The notes under the pieces are model-generated. The model saw only the letters and a program-made list of their open reading frames with translations, was not told the origin of the DNA and made no database searches. 64,000 nucleotides of DNA from Acinetobacter kanungonis. Its GTDB lineage: Bacteria; Pseudomonadota; Gammaproteobacteria; Pseudomonadales; Moraxellaceae. The stretch is from positions 365,665 to 429,664 of the forward strand of contig NZ_JAACKC010000001.1 in the NCBI RefSeq assembly GCF_009939195.1, in the 5' to 3' direction. This document shows, piece after piece, positions 1-64,000 of the stretch; within the stretch, counting starts at the first letter, position 1; every line of letters begins with the position of its first letter. The position numbers and the translations under genes are program-made.

Positions 1-93
1 TGCTTGTAATGTAAAAATACTGTTTCAGCAATAATTAAAATTTCGATATTCTACTTCCAAATTCAAAGACTAACCTCAATCATGGAGACAATG

Positions 94-657
94 ATGAGCT
101 TAATTAATACTGAAGTTAAACCATTTAAAGCACAAGCTTACCTTAACGGCAAGTTCATTGAAGTTACAGAAGCTGACCTTAAAGGCAAATGGTCTGTAGT
201 TTTCTTCTACCCAGCAGACTTCACTTTCGTATGCCCAACTGAGCTTGGTGACCTTGCTGATAACTACGCTGAATTCAAAAAATTAGGCGTTGAAATCTAT
301 GCAGTTTCTACTGACACTCATTTCACGCACAAAGCTTGGCACGATTCTTCTGCTGAAATTAAGAAAATTGAATACCCAATGGTTGGCGACCCTACTTGGA
401 CGCTTGCTAAAAACTTCGAAGTATTAATCGAAGCTGCTGGTCTTGCTGACCGTGGTACTTTCGTTATCGATCCTGAAGGCAAAATCCAAATCGTTGAAAT
501 CAACGCTGGTGGTATTGGCCGTGACGCTCAAGAACTTCTTCGCAAAGTTAAAGCTGCTCAATACGTACACGCTCACCCAGGTGAAGTTTGCCCAGCTAAA
601 TGGAAAGAAGGCGACGCTACTTTAGCTCCGTCTATCGACCTAGTTGGTAAAATCTAA
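94..657 (+). CDS. ahpC: Peroxiredoxin AhpC (alkyl hydroperoxide reductase subunit C)
   Basis: This is a typical 2-Cys peroxiredoxin that reduces H2O2 and organic peroxides in the cytoplasm, normally recycled by AhpF. The peroxidatic Cys sits in the FVCPTE motif about 50 residues in, and the resolving Cys is in EVCPA near the C-terminus. Length (187 aa) matches the family. The reading frame stays open from an ATG at 82, but GGAG at 84-87 is well placed as a ribosome binding site for the ATG at 94 (MSLINTEV), so that start was chosen. No ahpF is adjacent. A strong terminator follows directly, so the gene is probably monocistronic. Confidence is high. Confidence 0.96.
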
Positions 658-678
658 TTTTGAATTAGATTGCATCGA

Positions 679-708
679 AAAAACCACGCTTTATGCGTGG
701 TTTTTTTA
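679..708 (+). terminator. Rho-independent terminator of ahpC
   Basis: Arms AACCACGC and GCGTGGTT enclose a TTTAT loop and are followed by a run of T, 20 bases after the ahpC stop. Confidence 0.9.
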
Positions 709-853
709 TATCTTAATTTCGAGTAATTTTATCAAGAATGTATTTGACGTCCCTGTAATTTCTGCTATACATCTAACTAAGCCTTCCATTTTATTCAGTT
801 TGAATATTAGGGTTAGGTCATTGAGTTTTTTATACAAATTCAAGGAGGTATGT

Positions 854-1060
854 ATGGGGATAATGCTTGCCGTGACTTCTTGGAAATACAATGCGACTTC
901 AAGATATTTAAAAATTTTTTATAACAATGGTTCCGGAGAACTCTACCACCCTGTACCCAAATTTGTTTATGCCAACATGTTACGATGTAGTGATAAAGCC
1001 GCCTTTGTCCACAAATACCTAGAATACGACTTGCACTTCACCCGTATCACCATCCAATAA
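854..1060 (+). CDS. Small KTSC-domain-like protein
   Basis: This is a 68-residue protein. The stretch from TSWKYN to the C-terminus (a short beta-rich core with LYHPVPKFVYANML and a following KAAFVHKY) resembles the KTSC domain, a small fold of unknown biochemical role sometimes linked to nucleic-acid proteins. The frame is open further upstream to 644, but AAGGAGG at 842-848 lies 5 bases before the ATG at 854. The upstream part would overlap the ahpC terminator, so the short form is preferred. It is flanked by terminators on both sides and so is probably a separate unit. The family call rests on memory of the KTSC pattern; function is unknown. Confidence 0.72.
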   Translation: MGIMLAVTSWKYNATSRYLKIFYNNGSGELYHPVPKFVYANMLRCSDKAAFVHKYLEYDLHFTRITIQ

Positions 1061-1068
1061 ATAACAAT

Positions 1069-1096
1069 AAAAAATCAGGGTAAGCCCTGATTTTTC
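1069..1096. terminator. Bidirectional terminator between convergent genes
   Basis: AAAAATCAGGG, TAAG and CCCTGATTTTT form a hairpin with A and T runs on both sides. It sits between the KTSC-like gene (+) and the O-methyltransferase gene (-) and can serve both. Confidence 0.85.
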
Positions 1097-1119
1097 ACAT
1101 CCATCCATTCACTCATAGC

Positions 1120-1722
1120 TCAGCCATGATAGTCCTTGGCTGTAATCACCAATAAACCTGCCCCTAGAGCCAAAGTCGATAACAAATAATTGCCGTCTTC
1201 TTTCACCAACTGCGTGAATGCTTGCACTTCTTCGGCATGGGAAATCACATTATCAACAATTAGTACGCCACCCTGCTGAGCCAACACGCGCTTTAAGTGC
1301 GGCCAATAGTCCACATAGGCATCGCGTTCTGCATCAAGCAAAATAAAATCAAATTGTGTGTTACATGTTGCCAAATAATCTTGGGCATCCCCCACCCAAA
1401 ACTGGATCCGCTGATCGAGTCCAAATTCCTGTACATACTGCTGTGCCTGCGCACTGCGAGCAGCCTCAATTTCTAAAGTGGTGAGCTGTCCTTCCGTAAC
1501 TTGCAGAGCATCTGCCAGCCACAAGGTGGAATAACCTGTCGAGGTCCCAATTTCCAAGACTTGTTGCGAATTTTGAATCCGAATCTGCATGGCTAAAAAT
1601 TGTGCCGAATCAGGCTCGATATTGCGGTAACGTTGTAGGCGATCTTTCTGAGTGGCATCATGCTTTTTAAATGATTCGTAGAGATCATTTATTCTTGCTT
1701 CAAATTGTTGGCTCAAGCTCAT
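1120..1722 (-). CDS. SAM-dependent O-methyltransferase (COG4122 type)
   Basis: This 200-residue class I methyltransferase resembles the catechol/caffeoyl-CoA O-methyltransferase family. The SAM-binding motif I is VLEIGTSTGYSTLWLA (about residues 55-70). FILLDAERDAYVDYW (about 126-140) is the metal/SAM-binding region with the conserved LDA, and VLIVDNV follows. The N-terminal RYRNIEPDSAQFLAMQI part matches the cap that precedes motif I. The substrate cannot be told from sequence. The gene stands alone, convergent with the KTSC-like gene. The start at 1722 has a purine-rich AGGAAG a few bases upstream. Family confidence is high, specific substrate unknown. Confidence 0.9.
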   Translation of the reverse strand: MSLSQQFEARINDLYESFKKHDATQKDRLQRYRNIEPDSAQFLAMQIRIQNSQQVLEIGTSTGYSTLWLADALQVTEGQLTTLEIEAARSAQAQQYVQEFGLDQRIQFWVGDAQDYLATCNTQFDFILLDAERDAYVDYWPHLKRVLAQQGGVLIVDNVISHAEEVQAFTQLVKEDGNYLLSTLALGAGLLVITAKDYHG

Positions 1723-1786
1723 CGGGACTTCCTGTTCTTAAATTTAATTTATGGTAAATTTCATTTTTATTTCTTGGGCTGGGTAT

Positions 1787-2008
1787 TCAAATACCGGTTT
1801 TTTGAATCAATTTAAAGCGCGGTACAACTTTTCCATCTTCCAGAGTCACTTGCTCGCTAAACATGCTCAGTGGACGTACCCATAAAGAGTAATCACCATA
1901 TAAACATTGATAAACCACCAGTTGCTCTTCCGTTTCACTATGCGTTGCCACAGAAAACACCTGATACAACTGACCTTTATAATGCTGATAAATACCACGT
2001 TCTAACAT
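1787..2008 (-). CDS. DUF1653 domain protein
   Basis: This 73-residue protein contains the whole DUF1653 pattern: an N-terminal GIYQHYKGQLYQV strand, a central TEEQLVVYQCLYGD, then SLWVRPLSMFSEQV and a short tail. The fold is a small beta barrel and the function is unknown. It is monocistronic, between the O-methyltransferase and the desaturase operon terminator. Confidence 0.85.
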   Translation of the reverse strand: MLERGIYQHYKGQLYQVFSVATHSETEEQLVVYQCLYGDYSLWVRPLSMFSEQVTLEDGKVVPRFKLIQKTGI

Positions 2009-2148
2009 CGTTGAACTCTACAATTATTTGTGATGCCTCATGCTAAATCATTCAATCAGGTTTTGAAATTCAATCTGTTGAAGTTCTTGTATTTTTATCT
2101 TTATCAAAACATCACATGAGCAGCGAACAACACTAAGTTTAAGCGCAT

Positions 2149-2177
2149 AAAAAAACCACTTCCGAAGAAGTGGTTTT
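2149..2177 (-). terminator. Terminator of the desaturase operon
   Basis: ACCACTTC, CGAA and GAAGTGGT form a hairpin at 2155-2174. Reading on the minus strand it is followed by a T run. It lies just after the desaturase stop at 2185. Confidence 0.88.
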
Positions 2178-2184
2178 GATTGAA

Positions 2185-3279
2185 TTATTTCTTGAATGGG
2201 AACGCGTATTTCACGATACGTTTAATCACGCTACCGTATTGCTTCACCAAGCTGGCATTGCTGTAGTTTAAGCCGTATTTCTCACACACTGCTTGTACTT
2301 TTGGCGCCATTTTGCGGTAGCGACGTGCTGGAATATCTGGGTACAAATGATGTTCAATTTGATGGCTTAAGTGTCCTGTCAAAATATGGAAAGCTTCAGA
2401 ACCCGTTAAGTTCGAAGAACCACGAATTTGACGCATATACCAGTGACCACGGCTTTCATTTTGTAATACGGTTTTCGGGAACACTTCGACGTCTTTGGTA
2501 AAGTGACCACAGAAAATCACACTGAAAGTCCAGATATTACGGATACCATTCGCGACAAGGTTACCCGTAAACACAGGCAATGCCGCAGGACCAGCAATCA
2601 ATGGGAAGAACACGTAATCTTTAAACAATTGCTTGCCAATTTTACGTTGTAAAGGCTTCCACTCTTCTTTCAGTTCTTGTTTCGATTTACGACCAAACCA
2701 AACTTTACCCACTTCGAGATTCTGAATCGCCACGCCCCATTGGAACAACAAGCAGAATGGGATGCTATACAATGGTTGCAACAAGAACCCTGGTTTCCAG
2801 CGTTGTTCTGGGAACAAACGTAATAAACCATAGCCGATATCATCGTCCATACCTTTAATGTTGGTATAGGTATGATGTTTATAGTTATGGGTTTGGCGCC
2901 AGTTGTCCGAGGTACCCACGATATCCCACTCGTAATTTTGACCACTGAATTTAGGATCATTCATCCAGTCATATTGACCGTGCATGACATTGTGACCCAA
3001 TTCCATGTTTTCCATGATTTTGGCAAAGCCCAATAAGCCTGTGCCTAAAATCCATGCTGGTGGGAACCAACCTGCAAATAAGCAGGCACGACCCGCAATT
3101 GAAGCATACTGTACGGTTGAATAAACACGACGGATATATTTGGCATCTTTCTCGCCAATATCATCCAATACTTCTTGTTTGATCGCATCTAATTCACGCG
3201 CCAATTCATCTAACTCAAATTGAGTAAGTTCACGATTTTTTGGGTTCTTAAAATATTGTGCTTTTACAGGCATATTCAT
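2185..3279 (-). CDS. Membrane fatty acid desaturase (DesB-like acyl-CoA delta-9 type)
   Basis: This 364-residue integral-membrane desaturase would introduce a cis double bond into membrane acyl chains using O2 and electrons from the reductase encoded next to it. The three di-iron histidine boxes are visible: HNVMH (about 94-98), HNYKHH (about 130-135) and HQIEHH (about 305-310). Hydrophobic segments lie around 58-90 and 160-250. The gene follows the ferredoxin-reductase-like gene by 14 bases on the same strand, with a TetR gene divergent upstream. This is the same arrangement as desT/desC/desB of Pseudomonas (PA4890/PA4889/PA4888), so control by unsaturated/saturated acyl-CoA is likely. Function by homology is strong; exact position specificity is inferred. 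Confidence 0.9.
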   Translation of the reverse strand: MNMPVKAQYFKNPKNRELTQFELDELARELDAIKQEVLDDIGEKDAKYIRRVYSTVQYASIAGRACLFAGWFPPAWILGTGLLGFAKIMENMELGHNVMHGQYDWMNDPKFSGQNYEWDIVGTSDNWRQTHNYKHHTYTNIKGMDDDIGYGLLRLFPEQRWKPGFLLQPLYSIPFCLLFQWGVAIQNLEVGKVWFGRKSKQELKEEWKPLQRKIGKQLFKDYVFFPLIAGPAALPVFTGNLVANGIRNIWTFSVIFCGHFTKDVEVFPKTVLQNESRGHWYMRQIRGSSNLTGSEAFHILTGHLSHQIEHHLYPDIPARRYRKMAPKVQAVCEKYGLNYSNASLVKQYGSVIKRIVKYAFPFKK

Positions 3280-3293
3280 GATATTGAACTCTC

Positions 3294-4361
3294 TTATAAA
3301 TCAATCACAAGATCTGTTTTGGCAGAACTTACACATAGTTTTAATGGATTACTTGGCTCGCTATTTTGTTGACCATTCAGCATGTCTTGCGTTGAGCCTT
3401 GTACTTTATTACATACACATTTATGGCAGACACCCATACGGCAACCATAAGTCGGTTTCACATTGGCATGTTCTAGACCAACCAAAATCGATTGTCCGCG
3501 TGGAATTGCCACCACTTTGTTGGACTTACTTAGCGTCACATTCACAAAGCCAGTATCGTCATTTGCTACAGGCGTCATGCTGAATGCTTCGCTCTTGAAC
3601 AGTTGCGCTTGAGCAAACAGTTGTTCTGCTTGTTGAACAAAACCAGAAGGACCGCAGGCATACACAATGGACTGATCAATATCGGTTAATACCTCGACCT
3701 GAGCTGCATTTAAACGTGCATCCGCTTGTGCTTCTTGGGTATAAAACACTTGATAAGAAAATTGCGGATATTGCTTCGCCCATTGCTCAAAATAAGATTT
3801 GAAGGCGAAATCTGCGTAGTGCTTGACCCAGTACATCACATGAACTTTACGCTCACGTAATTGCTCCGACTGCGTCAAGGCAGTCAATAAGCTGTACATT
3901 GGGGTAATACCACTACCCGCAGCCAACAAAATTAACGGTTGCTTCTGTTCAGGCAACAACATATCACCATAAGGTTGACCGAATTCCAGTACATCACCCA
4001 CTTGAGCTTGGTTGATGAACCAGTTGCTGACTTTACCTTGTTCAACTTTCTTCACGCTAAGCAACACATGCTGTGCATCAATCTGAGTCAAACTATAAGT
4101 ACGCTCATAACGCGCACCTTGTACATCGACCATCACAGGATGATGCTGACCTGCTTGACCCATTTTGAAATGACGGTTGACTTCAATCGTCAAGCTCACC
4201 ATTTCATCTGCGGTCGTATCTTTTTGAACAATCTTACCGAGTGCCTGATCGACAGACCAAAGTGGATTGACTTTTTGCAACCAGAAATTCAACGAGTGCT
4301 GATCAACAACACTGTCGATTAAAAAATTAAGGGGAGAATTTGATTTTTTTAGCATGAACAT
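3294..4361 (-). CDS. Ferredoxin--NAD(P)H reductase-type oxidoreductase (DesC-like)
   Basis: This is a flavin/iron-sulfur electron-transfer protein, the probable electron donor for the neighbouring desaturase. Order of domains: an N-terminal variable region, an FAD-binding barrel with RTYSLT (about 85-90), an NAD(P)-binding domain with GSGITPMYSLL (about 150-160), and a C-terminal plant-type 2Fe-2S domain with a CX4CX2C cluster (about 310-320) plus a distal Cys near the end. The open frame extends to a GTG at 4373, but the ATG at 4361 is the first ATG. Neither has a clear Shine-Dalgarno sequence, so the start is uncertain. The gene is co-transcribed with the desaturase. Confidence 0.88.
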   Translation of the reverse strand: MFMLKKSNSPLNFLIDSVVDQHSLNFWLQKVNPLWSVDQALGKIVQKDTTADEMVSLTIEVNRHFKMGQAGQHHPVMVDVQGARYERTYSLTQIDAQHVLLSVKKVEQGKVSNWFINQAQVGDVLEFGQPYGDMLLPEQKQPLILLAAGSGITPMYSLLTALTQSEQLRERKVHVMYWVKHYADFAFKSYFEQWAKQYPQFSYQVFYTQEAQADARLNAAQVEVLTDIDQSIVYACGPSGFVQQAEQLFAQAQLFKSEAFSMTPVANDDTGFVNVTLSKSNKVVAIPRGQSILVGLEHANVKPTYGCRMGVCHKCVCNKVQGSTQDMLNGQQNSEPSNPLKLCVSSAKTDLVIDL

Positions 4362-4393
4362 CGTTAGGACCACGCAATTGACTTTTAATTATT

Positions 4394-4423
4394 ATACACA
4401 TGTATATATATTTGTATATATAT
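4394..4423. promoter_or_regulatory. Candidate TetR (DesT-like) operator in divergent promoter region
   Basis: The region between the reductase and tetR genes carries two adjacent AT-rich dyads. One is a 16-base imperfect palindrome centred on ACATGT at 4394-4409, the other TATATA-TTTG-TATATA at 4405-4423. Both overlap where the leftward promoter should be. Binding by the adjacent TetR protein is inferred from position only. Confidence 0.45.
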
Positions 4424-4499
4424 TCGTCCTTTTTTATTCATTTCACTTCATCAGCAGTAAAGGCTATAATGCGAAAAAGCATTTAATCTATTGAAAAAT

Positions 4500-5195
4500 A
4501 TGAACCAGCCTTCGATCAAAACAAAACTCGACTCTACAACGCATGAGCTAAATAAGGCACATGAACCTGTTGTAGTACGTTCTGTCGGTCGTAAAGCTAC
4601 CATTACGAAAGATGAATTATTCCAAGCAGCACTCAAGCTGATTGGACCAGAAAAAAGTATCGCCTCTTTAAGTTTGCGTGAAGTTGCACGTGAGGCAGGC
4701 ATTGCACCAAATAGTTTTTATCGTCATTTCAAAGATATAGATGAACTCGCGATTGAACTGATTGACCGTTCAGGCATTGTATTACGCCAAATTTTGCATG
4801 AAGCGCGTTTAAAAGCCATCAAGCAAAGCAGCATTATTCGCAGCTCAGTCGAAGTATTTATTGAACAGTTAAATACGGATGAAGGCAATTTAAGCCTGTT
4901 GCTGCGCGAAGGCTATACAGGTTCGACCTCTTATAAACAAGCGGTAGACCGCCAACTGAATTTCTTCCAGCAAGAACTGAAAGATGACCTGATTCGCCTA
5001 GAACGTCTCAATCACAGCAAAATGGCACATCCCGAACTTGCCGCCAAAGCCATTACCCAACTGGTGTTCCATATGGGCGCCAAAGTCATTGATTTACCCA
5101 ATGATGAGCGTAAAGCCGTTGCAGAACAAACCATGATCATGATTCGCATGATTTTAGAAGGCGCACGCCATTTGAATGAATCGCAAATTCGTTAA
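4500..5195 (+). CDS. TetR-family regulator (DesT-like, HTH-type repressor FabR-like)
   Basis: This is a transcription factor of about 231 residues. An N-terminal tail of about 30 residues precedes a TetR helix-turn-helix (TITKDELFQAALKLIG to SLREVAREAGIAPNSFYRHF), followed by a helical ligand-binding domain. The GIAPNSFYRHFKD recognition region and the length resemble DesT/FabR regulators that sense acyl-CoA saturation. It is transcribed away from the reductase-desaturase operon, so it most likely controls it. The frame also opens with TTG at 4491; the ATG at 4500 is preferred. A terminator follows at 5219-5250. Confidence 0.87.
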   Translation: MNQPSIKTKLDSTTHELNKAHEPVVVRSVGRKATITKDELFQAALKLIGPEKSIASLSLREVAREAGIAPNSFYRHFKDIDELAIELIDRSGIVLRQILHEARLKAIKQSSIIRSSVEVFIEQLNTDEGNLSLLLREGYTGSTSYKQAVDRQLNFFQQELKDDLIRLERLNHSKMAHPELAAKAITQLVFHMGAKVIDLPNDERKAVAEQTMIMIRMILEGARHLNESQIR

Positions 5196-5218
5196 ACTTA
5201 GAAACGTATTTATCCCAA

Positions 5219-5250
5219 TAAAAAAAGCACCTGACGGTGCTTTTTTTATT
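5219..5250. terminator. Terminator between tetR and rapA
   Basis: AAAAAAGCACC, TGAC and GGTGCTTTTTTT form a symmetric hairpin between convergent genes, usable from both strands. Confidence 0.88.
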
Positions 5251-5270
5251 GTTCGATCGAAAGTTAAACC

Positions 5271-8108
5271 TTAAGGCTTAACCACGACCAAGACCTGAAT
5301 CGCTTCTGGAGTGACAGATAAACCATCCAACAAGCCAATGCCTTCTTTTTGCAATTTTTGTAACCGCGTAATTTCATCTTCACGAATACTTGGGTTGAAT
5401 TGCTTTAAGTAGCTTAAACGGTCAATTTCATATTGCCATTTTCCACCATAGATTTCTTTGGCTTGCTGCTTCATCTCAGGTAAAGCAGCTTTGGCGATAT
5501 TCAAAGCTTGTTGATAACGCTCTTCAATCACATCACGGCGTGCTTTCACCACTTGACGGCAACTGTTGCTGTCTAAATGATGTAAATATGGCTTCAAAAT
5601 GCTTGGCTCGATCTTCATCGATAAATCTTGACCATTCTCACTGAGCAATACGCGAATCAATTGCTGTGGCAAGCTCGATGGCAAGTTCAAGGCTTTCGGT
5701 GCAATCACATCGACCTTAAACCACACTTCAAGTAGAACTGAACCTTGTTTTAATGCGTTCGACTTTAAAATCGCGACATTGGTACTACCAAAAGCTTGCG
5801 TATTGATCATTTCCATCACGCTTTCGGTGAATGGATGTTCCAAAGTCAAATATTGTGCATCTTCACGCACTTGTGCTTGATCACGATAGAAGGTCGCAGT
5901 CATGCCTTCTTCATCCAAGGTGAGACCTTGAACTTGCATTTGATCTGTTGGTTTAATAATAACCGTACCATTGCTTTGCTCATCAAAATCAATGTTGGTC
6001 GACGCCATGAAGCGCTTCATAAACATTGGCAAAGTGGTGTTGTCATCATAGTCTTCAAGCGCTTGTACAATTTCTTGTGCCACGATTGGACGACATGAAT
6101 TGTATTCCAGTAAACGGTCACGCCCTGCTTGCAATTCAGCTTCCAGCGCTTCACGTTGCACACTCACCTCTTCCAGCAAGTCTTCAAACTGTTGCCCCAT
6201 ATCGGTAAGCAAACAGTCTTTCAAATTGACAATGAAGTTTTCTTGTAAGGTTTGCGCGGTTGGCGAAATATTACTGAAAATATTCAACGCTTCGTTATAC
6301 CAACGGAACATACGCTCTTGCGCAGTGCCTTCCAAATATGGCACATGAATTTGAATACGGTTTTCTTGACCAATACGGTCTAAACGACCAATACGCTGCT
6401 CCAACACGTCTGGGTTGGCAGGCAAGTCAAATAACACCAAATCAGAAGCAAACTGGAAGTTACGTCCTTCTGAACCAATTTCAGAACAGAGTAAAATCTG
6501 TGCACCATAAGAATCTTCAGCAAAATATGCCGCAGCTTGGTCACGCTCAAGCAAGCTCATGCCTTCATGGAACATTGCAGTACGGATACCCGCATGCAAA
6601 CGCAAGGCATTTTCCAAGGCTTCAACCACAGGACCACTACGCGCAATCAACAACACTTTTTTGTGTTTTAACTGAGTGCGTAACATTTCCATAAGCCAAC
6701 CCACGCGTGGGTCAGATTCCATCCATGCGCCATCAAGCTGTGCTTCTTCAGGCCACATTTGCTCACGCAATTTACCATCTTTAGACCAGTTTTCTGGTGC
6801 TGGAAGTGGCGCAGGCTGGCAATCACGACCTGGGAAGCCTTGAATCGCTTCACGGGTATTACGGAATAAAATACGACCTGTACCATGACGGTCTAACAAC
6901 TCATGGATAGCACGGAAACGTTGTTCAGGTTCATCCGTAATACGGTGACCCAATAACTGTTCAATTGCCGCTAAATGACTTTCTTCAAGCGGGAAATCTG
7001 ACATCAACACTTCTGCAATTTTTGCAGTATGTTGATATTTCTCTTCTTCATCCAAGAAACGGTCTAATGAGCTAAAGCGTTGTGGATCAAGCAAACGTAA
7101 ACGGGCGAAATGGCTTTCTACACCCAACTGTTCAGGTGTTGCTGTCAGCAACAATACACCCGGAGTTTGTTCAGCTAACTCTTCGACCAGATCATAGCGA
7201 TCATTACCGCCTTCTTCTTCATTCCACATCAAATGATGCGCTTCATCTACCACCAACAGATCGAAACCTGCTTCAAGTGCTTGTTCACGCAAATCATCAT
7301 GGTCAATCATCAAATCCACGCTGGCAATAATGCATTGCTCAGTCAGGAATGGATTGAGTTCTGGATCATGTTCTTTAATAGATGCGGTACGTGTTAAATC
7401 AAAAATTGAGAACGCCAAGTTGAAACGGCGACGCATTTCAATCATCCACTGATACTGCAATGAATCAGGAACTAAAATTAAAATACGTTCAGAACGACCT
7501 GTTTTTAATTGTTGATGGATAATCAAACCCGCTTCAATGGTTTTACCTAGCCCTACTTCATCGGCCAATAAAACACGCGGTGCAAAACGTTTACCTACTT
7601 CATGCGCAATATAAAGCTGATGCGGAATCAAACCGACACGTGCACCCACCAATCCACGAAGTGGGCTGCTTTGCATATTGGCTTGCATCAGCAACGCTTC
7701 AATACGCAGGTCATACCATTCTTTATAATCAATCTGGCTTGCCAATAAACGATCTAATGGCTTGGATAACTGGATTTGCGCGCCAATACGGGTTTCATTC
7801 AGCGTTTTACGTTCTTGAGAACCATCATCTAAGGTACGTACCACGGCATAACGCACCACGCCATGATTATGCTCCAATGACTCCACCAGCCACTGTGTGC
7901 CTTCCTGATCGTGGACTTCATCATTCGCATTAAAAACGATACGAGATAGAGGGGCATTGTTGCGGGCATATACACGCGTTTCATCGCTTTTTGGGAATAA
8001 GATGCTAATCGATCGTTCATCTACGTCGATTAAAACCCCCAAGCCAAGCTCTGTTTCTGTGTCAGATAACCAACGTTGACCAATAGCAAATTGCTGCAAT
8101 TTTTCCAC
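5271..8108 (-). CDS. rapA: RNA polymerase-associated protein RapA (HepA, SNF2-family ATPase)
   Basis: This 945-residue Swi2/Snf2 ATPase binds RNA polymerase and promotes its recycling after transcription. The N-terminal Tudor-like region (residues 1-110, starting with the FAIGQRWLSDTE motif) is followed by the helicase core. Walker A is DEVGLGKTIEAG (about 180-191), DEAHHL is near 288, and motifs V/VI include SEGRNFQFA and QRIGRLDRIGQ (about 545-590). A long C-terminal spacer and RapA_C-type domain complete it. Length agrees with the usual 950-970 residues. It is monocistronic with its own upstream gap at 8109-8252. Confidence 0.95.
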   Translation of the reverse strand: MEKLQQFAIGQRWLSDTETELGLGVLIDVDERSISILFPKSDETRVYARNNAPLSRIVFNANDEVHDQEGTQWLVESLEHNHGVVRYAVVRTLDDGSQERKTLNETRIGAQIQLSKPLDRLLASQIDYKEWYDLRIEALLMQANMQSSPLRGLVGARVGLIPHQLYIAHEVGKRFAPRVLLADEVGLGKTIEAGLIIHQQLKTGRSERILILVPDSLQYQWMIEMRRRFNLAFSIFDLTRTASIKEHDPELNPFLTEQCIIASVDLMIDHDDLREQALEAGFDLLVVDEAHHLMWNEEEGGNDRYDLVEELAEQTPGVLLLTATPEQLGVESHFARLRLLDPQRFSSLDRFLDEEEKYQHTAKIAEVLMSDFPLEESHLAAIEQLLGHRITDEPEQRFRAIHELLDRHGTGRILFRNTREAIQGFPGRDCQPAPLPAPENWSKDGKLREQMWPEEAQLDGAWMESDPRVGWLMEMLRTQLKHKKVLLIARSGPVVEALENALRLHAGIRTAMFHEGMSLLERDQAAAYFAEDSYGAQILLCSEIGSEGRNFQFASDLVLFDLPANPDVLEQRIGRLDRIGQENRIQIHVPYLEGTAQERMFRWYNEALNIFSNISPTAQTLQENFIVNLKDCLLTDMGQQFEDLLEEVSVQREALEAELQAGRDRLLEYNSCRPIVAQEIVQALEDYDDNTTLPMFMKRFMASTNIDFDEQSNGTVIIKPTDQMQVQGLTLDEEGMTATFYRDQAQVREDAQYLTLEHPFTESVMEMINTQAFGSTNVAILKSNALKQGSVLLEVWFKVDVIAPKALNLPSSLPQQLIRVLLSENGQDLSMKIEPSILKPYLHHLDSNSCRQVVKARRDVIEERYQQALNIAKAALPEMKQQAKEIYGGKWQYEIDRLSYLKQFNPSIREDEITRLQKLQKEGIGLLDGLSVTPEAIQVLVVVKP

Positions 8109-8252
8109 CTTTATCTCAAATGTAGACCAAGAAATAATTGCTCAAAAGAGAATATTATTTGAACAAAATTTCGGGTCTTTAAGCAATATATTTTGACATA
8201 AAGCTCACTAAAAAAGTGGGCTTATTCGAATCTGAAGCGTATTTTTTTCGCC

Positions 8253-8906
8253 CTAAAATGGCACTGGACAGTAGAACTCAACCAACTGCTCGGTCTTCGG
8301 ATGAAGAAAGCTTAGGCGTTCAGCATGCAAACATAAACGATCCAACAATAGCTGCTCGGGTGCGGCATACAGCGTATCCCCTACGATTGGATGACCTAAA
8401 TACTGCATATGTACACGTAACTGATGCGAACGACCTGTAATAGGTGTCAGTTCTACACGCGTCACTGCTTGACCTTGCATTTCAAAATGCTCAGTCGCTT
8501 TCCAGTGTGTCAATGCGGGCTTGTTGTGACTCGGATCGGCAATGTGCAAAGGTGGACGCGTTGGATCATAGACCACAGGTACATCCACCGTGCCTTCACC
8601 TTGTAAATGCCCAGCCACAACTGCTTGATAGATTTTTGAAGTTTGTCGTTCTTGAAACTGACGAGAAATTCGGTTTTGCCCGAATTTAGAGAGTGCAAAA
8701 ACCAAAATGCCTGAAGTATCACGGTCTAGACGGTGAATCAGCAAGGTTTTCGGTTCTTCTTGTAGCAACCGATTAATGACACAGTCTTGCAAGTCAGCCG
8801 TTTTTCCTGGCACTGTGAGTATCCCCGCAGGTTTATGGATTACCATAAAATCCTCATCACGGTGGATCAGATGTTCATTCAGAAATTGACTCAAGAGATT
8901 TTCCAA
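8253..8906 (-). CDS. RluA-family pseudouridine synthase
   Basis: This 217-residue enzyme converts uridine to pseudouridine in rRNA and/or tRNA. The catalytic motif HRLDRDTSG is at residues 58-66 with Asp61 as nucleophile. GRSHQLRVHMQYLGHPIVGD near 155-175 is the RluA family signature. No S4 domain is present, which fits the short RluA (23S rRNA 746/tRNA 32) group, though specificity cannot be settled. No ATG lies before residue 21; the frame begins with TTG at 8906, so either that codon is the start or the N-terminus is misread. It stands alone. Confidence 0.88.
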   Translation of the reverse strand: MENLLSQFLNEHLIHRDEDFMVIHKPAGILTVPGKTADLQDCVINRLLQEEPKTLLIHRLDRDTSGILVFALSKFGQNRISRQFQERQTSKIYQAVVAGHLQGEGTVDVPVVYDPTRPPLHIADPSHNKPALTHWKATEHFEMQGQAVTRVELTPITGRSHQLRVHMQYLGHPIVGDTLYAAPEQLLLDRLCLHAERLSFLHPKTEQLVEFYCPVPF

Positions 8907-9025
8907 GCTGACTGTGCAAACAAGCGGGCAATAATAAAAAGCTCACTCGAAAATTACAATGCAGAATCAGATAAAAGTCAGCGTTTTTTACGATTTTATC
9001 TAAAAAAATGCCGATTATGCCCGTA

Positions 9026-9730
9026 TTATGAATCTGCCCTTAACTGCTTAATCAGTTTTTCCAGATTTTGGCTATGTAATACATCTTCATAACTGATATT
9101 CGCGCCATTGGCTCGCCATAGTCCAACCAAACTCATGACTGCGACAGAGTCCAAAGCATACGCCTGTAAATCCTGCACCAAATCCAATTCTAAAGGCGAT
9201 ATTTCTAGAGCTTCTGCAATAGCATACAGGATACCGCGCTCGGACAAGATAAATTCTTTAGGTGCGCTGAGCGACCAAAGCCGTAGCAAACTTTGGGTAT
9301 TCATATGCAACATGTGCTGTAAGCTGATTTTTTCAATCCACTGCACATGCTGCTCCAAATTCGGAAGTGCTATAGCATCATTAATGACACAGATCTGTTC
9401 ACTCACCGAATGAATATGCTCTAAAAGCTGTTTCGCCACTGGGGTAATTAAACCGGTCACCACCAACTGTTGTCGATCCGACAAATGCTCACCCAAGCGC
9501 TGCATGGTCTCAGCGGGATTGGCAAGATCTAATTTTAGGATCGGAACATCAAGGGCTTTGGCTTTTTGCATACAGCGTTGAACATTCAATGCCAATTCGC
9601 TGTTGCTCCACTCTGCTTCTGCTTGTAACTGTTGCAAACCAATCACCAACAGGACACTTTGCATAGTGCTCAGTGACCATTTGGCCGGTGTAGTCACAAG
9701 CTGAATCTTTTTCGGCAAGGGATAAAACAT
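9026..9730 (-). CDS. Isochorismatase-like protein fused to a carrier-protein domain
   Basis: This 234-residue protein has the two-domain plan of EntB/BasF-type isochorismatase-aryl carrier proteins. Residues 1-165 resemble the isochorismatase hydrolase fold (QSVLLVIGLQQLQ, then VVTGLITPVAKQLLEHIHS). Residues 182-234 are a carrier domain with LQAYALDSVAVMSL, where Ser195 is the expected phosphopantetheine site. The hydrolase active site looks eroded: the Asp usual in the first strand motif (LLVIDMQ) is Gly. Its start overlaps the stop of the GlcG-like gene by one base (TGATG), so the two are translationally coupled. No other siderophore genes are nearby. Role is unknown; the carrier domain is the best-supported part. 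Confidence 0.68.
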   Translation of the reverse strand: MFYPLPKKIQLVTTPAKWSLSTMQSVLLVIGLQQLQAEAEWSNSELALNVQRCMQKAKALDVPILKLDLANPAETMQRLGEHLSDRQQLVVTGLITPVAKQLLEHIHSVSEQICVINDAIALPNLEQHVQWIEKISLQHMLHMNTQSLLRLWSLSAPKEFILSERGILYAIAEALEISPLELDLVQDLQAYALDSVAVMSLVGLWRANGANISYEDVLHSQNLEKLIKQLRADS

Positions 9731-10149
9731 CAGCCCTGAACCTGTGCCATAAATTGTTGAATCGCATATTGGGCAATTTCTGCATCTTGGAAGGATTTCA
9801 CCCCAGAAATACCCACTGCCCCCACAAGCTGCCCTTGATACAAAATCGGCTCGCCACCCTCTAGCATTCCCGAAATACTTTCTACAGTCAGAAAGCCTTG
9901 TTGCCCATTGCGGATTAAATCTTCAAACAATTTAGTGGGACGCTTGCTGATGGCAGAACACTGTGCTTTTTCATGACACAAACGTGCAGTCATAGGCGAT
10001 GCCCCATCCATACGTTTCAGGCTCAACAAGCAACCCGTTTCATCCACCACGGCGATACTGACAGCAAAGCCGTTTTGCAGCGCATATTCATAGGCAGTAT
10101 TTAAGATTAATTCGGCATCGGCTAAGTCTAAACAGTATTTGGTTTTCAT
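9730..10149 (-). CDS. GlcG/HbpS-family (DUF336) heme-binding-like protein
   Basis: This 139-residue single-domain protein of the GlcG/HbpS superfamily has the typical AYEYALQNGFAVSIAVVDETG N-terminal strand-helix, MDGASPMTARLCHEKA and a C-terminal LVGAVGISGV. Members have been linked to heme or small-ligand binding or corrinoid reduction, but many are uncharacterised. The frame extends upstream to 10200, through the hemL terminator. The ATG at 10149 with AAGGAAAA just ahead is the sensible start. It is coupled to the isochorismatase-carrier gene downstream. Confidence 0.85.
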   Translation of the reverse strand: MKTKYCLDLADAELILNTAYEYALQNGFAVSIAVVDETGCLLSLKRMDGASPMTARLCHEKAQCSAISKRPTKLFEDLIRNGQQGFLTVESISGMLEGGEPILYQGQLVGAVGISGVKSFQDAEIAQYAIQQFMAQVQG

Positions 10150-10164
10150 GTATTTTCCTTGCAT

Positions 10165-10196
10165 AAAAAAGCCTGCAACACTGTCACAGGCTTTTA
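10165..10196 (-). terminator. hemL terminator
   Basis: Arms AAAGCCTG and CAGGCTTT enclose an 11-base loop, with T6 on the minus-strand side, directly after the hemL stop at 10213. Confidence 0.85.
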
Positions 10197-10212
10197 TCAC
10201 ATTCTGTTTGGA

Positions 10213-11514
10213 TTACGCTTTCATTTCAGCAAAAGTTTCTTTGGCTGCCTGAATGGTAAACGCAATATCTTCATCACTATGTGCACTTGAAATAAAGCCT
10301 GCTTCAAATGCTGATGGTGCCAAGTTCACACCACGATTTAACATGCCATGGAAGAATTTACGGAATGCCGCAACGTCACATTTCAACATCGAATCGAAAC
10401 TGGTGATGTCTTCTTGATCGGTAAAGTACAGACCAAACATCGCACCTGCCTGTTGGGTTTTAAAAGGAATCCCCGCAGCATCGGCTTCTTGTTGTAAACC
10501 TGCGAGTAATTTTGCTAATTGTGCAGTTAAGTTCTCGTAGAAACCTGGCTGGCGCAAATGCTTAAACATTTCAATCCCTGCACGCATCGCCAAAGGATTA
10601 CCTGATAATGTTCCCGCTTGGTAGACTTTACCTAGTGGTGCAATACATTCCATCACTTCACGTTTACCACCAAAAGCACCGACTGGTAGCCCTGCACCAA
10701 TAATTTTACCTAAAGTGGTTAAGTCTGGTGTCACACCATAATATGCTTGCGCACCACCCAGTCCAACACGGAAACCGGTCATCACTTCATCAATAATGAA
10801 GACTGAACCGTGTTCATCACATACTTCACGAATCGCTTGCAAGAAGCCTTCAACAGGCTTCACCAAGTTCATGTTACCTGCAACTGGCTCGACAATTACA
10901 CCAGCAATTTCAGCACCAAATTTGGCAAAGCATTCTTTTAATGTCGCAATGTCGTTATACGGTAAGGTTAACGTGTGCTTGGCAAAATCAGCAGGCACAC
11001 CCGCAGAAGTCGCTTCACCTTCACCTGTGGTCAATAAGCCTGAACCCGCTTTCACTAATAGTGAGTCTGAATGACCGTGGTAGCAGCCTTCAAATTTCAC
11101 AATTTTGTCACGACCTGTATAACCACGTGCCAAACGAATCGCCGTCATAGTGGCTTCGGTGCCTGAGTTGGTCATACGCACCATTTCAATTGAAGGCATG
11201 ATTTCACAAATTACATCTGCCAAAGTCGTTTCATGTACGGTCGGTGCACCAAAACTCAAACCATCTACCGCAGCATCTTGAACTGCCTTAATAATCGCAG
11301 GATGTGCATGGCCAAGAATCATCGGCCCCCAAGAGCCGACATAATCTACATAACGCTTACCATCCACATCAAACAAATAGGCACCTTGCGCTTTTTCAAT
11401 AAAAACCGGTGTACCACCTACACCATTAAACGCGCGCACAGGAGAGTTCACCCCACCCGGAATATGTTTGCTGGCTTGTTTAAATAATTGTTCTTGCTTT
11501 GGAGATAAACTCAT
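10213..11514 (-). CDS. hemL: Glutamate-1-semialdehyde 2,1-aminomutase HemL
   Basis: This PLP enzyme of the C5 heme pathway converts glutamate-1-semialdehyde to 5-aminolevulinate in the cytosol. The sequence has the GSA aminomutase opening ([13 protein letters not shown]), [27 protein letters not shown] and the PLP lysine in [18 protein letters not shown] (about residue 270). About 433 residues is full length. The frame begins with TTG at 11526; the ATG at 11514 ([10 protein letters not shown]) matches the family. thiE lies upstream on the same strand 41 bases away, so the two may be co-transcribed. Confidence 0.96.
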
Positions 11515-11555
11515 GAATTCACTCAATCTAAAAAGAAAATAATCGACTTACAACA

Positions 11556-12176
11556 TTATGCAGTTTTGGCAAATAACTGTGCCCATGCATGCACACGGGA
11601 TGGGATGTCAGCTACATTCAACGCTAATATATCACTAATTACCGCGCAAAGGTCTGCCCCCTTGCTGATCACAAGCGCTGAATTTTCAACAGTTAAGCCC
11701 CCAATCGCACAAATCGGTAGCGCAAATTTTTGCTTTGCCTGAGCAATCACTTCAATTCCCACATTGCCTGCTTCAGGCTTGGTTGCTGTCGCATAGACTG
11801 CACCAAATGCGACATAGGTGGCACCTTCCGCAATGGCTTTTTCTGCTAATGCCAAAGAGTTTAAGCAGGTACGACCAATAATGACGCCTTGCGGTAAACG
11901 CGCAACTGCATCGGCAATTTCACCATCATCCTGCCCCAAATGCACACCCAATCCGTATTGTTCTGCAAGAGCCAAATCATCATTAATCACAAATGGAACA
12001 TGGTATTGCTCACATAATGCCTTGATTTGTTCCACTTCCGCAGGTTGCTCTGCCAGACTTATTTTTTTACGGCGATACTGGAGAATTGCAACCTGTCCCG
12101 TTGCCAAAGCTGCGTGTAATTTTTCCAGCAAAACATTTAAAGGATCATCATTGGTAATGAGGTATAAACCACGCAT
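11556..12176 (-). CDS. thiE: Thiamine-phosphate synthase ThiE
   Basis: ThiE joins the pyrimidine (HMP-PP) and thiazole phosphate moieties to make thiamine phosphate. The TIM-barrel family signatures are present: QYRRKK near the start, FVINDDLALA, GVHLGQDD, IIGRTCLNS, YVAFGAVYATATKP and ICAIGGLT. Length is about 206 residues. The ATG at 12176 with AAGGCG upstream fits better than the upstream frame start at 12194. No TPP riboswitch was recognised ahead of the gene. Confidence 0.95.
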   Translation of the reverse strand: MRGLYLITNDDPLNVLLEKLHAALATGQVAILQYRRKKISLAEQPAEVEQIKALCEQYHVPFVINDDLALAEQYGLGVHLGQDDGEIADAVARLPQGVIIGRTCLNSLALAEKAIAEGATYVAFGAVYATATKPEAGNVGIEVIAQAKQKFALPICAIGGLTVENSALVISKGADLCAVISDILALNVADIPSRVHAWAQLFAKTA

Positions 12177-12239
12177 AAAAACGCCTTTCCACAACTGTTT
12201 AAAGAATCTAACTCAACATAGATTCTAAGATTTCATAAA

Positions 12240-12266
12240 AAAGCCATCATAGCATTATGATGGCTT
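12240..12266 (-). terminator. rnk terminator
   Basis: AAAGCCATCATA and TATGATGGCTTT are paired around a short loop, followed by a T run on the minus strand, downstream of the rnk stop at 12313. Confidence 0.85.
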
Positions 12267-12312
12267 TACGACAGATCAGATTTGCGCTAATTCCGTATGT
12301 TCAGCGCCAAAC

Positions 12313-12717
12313 TTATAAATAATTGCCTTCACGTTCAGGTTGATAAAGTACACGTTCAATTTTGACTTTCATTAAATGTCCATCGGGTTGGGGCCATTCA
12401 ATTTCCTGACCTTCAGACAGTCCTAAAATTGCTGCACCGACTGGTGCCAGTACATTCACTTGGCCTTTATCGCCACGAAAATCGTGTGGATACACCAAGG
12501 TAATTTCCGTTGCTGTCGTTTCAGGGGCAATAATCACCAATACCCGTGCATTCATGGTCACAACATTGGCAGGAACATCTTGTGGGGCAACAACATTTGC
12601 GCGTGCCAGCTCATCTTCCAAATGTTCCATAGTCGGTGTTAATTTCGATTGATGTTCTAACATGGTTTCTAAACGATTTAGATCCTGTGCAGAAACAATA
12701 ATGGTAGGTTTATCCAT
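12313..12717 (-). CDS. rnk: Nucleoside diphosphate kinase regulator Rnk (GreA/B-like)
   Basis: This 134-residue protein of the Rnk branch of the GreA/GreB superfamily binds RNA polymerase. A short N-terminal helical part (LNRLETMLEHQ) is followed by the C-terminal FKBP-like domain with VTMNARVLV, ITLVYPHDF, VLAPVGAAILGLSEGQEIEWPQPDG. Length and domain order match Rnk. It is monocistronic, with AGAAGGACGG upstream of the ATG and its own terminator. Confidence 0.9.
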   Translation of the reverse strand: MDKPTIIVSAQDLNRLETMLEHQSKLTPTMEHLEDELARANVVAPQDVPANVVTMNARVLVIIAPETTATEITLVYPHDFRGDKGQVNVLAPVGAAILGLSEGQEIEWPQPDGHLMKVKIERVLYQPEREGNYL

Positions 12718-12838
12718 AAAACCGTCCTTCTCAAAAATTTATGTTTTAAGTTTTACGTTGTATGTTCTTTATTTTCACTTACTCAATTATTTATAGCAGA
12801 AAATGAAGAATGGTGATGATAGGCATTTTGTATAGCAA

Positions 12839-12870
12839 TAAAAAAAGCCCCCCTTGAGGGAGGCTTCTCA
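12839..12870 (-). terminator. glyA terminator
   Basis: AAGCCCCCC, TTGA and GGGAGGCTT pair with a single mismatch. An A run on the plus strand becomes the T run for minus-strand transcription leaving glyA. Confidence 0.82.
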
Positions 12871-12883
12871 AGCAAAATCTAAA

Positions 12884-14137
12884 TTATTTTGCATATACTG
12901 GGAATTTAGCACATACAGTTTCAACTTTCGCTCTCACTGTTGCAATTACAGTTTCGCTACCTTTTGAATCTAGGATGTCAGCAATCCAGCCTGCCAATTC
13001 GCGAACTTCTGCTTCACCAAAACCACGAGTCGTAACTGCTGGAGTACCAATACGGATACCAGAAGTAACAAACGGAGAGCGTGGATCATTTGGTACAGAG
13101 TTTTTGTTCACAGTGATGTGAGCAGCACCTAACCAAGCATCCGCATCTTTACCAGTAATGTCTTGTTTGATTAAAGATAACAAGAACAAGTGGTTTTCAG
13201 TACCACCAGAAACCACGTCATAACCACGTGCGATTAACACTTCAGCCATAGCTTGAGCATTTTTAACCACTTGTTGTTGATACGCTTTGTATTCAGGCGC
13301 CATCGCTTCTTTAAAGCAGATTGCTTTCGCTGCGATTGCGTGAACTAATGGACCACCTTGGTTACCTGGGAATACAGCAGATTGAAGTTTTTTCTCAATT
13401 TCTTCATTTGCTTTTGCAAGGATTAAACCAGAACGTGGACCACGTAAAGTTTTATGGGTAGTAGTTGTTGTTACGTCAGCAATTTGTACTGGGCTTGGGT
13501 ATACACCCGCAGCAACTAAACCAGCAACGTGAGCCATATCAACAAAAAGGTATGCACCTACTTTGTCTGCGATGTCACGGAAACGCTGCCAATCTACGAT
13601 TTGGCTGTACGCAGAGAAACCAGCAACGATCATACGTGGCTTGTGTTCAACTGCTAAACGCTCAACTTCTTCGTAATCGATCTCGCCAGTTTCTGGGTTT
13701 AGACCGTATTGAATTGCATTATACGTTTTACCAGAGAAGCTTACTTTCGCACCGTGAGTCAAGTGACCACCGTGAGCCAAGCTCATACCCAAAACGGTGT
13801 CGCCTGGGTTAAGTAAAGCTAAATAAACAGCTGAGTTTGCTTGTGAACCCGCATGTGGTTGAACGTTAGCGTAATCAGCACCGAATAACTCTTTAGCACG
13901 GTCAATTGCCAATTGTTCGATGATGTCTACATATTCACAACCGCCATAGTAGCGTTTGCCTGGGTAGCCTTCTGCATATTTGTTAGTGAGTTTTGATCCT
14001 TGAGCTTCCATTACTGCTGGTGAGCAATAGTTTTCTGATGCGATTAACTCAATATGAGCTTCCTGACGAGCGTCTTCGTTAGAAATTGCTTGAGCTAATT
14101 CTGGATCAAATTCAGCAATAGAGATATTGGCAAACAT
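12884..14137 (-). CDS. glyA: Serine hydroxymethyltransferase GlyA
   Basis: This PLP enzyme interconverts serine and glycine while charging tetrahydrofolate with a one-carbon unit. The N-terminal [10 protein letters not shown], the [15 protein letters not shown] substrate/PLP region, HGGHLTHG and the PLP lysine motif [14 protein letters not shown] (about 225-238) are all intact. 417 residues is the normal length. Codon use is strongly biased toward frequent Acinetobacter codons, as expected for a highly expressed gene. Confidence 0.97.
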
Positions 14138-14241
14138 TAGCGAGGTCCTATGTATTTAGGGCTTTTAAGCCGTGCTAAGATTGGCGCGTATTGTAGCATG
14201 AAGTTTGTAAATTTTGAGAATGAAGTTTGCGCTGTTTTACA

Positions 14242-14275
14242 CAAAAAAAGCTCATGCAGATAAAAACATGAGCCG
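14242..14275 (-). terminator. Terminator of the lipase-like gene
   Basis: GCTCATG and CATGAGC pair around a 10-base loop, with a T7 tract on the minus-strand side, 17-40 bases past the stop at 14292. Confidence 0.8.
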
Positions 14276-14291
14276 AGTTGTTCAAACCAAC

Positions 14292-15518
14292 TTATTGAAT
14301 TGGCATTAATGTTTGTACGTCTACCAAAATATTTGGAATATTCAACACATAAGCCGTGCCATGATCCCAAGTTGTATTAGTCCTATAGGTAATTTGCGAG
14401 TTTTTAGCAGCCTCTCCACTCAGTAAAGTATCTGTGGCAGCTTTTGGAACCGTCGTATCCATGGCACCTTGATAAATAATAATCGGCGTATCAATTTTCA
14501 CTTGTAATGGTTGCGAGTCGGTATCCAAAAATTTACGCACTGGTGACAGATTCATAAAGCCACTTTGGGTGCGCGGATAATTGCTAATATCCCCTGCATG
14601 CGTTTGTGCATAAGCCTGCATCCCTAAACCAAACTCCTGCCCCAAAGAGGTATAACAGTCCGTTTCAGCATTATCGGCAATTTGGTCGGTTGGGGACTTA
14701 AACACTTGGCTGTATTGCAAAGTAGGATTTGGATTACGTAAGCCTGCGGTAATTAAAGCTGTAAAGGTATCTAAAGACGCTAAGGTGGTAATCTTTTCGG
14801 TTAAATCCGTTTGTTGTGCCGCTAAACTTTCACCCGCAGTTAAAATCAATTCAAGATTGGATGCAGGTGCAACCGCTACCGTACCTTTATAGTCCAGTTG
14901 CGCTCGCGATTGATATTGCGCTGCGCCTAATGCGGCATGTCCACCTTGTGAATGCCCAACAGTCATCCAGCGATTCGATACCTTATTCCCTAAATAGTTT
15001 CGTGCTGCCACTACAGCATCAGTAATTGAAAAGGCTTCACTCTTTACATTCAAGAATGGATGTAACTCATCATTGGCAGGCTCACCCAAACCTTCATAAT
15101 CTGGCGCAACCACGACATATCCCGCAGCGAGCAAACCTTCAATCATGGCTTGGATATAGGTGTTTAATTGACTTCGGCTCGGTGCACAAATATCGGCTAC
15201 ACCCGTTGTTCCATGTGCCCACACCACAATTGGCCAACCTTTGGCTGGTGGTGCTGTTTTAGGGGTAAAGACCAAAGCTGTTGCTTGAACCTCAGTATTA
15301 TTCATACCGAGCATTTTATAGGTCATGACCACACTTCCACCCGCAGTTGCAGACATATCCGTTAGGGTATAAGCAGTTGGTGTCGTCACCACCGGATTCA
15401 CAATATTATTTTTAGGAATACTATCGCCAGAGACATAAGAGTCATGGTCATCATCATGACATGCACTCAACAACAGGGTGGAACTGGTGAATATCGCAAT
15501 CAGCAATTTCTTGTGCAT
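14292..15518 (-). CDS. Lipoprotein alpha/beta hydrolase (secretory lipase/esterase family)
   Basis: This 408-residue serine hydrolase carries a lipoprotein signal peptide: the lipobox LLSAC puts the lipidated Cys at residue 20, followed by an acidic DDDHD stretch that may favour outer-membrane sorting. The alpha/beta hydrolase core shows WAHGTTG (oxyanion region) and VGHSQGGHAA (nucleophile Ser, about 186-188). IYQGAMDTTVP carries the likely acidic residue and WDHGTAYV the likely catalytic His. It resembles fungal/bacterial secretory lipases (LIP family). The ATG at 15518 with AAGGAAAT upstream is favoured over an upstream in-frame start. Substrate is not predictable. Monocistronic. Confidence 0.86.
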   Translation of the reverse strand: MHKKLLIAIFTSSTLLLSACHDDDHDSYVSGDSIPKNNIVNPVVTTPTAYTLTDMSATAGGSVVMTYKMLGMNNTEVQATALVFTPKTAPPAKGWPIVVWAHGTTGVADICAPSRSQLNTYIQAMIEGLLAAGYVVVAPDYEGLGEPANDELHPFLNVKSEAFSITDAVVAARNYLGNKVSNRWMTVGHSQGGHAALGAAQYQSRAQLDYKGTVAVAPASNLELILTAGESLAAQQTDLTEKITTLASLDTFTALITAGLRNPNPTLQYSQVFKSPTDQIADNAETDCYTSLGQEFGLGMQAYAQTHAGDISNYPRTQSGFMNLSPVRKFLDTDSQPLQVKIDTPIIIYQGAMDTTVPKAATDTLLSGEAAKNSQITYRTNTTWDHGTAYVLNIPNILVDVQTLMPIQ

Positions 15519-15753
15519 GGTTATTTCCTTATTCAATTTTTATTGTTTTTGCTTAATTTTTCAGCAACGTTTTATTTTTACGCTTTTTTCTGTTTCTGTT
15601 CAATTTATTTTAAATTCAATCTTAAAAAAGCTGATTCGGCCATTTTCTAAAGTAAAAAGCTTGCAGGAGCAGATGAAACCCCTCCTTTAGATTTGTTTCA
15701 CTCCCCCTGAAAATGTTAAATTGAGCCATTCAGCTGCACCTTAGGATTTTCAT

Positions 15754-16452
15754 ATGCAAGCCATTATTCTGGATACAGAAACTCATACCTTAAATGGTCA
15801 ACCCATTGAAATTGCATATGCACCTATTGATGTTCAGAATGGAAAACTGACTTTGGATAAATCGAAGCTATTTGACCAACTGTATAGTGTCGATGAGCCC
15901 ATTTCTTTTGCGGCGATGGCTGTACACCATATTCTTGAATCAGATTTACTAAACAAACCGCACTACAGCAGCTTTACCCTGCCGCCCGATACGCAATACA
16001 TTATTGGACATAATATTGATTATGATATTCGGGCGATTGAAAAATGTGGTGTTAATTCCAGCTCGATTAAAGCAATTTGCACCTTGGCACTGGCACGTCG
16101 TGTCTGGCCAGATGCCGAAGCGCACAATATCTCTGCCTTAATTTATATGATCAGTAAAGGCAGTGAAAAAGCGCGCGAGATGATTAAAAAAGCGCATCGC
16201 GCCGATATGGATATTATTCTGACTGCCAATATTTTAATGCACATCGTGCATCAACTAAATATTAACAGTATGGAAGAGCTATATGCAGCTTCTGAAGATG
16301 CGCGCATTCCACGCAGCATTAACTTTGGCAAGCATCGTGGTACCAATATTTCAGATCTACCTGCTGACTATATACAGTGGTTATTGCGCCAAGATGATCT
16401 TGATCCTTACTTGCGCAAAGCATTAGAAAATGTGAGTTTAGTCACATTATAA
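15754..16452 (+). CDS. DnaQ-like 3'-5' exonuclease with C-terminal DUF3820 domain
   Basis: This 232-residue DEDDh exonuclease has Exo I ILDTETHTL near the N-terminus, Exo II HNIDYDIRAI (about 89-98) and Exo III HRADMDI (about 149-155). All four acidic residues and the general-base His are present. The last 45 residues (NFGKHRGTNISDLPADYIQWLLRQ) form a DUF3820 module. Such fusions are annotated as exodeoxyribonuclease X-type or RNase T-like; DNA versus RNA substrate is not evident. It stands alone on the plus strand. Confidence 0.86.
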   Translation: MQAIILDTETHTLNGQPIEIAYAPIDVQNGKLTLDKSKLFDQLYSVDEPISFAAMAVHHILESDLLNKPHYSSFTLPPDTQYIIGHNIDYDIRAIEKCGVNSSSIKAICTLALARRVWPDAEAHNISALIYMISKGSEKAREMIKKAHRADMDIILTANILMHIVHQLNINSMEELYAASEDARIPRSINFGKHRGTNISDLPADYIQWLLRQDDLDPYLRKALENVSLVTL

Positions 16453-16539
16453 ATCTATGATTTGTAATTAAATTTTAACAATAGTGTAATTTTCACACAG
16501 TATAGTCTGCTTAATTTATCTCATGGAATAAATTAAGAC

Positions 16540-17202
16540 ATGATTCACTATTCTAAAACACAACTAGGACATGACGCACTAAAACAACGTAGCTTGCCAT
16601 TAAATGCTCGTCAACGCCGCTTACTGGTTCTGATTGGAACTGAAGATTTTGAGTCCATGAACGAAATCTTCAAGCAGCGTCTTGCTCCACCTGAATTGAT
16701 TGAGCAACTGAGCGAAATGGGGCTGATTATGGCTTCCAGCGTTAAAGCGATGGCGGAGCCAGAAATTCAAGCTGTAGAACCTTTAGCTGAACCACAAAAT
16801 TCGCCAACTCCGCATTCAAGCAATCCCGTTTTAACGCCAACAACCGAACCAAACTTTCAGGTAGAAATACCTGCTGATCCACAAACTCAGGCGGCATTAC
16901 TTTCTCATGATCAGATTGTTCAACCTGCTGTACCAGAACCCGCTGAGCCTGCATTTGAAGATTTAGTCGCACTGGATTTTGAAGATGTAAAATATTTAAT
17001 GGCACAGCTTCTACAGAAATATTGTGGGCTAATGGCAAAACAACTGGTAATGCGCATTCAAGGTGCTGAAGATCTGCGCTCTTTAAAACTCTGCCAAATG
17101 CAGTGGATTACCCAATTACAAGAAACTCGCATTCCACCGAAAGAGTTGAATCGGATTTTGCATCAGATTAATTTTTCGCTGCAACGACTCAATCCAGCAT
17201 AA
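16540..17202 (+). CDS. Hypothetical protein with Pro/Glu-rich linker
   Basis: This 220-residue protein could not be assigned. Residues 1-65 (RQRRLLVLIGTEDFESMNEIF) look like a small helical N-terminal domain. Residues 70-145 are a Pro/Glu/Ala-rich linker that is probably disordered. Residues 148-220 form an amphipathic helical C-terminal domain (DVKYLMAQLLQKYCGLMAKQ). No signal peptide or membrane helix is seen. The start lies about 88 bases after the exonuclease gene with weak Shine-Dalgarno. Confidence 0.75.
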   Translation: MIHYSKTQLGHDALKQRSLPLNARQRRLLVLIGTEDFESMNEIFKQRLAPPELIEQLSEMGLIMASSVKAMAEPEIQAVEPLAEPQNSPTPHSSNPVLTPTTEPNFQVEIPADPQTQAALLSHDQIVQPAVPEPAEPAFEDLVALDFEDVKYLMAQLLQKYCGLMAKQLVMRIQGAEDLRSLKLCQMQWITQLQETRIPPKELNRILHQINFSLQRLNPA

Positions 17203-17410
17203 ACTTTAAGAGATATTTTGTTTAAGCTCAGTGGAATTGACACTTAGCAGCATATTTATGAATTTTAAAAGCTTATATTTATTAGAGCCTTGCTGCTCTT
17301 TCTTATTTTTAAATATTTCTTGCAACGCTTGAGATACCAATTCTTCGACTTAAGCGTTATAGCTTTAGGAAACACAATATCGGTGAAATAGAACAATTTA
17401 GGGGCAAGCA

Positions 17411-17758
17411 ATGATGCCAATCCACCTTGTTTTTCATCCAGATGATCATCCCGCACAACTGAAAAAGGTAGGTAATTGGGTGATTACTTTTCCTGCACGC
17501 AGAGAAAACAGTGAAACACTGCAACTGATTATTCATAGTGTGATTCCACAGCAGATGAACCAGAACATACAATTACTGAATTTAGAAATCCACCAAAGTT
17601 CGCTTGATCATCACTGGGAAATCTTAACTATGAGCTATTTTGATGGTGAACACGCCATAGAGTTACGTCCAGATACAGAGAATCTGATTGCTATAAAAAT
17701 GCTGAAAGAGCTGATTCAAGAATTTGGAAAATATGATGTAGAACTACAATTGAAATAA
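17411..17758 (+). CDS. Hypothetical protein, 115 residues
   Basis: This is a soluble protein of unknown function, predicted alpha+beta, with alternating hydrophobic strands (VGNWVITFPAR, LQLIIHSVIP) and a C-terminal helix (KMLKELIQEFGKYD). No motif was recognised. AGGGGCA lies 6-12 bases ahead of the tandem ATGs at 17411/17414. A good terminator follows at 17833-17860, supporting a real transcription unit. Confidence 0.7.
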   Translation: MMPIHLVFHPDDHPAQLKKVGNWVITFPARRENSETLQLIIHSVIPQQMNQNIQLLNLEIHQSSLDHHWEILTMSYFDGEHAIELRPDTENLIAIKMLKELIQEFGKYDVELQLK

Positions 17759-18085
17759 ACTGAAAAAATTAAGTTGATTATAGATAAGCCATCAAAGATA
17801 TTGTGGTTTAAAATTGAATACTATACACAGCAAGAACTCGCATTTCTGCGAGTTCTTTTATGTTGGATGGCTAGTGCTGATTATTTATTTGAACTTTACG
17901 TTGCAAATTCAATTAGCTGTCAATGATCCGTCCAACTACTTCGTAGCTCTTAGTGTTGCTAGCTACTGTAGTTTTAATATAGGACGATGCGCTTTAATTG
18001 GCAAGTGGCTGTGACATTAAGCTACAAGCGCTATAACAAACCTCTATTGACTGAAAATCCATCAAATATTTTAATATTTAGCCTT
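17759..18085. other. Intergenic region, 327 bases
   Basis: It contains the terminator at 17833-17860 for the preceding plus-strand gene and otherwise AT-rich sequence. A 66-codon frame at 17814-18014 overlaps the terminator and was not accepted. No RNA gene recognised. Confidence 0.6.
17833..17860 (+). terminator. Rho-independent terminator
   Basis: AGAACTCGCA, TTTC and TGCGAGTTCT form a perfect 10-base stem followed by TTTTA. Confidence 0.88.
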
Positions 18086-18880
18086 TCACCAATCCACATT
18101 CACACGTCGATTCGGACCTAAACAATGAATTAAACTTTCACTGCGCTGAGCGCCTTCACAACTTTGATATAAATCAGTTTTATTGTTAGCTTCAATTCGG
18201 ATGCGATGCGGCGACACTCCATACTGCACCAATAACTGCGCCACAGTATTTGCACGTGCCTGAGATAATTTTTGATTATAGGTGTCCGAGCCTAACCGAT
18301 CTGTATATCCAGACACGATGACAGGACCAGTACCACCAGCTTGATTAATCCTTTTTGCAAGTATATTTATTGAGTTTTCACCTGTCACAATACCTGCAGA
18401 ATCGGAGCGATCAAACTCAAACAGGATATCAATAGCACTTTCTGTAGTAGCAGGCTCAGCCGCAGGTTGTAAAGGTTTAGGTTTTATATCTTGCTCTGAA
18501 TATGCTGCCAACTTTTCACAGTCTTCGCCCTTCCAACTCAACCGTTCAGATAAAGATTTTCGGTCGAAGTCGACCCTGAGCTGACAACGTTGATATCGCT
18601 GCGTGTTAGGAACCCGAATATCTAATACATAATTCCATATTTTGGGTCCAAAGATGCCTTCATTAAATTGAGGATTGCCTAAAATATGCCGAAATTGATT
18701 CTTATCCAGACCAATATCCAATCGCGCAATATCATTGACTTCATAGCGTTTAACTTGTTTTAAATAGCTTTTCTTTTGCTTAGGAAAACTCACTTGCTGT
18801 GCTGTAGGTGTCACAGTTTCAGCAGCCTGAATCGATAAGGGGGCACACAGCAACATACCATAAAGAAGTTTATTTTTCAT
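18086..18880 (-). CDS. tpgA: TpgA-like OmpA/SmpA-OmlA protein (autotransporter partner)
   Basis: This 264-residue exported protein has a signal peptide ([15 protein letters not shown], cleavage after about residue 19) and an SmpA/OmlA-like domain ([21 protein letters not shown], about 55-75). A C-terminal OmpA-like peptidoglycan-binding domain carries [31 protein letters not shown] and RRVNVDW. This arrangement is that of TpgA, the periplasmic protein needed for surface display of the AtaA trimeric autotransporter in Acinetobacter. The gene lies 60 bases downstream of the autotransporter on the same strand and is probably co-transcribed. Assignment rests on domain order and position. Confidence 0.88.
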
Positions 18881-18940
18881 AGCTGTTATTCTCTTTTATA
18901 TTCTAATTAAGTGGACAAAACTAAATGACTAATAATAGGC

Positions 18941-21900
18941 TTAATCAAGTACACCACTGAATCCAATACGTACACTTGGATCCCCCTGTGAAGCGGCTGC
19001 CATACCTCCCGTAAATGACCAACGTCCATTATCAGCCGTCTTACGCAATGTCACCCCAACCGCATTTTCACCACCATGGTATGCAGCCCCAGCAGCATAA
19101 GTGAATTTTCCTGCTACAAATGGTGCACCTTCCATTGCCATAGCTGCTGCAATACCTGCATTTGCCTTTTTCTCTACATCATCAATTCGCCCATTGGTGT
19201 TATAGAATACCTGCTCGATTCGATCTCCTAAATTGGTAATTCTGTCGCCCAAATCAATATCAGCTTGATTGAGTGCGCCTAAAGCATCACCTACATTATG
19301 GTATGTCCCCTTGTTTACATTATAAGTAGGGGCTGTGAATTGTCCGTTTTCATATTTTGCGCCCCCACCTAATGAGGTCGTAATATATTGATTTGAAGTA
19401 TGAAGTTGCGAACCATTGACGGCATCTTTTGAGGTACTAGAAACTTCTCCTGATGCGACATTGGTCACTTTTTTGTTCCCTGCATTAATACCATTTTGGT
19501 CTATCGCAACATCACCTACTTTTACATTATTTGCGGTAACCGTATTTGAAGTGACCGAGTTAAACTTCACATCATCTGCAGTCGCCACAACAAATTCTTT
19601 ACCTCCAGCACTGTTCTTGGTCTCTGTCACTGTAATGTTTTGACCAGAAACCACTGTGGAATGTTGCCCAGCTTTTTGATTGATTGAGCTAATTGCATCA
19701 TTGATGTTAGTTGCCCCTGTTCCCCCAATGTTCACGATGGTATTGCCATCACCGCCTTGGAAAGCCCCATCTCCAATAATGTCGTGAATCTGGCTACCAT
19801 TGACTGCATCTTTACTGTACTGAGCGATACTACCTTCGGCAACATTAGTCACTTTATTACCTGCTGCATCTATGCCATTTTTGGTCACACTTGGTCCACC
19901 CTTAATCGTTAGACCATCTGAATTAATGACGGCATCTCCTGCCGTGACACTATTAACGTTTATATCATCTGCCAACTCGACCGTAACATCGGTACCTGCG
20001 AGTCCAAATTCAATGTTTCCTTTTTTACTCGAGAAATCAACGATAGATGTAGAATCCACAACATTCGGACTTTTTGATCCATTTGTAGTTAACAACCAGC
20101 CTTTATTTGAGTTTTGCACACTGTCACTAAGTGACTTTAACTGATCTTCTGTCGCTGCCTGTCCACTGACATAATTATTGGGATCGAAAGTTTTATTGGT
20201 TAACCCCCCAATCGTTCCTGTCGAACCATTTACTTTCACAGGGTTTGCACCTCCAACAATAATTTGTGTAGGTCCCATTTGGGTTTGGTACAGACCATTA
20301 CCAAGATTAATACTGCCTGCGCCAATCAGACTACTATTGGTTCCATCGCTGACTAACGTTCCATCTATGGTACTGGTATTGGTTTTATTACCATCTTTTA
20401 GCTCAACTTTGCCATCAGTGACCTTACTTTTTCCAACCGTTAAACTACCTGCTCTGGTTAGATCAATATTTTTAGATAATTCGACTTGAACTTTACCCCC
20501 TGAGACTTTGGTACTGATATTACTATCTGCCCCAATCACCTCAATGCTTTCACCCAATGGCTTAGTGATGGTATTGCCATCTTCCGCACTTAAAGCAAAG
20601 CCAGCATTGTTCAGACCCGTCTGCATCTCTTTAAGCTGTTCTTCTGTCGCTGCACGACCAGCTGTCGCAAAGTCACTACTGATTGTGGTTTTATTGGTTA
20701 AGCCTGTTACCGTACCTGTATTACCATTCACAATCACAGGATTTCCACCTGTAGCAGGTCCAATTTTAACGACAGGTTCTAAACCAAAAGTTATCCCATT
20801 ATTCCCTGTATTGATAATTTTGATATTGCTATCCGTTGCATTAAAATCAACATTCTCACCCAACGCAATCGTGTCTTTTGCACCAGTGTCTGCATTTGCA
20901 CTAACCGTAAAACCTTTATCAATAATTTGTTTGATTTGACTGCCGTTTACAGCATCCATTGAACTATCGGTAATATCACCCGCAGCAACATTGGTGATTT
21001 TATTGGTTCCCGCATTGATACCTGTCACGGTAACGCTTGGTGAATTCGGGACTGCACCACCACTCGAATTCACAAAGGTTAAGCCTTTACTGTCGATTAC
21101 TGTTCCACCAGCATTAACACTGTCGAGCTTAATATCTTTGGCAAGTTTTATCGTGAGCTTATTATCGGTACTATCTGCTACGACGCCAATATTATTGTCT
21201 GTCAGATTGGCCGCTACAGATTCACCACCAACTATACTTAAACGCTGTCCCAATCTCCGATCGACATTGACACCAGCATTATCGCCCACAAATGTCAGCG
21301 GCGTTGCCAATTGATCTTCGGTTGCAGCACGTCCAGACACATAATTGATTGGGTCGAAAGTGGTATTGGTCAGACCTGTAATCGTGCCATTTTTGCCATT
21401 AATGGCAATGGTTGCACCACCTGAAAGCCCGCCAACATTCACGACTTCAGCCAGCTTCAAATCAATATCAGCCCCAATATTACTAATCAGTAAGTTATTG
21501 TCACTATTTGAAAAGTCGACTGTCGCATCAGGTGCAACATTTGTAGTACTACTCACATCTTTATTGGTAGTTAAGTTCCAACCTTTATTGGCATTTTGGG
21601 CAACATCATTGACCAATTTAAGCTGTTCTTCCGTCGCAGCTCGTCCAACTGTAGCAAAATCCGCCTCTGTAAGTGTCTTGTTGGTCAACCCAGTCAGCGT
21701 ACCTGATGTACCACTCAGCAGGACATTATTGCTTGCATTGCTTAAGTTAATACTACTGGCATTGCTGATATTACTACTCGTACCTGAACTGATCACGGTT
21801 TGAGTTGAGGTACTCATATAACTGTTATTGGCACTGTCTTTAATTTCAACCTGACCATCCGTTACTTTAGATGTCCCTACAGTTAAACTACCTTGAGCAC

Positions 21901-24900
21901 TAAGGTCTACATCTTTTGCCAACTTCAGTTGTAACGTATCTGTACCATCTGCGACCACACCTATATTGTTATCGGTAAGCACCCCTGTCGCACCACCTTT
22001 AACATTCAACTGCTCTCCTAGTTTTCGGTCTATTTTGGTACCAGTATCACCTGCAAAGCTCAATGCTGTATCTGCCAAATCTGTAATGGCTTGATTTGTT
22101 TGATAGAGTTGACTGCCGTTGATTGCATCTGTACTTGCAGCACTGACCCGCCCTGCGGCAACATTTACAATGGTTCTTTCAGAGCCAACATCTCCCACAC
22201 TGACACTTGATGATGTCGTTGGAGCACCTGCAAAGTTATAGGTTTTCCCATTAATGATGGTAGATGGCGTAGCGACATAAGCCGCAGAAACCGAATTATT
22301 TCCAAGCACCACAGCATTTTCATGCGAAGCCGTTGCCGACTTACCAAATACGGATGCACCTTTTGCCGTTACTGAAGCGCTGTTTCCTATAGCAACAGCA
22401 TCTTCCAACAGTGCAGATGAACTGGTACCAATAGCAACAGAATTCAAGGCATTTGCATTAGACTGTTTGCCCAGCGCAATAGCATTCACACCATTAGAAG
22501 TTGCATTATTACCAATCGCGGTTGCATCTCGAGCACGACTGACACTGTTTGTACCAGCAGCAATCGCATTTTCACCAGAGCTTTCAGCATTTTGACCGAT
22601 TGCTGTTGCCTTTGCCGCGAAACTCTTTGATTGTGAACCAATCGCTAAACCATCTTGTGCGGTACTATTTGCATCAGAACCAATAGACGTTGAACTCACG
22701 CCTGAAGCTTTAGAATTATCCCCAAATGCCATCGCATCTTCTGCACTCGCATTCGCAAAACGCCCTAATGCAACCCCTTGAGCACCACTAACTTTAGCCT
22801 GATAACCAATGGCAGTACCATTGTCTCCTTGAGCAAGCGCCTGACGTCCAATCGCAATACCTTGATCAGCAGTATTGACCTCTGAATCACTACCGACGAC
22901 AACCGCATAGTTGGACTTAGTTCCATCGGCTTCAGAGCCATTACCAATCACAATTGTATCTTCACCTCTACTTTCAGCACTCTTCCCCATTGCAATATTA
23001 TTTGTACCTGTTGCAATAGAAGAATCACCAATCGAAATTGAGGAAGCACCCACAGCACCTGCACCCGCACCGATTGCCACAGCTCGCTCTCTAGCAGCAA
23101 TAACATTATTCCCTAATGCAATACTGCCGACTGCAAGCGTGGAAGTACTTGCACTTGGACCAATCGCTAGTGAATTGTCACCACTTGCGCCCGTATTATT
23201 TTTATTATTGATATCGCCTGTTTTTACTGAAAAGTATTGCGGTCCAGCTTCTTCTACAGCTGCTTTTAACTGTCCGACATTAACGGCAGAAGTCAGGTCA
23301 TTATCATCTGCCTTCACATTACGAATAATGGTTCCATCAGTGCCAACTAAATTTACCACTGATTTATCTGAGTTATACAACACTGCATCGGGCACAATGC
23401 CACCAATTTGCCCACTTCCCAATAAATTAAACGCATCTTGAATTGTAGTAGGCAATTGACTGGTATTGCCTGTCGATGGATCAATAACATTCACTTTGAT
23501 TAATGGCAACTTACCATTGCTATCAATAGTTGCAGGGTTTCCAGTGGAATCTGTCGCGCCCATCACGCGGATAATATCACTTTGTAGCGCTTTAATTTGA
23601 TTGACCGTCACCGCATCTTGCAAATTAGAACCATCTGCGACATTGGTAATACGACGTTGCTCATTGTCATTACCAACCGAAACGATATTGAAACCACCAA
23701 CACCACCAGACACATTGGTAATATAACCATTACCCAATGAATTATTCTGAGCAATACTGCCTGAACCTAAGGCAACGTCACTTTGGCTGGCAACAGAATC
23801 TAAACCAATGGCAACCCCTGATGTTCCTATTACACTGGAATCATAACCTAAGGCTATCCCTCCCTGAGCAGCATTCGCTCGCGTACCTACAGCCACAGCT
23901 AAACTCTCAGTAAAAGTTGCAGCACCAAGAGCGACAGAGCTTTGTATAGTCTCATTTCGGTCTTTATTACTGCCAAAACCTATAGAAATATTCTGATTAC
24001 CAGATAAATTTGACCCAGCATCTGTACCTAAGGCAATATTATAATCAGAGCTAGTTGTATTCACCGTCGCATTACTGCCTGCGCCCACACCAATTGCAAT
24101 AGACTGATTCCCCGCAATATTTTGACCAGAATTTGCCCCGATTGCGATATGGCCATTACGGTCGACCGTACCCGAACCTATAGATCCTACCCCTGCATCA
24201 TTACCAATTGAAACACCATCTGCAACGCTGGCTTTAGCCCCATCCCCCACAGCCACAGAATGTGCACCACCAGATACCGCTTGATTACCAACCGCTACGC
24301 TGGCACTACCACCAGCCGCCGCAGCATTACCAAGTGCAGTCGCATTGGTCGCTGCGGAAGCTGAAGTACCAATTGCGTTAGAATTATTGCCTGCTGCATT
24401 TGCCCCATTACCAATTGCATTTGAATTGCTACCTGTTGCTAGTGCGGTATTCCCTACAGCAATACTAGATGGCCCACCCGCCAAAGTTGAAGCCCCTAGT
24501 GAAACACTTTTGTCCCCAACCGCCATATTCGCGCCATTTTGAATAGCACTGACAAACTGGGTCACTTGAGCAGGTGTAACAGCTACACCGTTAATCTCCG
24601 TAATACTTGAAATGTCGGTACTTGTTGCAGTGACAGGAATGCCATTAATCGCTACGATTTGCGTATTTGAAACATTGTAGGTGGGTGTCAGTGTCCGTGA
24701 TTGACCACCATTACCAATAGATGTCGAGTTCGTGCCGAGCGCCCCCGTTTCTTTACCAAAAGCTATCGAATAATCATTTAATGCATTTGCAGTATTTCCG
24801 ACCGCGATACTATTTAAGCCTGTAGCATTCGAAAAATGCCCGACAGCAATGGATGACTCGCCTTGTGATTTTGCAATAGGACCAATAGCAACAGAATTTA

Positions 24901-25806
24901 GACCTGTTGCCTCAGAATCAGCCAAAGTCGAATTGGTATGAAAATATTTAATCCCCTGACCACTTTGGAAAAGCAAATCGTTAATCTGACCACCAGTCAC
25001 CGCATCAGTTGAACCTGCAGCAATATTTCCATCTGCCAGATTTGTCAGCTTGTCCCCGCCAATGTCCAAACCATTTGGACCACTGGATAAGGTGGTACTA
25101 TTGCTTGAATCACCAATTTTAACCGTATTAAATTCAGGATTATCGATGGTTGCAATTGAAATATTGGTACCTGTGTTAGTCACAGCAATATTTCTCCCAT
25201 CTATAAAATTTATGGTGTCTGTTGCCTTGACCGTTGTTGTAGAACCACCGTTGGTTTGTAAGCTCCATGTCTGGTTTTTTAGTGTATTTAAATCCGCTTC
25301 AGATGCTTTACTGCCTAACCCTGTATTAACATCATTGACTTGGTTATTCAGGGTATTAAAATCCGATTGCGAAGCCTTAGTATCTAATCCTGTATTAGCA
25401 TCATTCACCTGATTATTTAAAACATCGAAATCAGACTGAGAGACCTTTGTCGTCAAACCTGTTGCAGCATTATTAACTTGATCATCCAATGAGGTTAAAT
25501 CGCTTCGGGTCTGTGTCAGATTATTATTCACATCAATGAGAGAAACGCCATTGGCAACGACATCACCTGTAGAGGTTAAGCCACCTGTCAGGGAGGCGTC
25601 TCCAATAACTGAAAAATTTCCATTTACATTCAGATCATCATTAATATCCTGAGCTTGAGAAAATCCAGAATATAAAATTGATAGTACTATGGCTGATGTT
25701 TTAATGATTTTATTGATCGAAGATTTTTTTTGCCCTTCGCAGTTTCAGAGACAGCAACCCAATATCCTAAAACTGCATTCCAGACTAACTTATACACTTT
25801 ATTCAT
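18941..25806 (-). CDS. ata: Trimeric autotransporter adhesin (Ata/YadA type), frameshifted in the signal peptide
   Basis: This is a surface adhesin, about 2,288 residues if read through. The ATG at 25806, with AAAGGTAA ahead, starts an extended signal peptide ([14 protein letters not shown], then [12 protein letters not shown]). The frame then breaks at an A8 tract (25724-25731): one more A would join it to IINKI-like signal-core residues ending GFSQAQ and to the mature protein. Without it the ESPR frame stops at a TAG 12-13 codons later. The remaining open frame can only start from an internal GTG at 25531 and would lack a signal. Downstream are two blocks of YadA head repeats (about 24930-24300 and 23190-22280), a long stalk with repeated DAVNGSQ necks, and a C-terminal YadA anchor ending in GFSGVLD. 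The gene pairs with the TpgA-like gene. Confidence 0.85.
25724..25731 (-). repeat. Poly-A (A8) tract that breaks the adhesin reading frame
   Basis: The coding strand reads GGGC, A8, TCTTCG inside the extended signal peptide. Nine A's would keep the frame open. The tract is a candidate slipped-strand or transcriptional-slippage switch. Confidence 0.8.
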
Positions 25807-26328
25807 ATTATTACCTTTTTATAAAAAGCATTTTAAATTATTAAAAGAAGCGTAATTTTTTATTGATATTAAAATGCACAATTTCTTCATAATTTTCAAA
25901 ATTGTTTACCAAATGATACATTCTTAGAACAATTTAGAAATACTTAACACTCATAACAGACAATTTAAATAAATTTATAATTATAATTTTCATATATTTA
26001 TACATTTTTTAATTTCATTTTATTATTTACACAAAGTTACACTACATTTTTTCTATCAAACATCAATAAAAATCAAAAAAAACCACCTCGAAGTTAATTA
26101 TTTTATTTCCATCAATCACTTAAAATAATAGATTCTGTTTACACATTTTAATTTTATTAATTTTTAAGAACTCAATATTTTATAAAAATAAAAAAAAACA
26201 GAGATTCCAACCTAATAAAGAAAGACTACAGTTTGCGAAATAGTTATTTGCAGCGTATTTTCTAAACACAAAAATTAAATAAATTCGAAAGAAATATATT
26301 GACCCAATAATAAAGTGAGACCATAGGC
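25807..26328. other. AT-rich divergent intergenic region between ata and aspT
   Basis: These 522 bases contain no credible gene. The sequence is extremely AT-rich, with many A and T runs, and must hold the promoters of both divergent units. No specific operator or RNA gene was recognised. Confidence 0.65.
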
Positions 26329-28014
26329 ATGATTGAATGGTTACAAAATGAATTAAAGCATAGTCCTGAAATACTGTTGTTTTTATCACTGGCTATCGGT
26401 TTTTGGATTGGTCAGTTTCAATTCGGAAAATTTCAATTCGGAGGTGTCGCGGGTTCTTTACTTGTAGCAGTGGTATTAAGTCTAATTGGTGTGCCTGTAG
26501 ATAATGGCGTTAAAGCCATTTTATTTGCGTTATTTATTTATTCAGTGGGTTTTGAAAGTGGTCCTCAATTTTTTAAATCTCTAGGACCGCAGTCGTTAAA
26601 AGAAATTTTGCTTGCCGTATTTATGGCAATCAGTGGACTGATTACGGTCCTGATCATGGCAAAGATTTTTAACTTAGATAAAGGCCTGGCTGCTGGTTTA
26701 GCCGCAGGTGGCATGACTCAATCTGCGATTATTGGCACAGCGGGTGATGCGCTGTCTCGTTTAGATTTACCCCTTGCTGAAATTCAGAAACTGCAAGCCA
26801 ATGTCGCAATTGGCTATGCGGTCACCTATATTTTCGGATCGCTTGGTGCGATCATTGTATGCGTGAATATCTTGCCTAAATTTATGGGGAGAGAAATTCA
26901 TGATGATGCTTTAAAAGCACAATCTGAACGATTAAAAGGCGCATTTGAATTAGCACCAGGTCAAGAACTGGCCATGCCCGAGATTGTTGGACGTATTTAT
27001 AAAGTACAACAAGCCTCAGGGCAAACCATTGCAGAGATAGAGAGCAAAGTCCCTAGTTTCACCATTGAAAGACTGAAACGTAATAACCAACTTCTTGATA
27101 TTACACCCGAAATGACACTCCAAGCAGATGACGTTGTACTCGTTGTTGGACGTCGCGCAAGTGTTGTTTCCATCTCTGAAAATATCGGATCTGAACTCCA
27201 GTCCTCGCAAGGCATGGAGATGATCATGGATACCAGCGATGTGATTCTTAGAAACTCCAAATATATTGATCGCACGCTAGGTGATATTAAAGCCAACACC
27301 CCAGCCTATTTAAAGCACGGCATATATATTCTCAGCATTCAACGTAATGAAGAAACTCAAGCCCTAAGTGATGACACCATTTTAAAGCAAGGTGATGTCG
27401 TCACGGTATACGGTACGAAAAGTGATTTAGACCGTTTAATTAAAGAGGCAGGTAAAGCACTACCAGAAAGTCTAAAAACGGATTGGATTTTTCATGGAGC
27501 TGGTTTGGTCGTGGGCTTGCTGATTGGGTTATTTGTTGTTCGTATTGGCGGCGTTCCCCTCACCTTAGGTGCAGGTGGTGGTGCACTCTTGTCAGGGCTT
27601 TTATTCGGTTGGCTCCGTAGTCGAAATAAAGTGCATGGCAATATGCCTTTGGCGGCATCTCAACTCCTTAAAGATTTAGGTCTGGCAGGTTTTGTTGCGG
27701 CAGTCGGACTACAGTCTGGGCTGCAAGCAATTCAAACCATTAAAGAAAGTGGTCTTTCGCTGTTCATGATTGGGGTCGTGGTTACCCTTGTTCCGTTAAT
27801 ACTCTCCATGTTCTTTGCGCGTTATGTACTTCGTTATGACAACGTCGCTGTCATGGCTGGTGCACTTTCAGGTGCTCGCAGTGCAAATCCTGCATTCGGT
27901 GGAGTACTCGATAAAGCAGGAAACTCTATTCCGACAGTACCTTTTGCCATCACTTATGCATTAGCGAATGTATTTTTAACTTTACTCGGACCACTGATTG
28001 TCGGTTTAGCTTAA
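26329..28014 (+). CDS. aspT: Aspartate:alanine antiporter AspT
   Basis: This 561-residue inner-membrane exchanger belongs to the AAE family. It takes in aspartate and releases alanine; combined with aspartate decarboxylation this yields a proton motive force. Layout: N-terminal transmembrane bundle (about 1-190), two TrkA_C (RCK_C) cytoplasmic domains in the middle (about 205-375), and a C-terminal bundle (about 385-561), as in AspT. The gene is followed after 51 bases by the aspartate 4-decarboxylase, the known operon partner, which makes the substrate call strong. Confidence 0.93.
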   Translation: MIEWLQNELKHSPEILLFLSLAIGFWIGQFQFGKFQFGGVAGSLLVAVVLSLIGVPVDNGVKAILFALFIYSVGFESGPQFFKSLGPQSLKEILLAVFMAISGLITVLIMAKIFNLDKGLAAGLAAGGMTQSAIIGTAGDALSRLDLPLAEIQKLQANVAIGYAVTYIFGSLGAIIVCVNILPKFMGREIHDDALKAQSERLKGAFELAPGQELAMPEIVGRIYKVQQASGQTIAEIESKVPSFTIERLKRNNQLLDITPEMTLQADDVVLVVGRRASVVSISENIGSELQSSQGMEMIMDTSDVILRNSKYIDRTLGDIKANTPAYLKHGIYILSIQRNEETQALSDDTILKQGDVVTVYGTKSDLDRLIKEAGKALPESLKTDWIFHGAGLVVGLLIGLFVVRIGGVPLTLGAGGGALLSGLLFGWLRSRNKVHGNMPLAASQLLKDLGLAGFVAAVGLQSGLQAIQTIKESGLSLFMIGVVVTLVPLILSMFFARYVLRYDNVAVMAGALSGARSANPAFGGVLDKAGNSIPTVPFAITYALANVFLTLLGPLIVGLA

Positions 28015-28053
28015 CTCATTTTGATCTACAACTTTTACACTTCAAGATAATAA

Positions 28054-29670
<1,617 letters not shown>

Positions 29671-29698
29671 TTTTTCAGTTTATAGTTTAAGGGCTAGA

Positions 29699-29728
29699 TA
29701 AAAATGGGCTTTCAAAGCCCATTTTTAA
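29699..29728 (+). terminator. aspT-aspD operon terminator
   Basis: AAAAATGGGCTTT, CA and AAAGCCCATTTTT form a near-perfect stem with flanking A and T runs. Confidence 0.9.
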
Positions 29729-30007
29729 CATTTAAAGAATTTCATGATCTTTTAACTTTGAAGAGAAAATTTAAAGTGAAATAGAGAACTGATTAGTAAA
29801 TTTTGGAGATAAATCAAAACTGAATGAATTTTTCAATTACGCTAAATTAGGCATTAAGTTATTAAATTTATAAATAAATAATTTGGTGCGCTCAGCGCGC
29901 ACCTTATCAACCAATTAAATAATTGATTTATAACTATTAAATTTATTCAAATTTTCTATATACCGTAAAAAATACCGTGAAAACTTAATACGCTTTTTAT
30001 ACTAAAT
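29729..30007. other. Island-edge non-coding region
   Basis: No gene is seen. It holds a hairpin GGTGCGC/GCGCACC at 29885-29903 and a tandem 12-base repeat (ATACCGTAAAAA then ATACCGTGAAAA) at 29960-29983. The repeat lies just before the first transposase remnant and so close to the left edge of the accessory island. Confidence 0.55.
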
Positions 30008-30183
30008 ATATACTGGACTGCCACCACTCTCCTAGACAAATATGGCCCATTCCGTATTCACACCATTCAAACAGATAATGGTCATGAATTCCAAACAAAG
30101 TTTCATTGGCATTTAAATGATCTGGCTATTTACCATCGATATATCAAATCTCGGACTCCTAAGCATTACGGTAAAGTTGGGAG
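30008..30183 (+). pseudogene. IS481-like transposase remnant
   Basis: An open but start-less fragment reads YWTATTLLDKYG, then IQTDNGHEFQTKF and IKSRTPKHYGKV. This is the DDE-core pattern (second Asp in TDNG; the PxxxGKVER-type end) of IS481/IS3-like transposases. Only about 58 residues remain; the 3' end is cut where the IS3-family element begins at 30186/30187. Family is judged from the KSRTPxxxGKV pattern. Confidence 0.75.
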
Positions 30184-30257
30184 ATCTGATCCTAGCCAAA
30201 ATAATGGACACAAAGTCCCTCTAAAGCTAACGTAATGTTAACTTTGGAGATGTAAAA

Positions 30258-30551
30258 ATGGCTAAACGCTTTAGTCCAGAATTTAAACAGCAAGCAATAG
30301 ATTACGCACTTTCAAACTTGCACGAGTCTGTCGCAGCAATCGCCCAGAAACTAGGTGTGGGTTATTCAACATTAGATAAATGGATTCGTGAAGCTAATCC
30401 AGCAGGTTCAAGCAAACTCCAACTCTCGCCAGAGCAACAGCGTATTCTCGATTTAGAAAAAGAAGTCAAACAACTCAGGGAAGCCAATGATATTTTAAAA
30501 AAGGCGCATGTGTACTTCCTGACAGATAATGCCAAGAAAAGTACACGGTAA
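30258..30551 (+). CDS. IS3-family transposase OrfA (helix-turn-helix)
   Basis: This 97-residue DNA-binding subunit has the opening KRFSPEFKQQAIDYAL, an HTH (VAAIAQKLGVGYSTLDKWIREA) and a leucine-zipper-like tail (DLEKEVKQLREANDILKKA). GGAG lies ahead of the ATG. Near the end an A4G sequence at 30537-30541 allows a -1 slip. After such a slip the frame continues EKYTVIKSLAMTEI into orfB, the usual way IS3 elements make the OrfAB transposase. Confidence 0.88.
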   Translation: MAKRFSPEFKQQAIDYALSNLHESVAAIAQKLGVGYSTLDKWIREANPAGSSKLQLSPEQQRILDLEKEVKQLREANDILKKAHVYFLTDNAKKSTR

Positions 30552-30565
30552 TCAAGAGTCTAGCT

Positions 30566-31416
30566 ATGACTGAAATTACGACTTCTTCTGCCTGTAAATG
30601 CCTAGGTGTTAGCACGTCGGGCTACTATGCTTGGCGAAAGAGACAGATTTACGTCAAGCAGAAGTATACTGATTTAAAAGCTGTATATTGGCAGCACCAC
30701 GCTCGCTTAGGAGCACCTTCATTGGTGCACGACATGCATGATTTAGGTTACTGCATGAGTGAACGTACAGTTGGGAGAATACTGCAAAAGCTCGGTTTAC
30801 GCAGCAAGATTGCACGTAAATATAAGCATACGACTGATTCAAATCATCGTTTGCCGACAGCACCGAATTTGTTAGATCGCCAGTTTACAGTCATACAGCC
30901 GAATAGAGTCTGGACAACTGACATAACGTATATCCATACCAAAGAAGGTTGGTTGTACTTATGCGTGATGCTAGATTTATTTAGTCGTCGTATCGTGGGT
31001 TGGCAAACTAGCCATCGAATAGACCGTCAATTGGTGTGTGATGCATTTAATTATGCAATGGCTCGTCAAGGCTATCCAATAGGAACTCTGGTACATTCTG
31101 ACCAAGGTTCACAATACTGTAGTCGAGATTTTAGAGCGCTATTATTAACGAATAACTGCATCCAAAGCATGTCACGCAGAGGCAACTGCTGGGATATGCA
31201 GTAACAGAAAGCTTCTTTCACACATTAAAAGGTCATGTGGTACACCGTAGTGTGTTTACTACCCGAAAAGAAGCCAAGGCTGTCTTATTTGAATATATTG
31301 AGATTTACTACAATCGAATTAGACGGCATTCTGCAAATGGCTGGTTAAGTCCTGAAGCATTTGAACAGAAATATTTTAAGAATTTAGAGGGATTGACTGT
31401 CTGTAATATTGTCTAG
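30566..31416 (+). pseudogene. IS3-family transposase OrfB (DDE), frameshifted
   Basis: The integrase core is recognisable: WTTDITYIHTKEGWLYL (first Asp), VHSDQGSQYCSRDF (second Asp) and, after the lesion, TESFFHTLKGHVVHR (Glu) and the C-terminal YYNRIRRHSANGWLSPEAF. At 31193-31200 the text reads GATATGCA where GAT AAT GCA is expected. The missing A produces a stop after GNCWDMQ (31202-31204). With the base restored the frame runs to TAG at 31414-31416. Confidence 0.85.
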
Positions 31417-31494
31417 GATCAGGCAATATTTCCGCTATTAATGAGTGCTCGGTTATATGAAGACCAATTGGTTGTACGATAAATTTTAGGTGTA

Positions 31495-31560
31495 GGCTTA
31501 TTCATTGGAGAATTATATTGTGGAATAAGCCTTTAGAGATAGGTTTGTGCAACAAATCCG
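31495..31560. repeat. IS-end-like sequence, copy A
   Basis: It contains a GGCTTATTC / GAATAAGCC pair and ends GGTTTGTGCAACAAATCC. A closely similar stretch in the same orientation lies at 44874-44940. The terminal part resembles the GGCTTTGTTGCACAAACC type of IS end, so this may be a remnant IS terminus. Confidence 0.6.
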
Positions 31561-31653
31561 TTTTCAACCAAAGTAAAATTAAATAATAATTATCCTCTGA
31601 CCTATCCCTTTTAATGCCAAAAAAATATATTTTTCAGATATGATCGACTTATT

Positions 31654-31935
31654 TTAGATATCTTGGCAATGCTCCTTTCTTTCTTTTTCTAGAAGATCCT
31701 CATATTCAGGACGATCTTTAAAGAAATCAAAAATAGTAATCTCCTTAAGACCAACTTCAATGCGCTTTTCATTTAAGCCAACTAAATCATTTTTGATTTT
31801 ATAAAAATCATTGACTCTTTCCTTTTCACAGAACTGCGCTGTCTTTTGATCTAATTCAGCCGTTTTCTGTTCTAGCTTTTTAACAACTAAATTTATGTCA
31901 CTTGTAAATTTATTTAACTTATTCCAAAAACTCAT
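31654..31935 (-). CDS. Small helical hypothetical protein
   Basis: This 93-residue, charged, mostly helical protein has a predicted coiled-coil stretch (VVKKLEQKTAELDQKTAQFCEKE). No family was recognised. It is the last gene of the leftward operon, 45 bases after the PRTase-like gene. AAAGGTGTAGTA upstream gives a usable ribosome binding site. Confidence 0.65.
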   Translation of the reverse strand: MSFWNKLNKFTSDINLVVKKLEQKTAELDQKTAQFCEKERVNDFYKIKNDLVGLNEKRIEVGLKEITIFDFFKDRPEYEDLLEKERKEHCQDI

Positions 31936-31980
31936 TACTACACCTTTAAAAATTCAATTTCTATATAATTTGTTAAACCA

Positions 31981-32586
31981 TTAAACATTTATAAAATTAT
32001 ATTCCTTTAATAGAGGCTTATTTGCACCATCTCCTAGTTGATTATTAGTTTTAGCAACACAAGCAAAATACAATTTTACTAATGGCCAATGAGTACGCAA
32101 AGTTCTAGCTATTTCATGAGCAGTAGCACCTGTAGTAGAAACATCATCAATAATCAATACCTTTTGATCATTAAAATCAATACCAGATACTATATTTTCA
32201 TTTAAACTATAACTACCAAAAATATTCGAAATTCGCTCATCTTTACTCGATATATCATGCATAGGTTTAGTTATTTTTTTAACTAAAATATGAGGCACAT
32301 AATCTAAAGAAAGTTTATTACTTAGTGATAATCCTATTTTTTGAGTACCAATTTTACTTTGTGGCAAAACTTCACTTTCATTACTTGATAATGCTCTTAC
32401 ACAGAATTTAATTTTTTCATCTTTAAAAGTAGTAGCCATAATATCCGTACAGTAATCACCAAAACTTCCAAAATCACCTTCTTTCAAAGACAGAATTCTG
32501 TTACTAACATGCGTTAAATCTGTATTTTTCAAATAATAAAATAGTGCAAATGATTTTTCGAAATTACTATAGTTTAGATTTAACAT
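31981..32586 (-). CDS. Phosphoribosyltransferase-like protein
   Basis: This 201-residue protein has a type I PRTase signature: QKVLIIDDVSTTGATAHEIA (about 138-157), the PRPP-binding loop with two Asp and the following TTGAT. The N-terminal 100 residues are not like known biosynthetic PRTases, though a FGDYCTDIMATTF segment may form part of the fold. Small orphan PRTases of this sort are found in conflict-system operons. The gene follows the coiled-coil gene by 11 bases. Substrate is unknown. Confidence 0.75.
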   Translation of the reverse strand: MLNLNYSNFEKSFALFYYLKNTDLTHVSNRILSLKEGDFGSFGDYCTDIMATTFKDEKIKFCVRALSSNESEVLPQSKIGTQKIGLSLSNKLSLDYVPHILVKKITKPMHDISSKDERISNIFGSYSLNENIVSGIDFNDQKVLIIDDVSTTGATAHEIARTLRTHWPLVKLYFACVAKTNNQLGDGANKPLLKEYNFINV

Positions 32587-32597
32587 TTTTCATTTTC

Positions 32598-33587
32598 TCA
32601 ACTAAACCAACCTTTTTTCTTTGTTTGCTCAATAATAATTTTTTGATTTTTTTCCATTTCAGAAAGAAATGAATTAATTTTTAAAAAACTCTCATTCTGT
32701 GAATTATTCAAAGAAATAATTGATTGCTCCAATTCTTCAATCTTTCTATAAATTGCTCCTATTTTAGTTTCAACAGTAGCCTTAAGAAAATTTATTGAAG
32801 TTTCAATCTTATTGACATTGATTGAATTTTTTTCCTCAATTTTATTTAAATTTTGTTTTATTAAATTTAAATTATCATTTAATTCAAGTTTATTTAAAAT
32901 CTGTAAATATTCTTCATTTTTTTCATGAACCTTTTGAAAATTATCATAAATAAAAGATTGATTTGTAGAGCTATATTCTAAAAATTCATTTAATTTGTAA
33001 TTTTGAGAATTGATTACATCTTTGATATCAACCTTAATTTCCCCTAAAGTTAGATCAAAAGATTTATTCAACTGAGACAAATCAAGTTGATTGAAAGCAG
33101 ATATGATATTTTTATGCGTATCTCTTACTTCATCAACATAATTAGAATATTCCAAGTAATTGGTAGAATTATTCCATTTCGTAAAATTATTTTCAAAAAT
33201 TTCATTCATCTTAGAGATTAAACAATCAAAATTATTTTGATATTCTGTTGCTTTTTTATCAAAACTTTGCATAACCTGAATAGTTTCATTCTGATCTAAT
33301 TGTTTAATAATCAGAGGAATTTTTAAAGATATATGCTTCTGCTCATTAGTTATATCATAGACTTGTTTCATCAAATTTTTAATATTTTTTTCTTCTTCTT
33401 TATAAATATCATTTGTATTTTCAATGTCTAATTTAATGTGAGTAAGTACATCATTTAAATTCCTCAAAATTTCTGAATTTCTAGAATAACTACTTACAAG
33501 ATTTTTTAGGCTTTGCAGACTTTCGTAGGCTTCTCCCATACTTTCTTGTACGATTTCCATAGTTGATTGATCTATTTTCGCGCTCAT
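32598..33587 (-). CDS. Coiled-coil protein of unknown function
   Basis: This 329-residue protein is almost entirely helical and rich in Asn, Lys, Glu and Ile. Repeated heptad-like stretches include SLKNLVSSYSRNSEILRNL, LNLIKQNLNKIEEKNSINV and IGAIYRKIEELEQSIISL. No catalytic domain, signal peptide or membrane helix was seen. Its ATG overlaps the stop of the nuclease-RecQ gene by four bases (ATGA), showing tight translational coupling. A structural or sensor partner of the helicase is a reasonable guess. Confidence 0.75.
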   Translation of the reverse strand: MSAKIDQSTMEIVQESMGEAYESLQSLKNLVSSYSRNSEILRNLNDVLTHIKLDIENTNDIYKEEEKNIKNLMKQVYDITNEQKHISLKIPLIIKQLDQNETIQVMQSFDKKATEYQNNFDCLISKMNEIFENNFTKWNNSTNYLEYSNYVDEVRDTHKNIISAFNQLDLSQLNKSFDLTLGEIKVDIKDVINSQNYKLNEFLEYSSTNQSFIYDNFQKVHEKNEEYLQILNKLELNDNLNLIKQNLNKIEEKNSINVNKIETSINFLKATVETKIGAIYRKIEELEQSIISLNNSQNESFLKINSFLSEMEKNQKIIIEQTKKKGWFS

Positions 33588-36500
33588 ATTTTTTCCAAAC
33601 CGAAATCATTAAAAACTGAATTAATGTAATTTACTAACAACTTATTTTTAGCAAATGTACTTGATGGATACTGCCTTACCAATATCTCTACTGGAGCTTC
33701 CAATTTTTCATATTCCCATACTGCAAATATTTCGTCTAAGTGTTTAAATAGCATAATACTTATTTGTTCAGTGATATGTTTCAAATATCTCATTGTATCT
33801 TCAATATTTTCAATACCATACTCTTCCAACCCATTTAAAGCCGCCCGAATCTCTTCAGTACTCCTCATTAATGAAGATTGATCAATAGATAAATTTCTTG
33901 TTATCGCACTCAGTATCAATAATCCAGGATGCGTCGAATAACTTTCCAAAACACGTTGAACAGCACCATATAACTCACGTATGTCATCAGGTGTTAGATT
34001 TCCTTCAACTATTCTAACCCATTCAAAAACGTTATCTTTATGAACTAACTCTTCTAAAATATTTGTAAAGCTTTCTGATGTTTGTAAATAAAGTAATAAG
34101 TTTCTCTCAAATTCTTCAGGTCGTTTTATACCTATACGAACCATCTCAAGCATTTGTCTTGATGCCTGTCTACGTTTTCTCTCAATTTGATCATATACAT
34201 AATCAATGAATACAGATGTAACTGATTTTTCCAAATCATAAAGTTGTTCATAATTCAAAGTATTGATCTGATTCTTTTGTTTTAGAATTTGATAACGACT
34301 TCTATAATACTCAAATTTATTTGCATAATATTTTTTTAGTTTTACAACTTCATCCTTAATATTCATCCAATCAGAGTTTAAGTCATAAAAGCATACTCTA
34401 GCTTTGTAATCTTTTGTATAATCTCTTAGCACCCCCATATGCAATAATCGCACAAGCGAATACTCTACGGCACTACCATCTTTATCTCTAGGAATTATAT
34501 CCCATCGCAATAAATTAGAACCATTATTTAAAATATTAAATCTAATCTGATTTAGAACAATCATTAAATTTTCAACTTCTTGTTCTGGTGTTCCAAAGGC
34601 ACTTTTATGAAAATAAAATGCTCCTAAAAAATCACCAGGAGCCCATCTATTTACCTTATCAAAATCTTCATAAATTTTTGTTGCTGTAGATATATTAATG
34701 TCTGGTGATAAGATTTTATCAACAACCTCAGAATTTTCATCTGAAAATAATATTAATCCTTCAGAAGGCTGCTTATCTCTGCCTGCACGACCAACTTCTT
34801 GATAATAACTTTCAGGAGAAGAGGGTGTTGAAAAATGGATTACTCTACGAATTGATGGTTTATCAACCCCCATCCCGAATGCTTTAGTAGATACTAATAT
34901 TCGGAAACTTGGATCAAAACTATTTATAAACTCTTCTTGGTTTTTTCTTTTTATCTCATCCCAACTACTTCCTTTGATGCATTCAAAATTCTTTGGTTTT
35001 GATCCAGCATAACATCGGATTTCTTCATTTAAAATACTATTTAAACTTGCAGCAATATTGTATACACCTTTGTTACCATTAACTGCATCTGTAAAAATCA
35101 AAATTCCATCTGTTTTATTTTTATTTATGTCGATAAAATTTTTAACATTTTCCTGTAAATAACTAAGTTTATTTTCTTGATTAACTAAAGTACATTTTAA
35201 AGTTAGCTCAGGCCTTCCCATACTTTTTGCTTGAACCAAACAATTTGGATCCTCTAATCCTAACTCGCGTCTTACATCAGCTAAAACGACTGAAGATGCG
35301 GTCCCTGTAAGAGCTATCAATGGTGCAGAGGAATCCAGTCGTAGTGTTCGCTCTTTTACAATTCTACTAACACTTAAATATGCTGGTCTAAATTCATGTC
35401 CCCATTCACTCACACAATGGCATTCATCAATAATAACCTGATTAATCTGCCCAAATACAAATTGATAGTACTGTAGAATTTCACGGAAACTTTTTATTAA
35501 AAAACGTTCGGGTGACACTAGGATAAATCGTGATTGTCCATACACTAATTTATCTTCTTCAATCTTCTTTTCTTCTACTTTAAGAGCACTACTTATCTGA
35601 GTAACTCGTGTTATTCCAATTTCATTAAATCTGTCATATTGATCCTGAATTAGGGAAATTAATGGGGCTACATATATACTTAGACCTACATTAAGGAGTC
35701 CAGATAATTGGTAAATTAGACTTTTTCCACCACCTGTCGGCAATAGGCCAATGACATCATTCTTTGAAAATATTTTTGAAAAAATATCATATTGCCCATC
35801 CCTCAATGACTTTTTTCTGAATAAATATTGAACAAAATAATTAACACTATTTAGGGGAGGATTCGAACTTCCTTTAAAATTATAATGTGCATTAAATGAT
35901 GGTTCCTTTGCAACACGATGTACAGATCTCGACCAATAGTATTTAGTATTCTTTTTTCTCGTATCTGGGTAAATATTACTTAATGGATCTACATCAACAA
36001 TTATAGATGTACATTTAGTATGCTCTAATTTTATTTCACTTACATATTCAAAATCATATAAATTAAATAGATGATTTAAAAATATATTTAAGTCATGCAG
36101 GGCAATTTCTTTGATCCAGGAATCACAATGATGACATTCAATTCCTACTGTACCATTTAATTGTAAATCATTATTGTATAAAGCTTTTAATATTAAAAAT
36201 TGTATCCTTGTAATTGCAGTACTGCCCCAAGCTAAAGTTATTTCAGTCATTGTTCTAGCTGGATAATTCTTATACTTTAAATTCTTTAATTTTTCGATTA
36301 GTTCATTAGGATATTTTTTTACTCGAACATCTTCAGTCGAAATACGAAAAACACTCCATCCATATGATTTTAATGAAAAGTCACGAACTTGATCTAGATA
36401 ATTTTGAGCTAAAGACTTATGTTGTTTACCGTCAATTTCAATAACAACTTTAACATCATCACCATCATCAATGCTGAAATCAACTCTTTGACCTTTAAAC

Positions 36501-37093
36501 TCAGGCCCCAAACCAAGATCTTGTAAAAAAGTTTGTGCAGATAAAGTATGAATATGGTTTATCCCTAGTATTTCAACTAAAAAATCATCATAAAACAACT
36601 TTTCTACGTTACTTCCTTCAAAACTTAAGTTAAGTTGTTTCCAATATTTATCGAAATTAAAATTCTGATTTTCTGAGTTAAAAATTCTATTTTCAAATAC
36701 ATTCTTTAATTTATTACTATCATACTCTCCAAATATAGGATTTATAAATTCTAAAGAAATAGCTTCCTCATTAGGCTCTTGTGAATCAAAATTAAAATTA
36801 CTTTTTGCGTATTCAAATAGCTTCTGTTCTACTAATACACTAGGAATTGTCCAATCACCTCTTTGCAAGATTTGGGTTGCTAATGTATAGATAAATTTTT
36901 TCTCTTTATTAAAGTCTCCTTCTAATTGCTCAGGCCCCCCCCAAGCATGACTAGATCTAAGATCTAATAAATTTTTTATTTGCTCTTGTTTATGTCTCCA
37001 TTTTTTTTGCTTAGAACTAAAAATAGATCCCCATAAATTCGAGTTTCTTAGAAAATTTGGTAAGCTAGAAGTTCTTGTTAAATAGATGCTCAT
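33584..37093 (-). CDS. RecQ-family helicase with N-terminal PD-(D/E)XK nuclease-like domain
   Basis: This 1,169-residue protein has a nuclease-like module at about 185-265: QRVDFSI followed by VKVVIEIDGKQHKS and later GWSVFRISTED, the pattern of DUF559/MTES_1575-type restriction folds. The RecQ core has Walker A GLLPTGGGKSLIYQL (about 447), APLISLIQDQ, DECHCVSEWGHEFRP (about 558), LTGTAS and the motif VI region YYQEVGRAGRDKQPS (about 760). About 400 C-terminal residues have no obvious RQC or HRDC domain. The gene is the largest of its operon and the likely effector. A G8 run lies near codons 51-53. Confidence 0.86.
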   Translation of the reverse strand: MSIYLTRTSSLPNFLRNSNLWGSIFSSKQKKWRHKQEQIKNLLDLRSSHAWGGPEQLEGDFNKEKKFIYTLATQILQRGDWTIPSVLVEQKLFEYAKSNFNFDSQEPNEEAISLEFINPIFGEYDSNKLKNVFENRIFNSENQNFNFDKYWKQLNLSFEGSNVEKLFYDDFLVEILGINHIHTLSAQTFLQDLGLGPEFKGQRVDFSIDDGDDVKVVIEIDGKQHKSLAQNYLDQVRDFSLKSYGWSVFRISTEDVRVKKYPNELIEKLKNLKYKNYPARTMTEITLAWGSTAITRIQFLILKALYNNDLQLNGTVGIECHHCDSWIKEIALHDLNIFLNHLFNLYDFEYVSEIKLEHTKCTSIIVDVDPLSNIYPDTRKKNTKYYWSRSVHRVAKEPSFNAHYNFKGSSNPPLNSVNYFVQYLFRKKSLRDGQYDIFSKIFSKNDVIGLLPTGGGKSLIYQLSGLLNVGLSIYVAPLISLIQDQYDRFNEIGITRVTQISSALKVEEKKIEEDKLVYGQSRFILVSPERFLIKSFREILQYYQFVFGQINQVIIDECHCVSEWGHEFRPAYLSVSRIVKERTLRLDSSAPLIALTGTASSVVLADVRRELGLEDPNCLVQAKSMGRPELTLKCTLVNQENKLSYLQENVKNFIDINKNKTDGILIFTDAVNGNKGVYNIAASLNSILNEEIRCYAGSKPKNFECIKGSSWDEIKRKNQEEFINSFDPSFRILVSTKAFGMGVDKPSIRRVIHFSTPSSPESYYQEVGRAGRDKQPSEGLILFSDENSEVVDKILSPDINISTATKIYEDFDKVNRWAPGDFLGAFYFHKSAFGTPEQEVENLMIVLNQIRFNILNNGSNLLRWDIIPRDKDGSAVEYSLVRLLHMGVLRDYTKDYKARVCFYDLNSDWMNIKDEVVKLKKYYANKFEYYRSRYQILKQKNQINTLNYEQLYDLEKSVTSVFIDYVYDQIERKRRQASRQMLEMVRIGIKRPEEFERNLLLYLQTSESFTNILEELVHKDNVFEWVRIVEGNLTPDDIRELYGAVQRVLESYSTHPGLLILSAITRNLSIDQSSLMRSTEEIRAALNGLEEYGIENIEDTMRYLKHITEQISIMLFKHLDEIFAVWEYEKLEAPVEILVRQYPSSTFAKNKLLVNYINSVFNDFGLEKI
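36935..36942 (-). repeat. Poly-G (G8) tract in the nuclease-RecQ coding region
   Basis: The coding strand reads TGGGGGGGGCCT (residues HAWGGPEQ). The frame is open at G8. The tract is long enough to be prone to slippage. Confidence 0.7.
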
Positions 37094-37187
37094 GACTCTA
37101 TTTTAATTTGTTAAGTATATTTTTAATATAACAAATTATTTTTAATAAAAAAATATTTAAATGAATATACAAACTATTTTTGTATCA

Positions 37188-37693
37188 TCACATCAATTCC
37201 ATTTCATCCATTTCCAAAACTGTTTCAAAGATTAAATCTGCCTTTGACTCACGCAAACTATCTCTATCTTCACTACCCCAGAGGGCAGCTACTGAAACTA
37301 CATTAGCCCTTTTTGATGCAACAATATCATCCTTTGTATCTCCAACAGAAATAATAGAATTACACCCATATTCATTAATTAATCTATTTTTTGCTAAAAG
37401 TATTGGCTCTGGATGAGGCTTATGCATTTTCGTGTCATGATAACAAACTAGAAACTTTGCTTTAATTCCAAAACTAGCAATTACATTTTCACAATACGAA
37501 CGTGGCGAAGATGTAACAATACAAAATGGAATATTATTTAAAACCAATCTATTTAAATAACACTCAATCCCATCAAAAAATTCAAATTTATTGATTTTTG
37601 AATATACTCCCCCCCAATTCCCAGCCTTTCTATTTTCTAATGCACAAACACTATTAATCAATGTTTGATCAAGATCAAATATAATTCCGACAT
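37188..37693 (-). CDS. HAD-superfamily hydrolase, start region frameshifted
   Basis: This is a haloacid-dehalogenase-type phosphatase. Motif I IIFDLDQT lies at the very N-terminus, motif II is IVTSSPRSY, the motif III Lys is in KMHKPHPEP, and motif IV is VGDTKDD. All catalytic residues are present. There is no ATG, GTG or TTG in frame before motif I: the ATG at 37691-37693 reads MSELY in another frame, and one extra base would give an M-S-x-I-I-F-D start. From the next TTG (37661) motif I is lost. So the gene is either broken, misread by one base, or uses an unusual start. It lies between the dprA-like and RecQ genes. A C7 run at 37609-37615 lies inside it. Confidence 0.7.
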
Positions 37694-37708
37694 TTAATAA
37701 GGAAGAGT

Positions 37709-38629
37709 TTAAGACTTTTTTGAATTAAACATCTCCTTTTTAACTAAGCTAACCATAGTGTCTAATTCATCTTTTGTACCTAGTGGTTGAGCAAGTCCAT
37801 CTGCAATCAATTTTATATTTCCTTGAACCTTTTCCTCATTTCTATACTTTTCAGGATGATCCACACAAAATAAAGTTCGTTCAAGCTCAATAGTAGTTTT
37901 AACCGCATGCATAGTCCCCCCTTCTATTCCTGTCTCAACAACAATAGTCGCATTTGAAAGACCAGCTTGAATTCTATCTCGTGCAACAAATGAATTTTTA
38001 CTAGGTGCCATACCAAAAGGATATTCGCTAATTAACAACCCATCTTGGTCTAAAATTCTTTTAGCAAGGGTTATGTTTTGCTTAGGATATATTTCTTGTA
38101 AACCATGAGCTAATACTGCACAAGTAAAACCATCTTGATTAAGTGCCCCTGTATGCCCCATAGCATCACAACCAAGAGCCAACCCACTAATTACATTAAT
38201 ATCTCTCTCAGCTAAAACTTCTCCAATTCTTAATCCAATTTTCTCACCATATTGTGTTGGTACTCGAGTACCTATTACCGAGATTGAAGGAGATGTAATT
38301 AATTTTTCTAAATTACCTTTATAATTTAAAATTAACGGAGGAGTCTTTAACATTTTTAATGCCTGAGGATAATTACTATCTGTATATATGATATTTTTTA
38401 TATTATTCTGATCATTACTTTTAAATATTTGTTCATAAGTTCTTTGCCATTTCACATATTGTTCTGAATCAAATTTCTTGAGTTTATTCGGAATTAACTC
38501 TTGTATAAAATCAATTAGCTCTTTATCTGTATAATTACTTGAAGTCAATTTATTTATAATTGTTAATGCAGTTACATTACCAACTTGAGGTAAAAGTAAA
38601 ATTTTTTGAATTAACTGATAAGTATTCAT
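37709..38629 (-). CDS. DprA/Smf-like protein (SLOG superfamily)
   Basis: This protein of about 306 residues has an N-terminal helical region (helix-hairpin-helix-like LLPQVGNVTALTIINKL) and a DprA Rossmann-like domain. SVIGTRVPTQYG (about 116), ISGLALGCDAMGHTGAL (about 148-164), SEYPFGMAP, FVARDRIQAGLSNATIVVE and EGGTMHAVKTT (about 235-245) match DprA. No C-terminal winged helix follows. A second, non-core DprA in a RecQ/PRTase operon suggests a role as nucleotide or ssDNA sensor rather than transformation. The frame also opens with TTG at 38638; ATG at 38629 is used. First gene of the operon. Confidence 0.85.
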   Translation of the reverse strand: MNTYQLIQKILLLPQVGNVTALTIINKLTSSNYTDKELIDFIQELIPNKLKKFDSEQYVKWQRTYEQIFKSNDQNNIKNIIYTDSNYPQALKMLKTPPLILNYKGNLEKLITSPSISVIGTRVPTQYGEKIGLRIGEVLAERDINVISGLALGCDAMGHTGALNQDGFTCAVLAHGLQEIYPKQNITLAKRILDQDGLLISEYPFGMAPSKNSFVARDRIQAGLSNATIVVETGIEGGTMHAVKTTIELERTLFCVDHPEKYRNEEKVQGNIKLIADGLAQPLGTKDELDTMVSLVKKEMFNSKKS

Positions 38630-38797
38630 ATTATTCAACTTTTCAATAGATTTATATTAAATTCAAACACTTAACCAAAGATAATATCAACAATTATTCT
38701 CCTTAACTATAGAGTCTTGTGTTAAATTCCTTATATTTTCAGGTTCATTTTGATGAAGTTAATTGTGTTCAAAATCCCCCCACTTTTCACTTCTACC

Positions 38798-38834
38798 AAT
38801 TATAAACTAGAGGACTTCCCTCTAGTTTATAATT
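38798..38834. terminator. Perfect 16-base inverted repeat, probable terminator
   Basis: Arms AATTATAAACTAGAGG and its exact complement enclose ACTTC. It lies 57 bases after the stop of the minus-strand gene at 38891 and before the DprA-like gene. No long T tract follows, so termination is likely but not certain. Confidence 0.55.
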
Positions 38835-38890
38835 ATTTCCTCATTCATCTGATAGTTAAATAGTCATATCCAAAAAAACTTATTTACTTT

Positions 38891-39316
38891 CTATAAAGCG
38901 GCTAAAAACTTCTGAATTTGGGGTGCTCTCTCAGAAGCATATTTGTATGTTTTTATTATACTTTCCAGCTGTTTTTTGGAACTAATAGGCATATGATAAG
39001 ATCTAAGGCAAACTCCCTCTTTAAACCTACCAATACGTATACTCATCCCTAACTTACCATCTTTTGTGAATTCGCCACCACTTGGTATGGCTGATTTCAA
39101 TTGTTCGTAGTCTTCCCAATTTTCTTTAAAGGCCAAAATATAGTCATTAATTGAACTGCCAGGAATCGAAACAAAAGTTCCATTATACCTAAGATCTACT
39201 CCAGCAAAATAATATGAAATCTCCCAAGAATTTTTATGGACTTTTAATGTTCCTCCACATGATAGTTCTTCTTGATAAGTTCCAACTGGCATTTCTTCAT
39301 CCTCAAGATTTAACAT
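38891..39316 (-). CDS. Hypothetical protein, about 141 residues
   Basis: No family recognised. The protein appears beta-rich in the first half (GTYQEELSCGGTLKVHKNSWEISYYFAGVDLRYNGTFVSIPG) with a helical C-terminus (KKQLESIIKTYKYASE). The frame is open to 39364 with non-ATG codons; the first ATG is at 39316, with no clear Shine-Dalgarno. It lies between the DprA operon and the helicase-nuclease gene on the same strand and is bounded by hairpins. Confidence 0.6.
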   Translation of the reverse strand: MLNLEDEEMPVGTYQEELSCGGTLKVHKNSWEISYYFAGVDLRYNGTFVSIPGSSINDYILAFKENWEDYEQLKSAIPSGGEFTKDGKLGMSIRIGRFKEGVCLRSYHMPISSKKQLESIIKTYKYASERAPQIQKFLAAL

Positions 39317-39483
39317 TATTACAACAAAGTTTTCTAAAGTTCTAGTACTTAGAAAACCTAGCAATCAAAATTCAAATATTTTATCGTAAATATAATTGCT
39401 TTTTAAACTTAAGCCAAATTTACTTAAAATTAATTAATGTTCAAAGTCATTAATTCGTATCATTTAAAAAAACTACAAACCAT

Positions 39484-39518
39484 ATTTGGCTTTGCTGTGT
39501 AATGAAACAAAGCCAAAT
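39484..39518 (-). terminator. Hairpin downstream of the SF1 helicase gene
   Basis: ATTTGGCTTTG and CAAAGCCAAAT are perfect complements around a 13-base loop, 20 bases past the helicase stop. No long T run is seen. Confidence 0.55.
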
Positions 39519-39538
39519 AATTCAAGTATATTAAACAA

Positions 39539-42500
39539 TTACACCACTAATAAATCATCGTTAGTATCACTTTCACTAAAACTTTCAGCTTCACTATCCA
39601 ACCATACTTTTTGTTCCACATCCTGCATGAAACTACTTGCTCCATGTGTAGGTTTTATACCCATTGCACCTAGTTTTTCCTTTAATGAAATAATCATATT
39701 TTCACGTTCAATTGACCAACTTGATGCAAAACATCTCCAGAATGTCCAACCTGCACGCTCCAAAGCTCTTTGACGAATCATGTCATCATGCCATTGTTCA
39801 GGTCCATGGTAACTATCACCATCACATTCGATGGCTAAACGTTGGTCTCCATCAGACTCAACGACTAAATCAATTCGATAGCTTCCAACCTTAACTTGTG
39901 GAGTAACTGTGTATCCCATTTCATGTAATACCACGAATACAGATTTTTCAAACTCTGATTCACATAACTCCAATTTCGCATCAAATGATGCTTTTTTATC
40001 TTCTTGCACATCATAAAAATGATTAAGTAAATTCAGCCTTAAATCTTTTGGAGATATATGATCACGACTCACCGAATGAACAAGATACATCCGTTCACGA
40101 GCACGACTTGCAGCCACGTTAAATCTCTGTTCATGATCGGTTCGACTCAAAGCATGACAATTTTCAGGATCTGCTACCATAGACAAGAAAATAATATCTC
40201 TTTCTGCACCTTGGAATGCTGAAGCATCTCCACAGGCAAATTGGACCTGAGTAAGAGCTCCTGCACCAAATTCATTCAAAGCTTCTGATTGAATGAACTC
40301 AGCCTGCGCTGGCCCTAACAACGAGATCACGCCAATTGATCTATTTGCATATCGTTCATCTTTAAGAAGTAGCTTCATTTCATCAATAATTGCTTTCGCT
40401 TCTATTCGGTTAATATGTTTGCTGTTTTTAGATTCTCTATACCCCTGCGGTGTATAAATTGCGACTAAAGCTGGACTTAACTGCTCAGATTTCTTCGATA
40501 ATCGCATTGGCTTAATACGGTTACCATAAAAGTTTTTATTGCTGTAACTAATGATCGCAGGATGACAGCGGAAATGCTCTAGAAGCATCACACTTGACTC
40601 ATAGATAGAAGAAGCCATGTCGTATAAAGACATATCTGGTGTTAAATATGCAGCATGTGGCTGACCATGTAGATAACGATTCCTTAATACATCAATTTGA
40701 GCACTTGCTAGGCCGACATTACTCGGAGAAACCTGCTTATTATCCCCCACAACTAATAACTTTTTAGCACGCATTAAAACAGGTAATACGTCAATTGATG
40801 ATTGTGATGCCTCATCCACAATCACTAAATCAAAGAGACCTAATTCAGCAGGCATAGATTCAGATACCTGAAGATGTGACATGACCCAGCAAGGAATAGC
40901 TGCTGTTGCCTCTTTAAGGGCTACTTGAGCATCTTTTCGATAACGTGGAGCATTCTTGCCTGTCCCTTTTCCATAGTGTTGTACAGCAATTTTATAACGC
41001 TGTAATGCAACTAAAATCTTATCTGAGGCATTTTCCTTTAATGCCAACCACGTCTTGTTTGCTGCCAATTGAGCATAATTTTGAGACAGATTCTTCTCGT
41101 GAATACGACGACGCTCATACAAATTTTCAATTCGACTTGTATTACTAATCGTCATTACAAAAATCTCAAGACGTTTCCATTCCCAAGCCTCGAGCAATGT
41201 ATTACGTAATATAGGGTCTTCCATTTCTTCGGCGTACGGAATCTCAAGAATCTCTTTGCTAAGAATCAAAGCATTTGTTTGGCTCAATTTAGTACTGGCT
41301 GATTTAACTCTTTCAAAATCTTCAGTTAAATCTTTCAAATGTGCCAATTGCTTTAATAGATCAGCATATTCTCTGAGTTCATTTTCATACAGCGAATCTG
41401 AATCAATCTGAGATACAATTTTTTGCAGGCGATTTGATATTTTATTATCAAACTCTGATAGATAAAGTATTTGATCAGACAGATGCTGCTGATAGACTTC
41501 TAAATTAAATATTTTTAACTTCTGGCCTAACAATTGAATCAAGTCATCAATATTTTTAGGTAATCCATAGAAATCAAAAGATTTAGCCCTACTAAAAACT
41601 TTTAGATAATTGGCACCAAATACATCCAAATACTTATTTTTAAAATCTAGGCATTTTTGGGTTCTACTGATGAGCTGTGTGAACTCTTTTAATATTTGAT
41701 CGATACCACGATTATTTAACTCAATTAAAGGAATATCTAATTGTGCTGCAATACTATTCCATTTGCTCATAAAAATATTAAGAGTCTGCCTTCTATCAAT
41801 ATATTCTTTAACTCTTTTCCATTCATCTGCCGTATCAGGATATTTTCCAGAAACTTTAATTGACTTAAATAATTCTTGTAATTCAGCAGTACCAAAATGA
41901 TACCAATTAAATGGCTTACCTGTATCAACAGCTCGTTGAACAGCTTGGTATTCTTTTGAGTTTGGGTATATCTCAAAATTCAGCTCTATGGGATCAGTTA
42001 ATAGTGATTTTCTGTATTCCAATAAAGGTTGAACTTCTTGAATAAGGTTGGTATAGATATCCAGCTCCACAGCCTTATCTTCTGAATTTATCTTTTTGAA
42101 ATAGCTCAATAACCATGGTTCTGAATGATCAAGAACAAGGTTTAGATCTTCCAGATAAATCTTTAACCAATCTCTTAGCTCATTAATTTCTACTTCAGAA
42201 GTAATTTCCTTGAATCTATGTTGGTCATTTTGCTTTAAGAATTCCTCAATCTCATCTTTTTCTTTTAAGAATTCACTTAATTTCTTGAGACTGGTCGAAT
42301 CTAATAATCTCTCAGGAACTGGCAGAGGACCATAATTTATGTATGGTAAATCTGTACCTATTTTCTTCCTTGAGTCTCTCAATTGAATCAATTCAATCTG
42401 GGAAAAAGGAAATTGGTCTTTTTCCTCCAAAGTTAATTGGTCTGCAAACCATGAGTAAGATGCTCTACTTTCTAATACCGTTTTCACGATATCCATAGGT

Positions 42501-44269
42501 AATTTTTTATTACCATCCACCTCAATATTCTGATAATGCTTTTCTGCAAAGTTATATATTTCTCGATCAATCAACGCCATTTCATGATGGTTATGATCTA
42601 TCTGTTGTTTTAGAACTTCGATCGTTTTTCGAACTTCTGCAACATTCATCTGGGTAATTTTTTGCACAATCAAATCAATTGAAGATTCAAGCTGATTTTT
42701 ACTTTCTTTGCTTGTACCAATGCGACTGACTACTAAAGGCTTTAATTCATCAGGAATCTTTTCATGTACTGTTTTAAGGACATGTGACTGCTGTGCAGTG
42801 ACCAGTACTTTTTTACCATTCGCCAAATAGTGACAAATAATATTTGCGATACTATGTGTTTTACCCGTACCTGGGGGACCTTGCACCACTACACCGCTGC
42901 TGGTTAGCAGATTCTGAACAATAGTAATTTGTTCTTTGTTATAAGGCAGCGGGAAATAAAGCTCTTCAACTTTTGATCCGAATCCTTCGGTACCAGAACG
43001 GCCCCTAAAACTGTAAGTCTCTTTTTGATTAATATCGTTTTTTAATTCTGTCACTAACGATAAAGGTTGTTCAGGTATAGCAACAGATGGATCATTAAGT
43101 TTAGTTTTCAATAACTCAATGTCATCACTTAAAATAGAATTTCTTTTAGGACGACTAAATAATACTGATGTTAATGTCACCACTAGATTTTTAGATGGTA
43201 TCGCCCTATTTTCTGCTTCAACAATTACTCCTCTTGAAAAAATATTCGCAACGAAAGCTTCAACTAGATCAGAGTAAGTTTCCCCTTCAAATAGTTGTAA
43301 TGAGCGACCATTATTTAAGTTTTCTTTTAAAGCTAATTTTACTTGTCCTGAAGTAGGCAGATCATCCTCTAATAAGATGGCATCCATTTCTATATTGGCA
43401 CGTGTATCTTTGGCACCTACACGTATTAATCCATTTTTTTCTATCTCCATTTCTAATGGAATAGTAATGAGAGGATATGAATAAGATTTTTGAGTCGTTG
43501 GAAGTACCCAGTCAACTAAGCCTAAGCCTGCAACGATCTCTTCACCATCGCCTGTTCCACCTAAATTAATCGCTGTATTCCATGAGAATAATTTGTCATA
43601 AACAACAATAGATTTTTTAATCTCATCGTTATTTTGTTTCCAATCTTCCCAACTATTTTGATAGCTTTCGAATTCTTTGAACAGCTTCTGAAGTATGTCA
43701 ATTTTAGTAATCAAATCACATGCCACGCTACTGTAGGGCAAGCGGAATTGATGAACTTTTTTGAAAGATACAATCTTATTTAAACTAGAAAAATTAACAG
43801 TAGGTTCTTTTTCGGCATCAACATGGATATAGGAAGAGAGTATTTCGGATGGTTTCGGCATCGATTTAAGCTGTAAGCGTTCAATTTGGAACCACCAATC
43901 GCCATCATTCAGAATCTTTAAGCCATGAAGTTTTTCTAGATCATGAGAATAAAATCTATTACCACTAATTTCATATTGAATTTTTTGAGTATCCTCAGCT
44001 TGGTGAGATACATAATCCAATAATTGAATCAGTTTATTCTTAGCAATGTTGTTCAATTCAAGTTCACAGTTCATCTTCGGTCTTTCTGAGTTTTTATCTA
44101 ACGGCATTATAGCCAAAGACCAACGATAGGCTTCATCTTTTGAAAAAATATCTTGATTTTGATATAAGAAAGCATTCACCTCTTTCTTTTCAATACCAAT
44201 AATTTTAGAAATTTCTCTGCCGGTTAGTTTAGGTTGGTTACTCAGAATATTCGTTATTAAATCCTTCAC
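39539..44269 (-). CDS. Large SF1 helicase-nuclease (AAA_11/AAA_12 type with C-terminal restriction-like domain)
   Basis: This 1,576-residue protein begins with a winged-helix-like segment (LTGREISKIIGIEKKEVNAFL). Walker A VVVQGPPGTGKTHSIANI is at about 460-477, followed by VLVTAQQSHVL. A long coiled helical insertion spans about 560-1090. The second helicase half has LVIVDEASQSSIDVLPV (about 1148), LLVVGDNKQVSP and FNVAASRARERMYLVHS. The last 110 residues hold LVVESDGDQRLAIECDGDSYHG then RQRALERAGWTFWRCFASSW, a Vsr/MTES_1575-type nuclease fold with E/D-x-D-G catalytic pattern. SF1 helicase plus Vsr-like nuclease proteins are known in defence islands. It appears to be a one-gene unit. Confidence 0.85.
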   Translation of the reverse strand: MKDLITNILSNQPKLTGREISKIIGIEKKEVNAFLYQNQDIFSKDEAYRWSLAIMPLDKNSERPKMNCELELNNIAKNKLIQLLDYVSHQAEDTQKIQYEISGNRFYSHDLEKLHGLKILNDGDWWFQIERLQLKSMPKPSEILSSYIHVDAEKEPTVNFSSLNKIVSFKKVHQFRLPYSSVACDLITKIDILQKLFKEFESYQNSWEDWKQNNDEIKKSIVVYDKLFSWNTAINLGGTGDGEEIVAGLGLVDWVLPTTQKSYSYPLITIPLEMEIEKNGLIRVGAKDTRANIEMDAILLEDDLPTSGQVKLALKENLNNGRSLQLFEGETYSDLVEAFVANIFSRGVIVEAENRAIPSKNLVVTLTSVLFSRPKRNSILSDDIELLKTKLNDPSVAIPEQPLSLVTELKNDINQKETYSFRGRSGTEGFGSKVEELYFPLPYNKEQITIVQNLLTSSGVVVQGPPGTGKTHSIANIICHYLANGKKVLVTAQQSHVLKTVHEKIPDELKPLVVSRIGTSKESKNQLESSIDLIVQKITQMNVAEVRKTIEVLKQQIDHNHHEMALIDREIYNFAEKHYQNIEVDGNKKLPMDIVKTVLESRASYSWFADQLTLEEKDQFPFSQIELIQLRDSRKKIGTDLPYINYGPLPVPERLLDSTSLKKLSEFLKEKDEIEEFLKQNDQHRFKEITSEVEINELRDWLKIYLEDLNLVLDHSEPWLLSYFKKINSEDKAVELDIYTNLIQEVQPLLEYRKSLLTDPIELNFEIYPNSKEYQAVQRAVDTGKPFNWYHFGTAELQELFKSIKVSGKYPDTADEWKRVKEYIDRRQTLNIFMSKWNSIAAQLDIPLIELNNRGIDQILKEFTQLISRTQKCLDFKNKYLDVFGANYLKVFSRAKSFDFYGLPKNIDDLIQLLGQKLKIFNLEVYQQHLSDQILYLSEFDNKISNRLQKIVSQIDSDSLYENELREYADLLKQLAHLKDLTEDFERVKSASTKLSQTNALILSKEILEIPYAEEMEDPILRNTLLEAWEWKRLEIFVMTISNTSRIENLYERRRIHEKNLSQNYAQLAANKTWLALKENASDKILVALQRYKIAVQHYGKGTGKNAPRYRKDAQVALKEATAAIPCWVMSHLQVSESMPAELGLFDLVIVDEASQSSIDVLPVLMRAKKLLVVGDNKQVSPSNVGLASAQIDVLRNRYLHGQPHAAYLTPDMSLYDMASSIYESSVMLLEHFRCHPAIISYSNKNFYGNRIKPMRLSKKSEQLSPALVAIYTPQGYRESKNSKHINRIEAKAIIDEMKLLLKDERYANRSIGVISLLGPAQAEFIQSEALNEFGAGALTQVQFACGDASAFQGAERDIIFLSMVADPENCHALSRTDHEQRFNVAASRARERMYLVHSVSRDHISPKDLRLNLLNHFYDVQEDKKASFDAKLELCESEFEKSVFVVLHEMGYTVTPQVKVGSYRIDLVVESDGDQRLAIECDGDSYHGPEQWHDDMIRQRALERAGWTFWRCFASSWSIERENMIISLKEKLGAMGIKPTHGASSFMQDVEQKVWLDSEAESFSESDTNDDLLVV

Positions 44270-44508
44270 GTTATAAATTTTTCCAAATTATTTAAAAATA
44301 GATAAATTTTATCTTTGTTAGCATCTTAAAGGTATATTTCCAAATGCTTAGAAAGTGTTATTTTTTAGGTATATAAATTCAATGGTTTATTTATATTTAA
44401 ACAGCTATTATTTAAGTGAGATAGCGTCAATTGAGCCAATATGACAATCTGAACCATACCGGGTTTTTCGGAGATAGTTTGTTTAAGTTAGGCAGCCTAA
44501 TCTAAAGG
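44270..44508. other. Non-coding stretch with IS3-type terminus
   Basis: It is AT-rich without a gene. At 44450-44476 TGAACCATACCGGGTTTTTCGG resembles a terminal repeat of IS3-family elements and probably marks one end of the decayed copy to the right. Confidence 0.55.
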
Positions 44509-44866
44509 TTACATTCTTTCATAATACATTGCTTCAAATTGAAATGGCGAAATATATCCAATCGCACTTTGTAATCGTTTTTTGTTAAATCAATCCTACC
44601 AATTCAACATCAGCTAAACCAATGTAATCAGATTTTAAATATTCAATCACCCCAAATTTATCTAAGCCATTCACTGTCTCAGCCAATGCATTGTCGTATG
44701 AGTCACCCATTGTACCTACTGATGTCTGGTATTGGCTGCTTCTAATCGATCAGTATAACGAATAGCCGAGTAATGTAAGCGTCTGTCGCTATGATGAATC
44801 ACCTTTTCAGGCCTATCACTGCTATGAAGTGCTTGCTCAAGTACATCCAAAACCATATCCGTAGGA
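44509..44866 (-). pseudogene. Decayed IS3-family transposase (OrfB C-terminal part)
   Basis: Read on the minus strand in changing frames, the segment gives VIHHSDRRLHYSAIRYTDRLE, then GDSYDNALAETVNG, then a C-terminal RLQSAIGYISPFQFEAMYYE followed by a stop at 44509-44511. These are the DDE-core landmarks of IS3-family OrfB. Several indels and an internal stop make it non-functional. It differs from the IS3 copy at 30,186. Confidence 0.8.
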
Positions 44867-44873
44867 CTTATTC

Positions 44874-44940
44874 ATTTGGAAATTATATTGCTGAATAAGC
44901 CGTCATGAATTGGTTTGTGTAACAAAGCCTTAAAAAAGTG
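44874..44940. repeat. IS-end-like sequence, copy B
   Basis: It is similar to 31495-31560 in the same orientation: CTTATTCATT, AATTATATTG, GAATAAGCC and a closing GGTTTGTGTAACAAAGCC. Read in reverse it begins GGCTTTGTTACACAAACC, like an IS terminal repeat. Confidence 0.6.
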
Positions 44941-44960
44941 ATAATAGATTTGACTGACTT

Positions 44961-47330
44961 TTACGCTACTCCCTCTATAGCATTTTTTACTTTAACCCAA
45001 TTTACTATCTCATTTTGAACGTTATTGAAAAGGCTGAAGGGATCAATATCCTGATTCAATTCCAATAATTGTTCATTACCATGCGGATCCAGGCCATAAA
45101 ACTCAGCTAAAAATTGACCTTGGTAAAATTTAATTTTTAATGTTCCATTGTTCCAATTTTTGAGTAAAACAGCTGGTTTATCGATACTATTTGCAACGTA
45201 TTCATAATCGAGAGCCGCATTCGCATCATTTATTTTATTATTTATACCTTGTTGCTTTAGCTCTAAATATAGGGCATAAGTTCTTAGCTCGGCATGTGCA
45301 CCATTCATCTGTCTAGAACTCAGTAAATAAATCTCATCATGGCTGATAAAACGGATTTGATATTTTTGACAGTAGCCAATCGCTTCAGGATGCTTGATAA
45401 AATATATTCGCCAGTCATCAACTTGAAATCCGTAGGTTTCAATAATGTCATCTAAACTATCCACATTAAAATCTACGGGAAGCTCATCCAGTAATCGCTG
45501 GAGTATTTGTCGTTTATTAGCACTATCAAAGACTTTACGCCAATTTTCGTTTCTATGTCGTACTGTTCTATATACTTCTCGACAGAAAGTTCTGTTCGCT
45601 CCATCTTTGGCCAGATAATTATCAAAACTCAATAAACTTCGTTGCAAACGGTATTGGTCATCATCTAAAAACTCTTTGGAAAAGAGTTTAAATGCTTTAT
45701 CGGCATAGTTTTTAAATGTTTCTGGACAGACTTTTTGACTATTTTCATGTCTACTAAACTTAATTAAGAAATCAATTTGTCCATAAAAATAGTCATGTTG
45801 CTCGTAAGGCTTAAATAAGGACTTCCATTTTTCATCTTCCAAAATTAATTTTGATTTTTCAATTTCATGTACAAGATGATGGTCATCAAAAGCTATTTCA
45901 AATCTTTTAAATTCTTGCGAATCTTTTTGTAAAGCCGCAAGTTTTTCCAACACTGTCCCTTTACCAATAGAGGCCGCTAAACTATTTAAACCCTGAAGTA
46001 CTTTAATCAAATTACTTTCAGCATTGTAGTAACCCTTCGCATTATTTACGAGTCTTGCGCTGATGTTAAACCAGTCACTAAATTGTTCGAATCGATCAAT
46101 ATGCTGAACGTAAAAGTATAAAATAGCAAAGTGGGCCTGATCTAAATATGAACTTGTTCCAGACTTGAACACTTGCCCGAGTATAGTTTCAATCTCTAAT
46201 CCTTCGTTATGCTGAATTAGCAAATCAAATAATCGTGAAATATTCTTTAGGATTTCTTTTAGACTTCCATCAGAACTTTTTAAGATTCTTTTATATTCTT
46301 CACTTGATACGAATAAGTTCTTTCTTAACCGGCTTAACAATGATTTTTCATCAACTTCAGGTGTAGGATCTGATGATTGTTCAGACTGCTGTTTATTCTT
46401 ATGGTCAATGTCTTCATTTCTGTAAAAATGACATAGCAATACTGATTTAAAAATTTGCATAAACATGAAATCAAAATCAAATACTTCATTCTTTTCCCTT
46501 GAATCCTCAAATTTACATTTCAAATTCCATAAAAAATCAGTCCACTCCCGATCCAATTTAGAAAAAAAATCTTTTCTGACCTGAGCATCAATTTTATCTT
46601 CAGTATAACCTTGTAGCCAAGCTTTAAAGTTTTCAAACTCTGTTAATTGCACCCCACGCGCATTCATTTTGATATAGAGTTCATCTGTTAATGCAAAGTC
46701 ATCCATACGTAAAAAGTAAAATGTCAGTACTTGATGGGTGACCAAGTTGTCCCACATTTGTGCCGCATTATAAAGTTGTAAATTCTGCTCTTTAGCATGG
46801 AATTGCAAGTCTATTTCGTCCAGCATTTCCAATATAGATTGTACAGTCGGGTCTTTTTTCCAAATCGAAAAATACCACTCTTCATTCTCAATCTGTTCCG
46901 ACAGCTTCTTCGCGTGGTCATGATTCCAAATACACTTTAAATTGGGTGCTTGCTCAATCAAACTTTTTATAAAGTCTCTTGAACTTGTACGAGTCTCATA
47001 GCTAAATCTCAGTAGTTTTTCTTGTATTGTTTTATCTAGAATAGCATCAGATTTCCAGCCTAAATACCAATGCAGCAAAAACAAGGTTGTTAATCGCTGC
47101 TGACCGTCCAGAAGTTTTAACTGCTCATCAACAACAGAACCGTAAACGAAGTCCAAATCAAATTTATGACTATTTTGATTTATCTTTTCAAATAAATGCT
47201 GGATAAAAGTTTTTCTGATTTGCTCAATCTTAAGATCATCCTTGCGGCCTTGCGCATAATCTCGCTGAATGATCGGTACGATAATTTTAAATTCTTCTAC
47301 TAGACGCCAGAATGTATATTGACTGCTCAT
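44961..47330 (-). CDS. DUF262 protein without recognisable HNH domain
   Basis: This protein of about 789 residues has an N-terminal DUF262 (ParB/Srx-like) domain: VPIIQRDYAQGR (about 18-29) and LLDGQQRLTTLFLLHWYLG (about 76-94). In GmrSD and related type IV systems this domain binds NTP and drives a nuclease. The rest is helical with no H-x-H or HNH motif recognised; RQMNGAHAELRTYALYLE near 700 may be a C-terminal substrate-recognition part. Its ATG at 47330 lies inside the end of the upstream DUF262-DUF1524 gene (overlap of four bases), so the two should act together. The frame start at 47378 was rejected because it overlaps that gene by more. Confidence 0.8.
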   Translation of the reverse strand: MSSQYTFWRLVEEFKIIVPIIQRDYAQGRKDDLKIEQIRKTFIQHLFEKINQNSHKFDLDFVYGSVVDEQLKLLDGQQRLTTLFLLHWYLGWKSDAILDKTIQEKLLRFSYETRTSSRDFIKSLIEQAPNLKCIWNHDHAKKLSEQIENEEWYFSIWKKDPTVQSILEMLDEIDLQFHAKEQNLQLYNAAQMWDNLVTHQVLTFYFLRMDDFALTDELYIKMNARGVQLTEFENFKAWLQGYTEDKIDAQVRKDFFSKLDREWTDFLWNLKCKFEDSREKNEVFDFDFMFMQIFKSVLLCHFYRNEDIDHKNKQQSEQSSDPTPEVDEKSLLSRLRKNLFVSSEEYKRILKSSDGSLKEILKNISRLFDLLIQHNEGLEIETILGQVFKSGTSSYLDQAHFAILYFYVQHIDRFEQFSDWFNISARLVNNAKGYYNAESNLIKVLQGLNSLAASIGKGTVLEKLAALQKDSQEFKRFEIAFDDHHLVHEIEKSKLILEDEKWKSLFKPYEQHDYFYGQIDFLIKFSRHENSQKVCPETFKNYADKAFKLFSKEFLDDDQYRLQRSLLSFDNYLAKDGANRTFCREVYRTVRHRNENWRKVFDSANKRQILQRLLDELPVDFNVDSLDDIIETYGFQVDDWRIYFIKHPEAIGYCQKYQIRFISHDEIYLLSSRQMNGAHAELRTYALYLELKQQGINNKINDANAALDYEYVANSIDKPAVLLKNWNNGTLKIKFYQGQFLAEFYGLDPHGNEQLLELNQDIDPFSLFNNVQNEIVNWVKVKNAIEGVA

Positions 47331-49246
47331 GCTTTGCCCCCAAAATCTAAACCATATCCTTTGAAACATTCCAACCATTGGGCTTTATAATTGCTGCGGT
47401 CGATCTCATCCCATTTGTACATTTGGCTGACATCATCACTAAAATATTTTGAAAAGACCTGTTGCGTAGCTAAAGGAATAAATTTTCCCTGATGTTCTTT
47501 CTCGAACTTGCCTTTATTTTCGAAATCCACAATACGTTGCCGTTTAGTCAGGAAGATCTGATTTCCGATGGATCGGTTCACCGATGCTGGCAATAGGCAT
47601 AAATTGTCGAGTGTTTGGATTGCTTCTTTAACGTCACCAACAATTTTGGACAGCTCGTCAAGATATTCTTTTCTAAGTGATTCTGTATCGGCTGGCTCTA
47701 CAGCTAAAGCTTGCTGATAAGCAGTCAGTTTGGTATCCAACAATCCTTTATAAGACTCCGGTACAGCATCGAGAATGGCTTTTTGCTCATTCAACCAGAT
47801 TTCTCTTTGTGCATCACTTGGTAGATCCAAGCTTTGTTGTGCATGAATATGCTCAATATCCCATTGACAATTGTTATAGGCGTTAAAAGAAAATCTGGTT
47901 TTATGTTTCTCATTAATATAAATATTAAATAGCATCAGCAAACCAATAATTCTTGGTCTTTGACTAGATGAAAGATAATCCACTTTGGTAAAATCTAACC
48001 GTGTACTATCTTTATTCCCCTTAAATAATCGTTCAAGATAATCTCTCTGAATATGTGATTTTAAGATTTGAACAAATTGATCTCGTTTCGCTTTTTTGGA
48101 CTCCTGCCAGAGTACGTTAATGGTTTTAATTTTCTGCCCAATGATAAAGCCAATCAAATGATATAGTTGATCCTCTTTAAACCACTCCGCTAAACGATGA
48201 AAACCCTGCAGTACTTCTGTCCACTGCTCTTCTATTTGGCAACTCGATGCATTTTTGAGTTGATTCGCAAAATAGAGAAATGTCTTATGATTTAATTGCT
48301 GTTTGTCTTTACTTTCTTCCGCCAGCAAATCAAAAATTAGCTCAATACGGGTATGTTTATTGGTTCCTTTATGCGGGCTTAAAAATGCCCAAAATTCATC
48401 ATCCTGCAGTGTCTGTTCAATTAAGTCCCATTGGCTAGCCATTTCAAATTGTTTTTGTTTGCCAATCCCGTAATGATGATAAGCTTTTATTACTCTCTGT
48501 AGAAAAAGCGCTTTTATTAGTTCTGCATCTGTAAGGGCAATTTTTCCCTGATTGAGTCGAGTAAAGATTTCAATTGAATGCTGTTGGCTGTCCTTGTTGT
48601 GGTTACTGCGTGCCATGTACCAAATGACTTTTGTTTTGTGGAGCAGCTTATCACGCCATATATCCTTTTTTTCTTGTGATTTAGTTGCGAACCAATCATG
48701 AACAGTTTTATAAGCTTGATAGAAATAGTAGTTGTCAATATGACTAAACTTAGGTCCTTGTTCAGTATAGTTGAGTTGAACCAAGTCATTTAAGAATTGA
48801 GAACTCTCTTGTCGAGTTTCATAATGTAAAGTGAAATAGGGTTTATTTAATAAATAACTAAGAATAATGAAAATAGTGGTCATGCGTTGCTGACCATCAA
48901 TTAATTCCCAAAAAGCAGTTTCTTTGCCTTCATGCTGTATAGATTTGCGCTTAACCACCACAGGCTGTAAGCAATAGAACTCATTCTCGTTTTTTGGCTC
49001 AAATTCCTCAATGTCATTCAGTAGGGCTTCGACTTGTTGCGTTTTCCACTTATAACCACGCTGATAACTATCGACAAAAAAATTACCTCCCTCCAGTTTT
49101 GCAATAGCTCTAAGTTCCAGTCTATTTTCTCTTGTCTTTAGATTCTCGATAATACCGTTTAGTGAAGTTTCAGCAAACTCGGTTAAATCCGGATTGTCAT
49201 TGAGTAAATTTTTAATTTGAATAAGTAACTGTTCTGTATTCATCAT
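47327..49246 (-). CDS. DUF262-DUF1524 (GmrSD-like) restriction protein
   Basis: This 639-residue protein has an N-terminal DUF262 domain with VDSYQRGYKWKTQQVEALL (about 58-76) and LIDGQQRMTTIFIILSYLL (about 113-131). The C-terminal DUF1524 HNH-type nuclease includes WDIEHIHAQQSLD (about 458-470) and LDNLCLLPASVNRSIGNQIF (about 545-565). This is the layout of type IV modification-dependent enzymes such as GmrSD/BrxU/SspE. Here it is paired with a second, separate DUF262 protein. First gene of a two-gene leftward unit, divergent from the PglZ cassette. Confidence 0.85.
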   Translation of the reverse strand: MMNTEQLLIQIKNLLNDNPDLTEFAETSLNGIIENLKTRENRLELRAIAKLEGGNFFVDSYQRGYKWKTQQVEALLNDIEEFEPKNENEFYCLQPVVVKRKSIQHEGKETAFWELIDGQQRMTTIFIILSYLLNKPYFTLHYETRQESSQFLNDLVQLNYTEQGPKFSHIDNYYFYQAYKTVHDWFATKSQEKKDIWRDKLLHKTKVIWYMARSNHNKDSQQHSIEIFTRLNQGKIALTDAELIKALFLQRVIKAYHHYGIGKQKQFEMASQWDLIEQTLQDDEFWAFLSPHKGTNKHTRIELIFDLLAEESKDKQQLNHKTFLYFANQLKNASSCQIEEQWTEVLQGFHRLAEWFKEDQLYHLIGFIIGQKIKTINVLWQESKKAKRDQFVQILKSHIQRDYLERLFKGNKDSTRLDFTKVDYLSSSQRPRIIGLLMLFNIYINEKHKTRFSFNAYNNCQWDIEHIHAQQSLDLPSDAQREIWLNEQKAILDAVPESYKGLLDTKLTAYQQALAVEPADTESLRKEYLDELSKIVGDVKEAIQTLDNLCLLPASVNRSIGNQIFLTKRQRIVDFENKGKFEKEHQGKFIPLATQQVFSKYFSDDVSQMYKWDEIDRSNYKAQWLECFKGYGLDFGGKA

Positions 49247-49637
49247 TTGCCCTCCTCGTAGATATTCTATAAAGATTAATTTTTCATAACCTATTGATAG
49301 GACTTATCGTAACCACACGTGCCAAGTATATAAAAAAGTATTAAATGCTCTACAGTCGATTTGATTGAAATTCTATTTTCTATAAACCTTAAGTTGAATA
49401 TTTACATGGAAAACTATACTCGAAGCATTTGAGGCAGCTTCAAGATGAAGTTATCTCATGTCTAGGGTACTGAGAGCAGTCCAAATATCAAGCTTTCGTT
49501 AGATTTTATATAATTTCGTTTAGTAATTTCAGTAATATGGATTGAGTAAAATTAAAAAATTATTCAGACTACTACAAACACTAAACACTTAATCTCATGG
49601 CCACTCTATAGTCTAAGAGATGAAATAGGAAAGCAAA
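49247..49637. promoter_or_regulatory. Divergent promoter region between DUF262 pair and PglZ cassette
   Basis: These 391 bases carry no gene and must hold promoters for both directions. It is AT-rich. No clear operator dyad or regulator gene was recognised nearby. Confidence 0.5.
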
Positions 49638-52382
49638 ATGCTAGGACTTACCCTACGTGATGAATTTCGAGGGAAACGCCTCAAAGGCACAGCCATTGAA
49701 CTCTCTAATGACTCAAATACTGGAGCAACCCAAATTGCTGCCCAGCAATTTTTAGAAATTACTTACCCAACTCATGATCTTTTGAAGGGTATAGAAGCTG
49801 TAGGGCCACATAAAGGTAGACCGGTCGTTGTGATTGGTGAACGTGGTTTAGGTAAGTCTCACTTAATGGCTGCACTCTATCATGCTGTCAATGATCCAAC
49901 ATCAACTGGGTTATGGCTGAAATCTTGGGCCAACACCCTAAACGAATCAAACATCAGTAAGATCACCTTACGAGAAGGCATGTTAGTTATTGGAGAAAGC
50001 CTGCATCGTCAACGCTACAAATTTTTGTGGGACTTGCTTTTCGAACGTCACCCACGTGGTGAGTTTATCAAAGGGAAATGGGAGGGTATGGGAACAGCAA
50101 AAACTGATATCCCTTCCGATAAACTCATCATCGAACTTTTAGAACATACTCCAACGATGTTATTACTGGATGAGTTTCAAACTTGGTATGACGGTCTCAC
50201 CAACAGCAAACAATATCCTTGGAAAAACTGGGCCTTCAATTTCATTCAAATTCTTTCAGAAATTGCAAAAGAAAGACCCGATTTATTAGTTCTGGTTATT
50301 TCGGTCCGTAATGGCAGTAGTGATGCATACCAGCAAGTTCACCGTGTCAATCCGGTAGCTATCGATTTCAAAGCTGGTGGAAATGCAGAACGGATCCAAC
50401 AAGATCGAAGACGAATGCTTCTTCACCGTTTATTCGATAATCGATTACAGATTTCAGGAACCTTAATTGAGTCATTGATTGCTCAGCATGTTTCAGAGTA
50501 TTTTCGTCTTTTGGATGTTCCACCAGCCGAACAAGATCGTAAACAAAAAGAGTTCACAGAATCTTGGCCTTTTGCACCTCACTTATTACGCTTGCTTGAA
50601 GAGCAAGTACTTATCGCTACTGATGCTCAAGAAACTCGAGACATGATTCGTATCTTGGCCAATCTATATAAAAGTCAGGGCGAAGTTGTACCAATACTAA
50701 CCGCCGCTGATTTTCGCCTTGATGATGATGCGTCAGGTATTGGGGCATTACTTGATTCAGTATCCAATGAACACCATCGGACACTTCGAGAAAAAGCCCA
50801 ACACAATATTATTTCGGTGACTGAAACAGTTTATGACCACAAACATATCACGCCACATCTTCAAGAGATAATTGGTGCTTTATGGCTCCGGTCAATTGCA
50901 GTTGGCAATCTCGCAGGAGCCGATCCCGCTACGCTGCAAATTGATATCACAAGAAATAAAACCGTTGATGACAATGCATTTCAAGTTGAACTAGCCACTA
51001 TTGTTGAAAACAGTTTCAATATTCACCAAGATGGCCAACGCATGGTCTTTCGTGAAGAAGAAAACCCTCGTGCAAAACTAATGGCTTGCGCGCGAAACGA
51101 CAAACTGTTCACTGATGGTTCAGATCAGTTCCATCTTACGAAACAAATCCGGTACGTCATAGGTGGAAGTGATGAAGTAGCAAAAAACTTCCGAGTGATT
51201 GCCCTACCCAAGTCTTGGCAAGCTACTCCGTGGGTATCACTTGATGAATCTGAGATCCCAGATCGGTGGGATGAGCGCCTACCTATATTGGTTCTACCAG
51301 AAGAACCTAATCAGATTGATCCAATATTGGGACGCTGGCTCAAGGATCATTTGCAAAAGCGCCGGAATACTGTTCGCTTCCTTATCCCACGCTCGGGCTC
51401 TACAAATGCATTCATGGATAGAGATCTACTCATCCTTGCTCGTGCAGAAATGAAAGCTCAAGAGTGGAGTGGTCAGAACCCAGAATTCAAGAAGTTGCAA
51501 AAGGAATTTGAAGGGATATTAAGAGACAATCTTAAAAAGCGCTTTGACCGTTTTGCTGTATTAGCCAGATACGATCACCAGAACCCTCAACAATCTATAT
51601 TCAGCATAGAACACCTGAGAAAACAGGGTAATGAGATTCCTGAAAATATAGAAGAAACTCTGGCTAATGATTTATTTGTTCCAGAAGATTTTGAAGACTT
51701 AGTACTTGAAGCTGCCAAAGAAAATACTCCTCTTGGTAAACTCCTACGTGAACTTCAGGAACCTCGTCCTGCTGGTCAAGATTGTATCCCTTGGCTAGGT
51801 GAAACCTCTGTGAAGGAGCGTATCTTACGTTTATGCGCACGAGGTAAGATTGCTATAAATTTAAGACACCTTGAACAACTTCAAACTCACCCAGGAGAAG
51901 ATGAAGACACCGCTTGGAAGAGATTGCGACCAAAATTATCTTTTACAGGACGTCAGCTTGATGAAGTGTTCTTAATGGAACCATCAGCAGTCTTGTCAAC
52001 TGGCGGATCCACCTCACCGGCACCCCAAGCTCAAGATGCTGCAACTACTGGAAATATTTTTAATGGCAACCAAAGCCAACCAACAAGCCCTTCTAGTTTC
52101 GGAACAATTGCTTCTGGGGAGAATACAACGCCTAATGGTGGCAATATTTTTGGTGGAGGCACCGCTCCTACAACAAAACCTCGAACACCTTTTTACAACC
52201 CATCGACCTCTCCTCTTAATTTAATTGGCAAGCTTGAAGGTTGGGGAATCGGTCCTGCCACTCCTGTAACAGAAGTTTCACTCAAAATTTCAACGCTCAA
52301 TGGTGCTCAATTAAAAGAGCTTCTTAAAAAGTTACCCGATGGTATGACTTTCGAATTGAGTCTTGAGAAGGAGGACAACTAA
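49638..52382 (+). CDS. DUF499-type P-loop ATPase (first gene of PglZ cassette)
   Basis: This 914-residue ATPase resembles COG1483/DUF499 proteins found in defence islands. Walker A VVIGERGLGKSHLMAALYH is at about 70-88 and Walker B MLLLDEFQTWYDG at about 173-185. VLVISVRNG follows as a sensor-like strand. A long helical middle and mixed C-terminal half extend to about 775. A Ser/Thr/Gly/Asn-rich linker (about 785-860) contains two GNIF elements, and a short globular tail ends the protein. AGGAAAGC lies ahead of the ATG. The stop overlaps the next ATG by one base (TAATG). By analogy with BrxC/PglY it may be the motor or scaffold of the system. Confidence 0.82.
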   Translation: MLGLTLRDEFRGKRLKGTAIELSNDSNTGATQIAAQQFLEITYPTHDLLKGIEAVGPHKGRPVVVIGERGLGKSHLMAALYHAVNDPTSTGLWLKSWANTLNESNISKITLREGMLVIGESLHRQRYKFLWDLLFERHPRGEFIKGKWEGMGTAKTDIPSDKLIIELLEHTPTMLLLDEFQTWYDGLTNSKQYPWKNWAFNFIQILSEIAKERPDLLVLVISVRNGSSDAYQQVHRVNPVAIDFKAGGNAERIQQDRRRMLLHRLFDNRLQISGTLIESLIAQHVSEYFRLLDVPPAEQDRKQKEFTESWPFAPHLLRLLEEQVLIATDAQETRDMIRILANLYKSQGEVVPILTAADFRLDDDASGIGALLDSVSNEHHRTLREKAQHNIISVTETVYDHKHITPHLQEIIGALWLRSIAVGNLAGADPATLQIDITRNKTVDDNAFQVELATIVENSFNIHQDGQRMVFREEENPRAKLMACARNDKLFTDGSDQFHLTKQIRYVIGGSDEVAKNFRVIALPKSWQATPWVSLDESEIPDRWDERLPILVLPEEPNQIDPILGRWLKDHLQKRRNTVRFLIPRSGSTNAFMDRDLLILARAEMKAQEWSGQNPEFKKLQKEFEGILRDNLKKRFDRFAVLARYDHQNPQQSIFSIEHLRKQGNEIPENIEETLANDLFVPEDFEDLVLEAAKENTPLGKLLRELQEPRPAGQDCIPWLGETSVKERILRLCARGKIAINLRHLEQLQTHPGEDEDTAWKRLRPKLSFTGRQLDEVFLMEPSAVLSTGGSTSPAPQAQDAATTGNIFNGNQSQPTSPSSFGTIASGENTTPNGGNIFGGGTAPTTKPRTPFYNPSTSPLNLIGKLEGWGIGPATPVTEVSLKISTLNGAQLKELLKKLPDGMTFELSLEKEDN

Positions 52383-53389
52383 TGACTCTCGATGCTGGTA
52401 TCTTGCATAGCCTGACTAAGGGGACAACTTCTGATGCTTGGCGTTATATCATTGATCGTACTCTAGAAATTTCTTCAAAACCACTCACCGAAAGCAATGC
52501 ATCTAATGAAATCATCAAACGTGACCGTGAGATTGGTAAACTAGATCTTTTCCTTGCCTCAAGTGGGTGGGATTTATGGCAAAATTTTGGTCAGAAAGAT
52601 ATCAGCGGTGTTGAGCGCACATCAGAACGGTTAGCACGATGGTGGACTGAGCCTTTTGCTGCTAAAGCAGTTTTGATTCTCGATGCTTTAAGCTTACGCG
52701 AACTTCCATGGTTATTGCAGGGTGCAAAAGAACGTGGCTTCACCCTGCATAATGTAACAGCCACAGCTTCGGAATTACCTAGTGAAACCAATGAATTTGC
52801 ACGCGCATTAGGTTTAACTAGTCGCAGTCAGTTACAAGCAAATGGTGGTGGTTTGGGGCATTATCTTCAACCAGCTCAAACTGAAACCATCGATTTACCG
52901 TGGAAAGACTGTGAAAGCCTTATAAGTAACACGTCAGGTGCAAAAAACTGGGTGTTTTGGCATCACTGGCCTGATGCCAAGTTACATGATTACTGTGCTG
53001 GGCAAGGGCTTGAACTGTTAACTAAAGATGCGGCTCAACAACTTTCCAGTGATGACTTTTGGTCTTTTGTTGAACGGCTAGCCACAGGTCGACGTCTAGT
53101 GATCACTTCAGACCATGGCTACGCTGCAACAGGATACTTCCCTGATGTTGATGGTGAAGTTGCTGCCTATCTTAAAAAGACATTCTCTAGTGGTCGAAGT
53201 AAAGCTGGAAATGGCGATACCAGTCCATTTATGCCACCAGTTGCAATGCACATCGACAGCCCTCATGGGCCTCATTTGTTGGCGGTCGGCCGAAGAAAAT
53301 GGCGCAGTCAAGGGGGCTACCCATCACTAACGCACGGAGGGCTTTCCCTGTTAGAGGTACTCTCTCCATTTATTGAGCTTACGAAATAA
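52382..53389 (+). CDS. PglZ-domain protein (alkaline phosphatase fold)
   Basis: This 335-residue protein has a PglZ domain. AVLILDALSLRELPWLL (about 94-110) provides the metal-binding Asp and the Ser/Thr position, and RLVITSDHGYAATGYF (about 237-252) the second metal site. HIDSPHGPHLLAVGRR and LTHGGLSLLEVLSPF close the fold. PglZ is the hallmark of BREX/Pgl systems, but those proteins are usually 650-900 residues, so this is a short form. AAGGAGGAC precedes the ATG; the start overlaps the ATPase stop. The methylase gene begins 12 bases later. Confidence 0.85.
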   Translation: MTLDAGILHSLTKGTTSDAWRYIIDRTLEISSKPLTESNASNEIIKRDREIGKLDLFLASSGWDLWQNFGQKDISGVERTSERLARWWTEPFAAKAVLILDALSLRELPWLLQGAKERGFTLHNVTATASELPSETNEFARALGLTSRSQLQANGGGLGHYLQPAQTETIDLPWKDCESLISNTSGAKNWVFWHHWPDAKLHDYCAGQGLELLTKDAAQQLSSDDFWSFVERLATGRRLVITSDHGYAATGYFPDVDGEVAAYLKKTFSSGRSKAGNGDTSPFMPPVAMHIDSPHGPHLLAVGRRKWRSQGGYPSLTHGGLSLLEVLSPFIELTK

Positions 53390-53401
53390 GGAATGCCCTG
53401 A

Positions 53402-56400
53402 ATGGCCACTAAAAAAGAACTACTCCAACAAGAAGTTGCCAAAGCTGTTGGCGCGGGGAAAGCTGTCGCACTTGAAACCGTTGATTTCAACAATCCAAAT
53501 CGCCCTAAGACTTGTCTTGAGGTCGACTTCCCTATCCTGCCAGTTAATCAGGTAGCAATTATAGAAGGCAATGCTGGTAAACCAATCTACCAAATGTCCA
53601 AATACTGGGCTCGGCGTAGATCAAGTGTTTTTCGCTCAATGTTAATTGCAGCAGCAACAAAAGCACCAGATGATAAATCACATGCAGCAAAACTTGTTTG
53701 GGACAACTACTACGCAAATCACCAAAAAAAAGGGGCTTTCAAAGATCTAAAAGTTGCTGACATTTTCATGGGTGGTGGTACCACCTTAGTAGAAGGGTCC
53801 CGTCTAGGCATGCAAATGATCGGCAACGATCTAAATCCCGTGGCGTGGTTCGTGGTCAAGCAGGAACTGGCGAACGTCGATCTGGAGGAAGTGAAAAAGC
53901 TTCTTGCCGATATTGAGGCCGAAGTCAAACCTCAGATCATGCCTTACTATTATTGCGATGGCCCAGAAGGTGAAAAAGGCTCCTGGACACATCTACCAAC
54001 AGGCAAAGTCATGCCTAATGATTTTGACCCTCTAACAATCTCTCATGAAGAGCGAAAGAACTATAAATACGAAGGTCCAGAAGCTATCTATACCTTCTGG
54101 GCAAAGCATGGTCCATGTCAAGTGACCGGTTGTGGGCATCGTACACCAATCATGACTAGCCCAGTTATGGCTGTGAAGACTCTTAGTGTCAAATATTGGG
54201 AGTATAACTGTAACAAATGCAGTGGTAATTTCCATGTTGAAGAGAATGCAGCACGGATGGCTCCTGATGCCCCGTTGTTCGTAGCCCCATCAGAGCCCCC
54301 TTTCTCTATTCTCGACCATAGAAAAGGAGTAGTTTGTCCTCATTGCAACCATACTGAAATGGTTAATCTTGGAAAAGGTAAGAACAAAAAGGTAGAATTG
54401 AGCCTACTTGTACATCCGCAATGGTTAGCAGGCTCACCTAAGCAAAATGAGCATGGACAGCCTTATGGAGGCTCAGCTCAGGATGATGTAAGTTCAACGA
54501 ATCGTTGGAATACTGAGCGCTCATCGAAAATTCGCCTACTAGAAGTACGTGGAACACTACCAGAAGAAGTGACTTGTCCAGAAACAAATATCTCTTTTTC
54601 ACCCAAGAATGGAACAGTTCCAAAGAAATCTCATTATGCATGTGCAGCATGCGGTTCGGTGCAAGATGTATTAACTACAATCAAAGCAACAGGTAAAACT
54701 GGACCAATGGCTGCCTACGCAGTTCAAGGATATGCCCCAAAACGAGCAGGGGTGAGCAAACCATACAACGGCCGATTTTTCGCCCCTTTCAACTCTGCAT
54801 TCTCACGACAATACGACGCTGCTCTTACTGAATGGGAAATACGAAAAGACTCCGACCTCAAAGATTATTGGCCTCGCTCAGAACTACCATATGGTTTCAT
54901 GACTCACCACCTGCAAGGTGGAGTTCCAAACCATGGTTTCACTCACTGGTGGACGATGTTCAACCCTCGCCAATTACTAGCGCATGCTCAACTTCTTAAA
55001 GCGATTGTTAACATCGGGAACTACGACTGGCAAGTACGAGAATATGTACTTGGAGCTTTCCAAAACTTTTTAAGGAATCAAAATTCACTAGCATTTTGGC
55101 ACATGAAACTCGACAAATTGGCACCAGCCATGTCGAACAGCAACTTCCACCCCAAAAATAATGTTGTTGAAGTAGGTGTCTTTCCCCCTATGGGCTATGG
55201 TCCTTGGTCTTCCACATTTGAAGTTTTGTTCAAGGGTGGTGAATGGGCAAAAACACCATGGGAAGTAGTTAGTGCTGAGTATTTAGGTCGTCATGCACCA
55301 AGCATCGCAGGTGAAATTTCTGGGAAAAGTGAGAAAGTTTACCCAGGAGACTCTCTGCTTGGGGCCCAAACATATTGTGGCTCTTCCACCGAACTGACCC
55401 AAATTGAGAACAATAGCCTAGATCTAGTAATCACTGACCCTCCTTTCGGTGGCTTACTTCACTATTCCGAATTAGCGGATTTTTTCTACGTCTGGCTGCG
55501 TCTGGCTCTTAAGGATAAATATCCAGAAATTTTTAGCCCAGAATACACGCCCAAGTCACTTGAAGCAGTCGCCAACCGAGCTCGTGAACCAGAAGATGCT
55601 GATGGTTTTTATCAGAGATTGCTAACTCAATGCTGGCGAGAAGCTAATCGTCTATTGAAACCTAGTGGCATTCTAGCCTTCACATTTCATCACAGTGAGG
55701 ATGAACCTTGGGTAGCTGTATTAGAGTCTTTGTTTGAGGCAGGTTTCTATCTTGAAGCAACTTACCCTATACGCTCTGATGAAACAAAGGGCGAAGGAGA
55801 GTTTGGCTCAAGAACCATCGAATATGACATTATCCACGTTTGTCGAAAGCGCACCGAGGAATCTAAGCCTGTGAGCTGGGGACGAATGCGACGTGAAGTA
55901 ATGGCCGATGTACGTCAGCTACAAGCAATGTTGGAAAATCACGCTAAAGAAGGATTACCTGCAGCTGATATTCAAGTAATCCGACGAGGTAAAGCACTAG
56001 AATATTTTTCACGTCACTATGGTAAAGTATATGTTGATGAAGGCCGAACTATTTCTGTAAAAGAGGCTTTGGTCGGTATCAATCAGCTTATCGATGACGA
56101 TGCTGACAAAGGTAAAGAGCCACCGCCAGTGAACTCAGAACCTATGACTCGACAGTTCCTCCGTACCTTTGGTACTGCCAATGAGCTAAAGCGTGACCAA
56201 TTACAAAAGTTTCTACGCGGTTCAATCACCACTACCGATGATTTTGTACAACGAGGATGGTGCAGCGAGGTGAAAAAGGTCTTCACCCGTACCTCTCCAC
56301 TCGATTTCGCTAGAGACTGGCAGGGTAAACATAAACGTAAGCTCACTTCCGATCTAGACCAAGCTTTAGTTCTGATAGGGGCTTGCGTAGATGGTAGTGG

Positions 56401-56608
56401 TATTAACGCAGCAGACACGTTGAAGAATGAAAACTTCAAGCCTCATGTAGCATTAAAACCACTCTTAGAATGGCTGCAAAAAAATAGTCCAGATCAAATT
56501 ACTCGAAATGCAGCCTCTCGAGCTGTATCAATTTTCAACACATGGCAGGCAAGCCTAGCTCCTAAGCCAATGCAAGGTTCACTGTTTGATGATGAGGAAT
56601 ATGCATAA
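53402..56608 (+). CDS. DUF1156 adenine-specific DNA methyltransferase
   Basis: This 1,068-residue N6-adenine-type methylase belongs to COG1743. The N-terminal DUF1156 region includes FPILPVNQVAIIEG and the YWARRRSSVFRSMLIAA segment. VADIFMGGGTTLVEGSRLGM (about 117-136) fits SAM motif I, and the catalytic motif DLVITDPPFGGLLHYSELADF is at about 675-695. Between them are Cys-rich zinc-binding pieces (CQVTGCGH with CNKC, CPHCNH, CAACG). In BREX/DISARM logic the methylase marks self DNA. Its stop overlaps the next gene by one base. Confidence 0.88.
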   Translation: MATKKELLQQEVAKAVGAGKAVALETVDFNNPNRPKTCLEVDFPILPVNQVAIIEGNAGKPIYQMSKYWARRRSSVFRSMLIAAATKAPDDKSHAAKLVWDNYYANHQKKGAFKDLKVADIFMGGGTTLVEGSRLGMQMIGNDLNPVAWFVVKQELANVDLEEVKKLLADIEAEVKPQIMPYYYCDGPEGEKGSWTHLPTGKVMPNDFDPLTISHEERKNYKYEGPEAIYTFWAKHGPCQVTGCGHRTPIMTSPVMAVKTLSVKYWEYNCNKCSGNFHVEENAARMAPDAPLFVAPSEPPFSILDHRKGVVCPHCNHTEMVNLGKGKNKKVELSLLVHPQWLAGSPKQNEHGQPYGGSAQDDVSSTNRWNTERSSKIRLLEVRGTLPEEVTCPETNISFSPKNGTVPKKSHYACAACGSVQDVLTTIKATGKTGPMAAYAVQGYAPKRAGVSKPYNGRFFAPFNSAFSRQYDAALTEWEIRKDSDLKDYWPRSELPYGFMTHHLQGGVPNHGFTHWWTMFNPRQLLAHAQLLKAIVNIGNYDWQVREYVLGAFQNFLRNQNSLAFWHMKLDKLAPAMSNSNFHPKNNVVEVGVFPPMGYGPWSSTFEVLFKGGEWAKTPWEVVSAEYLGRHAPSIAGEISGKSEKVYPGDSLLGAQTYCGSSTELTQIENNSLDLVITDPPFGGLLHYSELADFFYVWLRLALKDKYPEIFSPEYTPKSLEAVANRAREPEDADGFYQRLLTQCWREANRLLKPSGILAFTFHHSEDEPWVAVLESLFEAGFYLEATYPIRSDETKGEGEFGSRTIEYDIIHVCRKRTEESKPVSWGRMRREVMADVRQLQAMLENHAKEGLPAADIQVIRRGKALEYFSRHYGKVYVDEGRTISVKEALVGINQLIDDDADKGKEPPPVNSEPMTRQFLRTFGTANELKRDQLQKFLRGSITTTDDFVQRGWCSEVKKVFTRTSPLDFARDWQGKHKRKLTSDLDQALVLIGACVDGSGINAADTLKNENFKPHVALKPLLEWLQKNSPDQITRNAASRAVSIFNTWQASLAPKPMQGSLFDDEEYA

Positions 56609-57108
56609 TGAGGCAGATTCTCGATACAGTATGGCAAAGACGCGGCACCAGCTGGCTATGGGATGAAGAAGCACGTAATACCGTGTGCAAAGCTAACGAA
56701 GTGTGGAGCTTACGCCAATTTTTACAAGCCTCTGCTCAATGGCCAGAAGACCTACCTAGCAATGACAACCAAACGCTAGTAGTTGCAGGATTGGAAGGTA
56801 GTCTAGATTTGTTGTCCCCTGAACAAGGTGAGCTTTGGCTTGGCGATACGATAAAACGGGCTATCCTTTCTTTCCAGGACGCCTTTGGCGGAGAGGCTGC
56901 TTTAATCTTCTGGCTACCTCAAGGAGATAGCCGTTTAAAGGTGCAAGTTCCAACTGAGGCTGTATCTTGGTTGTGCGAAGCACCTTTCAGAGGTAGTCAG
57001 CTAGACTTCGGTCGCCTGCTTTGGGGTGAGGCAAACGAATACCCTCAAGAAATTCTTTTGCGTGAAGGCGCAAAAGCAGCTGGGCTATTCCATTTACGCA
57101 TTACTTGA
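56608..57108 (+). CDS. Unknown 166-residue protein of the PglZ cassette
   Basis: No domain was recognised. It is a compact mixed alpha/beta sequence with conserved-looking hydrophobic strands (QTLVVAGLEGSLDLL, EAALIFWLPQG) and many Trp. No signal peptide or membrane helix. Its ATG shares a base with the methylase stop (TAATG), and the helicase starts 10 bases after it, so it is a genuine cassette member and not a stray frame. It may be an adaptor between methylase and helicase. Confidence 0.78.
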   Translation: MRQILDTVWQRRGTSWLWDEEARNTVCKANEVWSLRQFLQASAQWPEDLPSNDNQTLVVAGLEGSLDLLSPEQGELWLGDTIKRAILSFQDAFGGEAALIFWLPQGDSRLKVQVPTEAVSWLCEAPFRGSQLDFGRLLWGEANEYPQEILLREGAKAAGLFHLRIT

Positions 57109-57117
57109 GGTTAGTTC

Positions 57118-59886
57118 GTGATAGAAGAAGTTGCTTTTCAACCCGGTGAAAGAATCACACACCCTGAATTGGGTCAAGGTGTTGTTCTTGAGCCAACACG
57201 AGATGGCTACTTACGTGCATTCTTTAGCGTGGGTGAACGTCGTGTCCCTGTTGATTCACTTCAACGCCAACTATCGCGCTCCGAGCGTATATTGCGCAGT
57301 GTTGAGGGTGGTACTGAACGCTCGCGCAATGCGTGGCTTTCTTACGAGGCCCATGCCCTACCCATAATGGAAAGTGCATCTGCGCTTACCTCCGCTAAGA
57401 TTGATCTTCTACCACACCAAGTAGTTCTAACTCACCGAATTGCAACCGCCTCTCCGCGTCGCTACCTGATAGCCGATGAAGTGGGGCTCGGTAAAACTAT
57501 TGAAACTGCTCTTATATTGCGTGAGTTAGCCAGCCGCGGTGAACTAAATCGTGCGTTAATGGTGGTTCCTGCAGGGCTAGTAAACAACTGGCATCGTGAA
57601 TTAAACGAGGTGTTTAATCTCAATTTTGAAGTATTCGGTTCTGAAGGGGATATTACCGACCGCAAAACAAATGCTTTTGCCAAACACGATAGACTCATTG
57701 CCAGTATCGACACCCTTAAGCGACCTGCACGTATTAAAAAACTACTTGATGCCCCACGATGGGATCTGGTTGTATTTGACGAGGCCCACCACCTCACGGC
57801 AATACGTACTGGTGGAAAGGTTAAAAAGACTGAGAACTACAAACTAGCTGAAGCATTAAAAGACCACTCTCGTGATTTGCTTCTGCTCTCTGCTACACCA
57901 CATCAAGGCAATCATTTTCAATTTTGGATGCTTGCACAACTCTTAAATCCAACTCTTTTTGGTAGTCCAGATGAGATGTTGGAACATAGACACCGTCTCA
58001 ATACGGTTATGTTTCGAAGAACCAAAGCTGATGCATGCCAACCAGATGGCTCCCCGCTATTTGCACGTCGATGGGTACATACCGAATCCTTTTTAATGAA
58101 TCATGAAGAGAAAATCTTCTATGAAAAACTTAGAGAGTATTTAGAAGATGGTTTTGACTTAGCTCGTCGACAAGGAAATCAAGGACGTGCACTCGGTTTC
58201 TTGATGGCAATTTTCCAAAAAATTGCCGCATCCAGCTTTGCTGCTGTTCGTCGAACGCTCAAGCGCCGCTTACTCATGCTAACGCTTCACGAGGCGCATT
58301 TGCGTGATAAAGAGCTCGATATTGATGGACGTGAACGCCTCACCAATGAAGCAAGAGCAATGATCCACGAACAATATGATCTATCCCACGACATTATGGG
58401 GAGCAGTGAAGTTGATCGTATCCTTGCTGATTTGAAATATCGACTAATTAAGAAATTAGATGATGAAGCATTGGAAATGGCTTCCAATCCATACGGCAAC
58501 GAATGCTCAGTGGCTCAAGCAGAAGAAGCCGCCTCAGACGTTGTAGAGTTACACTTACCAGAAGAACGCATGCGCATTGACGATCTGCTGCGTATTTTCC
58601 CACATCAGCGAGAAACCAAAGCACAGAAACTACTTGATGGATTAGGCTTTCTATGGAGACAAAATCCACAAGAGAAAATCGTTATATTTGCCACCTATCT
58701 CGGAACTGTCGATTTAATTGCCCGTGAAATTGAGCAAGCCTATCCTGGTCAGGGTGTAGCTGTACTCCGAGGTGGTGACCACGGAGCAAAGTTAGCTGCT
58801 GAGCGTAAATTCAGATTGAAAGACGGGCCTCGTGTACTTGTTTGTACTGCTGCTGGACGCGAGGGTTTAAACTTACAATTTGCACGAATCTTATTCAACT
58901 TTGATTTACCTTGGAATCCAATGGATGTAGAGCAACGTATTGGACGAATCCATCGGTATGGGCAAAACCACACGGCACAAGTATATAACCTCGTTTTATC
59001 CGATACCATCGAAGGTCGGATTTATCTCATGCTTGACGAAAAGCTGACAGAAATTGCAAGAACCGTAGGGAAAGTTGACGATCAAGGTAATGCTGCTGAA
59101 GACCTACGTGCTCAAATTCTCGGTCAATTATCCGAACGACTCAATTACGACCGACTCTATCAAGAAGCCTTGTCTGATCCAGAACTAAAAAGAACACATG
59201 TTGAATTGGAAGCAGCTTTATCTAACTCTCAAGAAGCTCGACAGGTCGTTTTTGATTTATTCCAAGATCTCGAAGGTTTCAGCCTCGATGACTACAAGCC
59301 ATTCTCGGATGTTTCATCGAGCCTAGACCGCTTGGTACGCTTCTTATCAGCAGCTATTGCTGATCGACAGCAACGCTTAGTCAAAATAAGCGATGACACA
59401 TATGACCTTGAAATGCGTGACGGGACCCGTCGTGCGAGATTCACTCTAAATCGTGACACTGCAACTAGCAATGAGAATATTGAATTGCTTGGAATTGATC
59501 ACCCTTTAATTCAGGAAGAGCTTGGGCGTTGGCGAGGTCTACCTCCTGAAGATATTGGTCTAGCCGTTTCAGGCGATGTAAATTCACCTGTTTTACTTAC
59601 TTTCTGGTTGGTTGAAACATCTACAAGCCATGGCGAACGTCGAATCATTATGCAACCAATTGCTGTAAAGCAAGATGGCAGCCGAATTCCAACTATTGAA
59701 CGCCATGCTGAACAGTACTTACATGCACCTGCAAACAATCCAAAACTATCTTATAAGCAGCGTAAAGAACTCCTTAATCAGATAATTGAACCAACGTTGC
59801 AGCGTGAACTGAGACATAAAGGAGCTGCGACTGGTAATGGTAGTTATATGGCTGAATTAATTGGATATGTTGAGATCACAAACTGA
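57118..59886 (+). CDS. SNF2/RapA-like DEAD-box helicase of the PglZ cassette
   Basis: This 922-residue SF2 ATPase has an N-terminal beta-rich region (GERITHPELGQGVVLEPT) like the Tudor-type part of RapA. Walker A is ADEVGLGKTIETALIL (about 118-133), DEAHHL lies at about 220, and LLLSATPHQGNHFQFW is motif III. In the second lobe are TAAGREGLNLQFA and DVEQRIGRIHRYGQNHTAQVYN. It resembles DrmD/SNF2 helicases of DISARM class 1. The start is GTG at 57118, with GAGG seven bases upstream. Last gene of the rightward operon. Confidence 0.87.
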   Translation: MIEEVAFQPGERITHPELGQGVVLEPTRDGYLRAFFSVGERRVPVDSLQRQLSRSERILRSVEGGTERSRNAWLSYEAHALPIMESASALTSAKIDLLPHQVVLTHRIATASPRRYLIADEVGLGKTIETALILRELASRGELNRALMVVPAGLVNNWHRELNEVFNLNFEVFGSEGDITDRKTNAFAKHDRLIASIDTLKRPARIKKLLDAPRWDLVVFDEAHHLTAIRTGGKVKKTENYKLAEALKDHSRDLLLLSATPHQGNHFQFWMLAQLLNPTLFGSPDEMLEHRHRLNTVMFRRTKADACQPDGSPLFARRWVHTESFLMNHEEKIFYEKLREYLEDGFDLARRQGNQGRALGFLMAIFQKIAASSFAAVRRTLKRRLLMLTLHEAHLRDKELDIDGRERLTNEARAMIHEQYDLSHDIMGSSEVDRILADLKYRLIKKLDDEALEMASNPYGNECSVAQAEEAASDVVELHLPEERMRIDDLLRIFPHQRETKAQKLLDGLGFLWRQNPQEKIVIFATYLGTVDLIAREIEQAYPGQGVAVLRGGDHGAKLAAERKFRLKDGPRVLVCTAAGREGLNLQFARILFNFDLPWNPMDVEQRIGRIHRYGQNHTAQVYNLVLSDTIEGRIYLMLDEKLTEIARTVGKVDDQGNAAEDLRAQILGQLSERLNYDRLYQEALSDPELKRTHVELEAALSNSQEARQVVFDLFQDLEGFSLDDYKPFSDVSSSLDRLVRFLSAAIADRQQRLVKISDDTYDLEMRDGTRRARFTLNRDTATSNENIELLGIDHPLIQEELGRWRGLPPEDIGLAVSGDVNSPVLLTFWLVETSTSHGERRIIMQPIAVKQDGSRIPTIERHAEQYLHAPANNPKLSYKQRKELLNQIIEPTLQRELRHKGAATGNGSYMAELIGYVEITN

Positions 59887-60059
59887 AAGATAGTCTGAGT
59901 TTGTAAAACTATTATGATCAAACTGAATAAATCATAGCAGAAATATCCTTATAAAATTTGATTATTCAGGATGATACTTTATTGTCTCATTACAGCTCAG
60001 CATTGTTTTCATCAAGCACTAAAAAGCCAATGTCTTCGCCATCCACCAATTTATAGGTA
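59887..60059. other. Non-coding tail of the PglZ cassette
   Basis: No complete gene. Reading the minus strand, 59990-60056 gives YKLVDGEDIGFLVLDEN-like codons that may belong to the hsdM-like remnant to the right. Confidence 0.45.
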
Positions 60060-60192
60060 AAGTTAATTGCTTTTCAAAAAAAAAGATATGCCCATAGACA
60101 TGAAAATCGTCTGCACCTATTTTGCCACGTAAGGTATTGGCAATATGCCATCGTTGTTTTTGTAGCTGTTACAGTTGTACTTGGGTCATTGT
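60060..60192 (-). pseudogene. Apparent hsdM (type I methylase) N-terminal remnant
   Basis: From an ATG at 60190-60192 the minus strand reads MTQVQL, an in-frame TAA, then QLQKQRWHIANTLRGKIGADDFHVYG. This matches the usual HsdM opening (LWNIADTLRGKMNADEF). The frame contains a stop and continues only a few codons. A short decayed fragment of a type I restriction-modification gene is the simplest reading. Confidence 0.6.
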
Positions 60193-60328
60193 TATAGAAA
60201 TCCAAAGAAAATATTAAAGCGTAAATAGTTTACCGAAAATTAAAGATTTTTCAGCAAAAAAAAAGGGAGAAAGACAAGATTTGCCGTACTCCAATGAGAT
60301 CGAGCTGATCTCAAAATTGTATTGAAAA

Positions 60329-61345
60329 TTAACCACTCCACAGTATATATCCATTTTCTCGCGCTTGTTGGTAAGCCCAATCAGCGACACGATGTGATCG
60401 CTGTAAATCCGTTAAAAAGCCTAGCTGTGATATTTCTGTAGCAATGATGTGGTCATGTAAGTGATTACGCTCAACCCATAAAGCTCTAAAATTTTCAGAG
60501 GCTAAATAATTACTCTTTTTCGCATTACACTTGTCATCAGCAAGTACAAAATTATGTCCCGTATCTGCGGGATATAAAGACCATGGAATAAAATGATCCA
60601 CTGCATGTTTAGAATGTTTCAGGTTTTTAGCACAGTAAAAGCATTTACCATCTTGCAAGTCTAATAAAATATGTGCCACTTGCCCTAACTGACTCCGAAT
60701 CGGAGCAAACATAAACTCATTTAAATCAGGTAATCCGTCTAACACAACTAAATTTTGCCGATTCGCACGAATATAGTCGATCCATCGCTTTTGGCAGAGC
60801 TCTTCAATAATTTCACTGAATTGTCTTAAACAGTACATAGCTTGGGGCAACAAGTTCAGTTGTTGCTTTGAGTCTTGCACGCGATAGAGAAATTCATGCG
60901 ATTGTCCATTAACATTTTGCAGGTAAACCACTGGCATTTGCTTAACTGTTGCCGCAATGGTCTTCTTTAGTTTTTCCCAATACAAAATATCTCTTCTAAC
61001 TGCAGCGATGGTCTTAAATTGTTGTTGTGCATTTCGAATGATATTAACAATTGAGGCTTGCTTACCCGTACTTTGTTGAAGAATAAAAGGATCATGCTGA
61101 TTAAACTGAAATGGCAAAGACTGCTTCCAATACAGATCAATAAACTTCTCTGCAATATCTTGGTAGCCCAGGCTTATGCTATCCCCGCAGTCTTGACCTT
61201 GTTCAATCACAAGACGAGTCAAACTCATCAATAAGGCAAATTTATAGGTCGACGTGAATGTGCCAGACTGCAGAATTTGTTGAATATGTTTTAGAAATCG
61301 TAATTGCTCTTGAGCTGTTGGAATTGTCTGATGTGCCGAGATCAT
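60329..61345 (-). CDS. HNH endonuclease domain protein
   Basis: This 338-residue protein has a C-terminal HNH nuclease. CFYCAKNLKHSKHAVDHFIPWSLYPADTGHNFVLADDKCNAKKSN-type zinc and catalytic positions are at about 230-275: CxxC, the DHFIPW His, and the N and CNxxK parts. The N-terminal 200 residues are helical with a YWKQSLPFQF-type segment and are of unknown fold. Its start is directly adjacent to the stop of the upstream methyltransferase gene, so the two form a coupled pair. It could be a restriction-type nuclease. Confidence 0.82.
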   Translation of the reverse strand: MISAHQTIPTAQEQLRFLKHIQQILQSGTFTSTYKFALLMSLTRLVIEQGQDCGDSISLGYQDIAEKFIDLYWKQSLPFQFNQHDPFILQQSTGKQASIVNIIRNAQQQFKTIAAVRRDILYWEKLKKTIAATVKQMPVVYLQNVNGQSHEFLYRVQDSKQQLNLLPQAMYCLRQFSEIIEELCQKRWIDYIRANRQNLVVLDGLPDLNEFMFAPIRSQLGQVAHILLDLQDGKCFYCAKNLKHSKHAVDHFIPWSLYPADTGHNFVLADDKCNAKKSNYLASENFRALWVERNHLHDHIIATEISQLGFLTDLQRSHRVADWAYQQARENGYILWSG

Positions 61346-61936
61346 TTAACCCACCTGCTTCTTTAAAAGTATATTGAGCCATTCTTCTGTTCGATCTGGG
61401 CGTTTATCTAAAGTAATCCATTGTTGTAAAAGCAGTACACCATCTAATGCTGATAATAAATCCTGTGCTTGCTGTTCATTTAAATCAGTAAATTGCCGTC
61501 CATCTTTCTCTCTATCATTTTCCCCATATTTAAATGACATATAGAGCACTCCATTTAGCTTTAATGCATTTATCATTCTTCCAACGACTTCATTTAATTG
61601 ATGCCGCTCACAATGCAATAAAGATGCACATGCCCAAATACCGTTAAACTTAGACTGATCGGAAAAATCATAGAAGCTCTCTAATCGCACTTGCTGGCCC
61701 GTCTGGTGGCTTGCAAGTGCGACTAACTCTTTCGAATAATCGAGTGCTTCTACTCGATACCCTTTTCGCTTGAATGCTAAAGTATCTCGACCTGAGCCGC
61801 AGCCCAGATCGAGTATGAGTGCATCCTGAGGTAAATATTGTATAAAGGCTTGATATAAGCTTTCCATATCGACATTCAATGTCGCATTAAAAAATTCAGT
61901 AGCATTTTGATTGTAATAATTAAGCGTTTGATTCAT
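61346..61936 (-). CDS. Class I SAM-dependent methyltransferase (paired with HNH gene)
   Basis: This 196-residue Rossmann methyltransferase has motif I LILDLGCGSGRDTLAF (about 40-55) and the motif II acid in VEALDYSKEL. FNGIWACASLLHCE is motif IV-like. It lacks a DPPY/NPPY motif, so it is more like TehB/UbiE-type small-molecule methylases than DNA methylases. It is joined to the HNH nuclease gene without a gap. Target unknown. Confidence 0.85.
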   Translation of the reverse strand: MNQTLNYYNQNATEFFNATLNVDMESLYQAFIQYLPQDALILDLGCGSGRDTLAFKRKGYRVEALDYSKELVALASHQTGQQVRLESFYDFSDQSKFNGIWACASLLHCERHQLNEVVGRMINALKLNGVLYMSFKYGENDREKDGRQFTDLNEQQAQDLLSALDGVLLLQQWITLDKRPDRTEEWLNILLKKQVG

Positions 61937-61990
61937 TTGCTGCTTTCATTCTACTTTGAATGCAGTCTAGTCTACTAAAAAACAAAAAAA

Positions 61991-62013
61991 TAAGGGAACC
62001 GAAGTTCCCTATT
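61991..62013 (-). terminator. Terminator of the alpA-like gene
   Basis: AGGGAAC, CGAA and GTTCCCT form a hairpin (UUCG loop on the minus strand) followed by T7 in minus-strand direction. Confidence 0.85.
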
Positions 62014-62243
62014 TATTCTCGACTCGCCAACTTGTCTTCAATCCACTGATTGATTTCCCAAGCTGACCAGCCAATTCGATTTTGTGTAATTTTAACTTTC
62101 TTTGGAAATGTAGGATCATAATACGGTGAATTTTCATCCATCATTTCATAAATCGTTGAACGACAGACCCCAACAAACAGTACAACTTGCTTAATATTCA
62201 ATAATTGATTCATTTGAAATGTCTGACCTGTAAACGCATTCAT
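62013..62243 (-). CDS. AlpA-family excisionase/regulator
   Basis: This 76-residue MerR-like winged-helix protein of the AlpA group controls integrase or excision genes in prophages and islands. The pattern LLNIKQVVLFVGVCRSTIYEMM, then FPKKVKITQNRIGWSAWEINQWIEDK is diagnostic. AGGAGAAA lies about 10 bases ahead of the ATG at 62243; an internal ATG (MNQLLNIKQ) is an alternative start. No integrase gene is in the window. Confidence 0.88.
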   Translation of the reverse strand: MNAFTGQTFQMNQLLNIKQVVLFVGVCRSTIYEMMDENSPYYDPTFPKKVKITQNRIGWSAWEINQWIEDKLASRE

Positions 62244-62329
62244 GATGTTTTTCTCCTAATCATTGATGCGAGCGGCAATTCGCTCAGATCATAGGCACAC
62301 TCCTTATTTTTTTATGTCAGCATGGCTGT

Positions 62330-63256
62330 TCAGGCTTTCCCTACCGCCCTGACACTCTGCTGTAAGCCCTGCTGAAGATCCTGAACTTGCGTGAGATCAG
62401 GCTCATTTTTGGGATTTTGCGATAATGCTTCTCCTGCATAAAACTCCTCCACGATCTCCAGTCCCTCCTCCCCATCCACCTCGAACTGGGCATTGGCATA
62501 ACCTTGTCGTGCCATCTGATCTAAAGCGCTTTGGTTAAACCCAGCCGCTTTACTCTGCTGGTCAATTTCTTTGGCGGTTTGAATGGCTTCTTGTAAATGA
62601 ACCCTATCTCTGAGTGTCAGGTCCACGTAATACACAGGCGTACGATAACTTTGAGTGGTAGATTTACCTCGAAGGGTGAGCTGTAAAGGTAGACAGGACA
62701 ACAAGCCATTAGAGGCCGCATGGTAATAACGCAAGCGTGCTGCCAAAGTGCGGATACTGTTAAAGCCTGTGGTTCTAAAGATGAAGGTGCCAAACTCATC
62801 TGAGTCATCCAGATTCACATACAGTCGTCCATAGGGTTTGCACAGCCCGCCTTGTGCTAAAGGACAAAGGTCTGGCGATGGACAAGGATGCTGTTCAACA
62901 CCTTGTTGAGTCAGTCTTTGGCAGGTTTCTCCATTTCCAATACACACGGGTCGACCTGTTTGTTTATCAAATAAGCTGTACTCGGCTCTTAAGTTGAGAT
63001 CAGGATCATTAAAGATCATCCGTACAGGAATGCTACGGAGCTTCTGATTTTGAGCTTGAGTTTGATTTGAATTAGAGGCTTTAGCGCGAAGCTGTTCATC
63101 TAGAGGATGTTTGATCCATCCATCTTTGCTCTGGATTTGGCTGGTAATGGTAAATTGATCATCCTTTTCAGGCAGTCGTTTACCATTCTTTTCCACAATT
63201 TTGCCGATACTGATCCGACCGAGAATCGGTGGGGTAATCGCAAGTCCTTTAATCAT
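62330..63256 (-). CDS. Recombination-directionality-factor-like protein (island/plasmid type)
   Basis: This 308-residue protein resembles the 'hydrolase or metal-binding' / RDF-like proteins of integrative elements. Features are an N-terminal KGLAITPPILGRISIGK, a Cys-rich stretch (CIGNGETCQRLT, then HPCPSPDLCPLAQGGLCKPYG, about 107-140) likely binding zinc, GFNSIRTLAARLRYY, and a Gln/Glu-rich C-terminus. It lies between the YqaJ-type recombinase and alpA-like genes on the same strand. Family call rests on sequence pattern; the role is inferred. Confidence 0.72.
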   Translation of the reverse strand: MIKGLAITPPILGRISIGKIVEKNGKRLPEKDDQFTITSQIQSKDGWIKHPLDEQLRAKASNSNQTQAQNQKLRSIPVRMIFNDPDLNLRAEYSLFDKQTGRPVCIGNGETCQRLTQQGVEQHPCPSPDLCPLAQGGLCKPYGRLYVNLDDSDEFGTFIFRTTGFNSIRTLAARLRYYHAASNGLLSCLPLQLTLRGKSTTQSYRTPVYYVDLTLRDRVHLQEAIQTAKEIDQQSKAAGFNQSALDQMARQGYANAQFEVDGEEGLEIVEEFYAGEALSQNPKNEPDLTQVQDLQQGLQQSVRAVGKA

Positions 63257-63299
63257 GTTGATTTCCTCTGTTCATTCTTGATTTAAAATTGAATCGACA

Positions 63300-63326
63300 T
63301 AAAAAAGCCCATGCCGTGATGGGCAT
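63300..63326 (-). terminator. Hairpin between YqaJ-like and RDF-like genes
   Basis: GCCCATGCC and GGGCATGAGC-type complementary segments pair, with T6 on the minus-strand side. Confidence 0.7.
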
Positions 63327-63361
63327 GAGCACTTGTGTATGTAGGAACATTTTTGCTTAGG

Positions 63362-64000
63362 CTAAGTTGCATCACTATAGATTTGAAAACGCCGTGCGCC
63401 TTGTTTGGTGTTTGGAAATTGATTCAGATATTCTGGATGCTTTAGCAGTAAGGCTTTTGCATCTAAGCTGATGGAGTCTTTGGACTTCTTCCACGTCACC
63501 GAACCTGTTTTAAAGGTGGCACGTTCAGTTTTCTGCATCTTGGCTTGCAACTGATGTTTGAGTAGATCGAACTGTTCCTGATGCTTTTCGATTTGATTAC
63601 GTGCTTGAAGCAGTTGCTCAAACTGTTGATTGGCTTGTTCGTCTTCAGACAAATCCGTGGTCGAAAGTGGCACATGTTCTGGATAGAGTAATTGCAAGGC
63701 TTTGGCGGCCGATTCACTGGCATCGGCTTCAGGGGGAATATCTTTTTCTACGCAGTCCCAGAAGTAGCGTTCCGCATTGACAATATGTTGGATCACCGAT
63801 TCTGAACGGGTCACTTTAAAGATTCGGGTTTCATGTCCACAGAGTAAGATACAGATATGCGCGGCCTGTTTACCTGTCACCGCCAGTTGGTGTTGCACCT
63901 GACACAAGACATATAAAGGCACACCATCCCGCCACAGTTTAGCCCCATATTCCCCGGCGGTTTTACATTCCAGAATTTGTACTTCCTCACTCCCCACTAC
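63362..64000 (-). CDS. YqaJ-type viral recombinase, N-terminus beyond window
   Basis: This is a partial protein; its 5' end lies past position 64000. The visible part starts within the exonuclease core: ILECKTAGEYGAKLW contains the E-x-K catalytic pair of lambda-exonuclease-like YqaJ nucleases, and VPLYVLCQVQHQLAVTGKQAAHI the following helix. A coiled linker and C-terminal tail (SVTWKKSKDSISLDAKALLLKHPEYL) resemble YqaJ proteins of phages and integrative elements. Function: 5'-3' exonuclease for single-strand-annealing recombination. Confidence 0.82.
   Translation of the reverse strand, partial: VVGSEEVQILECKTAGEYGAKLWRDGVPLYVLCQVQHQLAVTGKQAAHICILLCGHETRIFKVTRSESVIQHIVNAERYFWDCVEKDIPPEADASESAAKALQLLYPEHVPLSTTDLSEDEQANQQFEQLLQARNQIEKHQEQFDLLKHQLQAKMQKTERATFKTGSVTWKKSKDSISLDAKALLLKHPEYLNQFPNTKQGARRFQIYSDAT

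Follow-up and report, generated by a model that had tools for sequence, protein, structure and literature searches.

BREX-type defence has been widely studied; less is clear about how it cuts and about the layers that back it up. In Type I BREX, PglZ is a metal-dependent nuclease that cleaves double-stranded DNA, and its T538A substitution lowers defence by about three logs with methylation unaffected (PMC12205998). The BREX methylase acts as the specificity factor (PMC11341690). Among BREX-Related (BR) systems, Hma (Type-1 BR) is a three-gene helicase-methylase-ATPase operon (PMC8565338), and the Type-1 BR helicase usually bears a nuclease (PMC12839542). According to the latter source, the Type-3 BR set comprises a DUF499 ATPase, an N6-methylase, a nuclease-less helicase and an active stand-alone PglZ. 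The stand-alone PglZ is near-universal across 569 taxa, and a separate gene for an inactive STAND (iSTAND) protein without Walker motifs occurs in 466; the iSTAND protein is treated there as the BrxB/BrxF counterpart (PMC12839542). The 64-kb stretch of DNA analysed here (the window) contains a five-gene operon (Table 1), which by sequence matches this layout as a further copy of an already described arrangement.

Table 1 Coordinates of the operon features within the window
Feature	Position	Strand	Basis
Gene 1, DUF499 AAA+ ATPase, 914 aa	49638..52382	+	Pfam, Walker motifs
Gene 2, stand-alone PglZ (alkaline-phosphatase/NPP superfamily), 335 aa, predicted nuclease	52382..53389	+	predicted structure, alignment
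pglZ/methylase spacer, 12 bases, cargo slot that is empty in the window copy	53390..53401	+	
Gene 3, N6-adenine methylase, 1068 aa, DUF1156 type by relatives' annotation	53402..56608	+	Pfam, motifs
Gene 3 variable middle, about residues 200-680, putative target-recognition region	53999..55441	+	identity profile
Gene 4, 166 aa, predicted inactive STAND (BrxB/BrxF-like)	56608..57108	+	position, size, strand order only
Gene 5, SNF2/RapA-like helicase, 922 aa, GTG start	57118..59886	+	Pfam, NCBIfam, PADLOC
Upstream region, 391 bases, regulator gene not found	49247..49637	.	query-protein search

Gene content and classification

The five ORFs lie on one strand where the initial annotation had placed them, and all are full length without internal stops. 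One-base overlaps join genes 1 and 2 (at 52382) and genes 3 and 4 (at 56608), as it had reported; the gaps, given there as 10-12 bases, are 12 bases between genes 2 and 3 and 9 bases between genes 4 and 5. Neither a tRNA gene nor an Rfam family at gathering score was found within the window. A scan of species genomes with the methylase found 185 related loci; the best 80 of the 185 were kept, a sample that leans to the lineage of the window. In 76 of the 80 loci the complete set of five genes was found (some partial at contig ends), always in one order and on one strand. Therefore, the arrangement is far from chance. The single operon proposed by the initial annotation holds. Three of the remaining loci (L048, L067 and L069) are broken by contig ends, and the fourth is L065. 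In six loci, one gene is interrupted by an internal stop or a frameshift.

Gene 1 matched DUF499, as had been proposed, and not DUF6079 (Pfam PF04465, 34 bits against a cut-off of 23). Its Walker A motif is at residue 67 and its Walker B motif at about residue 175. An unrooted DUF499 tree placed the PglZ-bearing rows opposite DUF499 from loci without PglZ (100/99, with long-branch warnings), a split that does not prove sisterhood of the PglZ-bearing rows. Gene 5 is 922 aa long, compared with 972-1283 aa in 11 more distant loci (those with a helicase ORF of at least 900 aa), and a Pfam search found no nuclease domain in it. Among its PADLOC matches (best 25 of 55 families; best 25 of 32 for gene 3), BrxHI was the best helicase model with 337.7 bits, against 314.8 bits for HmaA and 248.4 bits for DrmD; the DrmA and DrmD models match gene 5 as a helicase.

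Gene 4 occupies the place of the inactive STAND protein of Type-3 BR and has no Walker A motif. Its strand order, including an insert that follows E98-102, is consistent with the published iSTAND description, but no fold match was significant: a PDB profile search returned two chains, Scone-E and Scone-R (E 0.68 and 0.87), and in Foldseek the BrxB chain 9zll_G stood at rank 20 with an E-value of 1.2, which is not usable. Gene 4 is thus a predicted inactive STAND protein. The initial annotation had listed BrxB as absent; in function this may fail, as gene 4 sits at the site of the predicted BrxB/BrxF counterpart.

The likeness to Type-3 BR extends over the whole operon. Like that set, it has a DUF499 AAA+ ATPase with Walker A and B motifs, a stand-alone PglZ with conserved metal-site and active-site residues, an N6-methylase with a cysteine-rich insert (a predicted zinc-finger target-recognition domain), a small separate gene at the iSTAND position (by place only), and an SNF2 helicase without a nuclease fusion. 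This match bears out the kinship with BREX that had been read from PglZ and the methylase, and the proposed combination of these two with DUF499 and an SNF2 helicase was also right. The suggestion of a recently named type was also correct, since PMC12839542 names Type-3 BR. The type is not under-described, as had been considered possible, because the same source defines this gene set.

Canonical BREX was rejected. With Type I BREX the operon shares the PglZ fold, a methylase, an ATPase and a predicted small BrxB-like protein, but neither BrxA nor BrxL was seen among the proteins scanned, and the methylase is of the DUF1156 type by its relatives' annotation. With Type-3 BREX it shares a PglXI-like methylase, an SNF2 helicase and PglZ; in contrast, it has DUF499 instead of the DUF6079 protein BrxC, its PglZ is stand-alone and reduced to the catalytic unit, and BrxA is unseen among the proteins scanned. 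The operon could in principle be what decay has left of a larger BREX locus, given that BrxA, BrxL and the DUF6079 BrxC are unseen among the proteins scanned and that no regulator was found for the window copy. However, this gene set is complete in 76 of 80 loci, which come from several phyla, and every ORF of the window operon is full length, which makes decay hardly credible.

It is also very improbable that the operon is a relative of helicase-nuclease restriction-modification systems, i.e. Type-1 BR (Hma) or DISARM class 1. A helicase, methylase and ATPase core is common to Hma, and the matches to HmaA (314.8 bits), HmaB (125.8 bits) and DrmD (248.4 bits in PADLOC, 287.9 bits in NCBIfam) point in this direction. 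However, Hma has three genes, without PglZ or gene 4, whereas the window operon has five; HmaC reached only 17.6 bits, BrxHI remained the best helicase model, and the helicase has no nuclease match. Hma membership was rejected on these grounds. The window operon has PglZ and gene 4, neither of which was found in any of 20 sampled loci with an approximately 30%-identical methylase (several of these loci end at a contig edge). The likeness to DISARM class 1, drawn by the initial annotation from the SNF2 helicase and the methylase, did not hold: the helicase scored higher with BREX and Hma models than with DrmD in PADLOC, its NCBIfam DrmD match is under the 610-bit cut-off, and other DISARM parts were absent among the matches listed. 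DrmA, DrmB and DrmC are the genes that define DISARM, and PADLOC found none of them for genes 1, 2 and 4 or the 12 neighbours scanned. DISARM class 1 was rejected.

The PglZ protein, the methylase and a proposed mechanism

The Pfam PglZ model was silent on gene 2, and NCBIfam gave a marginal match (E 0.0075). A Pfam PglZ search of its own genome likewise scored 0/1, although the PglZ protein is present there. Structure comparison of the predicted model showed the PglZ fold and confirmed the label given by the initial annotation. Residues D101, T136, D198, H202, D244, H245 and H318 are invariant in 30/30 aligned members. Compared with BREX PglZ, the protein is without the N-terminal ~370 residues and the part beyond residue ~749, so that it consists of the catalytic unit only. 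The nearest structural neighbour of the predicted model was PorX, and nucleotide pyrophosphatases came next.

Nuclease activity of this PglZ and its role in defence are predicted by analogy with the Type I BREX homologue (PMC12205998). Alternatively, PglZ might not be a DNA-cutting effector but a phosphodiesterase that depletes signals or NTPs by removing oligonucleotides (cyclic or linear) or nucleotides, with the SNF2 helicase complex itself blocking phage replication. The PglZ domain of PorX degrades cyclic nucleotides, and the nucleotide pyrophosphatases among the neighbours fit such an activity as well; BREX PglZ also cleaves cyclic nucleotide-type substrates, and a dead PglZ leaves Type I BREX partly active (PMC12205998). 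However, BREX PglZ cuts double-stranded DNA as well (PMC12205998), and Type-1/2 BR carry a classical nuclease in place of the PglZ of Type-3 (PMC12839542). We consider the phosphodiesterase explanation unlikely.

Gene 3 matched N6_N4_Mtase in Pfam, with GGG at residues 124-126 and DPPF at 679. The Type-3 BR methylase has a helical DUF1156 domain at its N-terminus. For gene 3, RefSeq labels the relatives as DUF1156 proteins, but the Pfam DUF1156 model gave no match and the NCBIfam DUF1156 anti-phage model reached 88.6 bits against a cut-off of 1000. An insert with eight conserved cysteines (seven in 63/63 loci and one in 57/63) probably binds zinc.

Mean pairwise identity of the methylase (79 rows, 3081 pairs) is above 0.9 in its catalytic parts and drops to 0.44 over residues 601-640; it also dips around residue 921 (0.69) and towards the C-terminal end (0.51). 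Among the 71 rows with genes 1 and 2, 90 pairs are more than 0.90 identical in these two genes; residues 550-650 of the methylase are below 0.60 in 51/90 of them and the catalytic segment in 0/90. The rank correlation with the core is 0.30 for the 550-650 segment vs 0.76 for the catalytic segment (71 rows). In this segment the window copy is 0.96 identical to L016 and L061, 0.93 to L001 and 0.74 to L023, and 0.44-0.55 identical to the remaining six of its nine nearest relatives. Identity above 0.90 at 550-650 despite less than 0.82 in genes 1 and 2 occurred in 1/1832 pairs (the window with L061), and a clean long-range swap of residues 430-660 (above 0.92 there, the rest below 0.85) in 0/3081 pairs. 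Such a pattern would be expected if systems that are otherwise alike differed in their DNA targets, suggesting that the middle of the methylase is the target-recognition region.

We consider it likely that the five genes, in their Type-3 BR layout, protect the cell through methylation of an adenine motif in host DNA, with the stand-alone PglZ predicted to nick or cut unmarked incoming DNA. The methylase would read a DNA motif through its variable middle and would methylate host DNA as a member of a complex that also contains the 166-aa protein, PglZ and the ATPase. Where phage DNA is unmethylated, the complex of ATPase and helicase may remodel it or move along it and license PglZ to cut. In relatives, second-line modules inside the operon would serve as backup; the window copy has none. 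We infer methylation, nuclease action, sensing by gene 4 and an antiphage effect for the window operon. The compact five-gene form, with PglZ cut down to the catalytic unit, offers a simple model for the question of whether PglZ alone is the effector.

Insertions inside related operons

Many relatives carry additional genes between the core genes, an interesting pattern of the family that is not visible from the window alone. Inserts of more than 300 bases were found at the gene 2/3 junction in 24/76 loci, at 3/4 in 6/79, at 4/5 in 9/79 and at 1/2 in 0/76 (2/3 vs 1/2, Fisher's exact test: p = 1.4e-8, loci taken as independent); 32 of the best 80 of 185 loci have at least one insert. Cargo was identified by clustering and by profile scans of representatives, not of every member singly. 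The 2/3 slot contains IetAS in eight loci, SIR2-HerA in seven, a lone SIR2 piece in one (L054) and other genes in eight, among them a PIN protein, a PemK protein, an aspartyl-protease-like protein and unknowns. The 4/5 slot contains a HEC-01 OLD-type ATPase in seven loci (with a clustered DUF4276 partner in four) and a Schlafen/AlbA-type gene in two, and the 3/4 slot Schlafen-type genes in three and others in three. By their family names, SIR2 would be an NADase and IetS a protease, and such modules would have a suicide role; the cargo modules of some close relatives are likely of the cell-suicide type. In L065, a 1.2-kb stretch before the methylase (positions 1-1225) holds a helix-turn-helix-like ORF and another ORF without a PglZ match; ending at a contig edge, it may be a further filled slot. 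A Hydrogenophaga MAG carries the system twice (L001 and L016); IetAS is the cargo of one copy and SIR2-HerA that of the other. A second sample yielded one locus with IetAS in the slot (L153) and one with about 1 kb there (L155); two further loci of that sample proved to lie on the contigs already represented by L039 and L059.

On a quick tree of genes 1 and 2 (71 rows, i.e. the window and 70 loci), the content of the 2/3 slot required 16 changes vs a shuffled mean of 22.2, with 0/200 shuffles equally low, and empty vs filled slots were clustered (0/500 shuffles as low). IetAS alone required seven changes for eight rows and SIR2-type cargo also seven for eight; since 115/500 and 100/500 shuffles, respectively, were equally low, each of the two looks scattered. 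The window belongs to a group of ten (SH-aLRT 99), of which the other nine all bear cargo, five of the SIR2-type (L054 being a piece) and four IetAS. IetS of L003 and L004 is 92% identical and their gene 1 84%; IetS of L001 is 84% identical to that of L003, L023 and L039, where gene 1 is 96-98% identical to that of L001.

In the group of ten, pglZ of IetAS vs SIR2 loci is 0.85-0.87 identical up to base 975 and 0.62 over the last 33 bases, where identity remains 0.92 among IetAS loci and 0.82 among SIR2 loci. Over the whole set, identity at the pglZ end drops from 0.80 to 0.63 between IetAS and empty loci. The pglZ end thus travels with IetAS, because identity falls there against both SIR2 and empty loci. 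At this end, SIR2-type loci are no further from empty loci (0.73) than empty loci are from one another (0.73), so the pattern is limited to IetAS and does not extend to SIR2-HerA. The 12-base spacer is typical of empty slots (29/48, the window included) and in the window is without a visible scar.

Since some close relatives carry defence-family genes at fixed internal positions, the operon looks like a chassis with exchangeable parts. We tentatively propose, as a possibility somewhat short of an even chance, a frozen Type-3 BR chassis with two exchangeable in-operon cassettes swapped by recombination: the recognition segment of the methylase, which would set the target, and suicide-type cargo (SIR2-HerA, IetAS, HEC-01, Schlafen-like) behind pglZ or before the helicase. 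The cassettes would exchange through conserved gene ends, the last ~11 pglZ codons moving along with IetAS. The cargo would be a guard that fires once the core is blocked, and the window copy would be an empty-slot chassis that lost its cassette or never gained one. Judging by the slot, methylation-guided defence may be built into a single transcription unit together with modules that are likely abortive. Natural pairs with and without cargo exist among close relatives.

Embedding as such is already known, because PMC12839542 describes BREX and BR operons with nested nucleases, including those of the Schlafen and OLD-ABC types. Its main text contains none of the words SIR2, subtilase and IetAS, so that this cargo is unnamed there. 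SIR2-HerA and BREX are co-mentioned in the literature, as are IetAS and PglZ in a Streptococcus suis survey. Searches of the open-licence literature did not find DUF499 together with SIR2, SIR2-HerA and IetAS as embedded in BREX, or, by nesting phrases, cargo nesting within BREX.

Distribution, mobility and neighbouring genes

By record titles, the loci are from Pseudomonadota, Acidobacteriota, deltaproteobacteria/Myxococcota and MAGs of Planctomycetia, Akkermansiaceae and Synergistaceae (MAGs can be contaminated). PglZ was found in 1/175 genomes of the window's genus, its own, and in 6/398 of the phylum, including the window's own and one weak match. The methylase matched in 38/369 genomes of the class, but only three of these matches, among them that of the window, belong to this lineage (66-100% identity). 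In E. coli, gene 5 matched at 60-80% identity in 33/5426 genomes, and the one locus examined (L133, 4039-14474) has all five genes and no cargo. No PglZ match was found in the phage collection; viral contigs yielded six loci, each with all five genes and none with cargo (0/6).

A megablast search of plasmids by DNA gave no match; at the protein level, PglZ matched 41 plasmid records, 34 of these at 80-90% identity, and 32/41 are predicted conjugative. These records, most of them predicted to be conjugative, show the system to be mobile. The SIR2 subfamily of the slot had 34 matches at 80-90% in 72,556 plasmids, the rest all being below 60%; the five 81% matches listed are all on plasmids with a PglZ match and adjoin pglZ. 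Two plasmids examined have the SIR2-HerA pair inside the slot, and three others, with PglZ at 49-74%, have it empty. IetS matched 105 plasmid records, all below 60%. One SIR2-HerA-bearing system is on a predicted conjugative KPC-2 plasmid of Klebsiella michiganensis (L132, 9875-22405), where gene 1 is without its first 213 residues. Another, on a Citrobacter plasmid (L140, 1614-17017), adjoins Tn7-like TnsD and TnsE genes, a possible route of spread. Three haloarchaeal plasmids (L134, L135 and L136) carry a PglZ of ~25% identity in the row DUF499, PglZ-like, methylase, 132-aa gene and DNA adenine methylase, with no helicase annotated in the stretch shown.

Among 70 loci with sufficient sequence before gene 1, including the window, the upstream regulator is of the HTH_17 type adjoining gene 1 in 33, WYL-type in eight and XRE-type in four; in the other 25, the window among them, none of 11 regulator query proteins matched. 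The HTH_17 gene before the five genes of the E. coli locus has the RefSeq name MAD1 (methylation-associated defence system), but the annotation of the stretch shown names no further MADS gene. A kinship with MADS was considered and rejected, the literature searched having yielded nothing in its favour. Just upstream of the window operon, on the opposite strand, are two GmrSD_N (DUF262) genes (44961-49246), the nearer with a borderline GmrSD_C match in Pfam; they are likely a Type IV-like restriction or related pair. They were rejected as part of the system, being on the other strand and weakly matched (~30%) only in L004 and L013 among the loci searched.

Further upstream, a 1576-aa SF1-type helicase with a C-terminal MTES_1575 nuclease domain (39539-44269) is nearest to the PADLOC model PDC-S37. 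A ShosA/PsyrA-like DprA protein, a DpdF/PsyrT-like helicase and a ShosT-like phosphoribosyltransferase are clustered at 31981-38638, possibly a ShosTA/PsyrTA-like module; therefore, the operon is likely within a defence island. The right end of the window had no match in the phage collection. It contains an HNH protein, a SAM methyltransferase and then Gp3-like recombination-directionality-factor and YqaJ-like recombinase genes (60329-63997), possibly the edge of a prophage or another integrated element.
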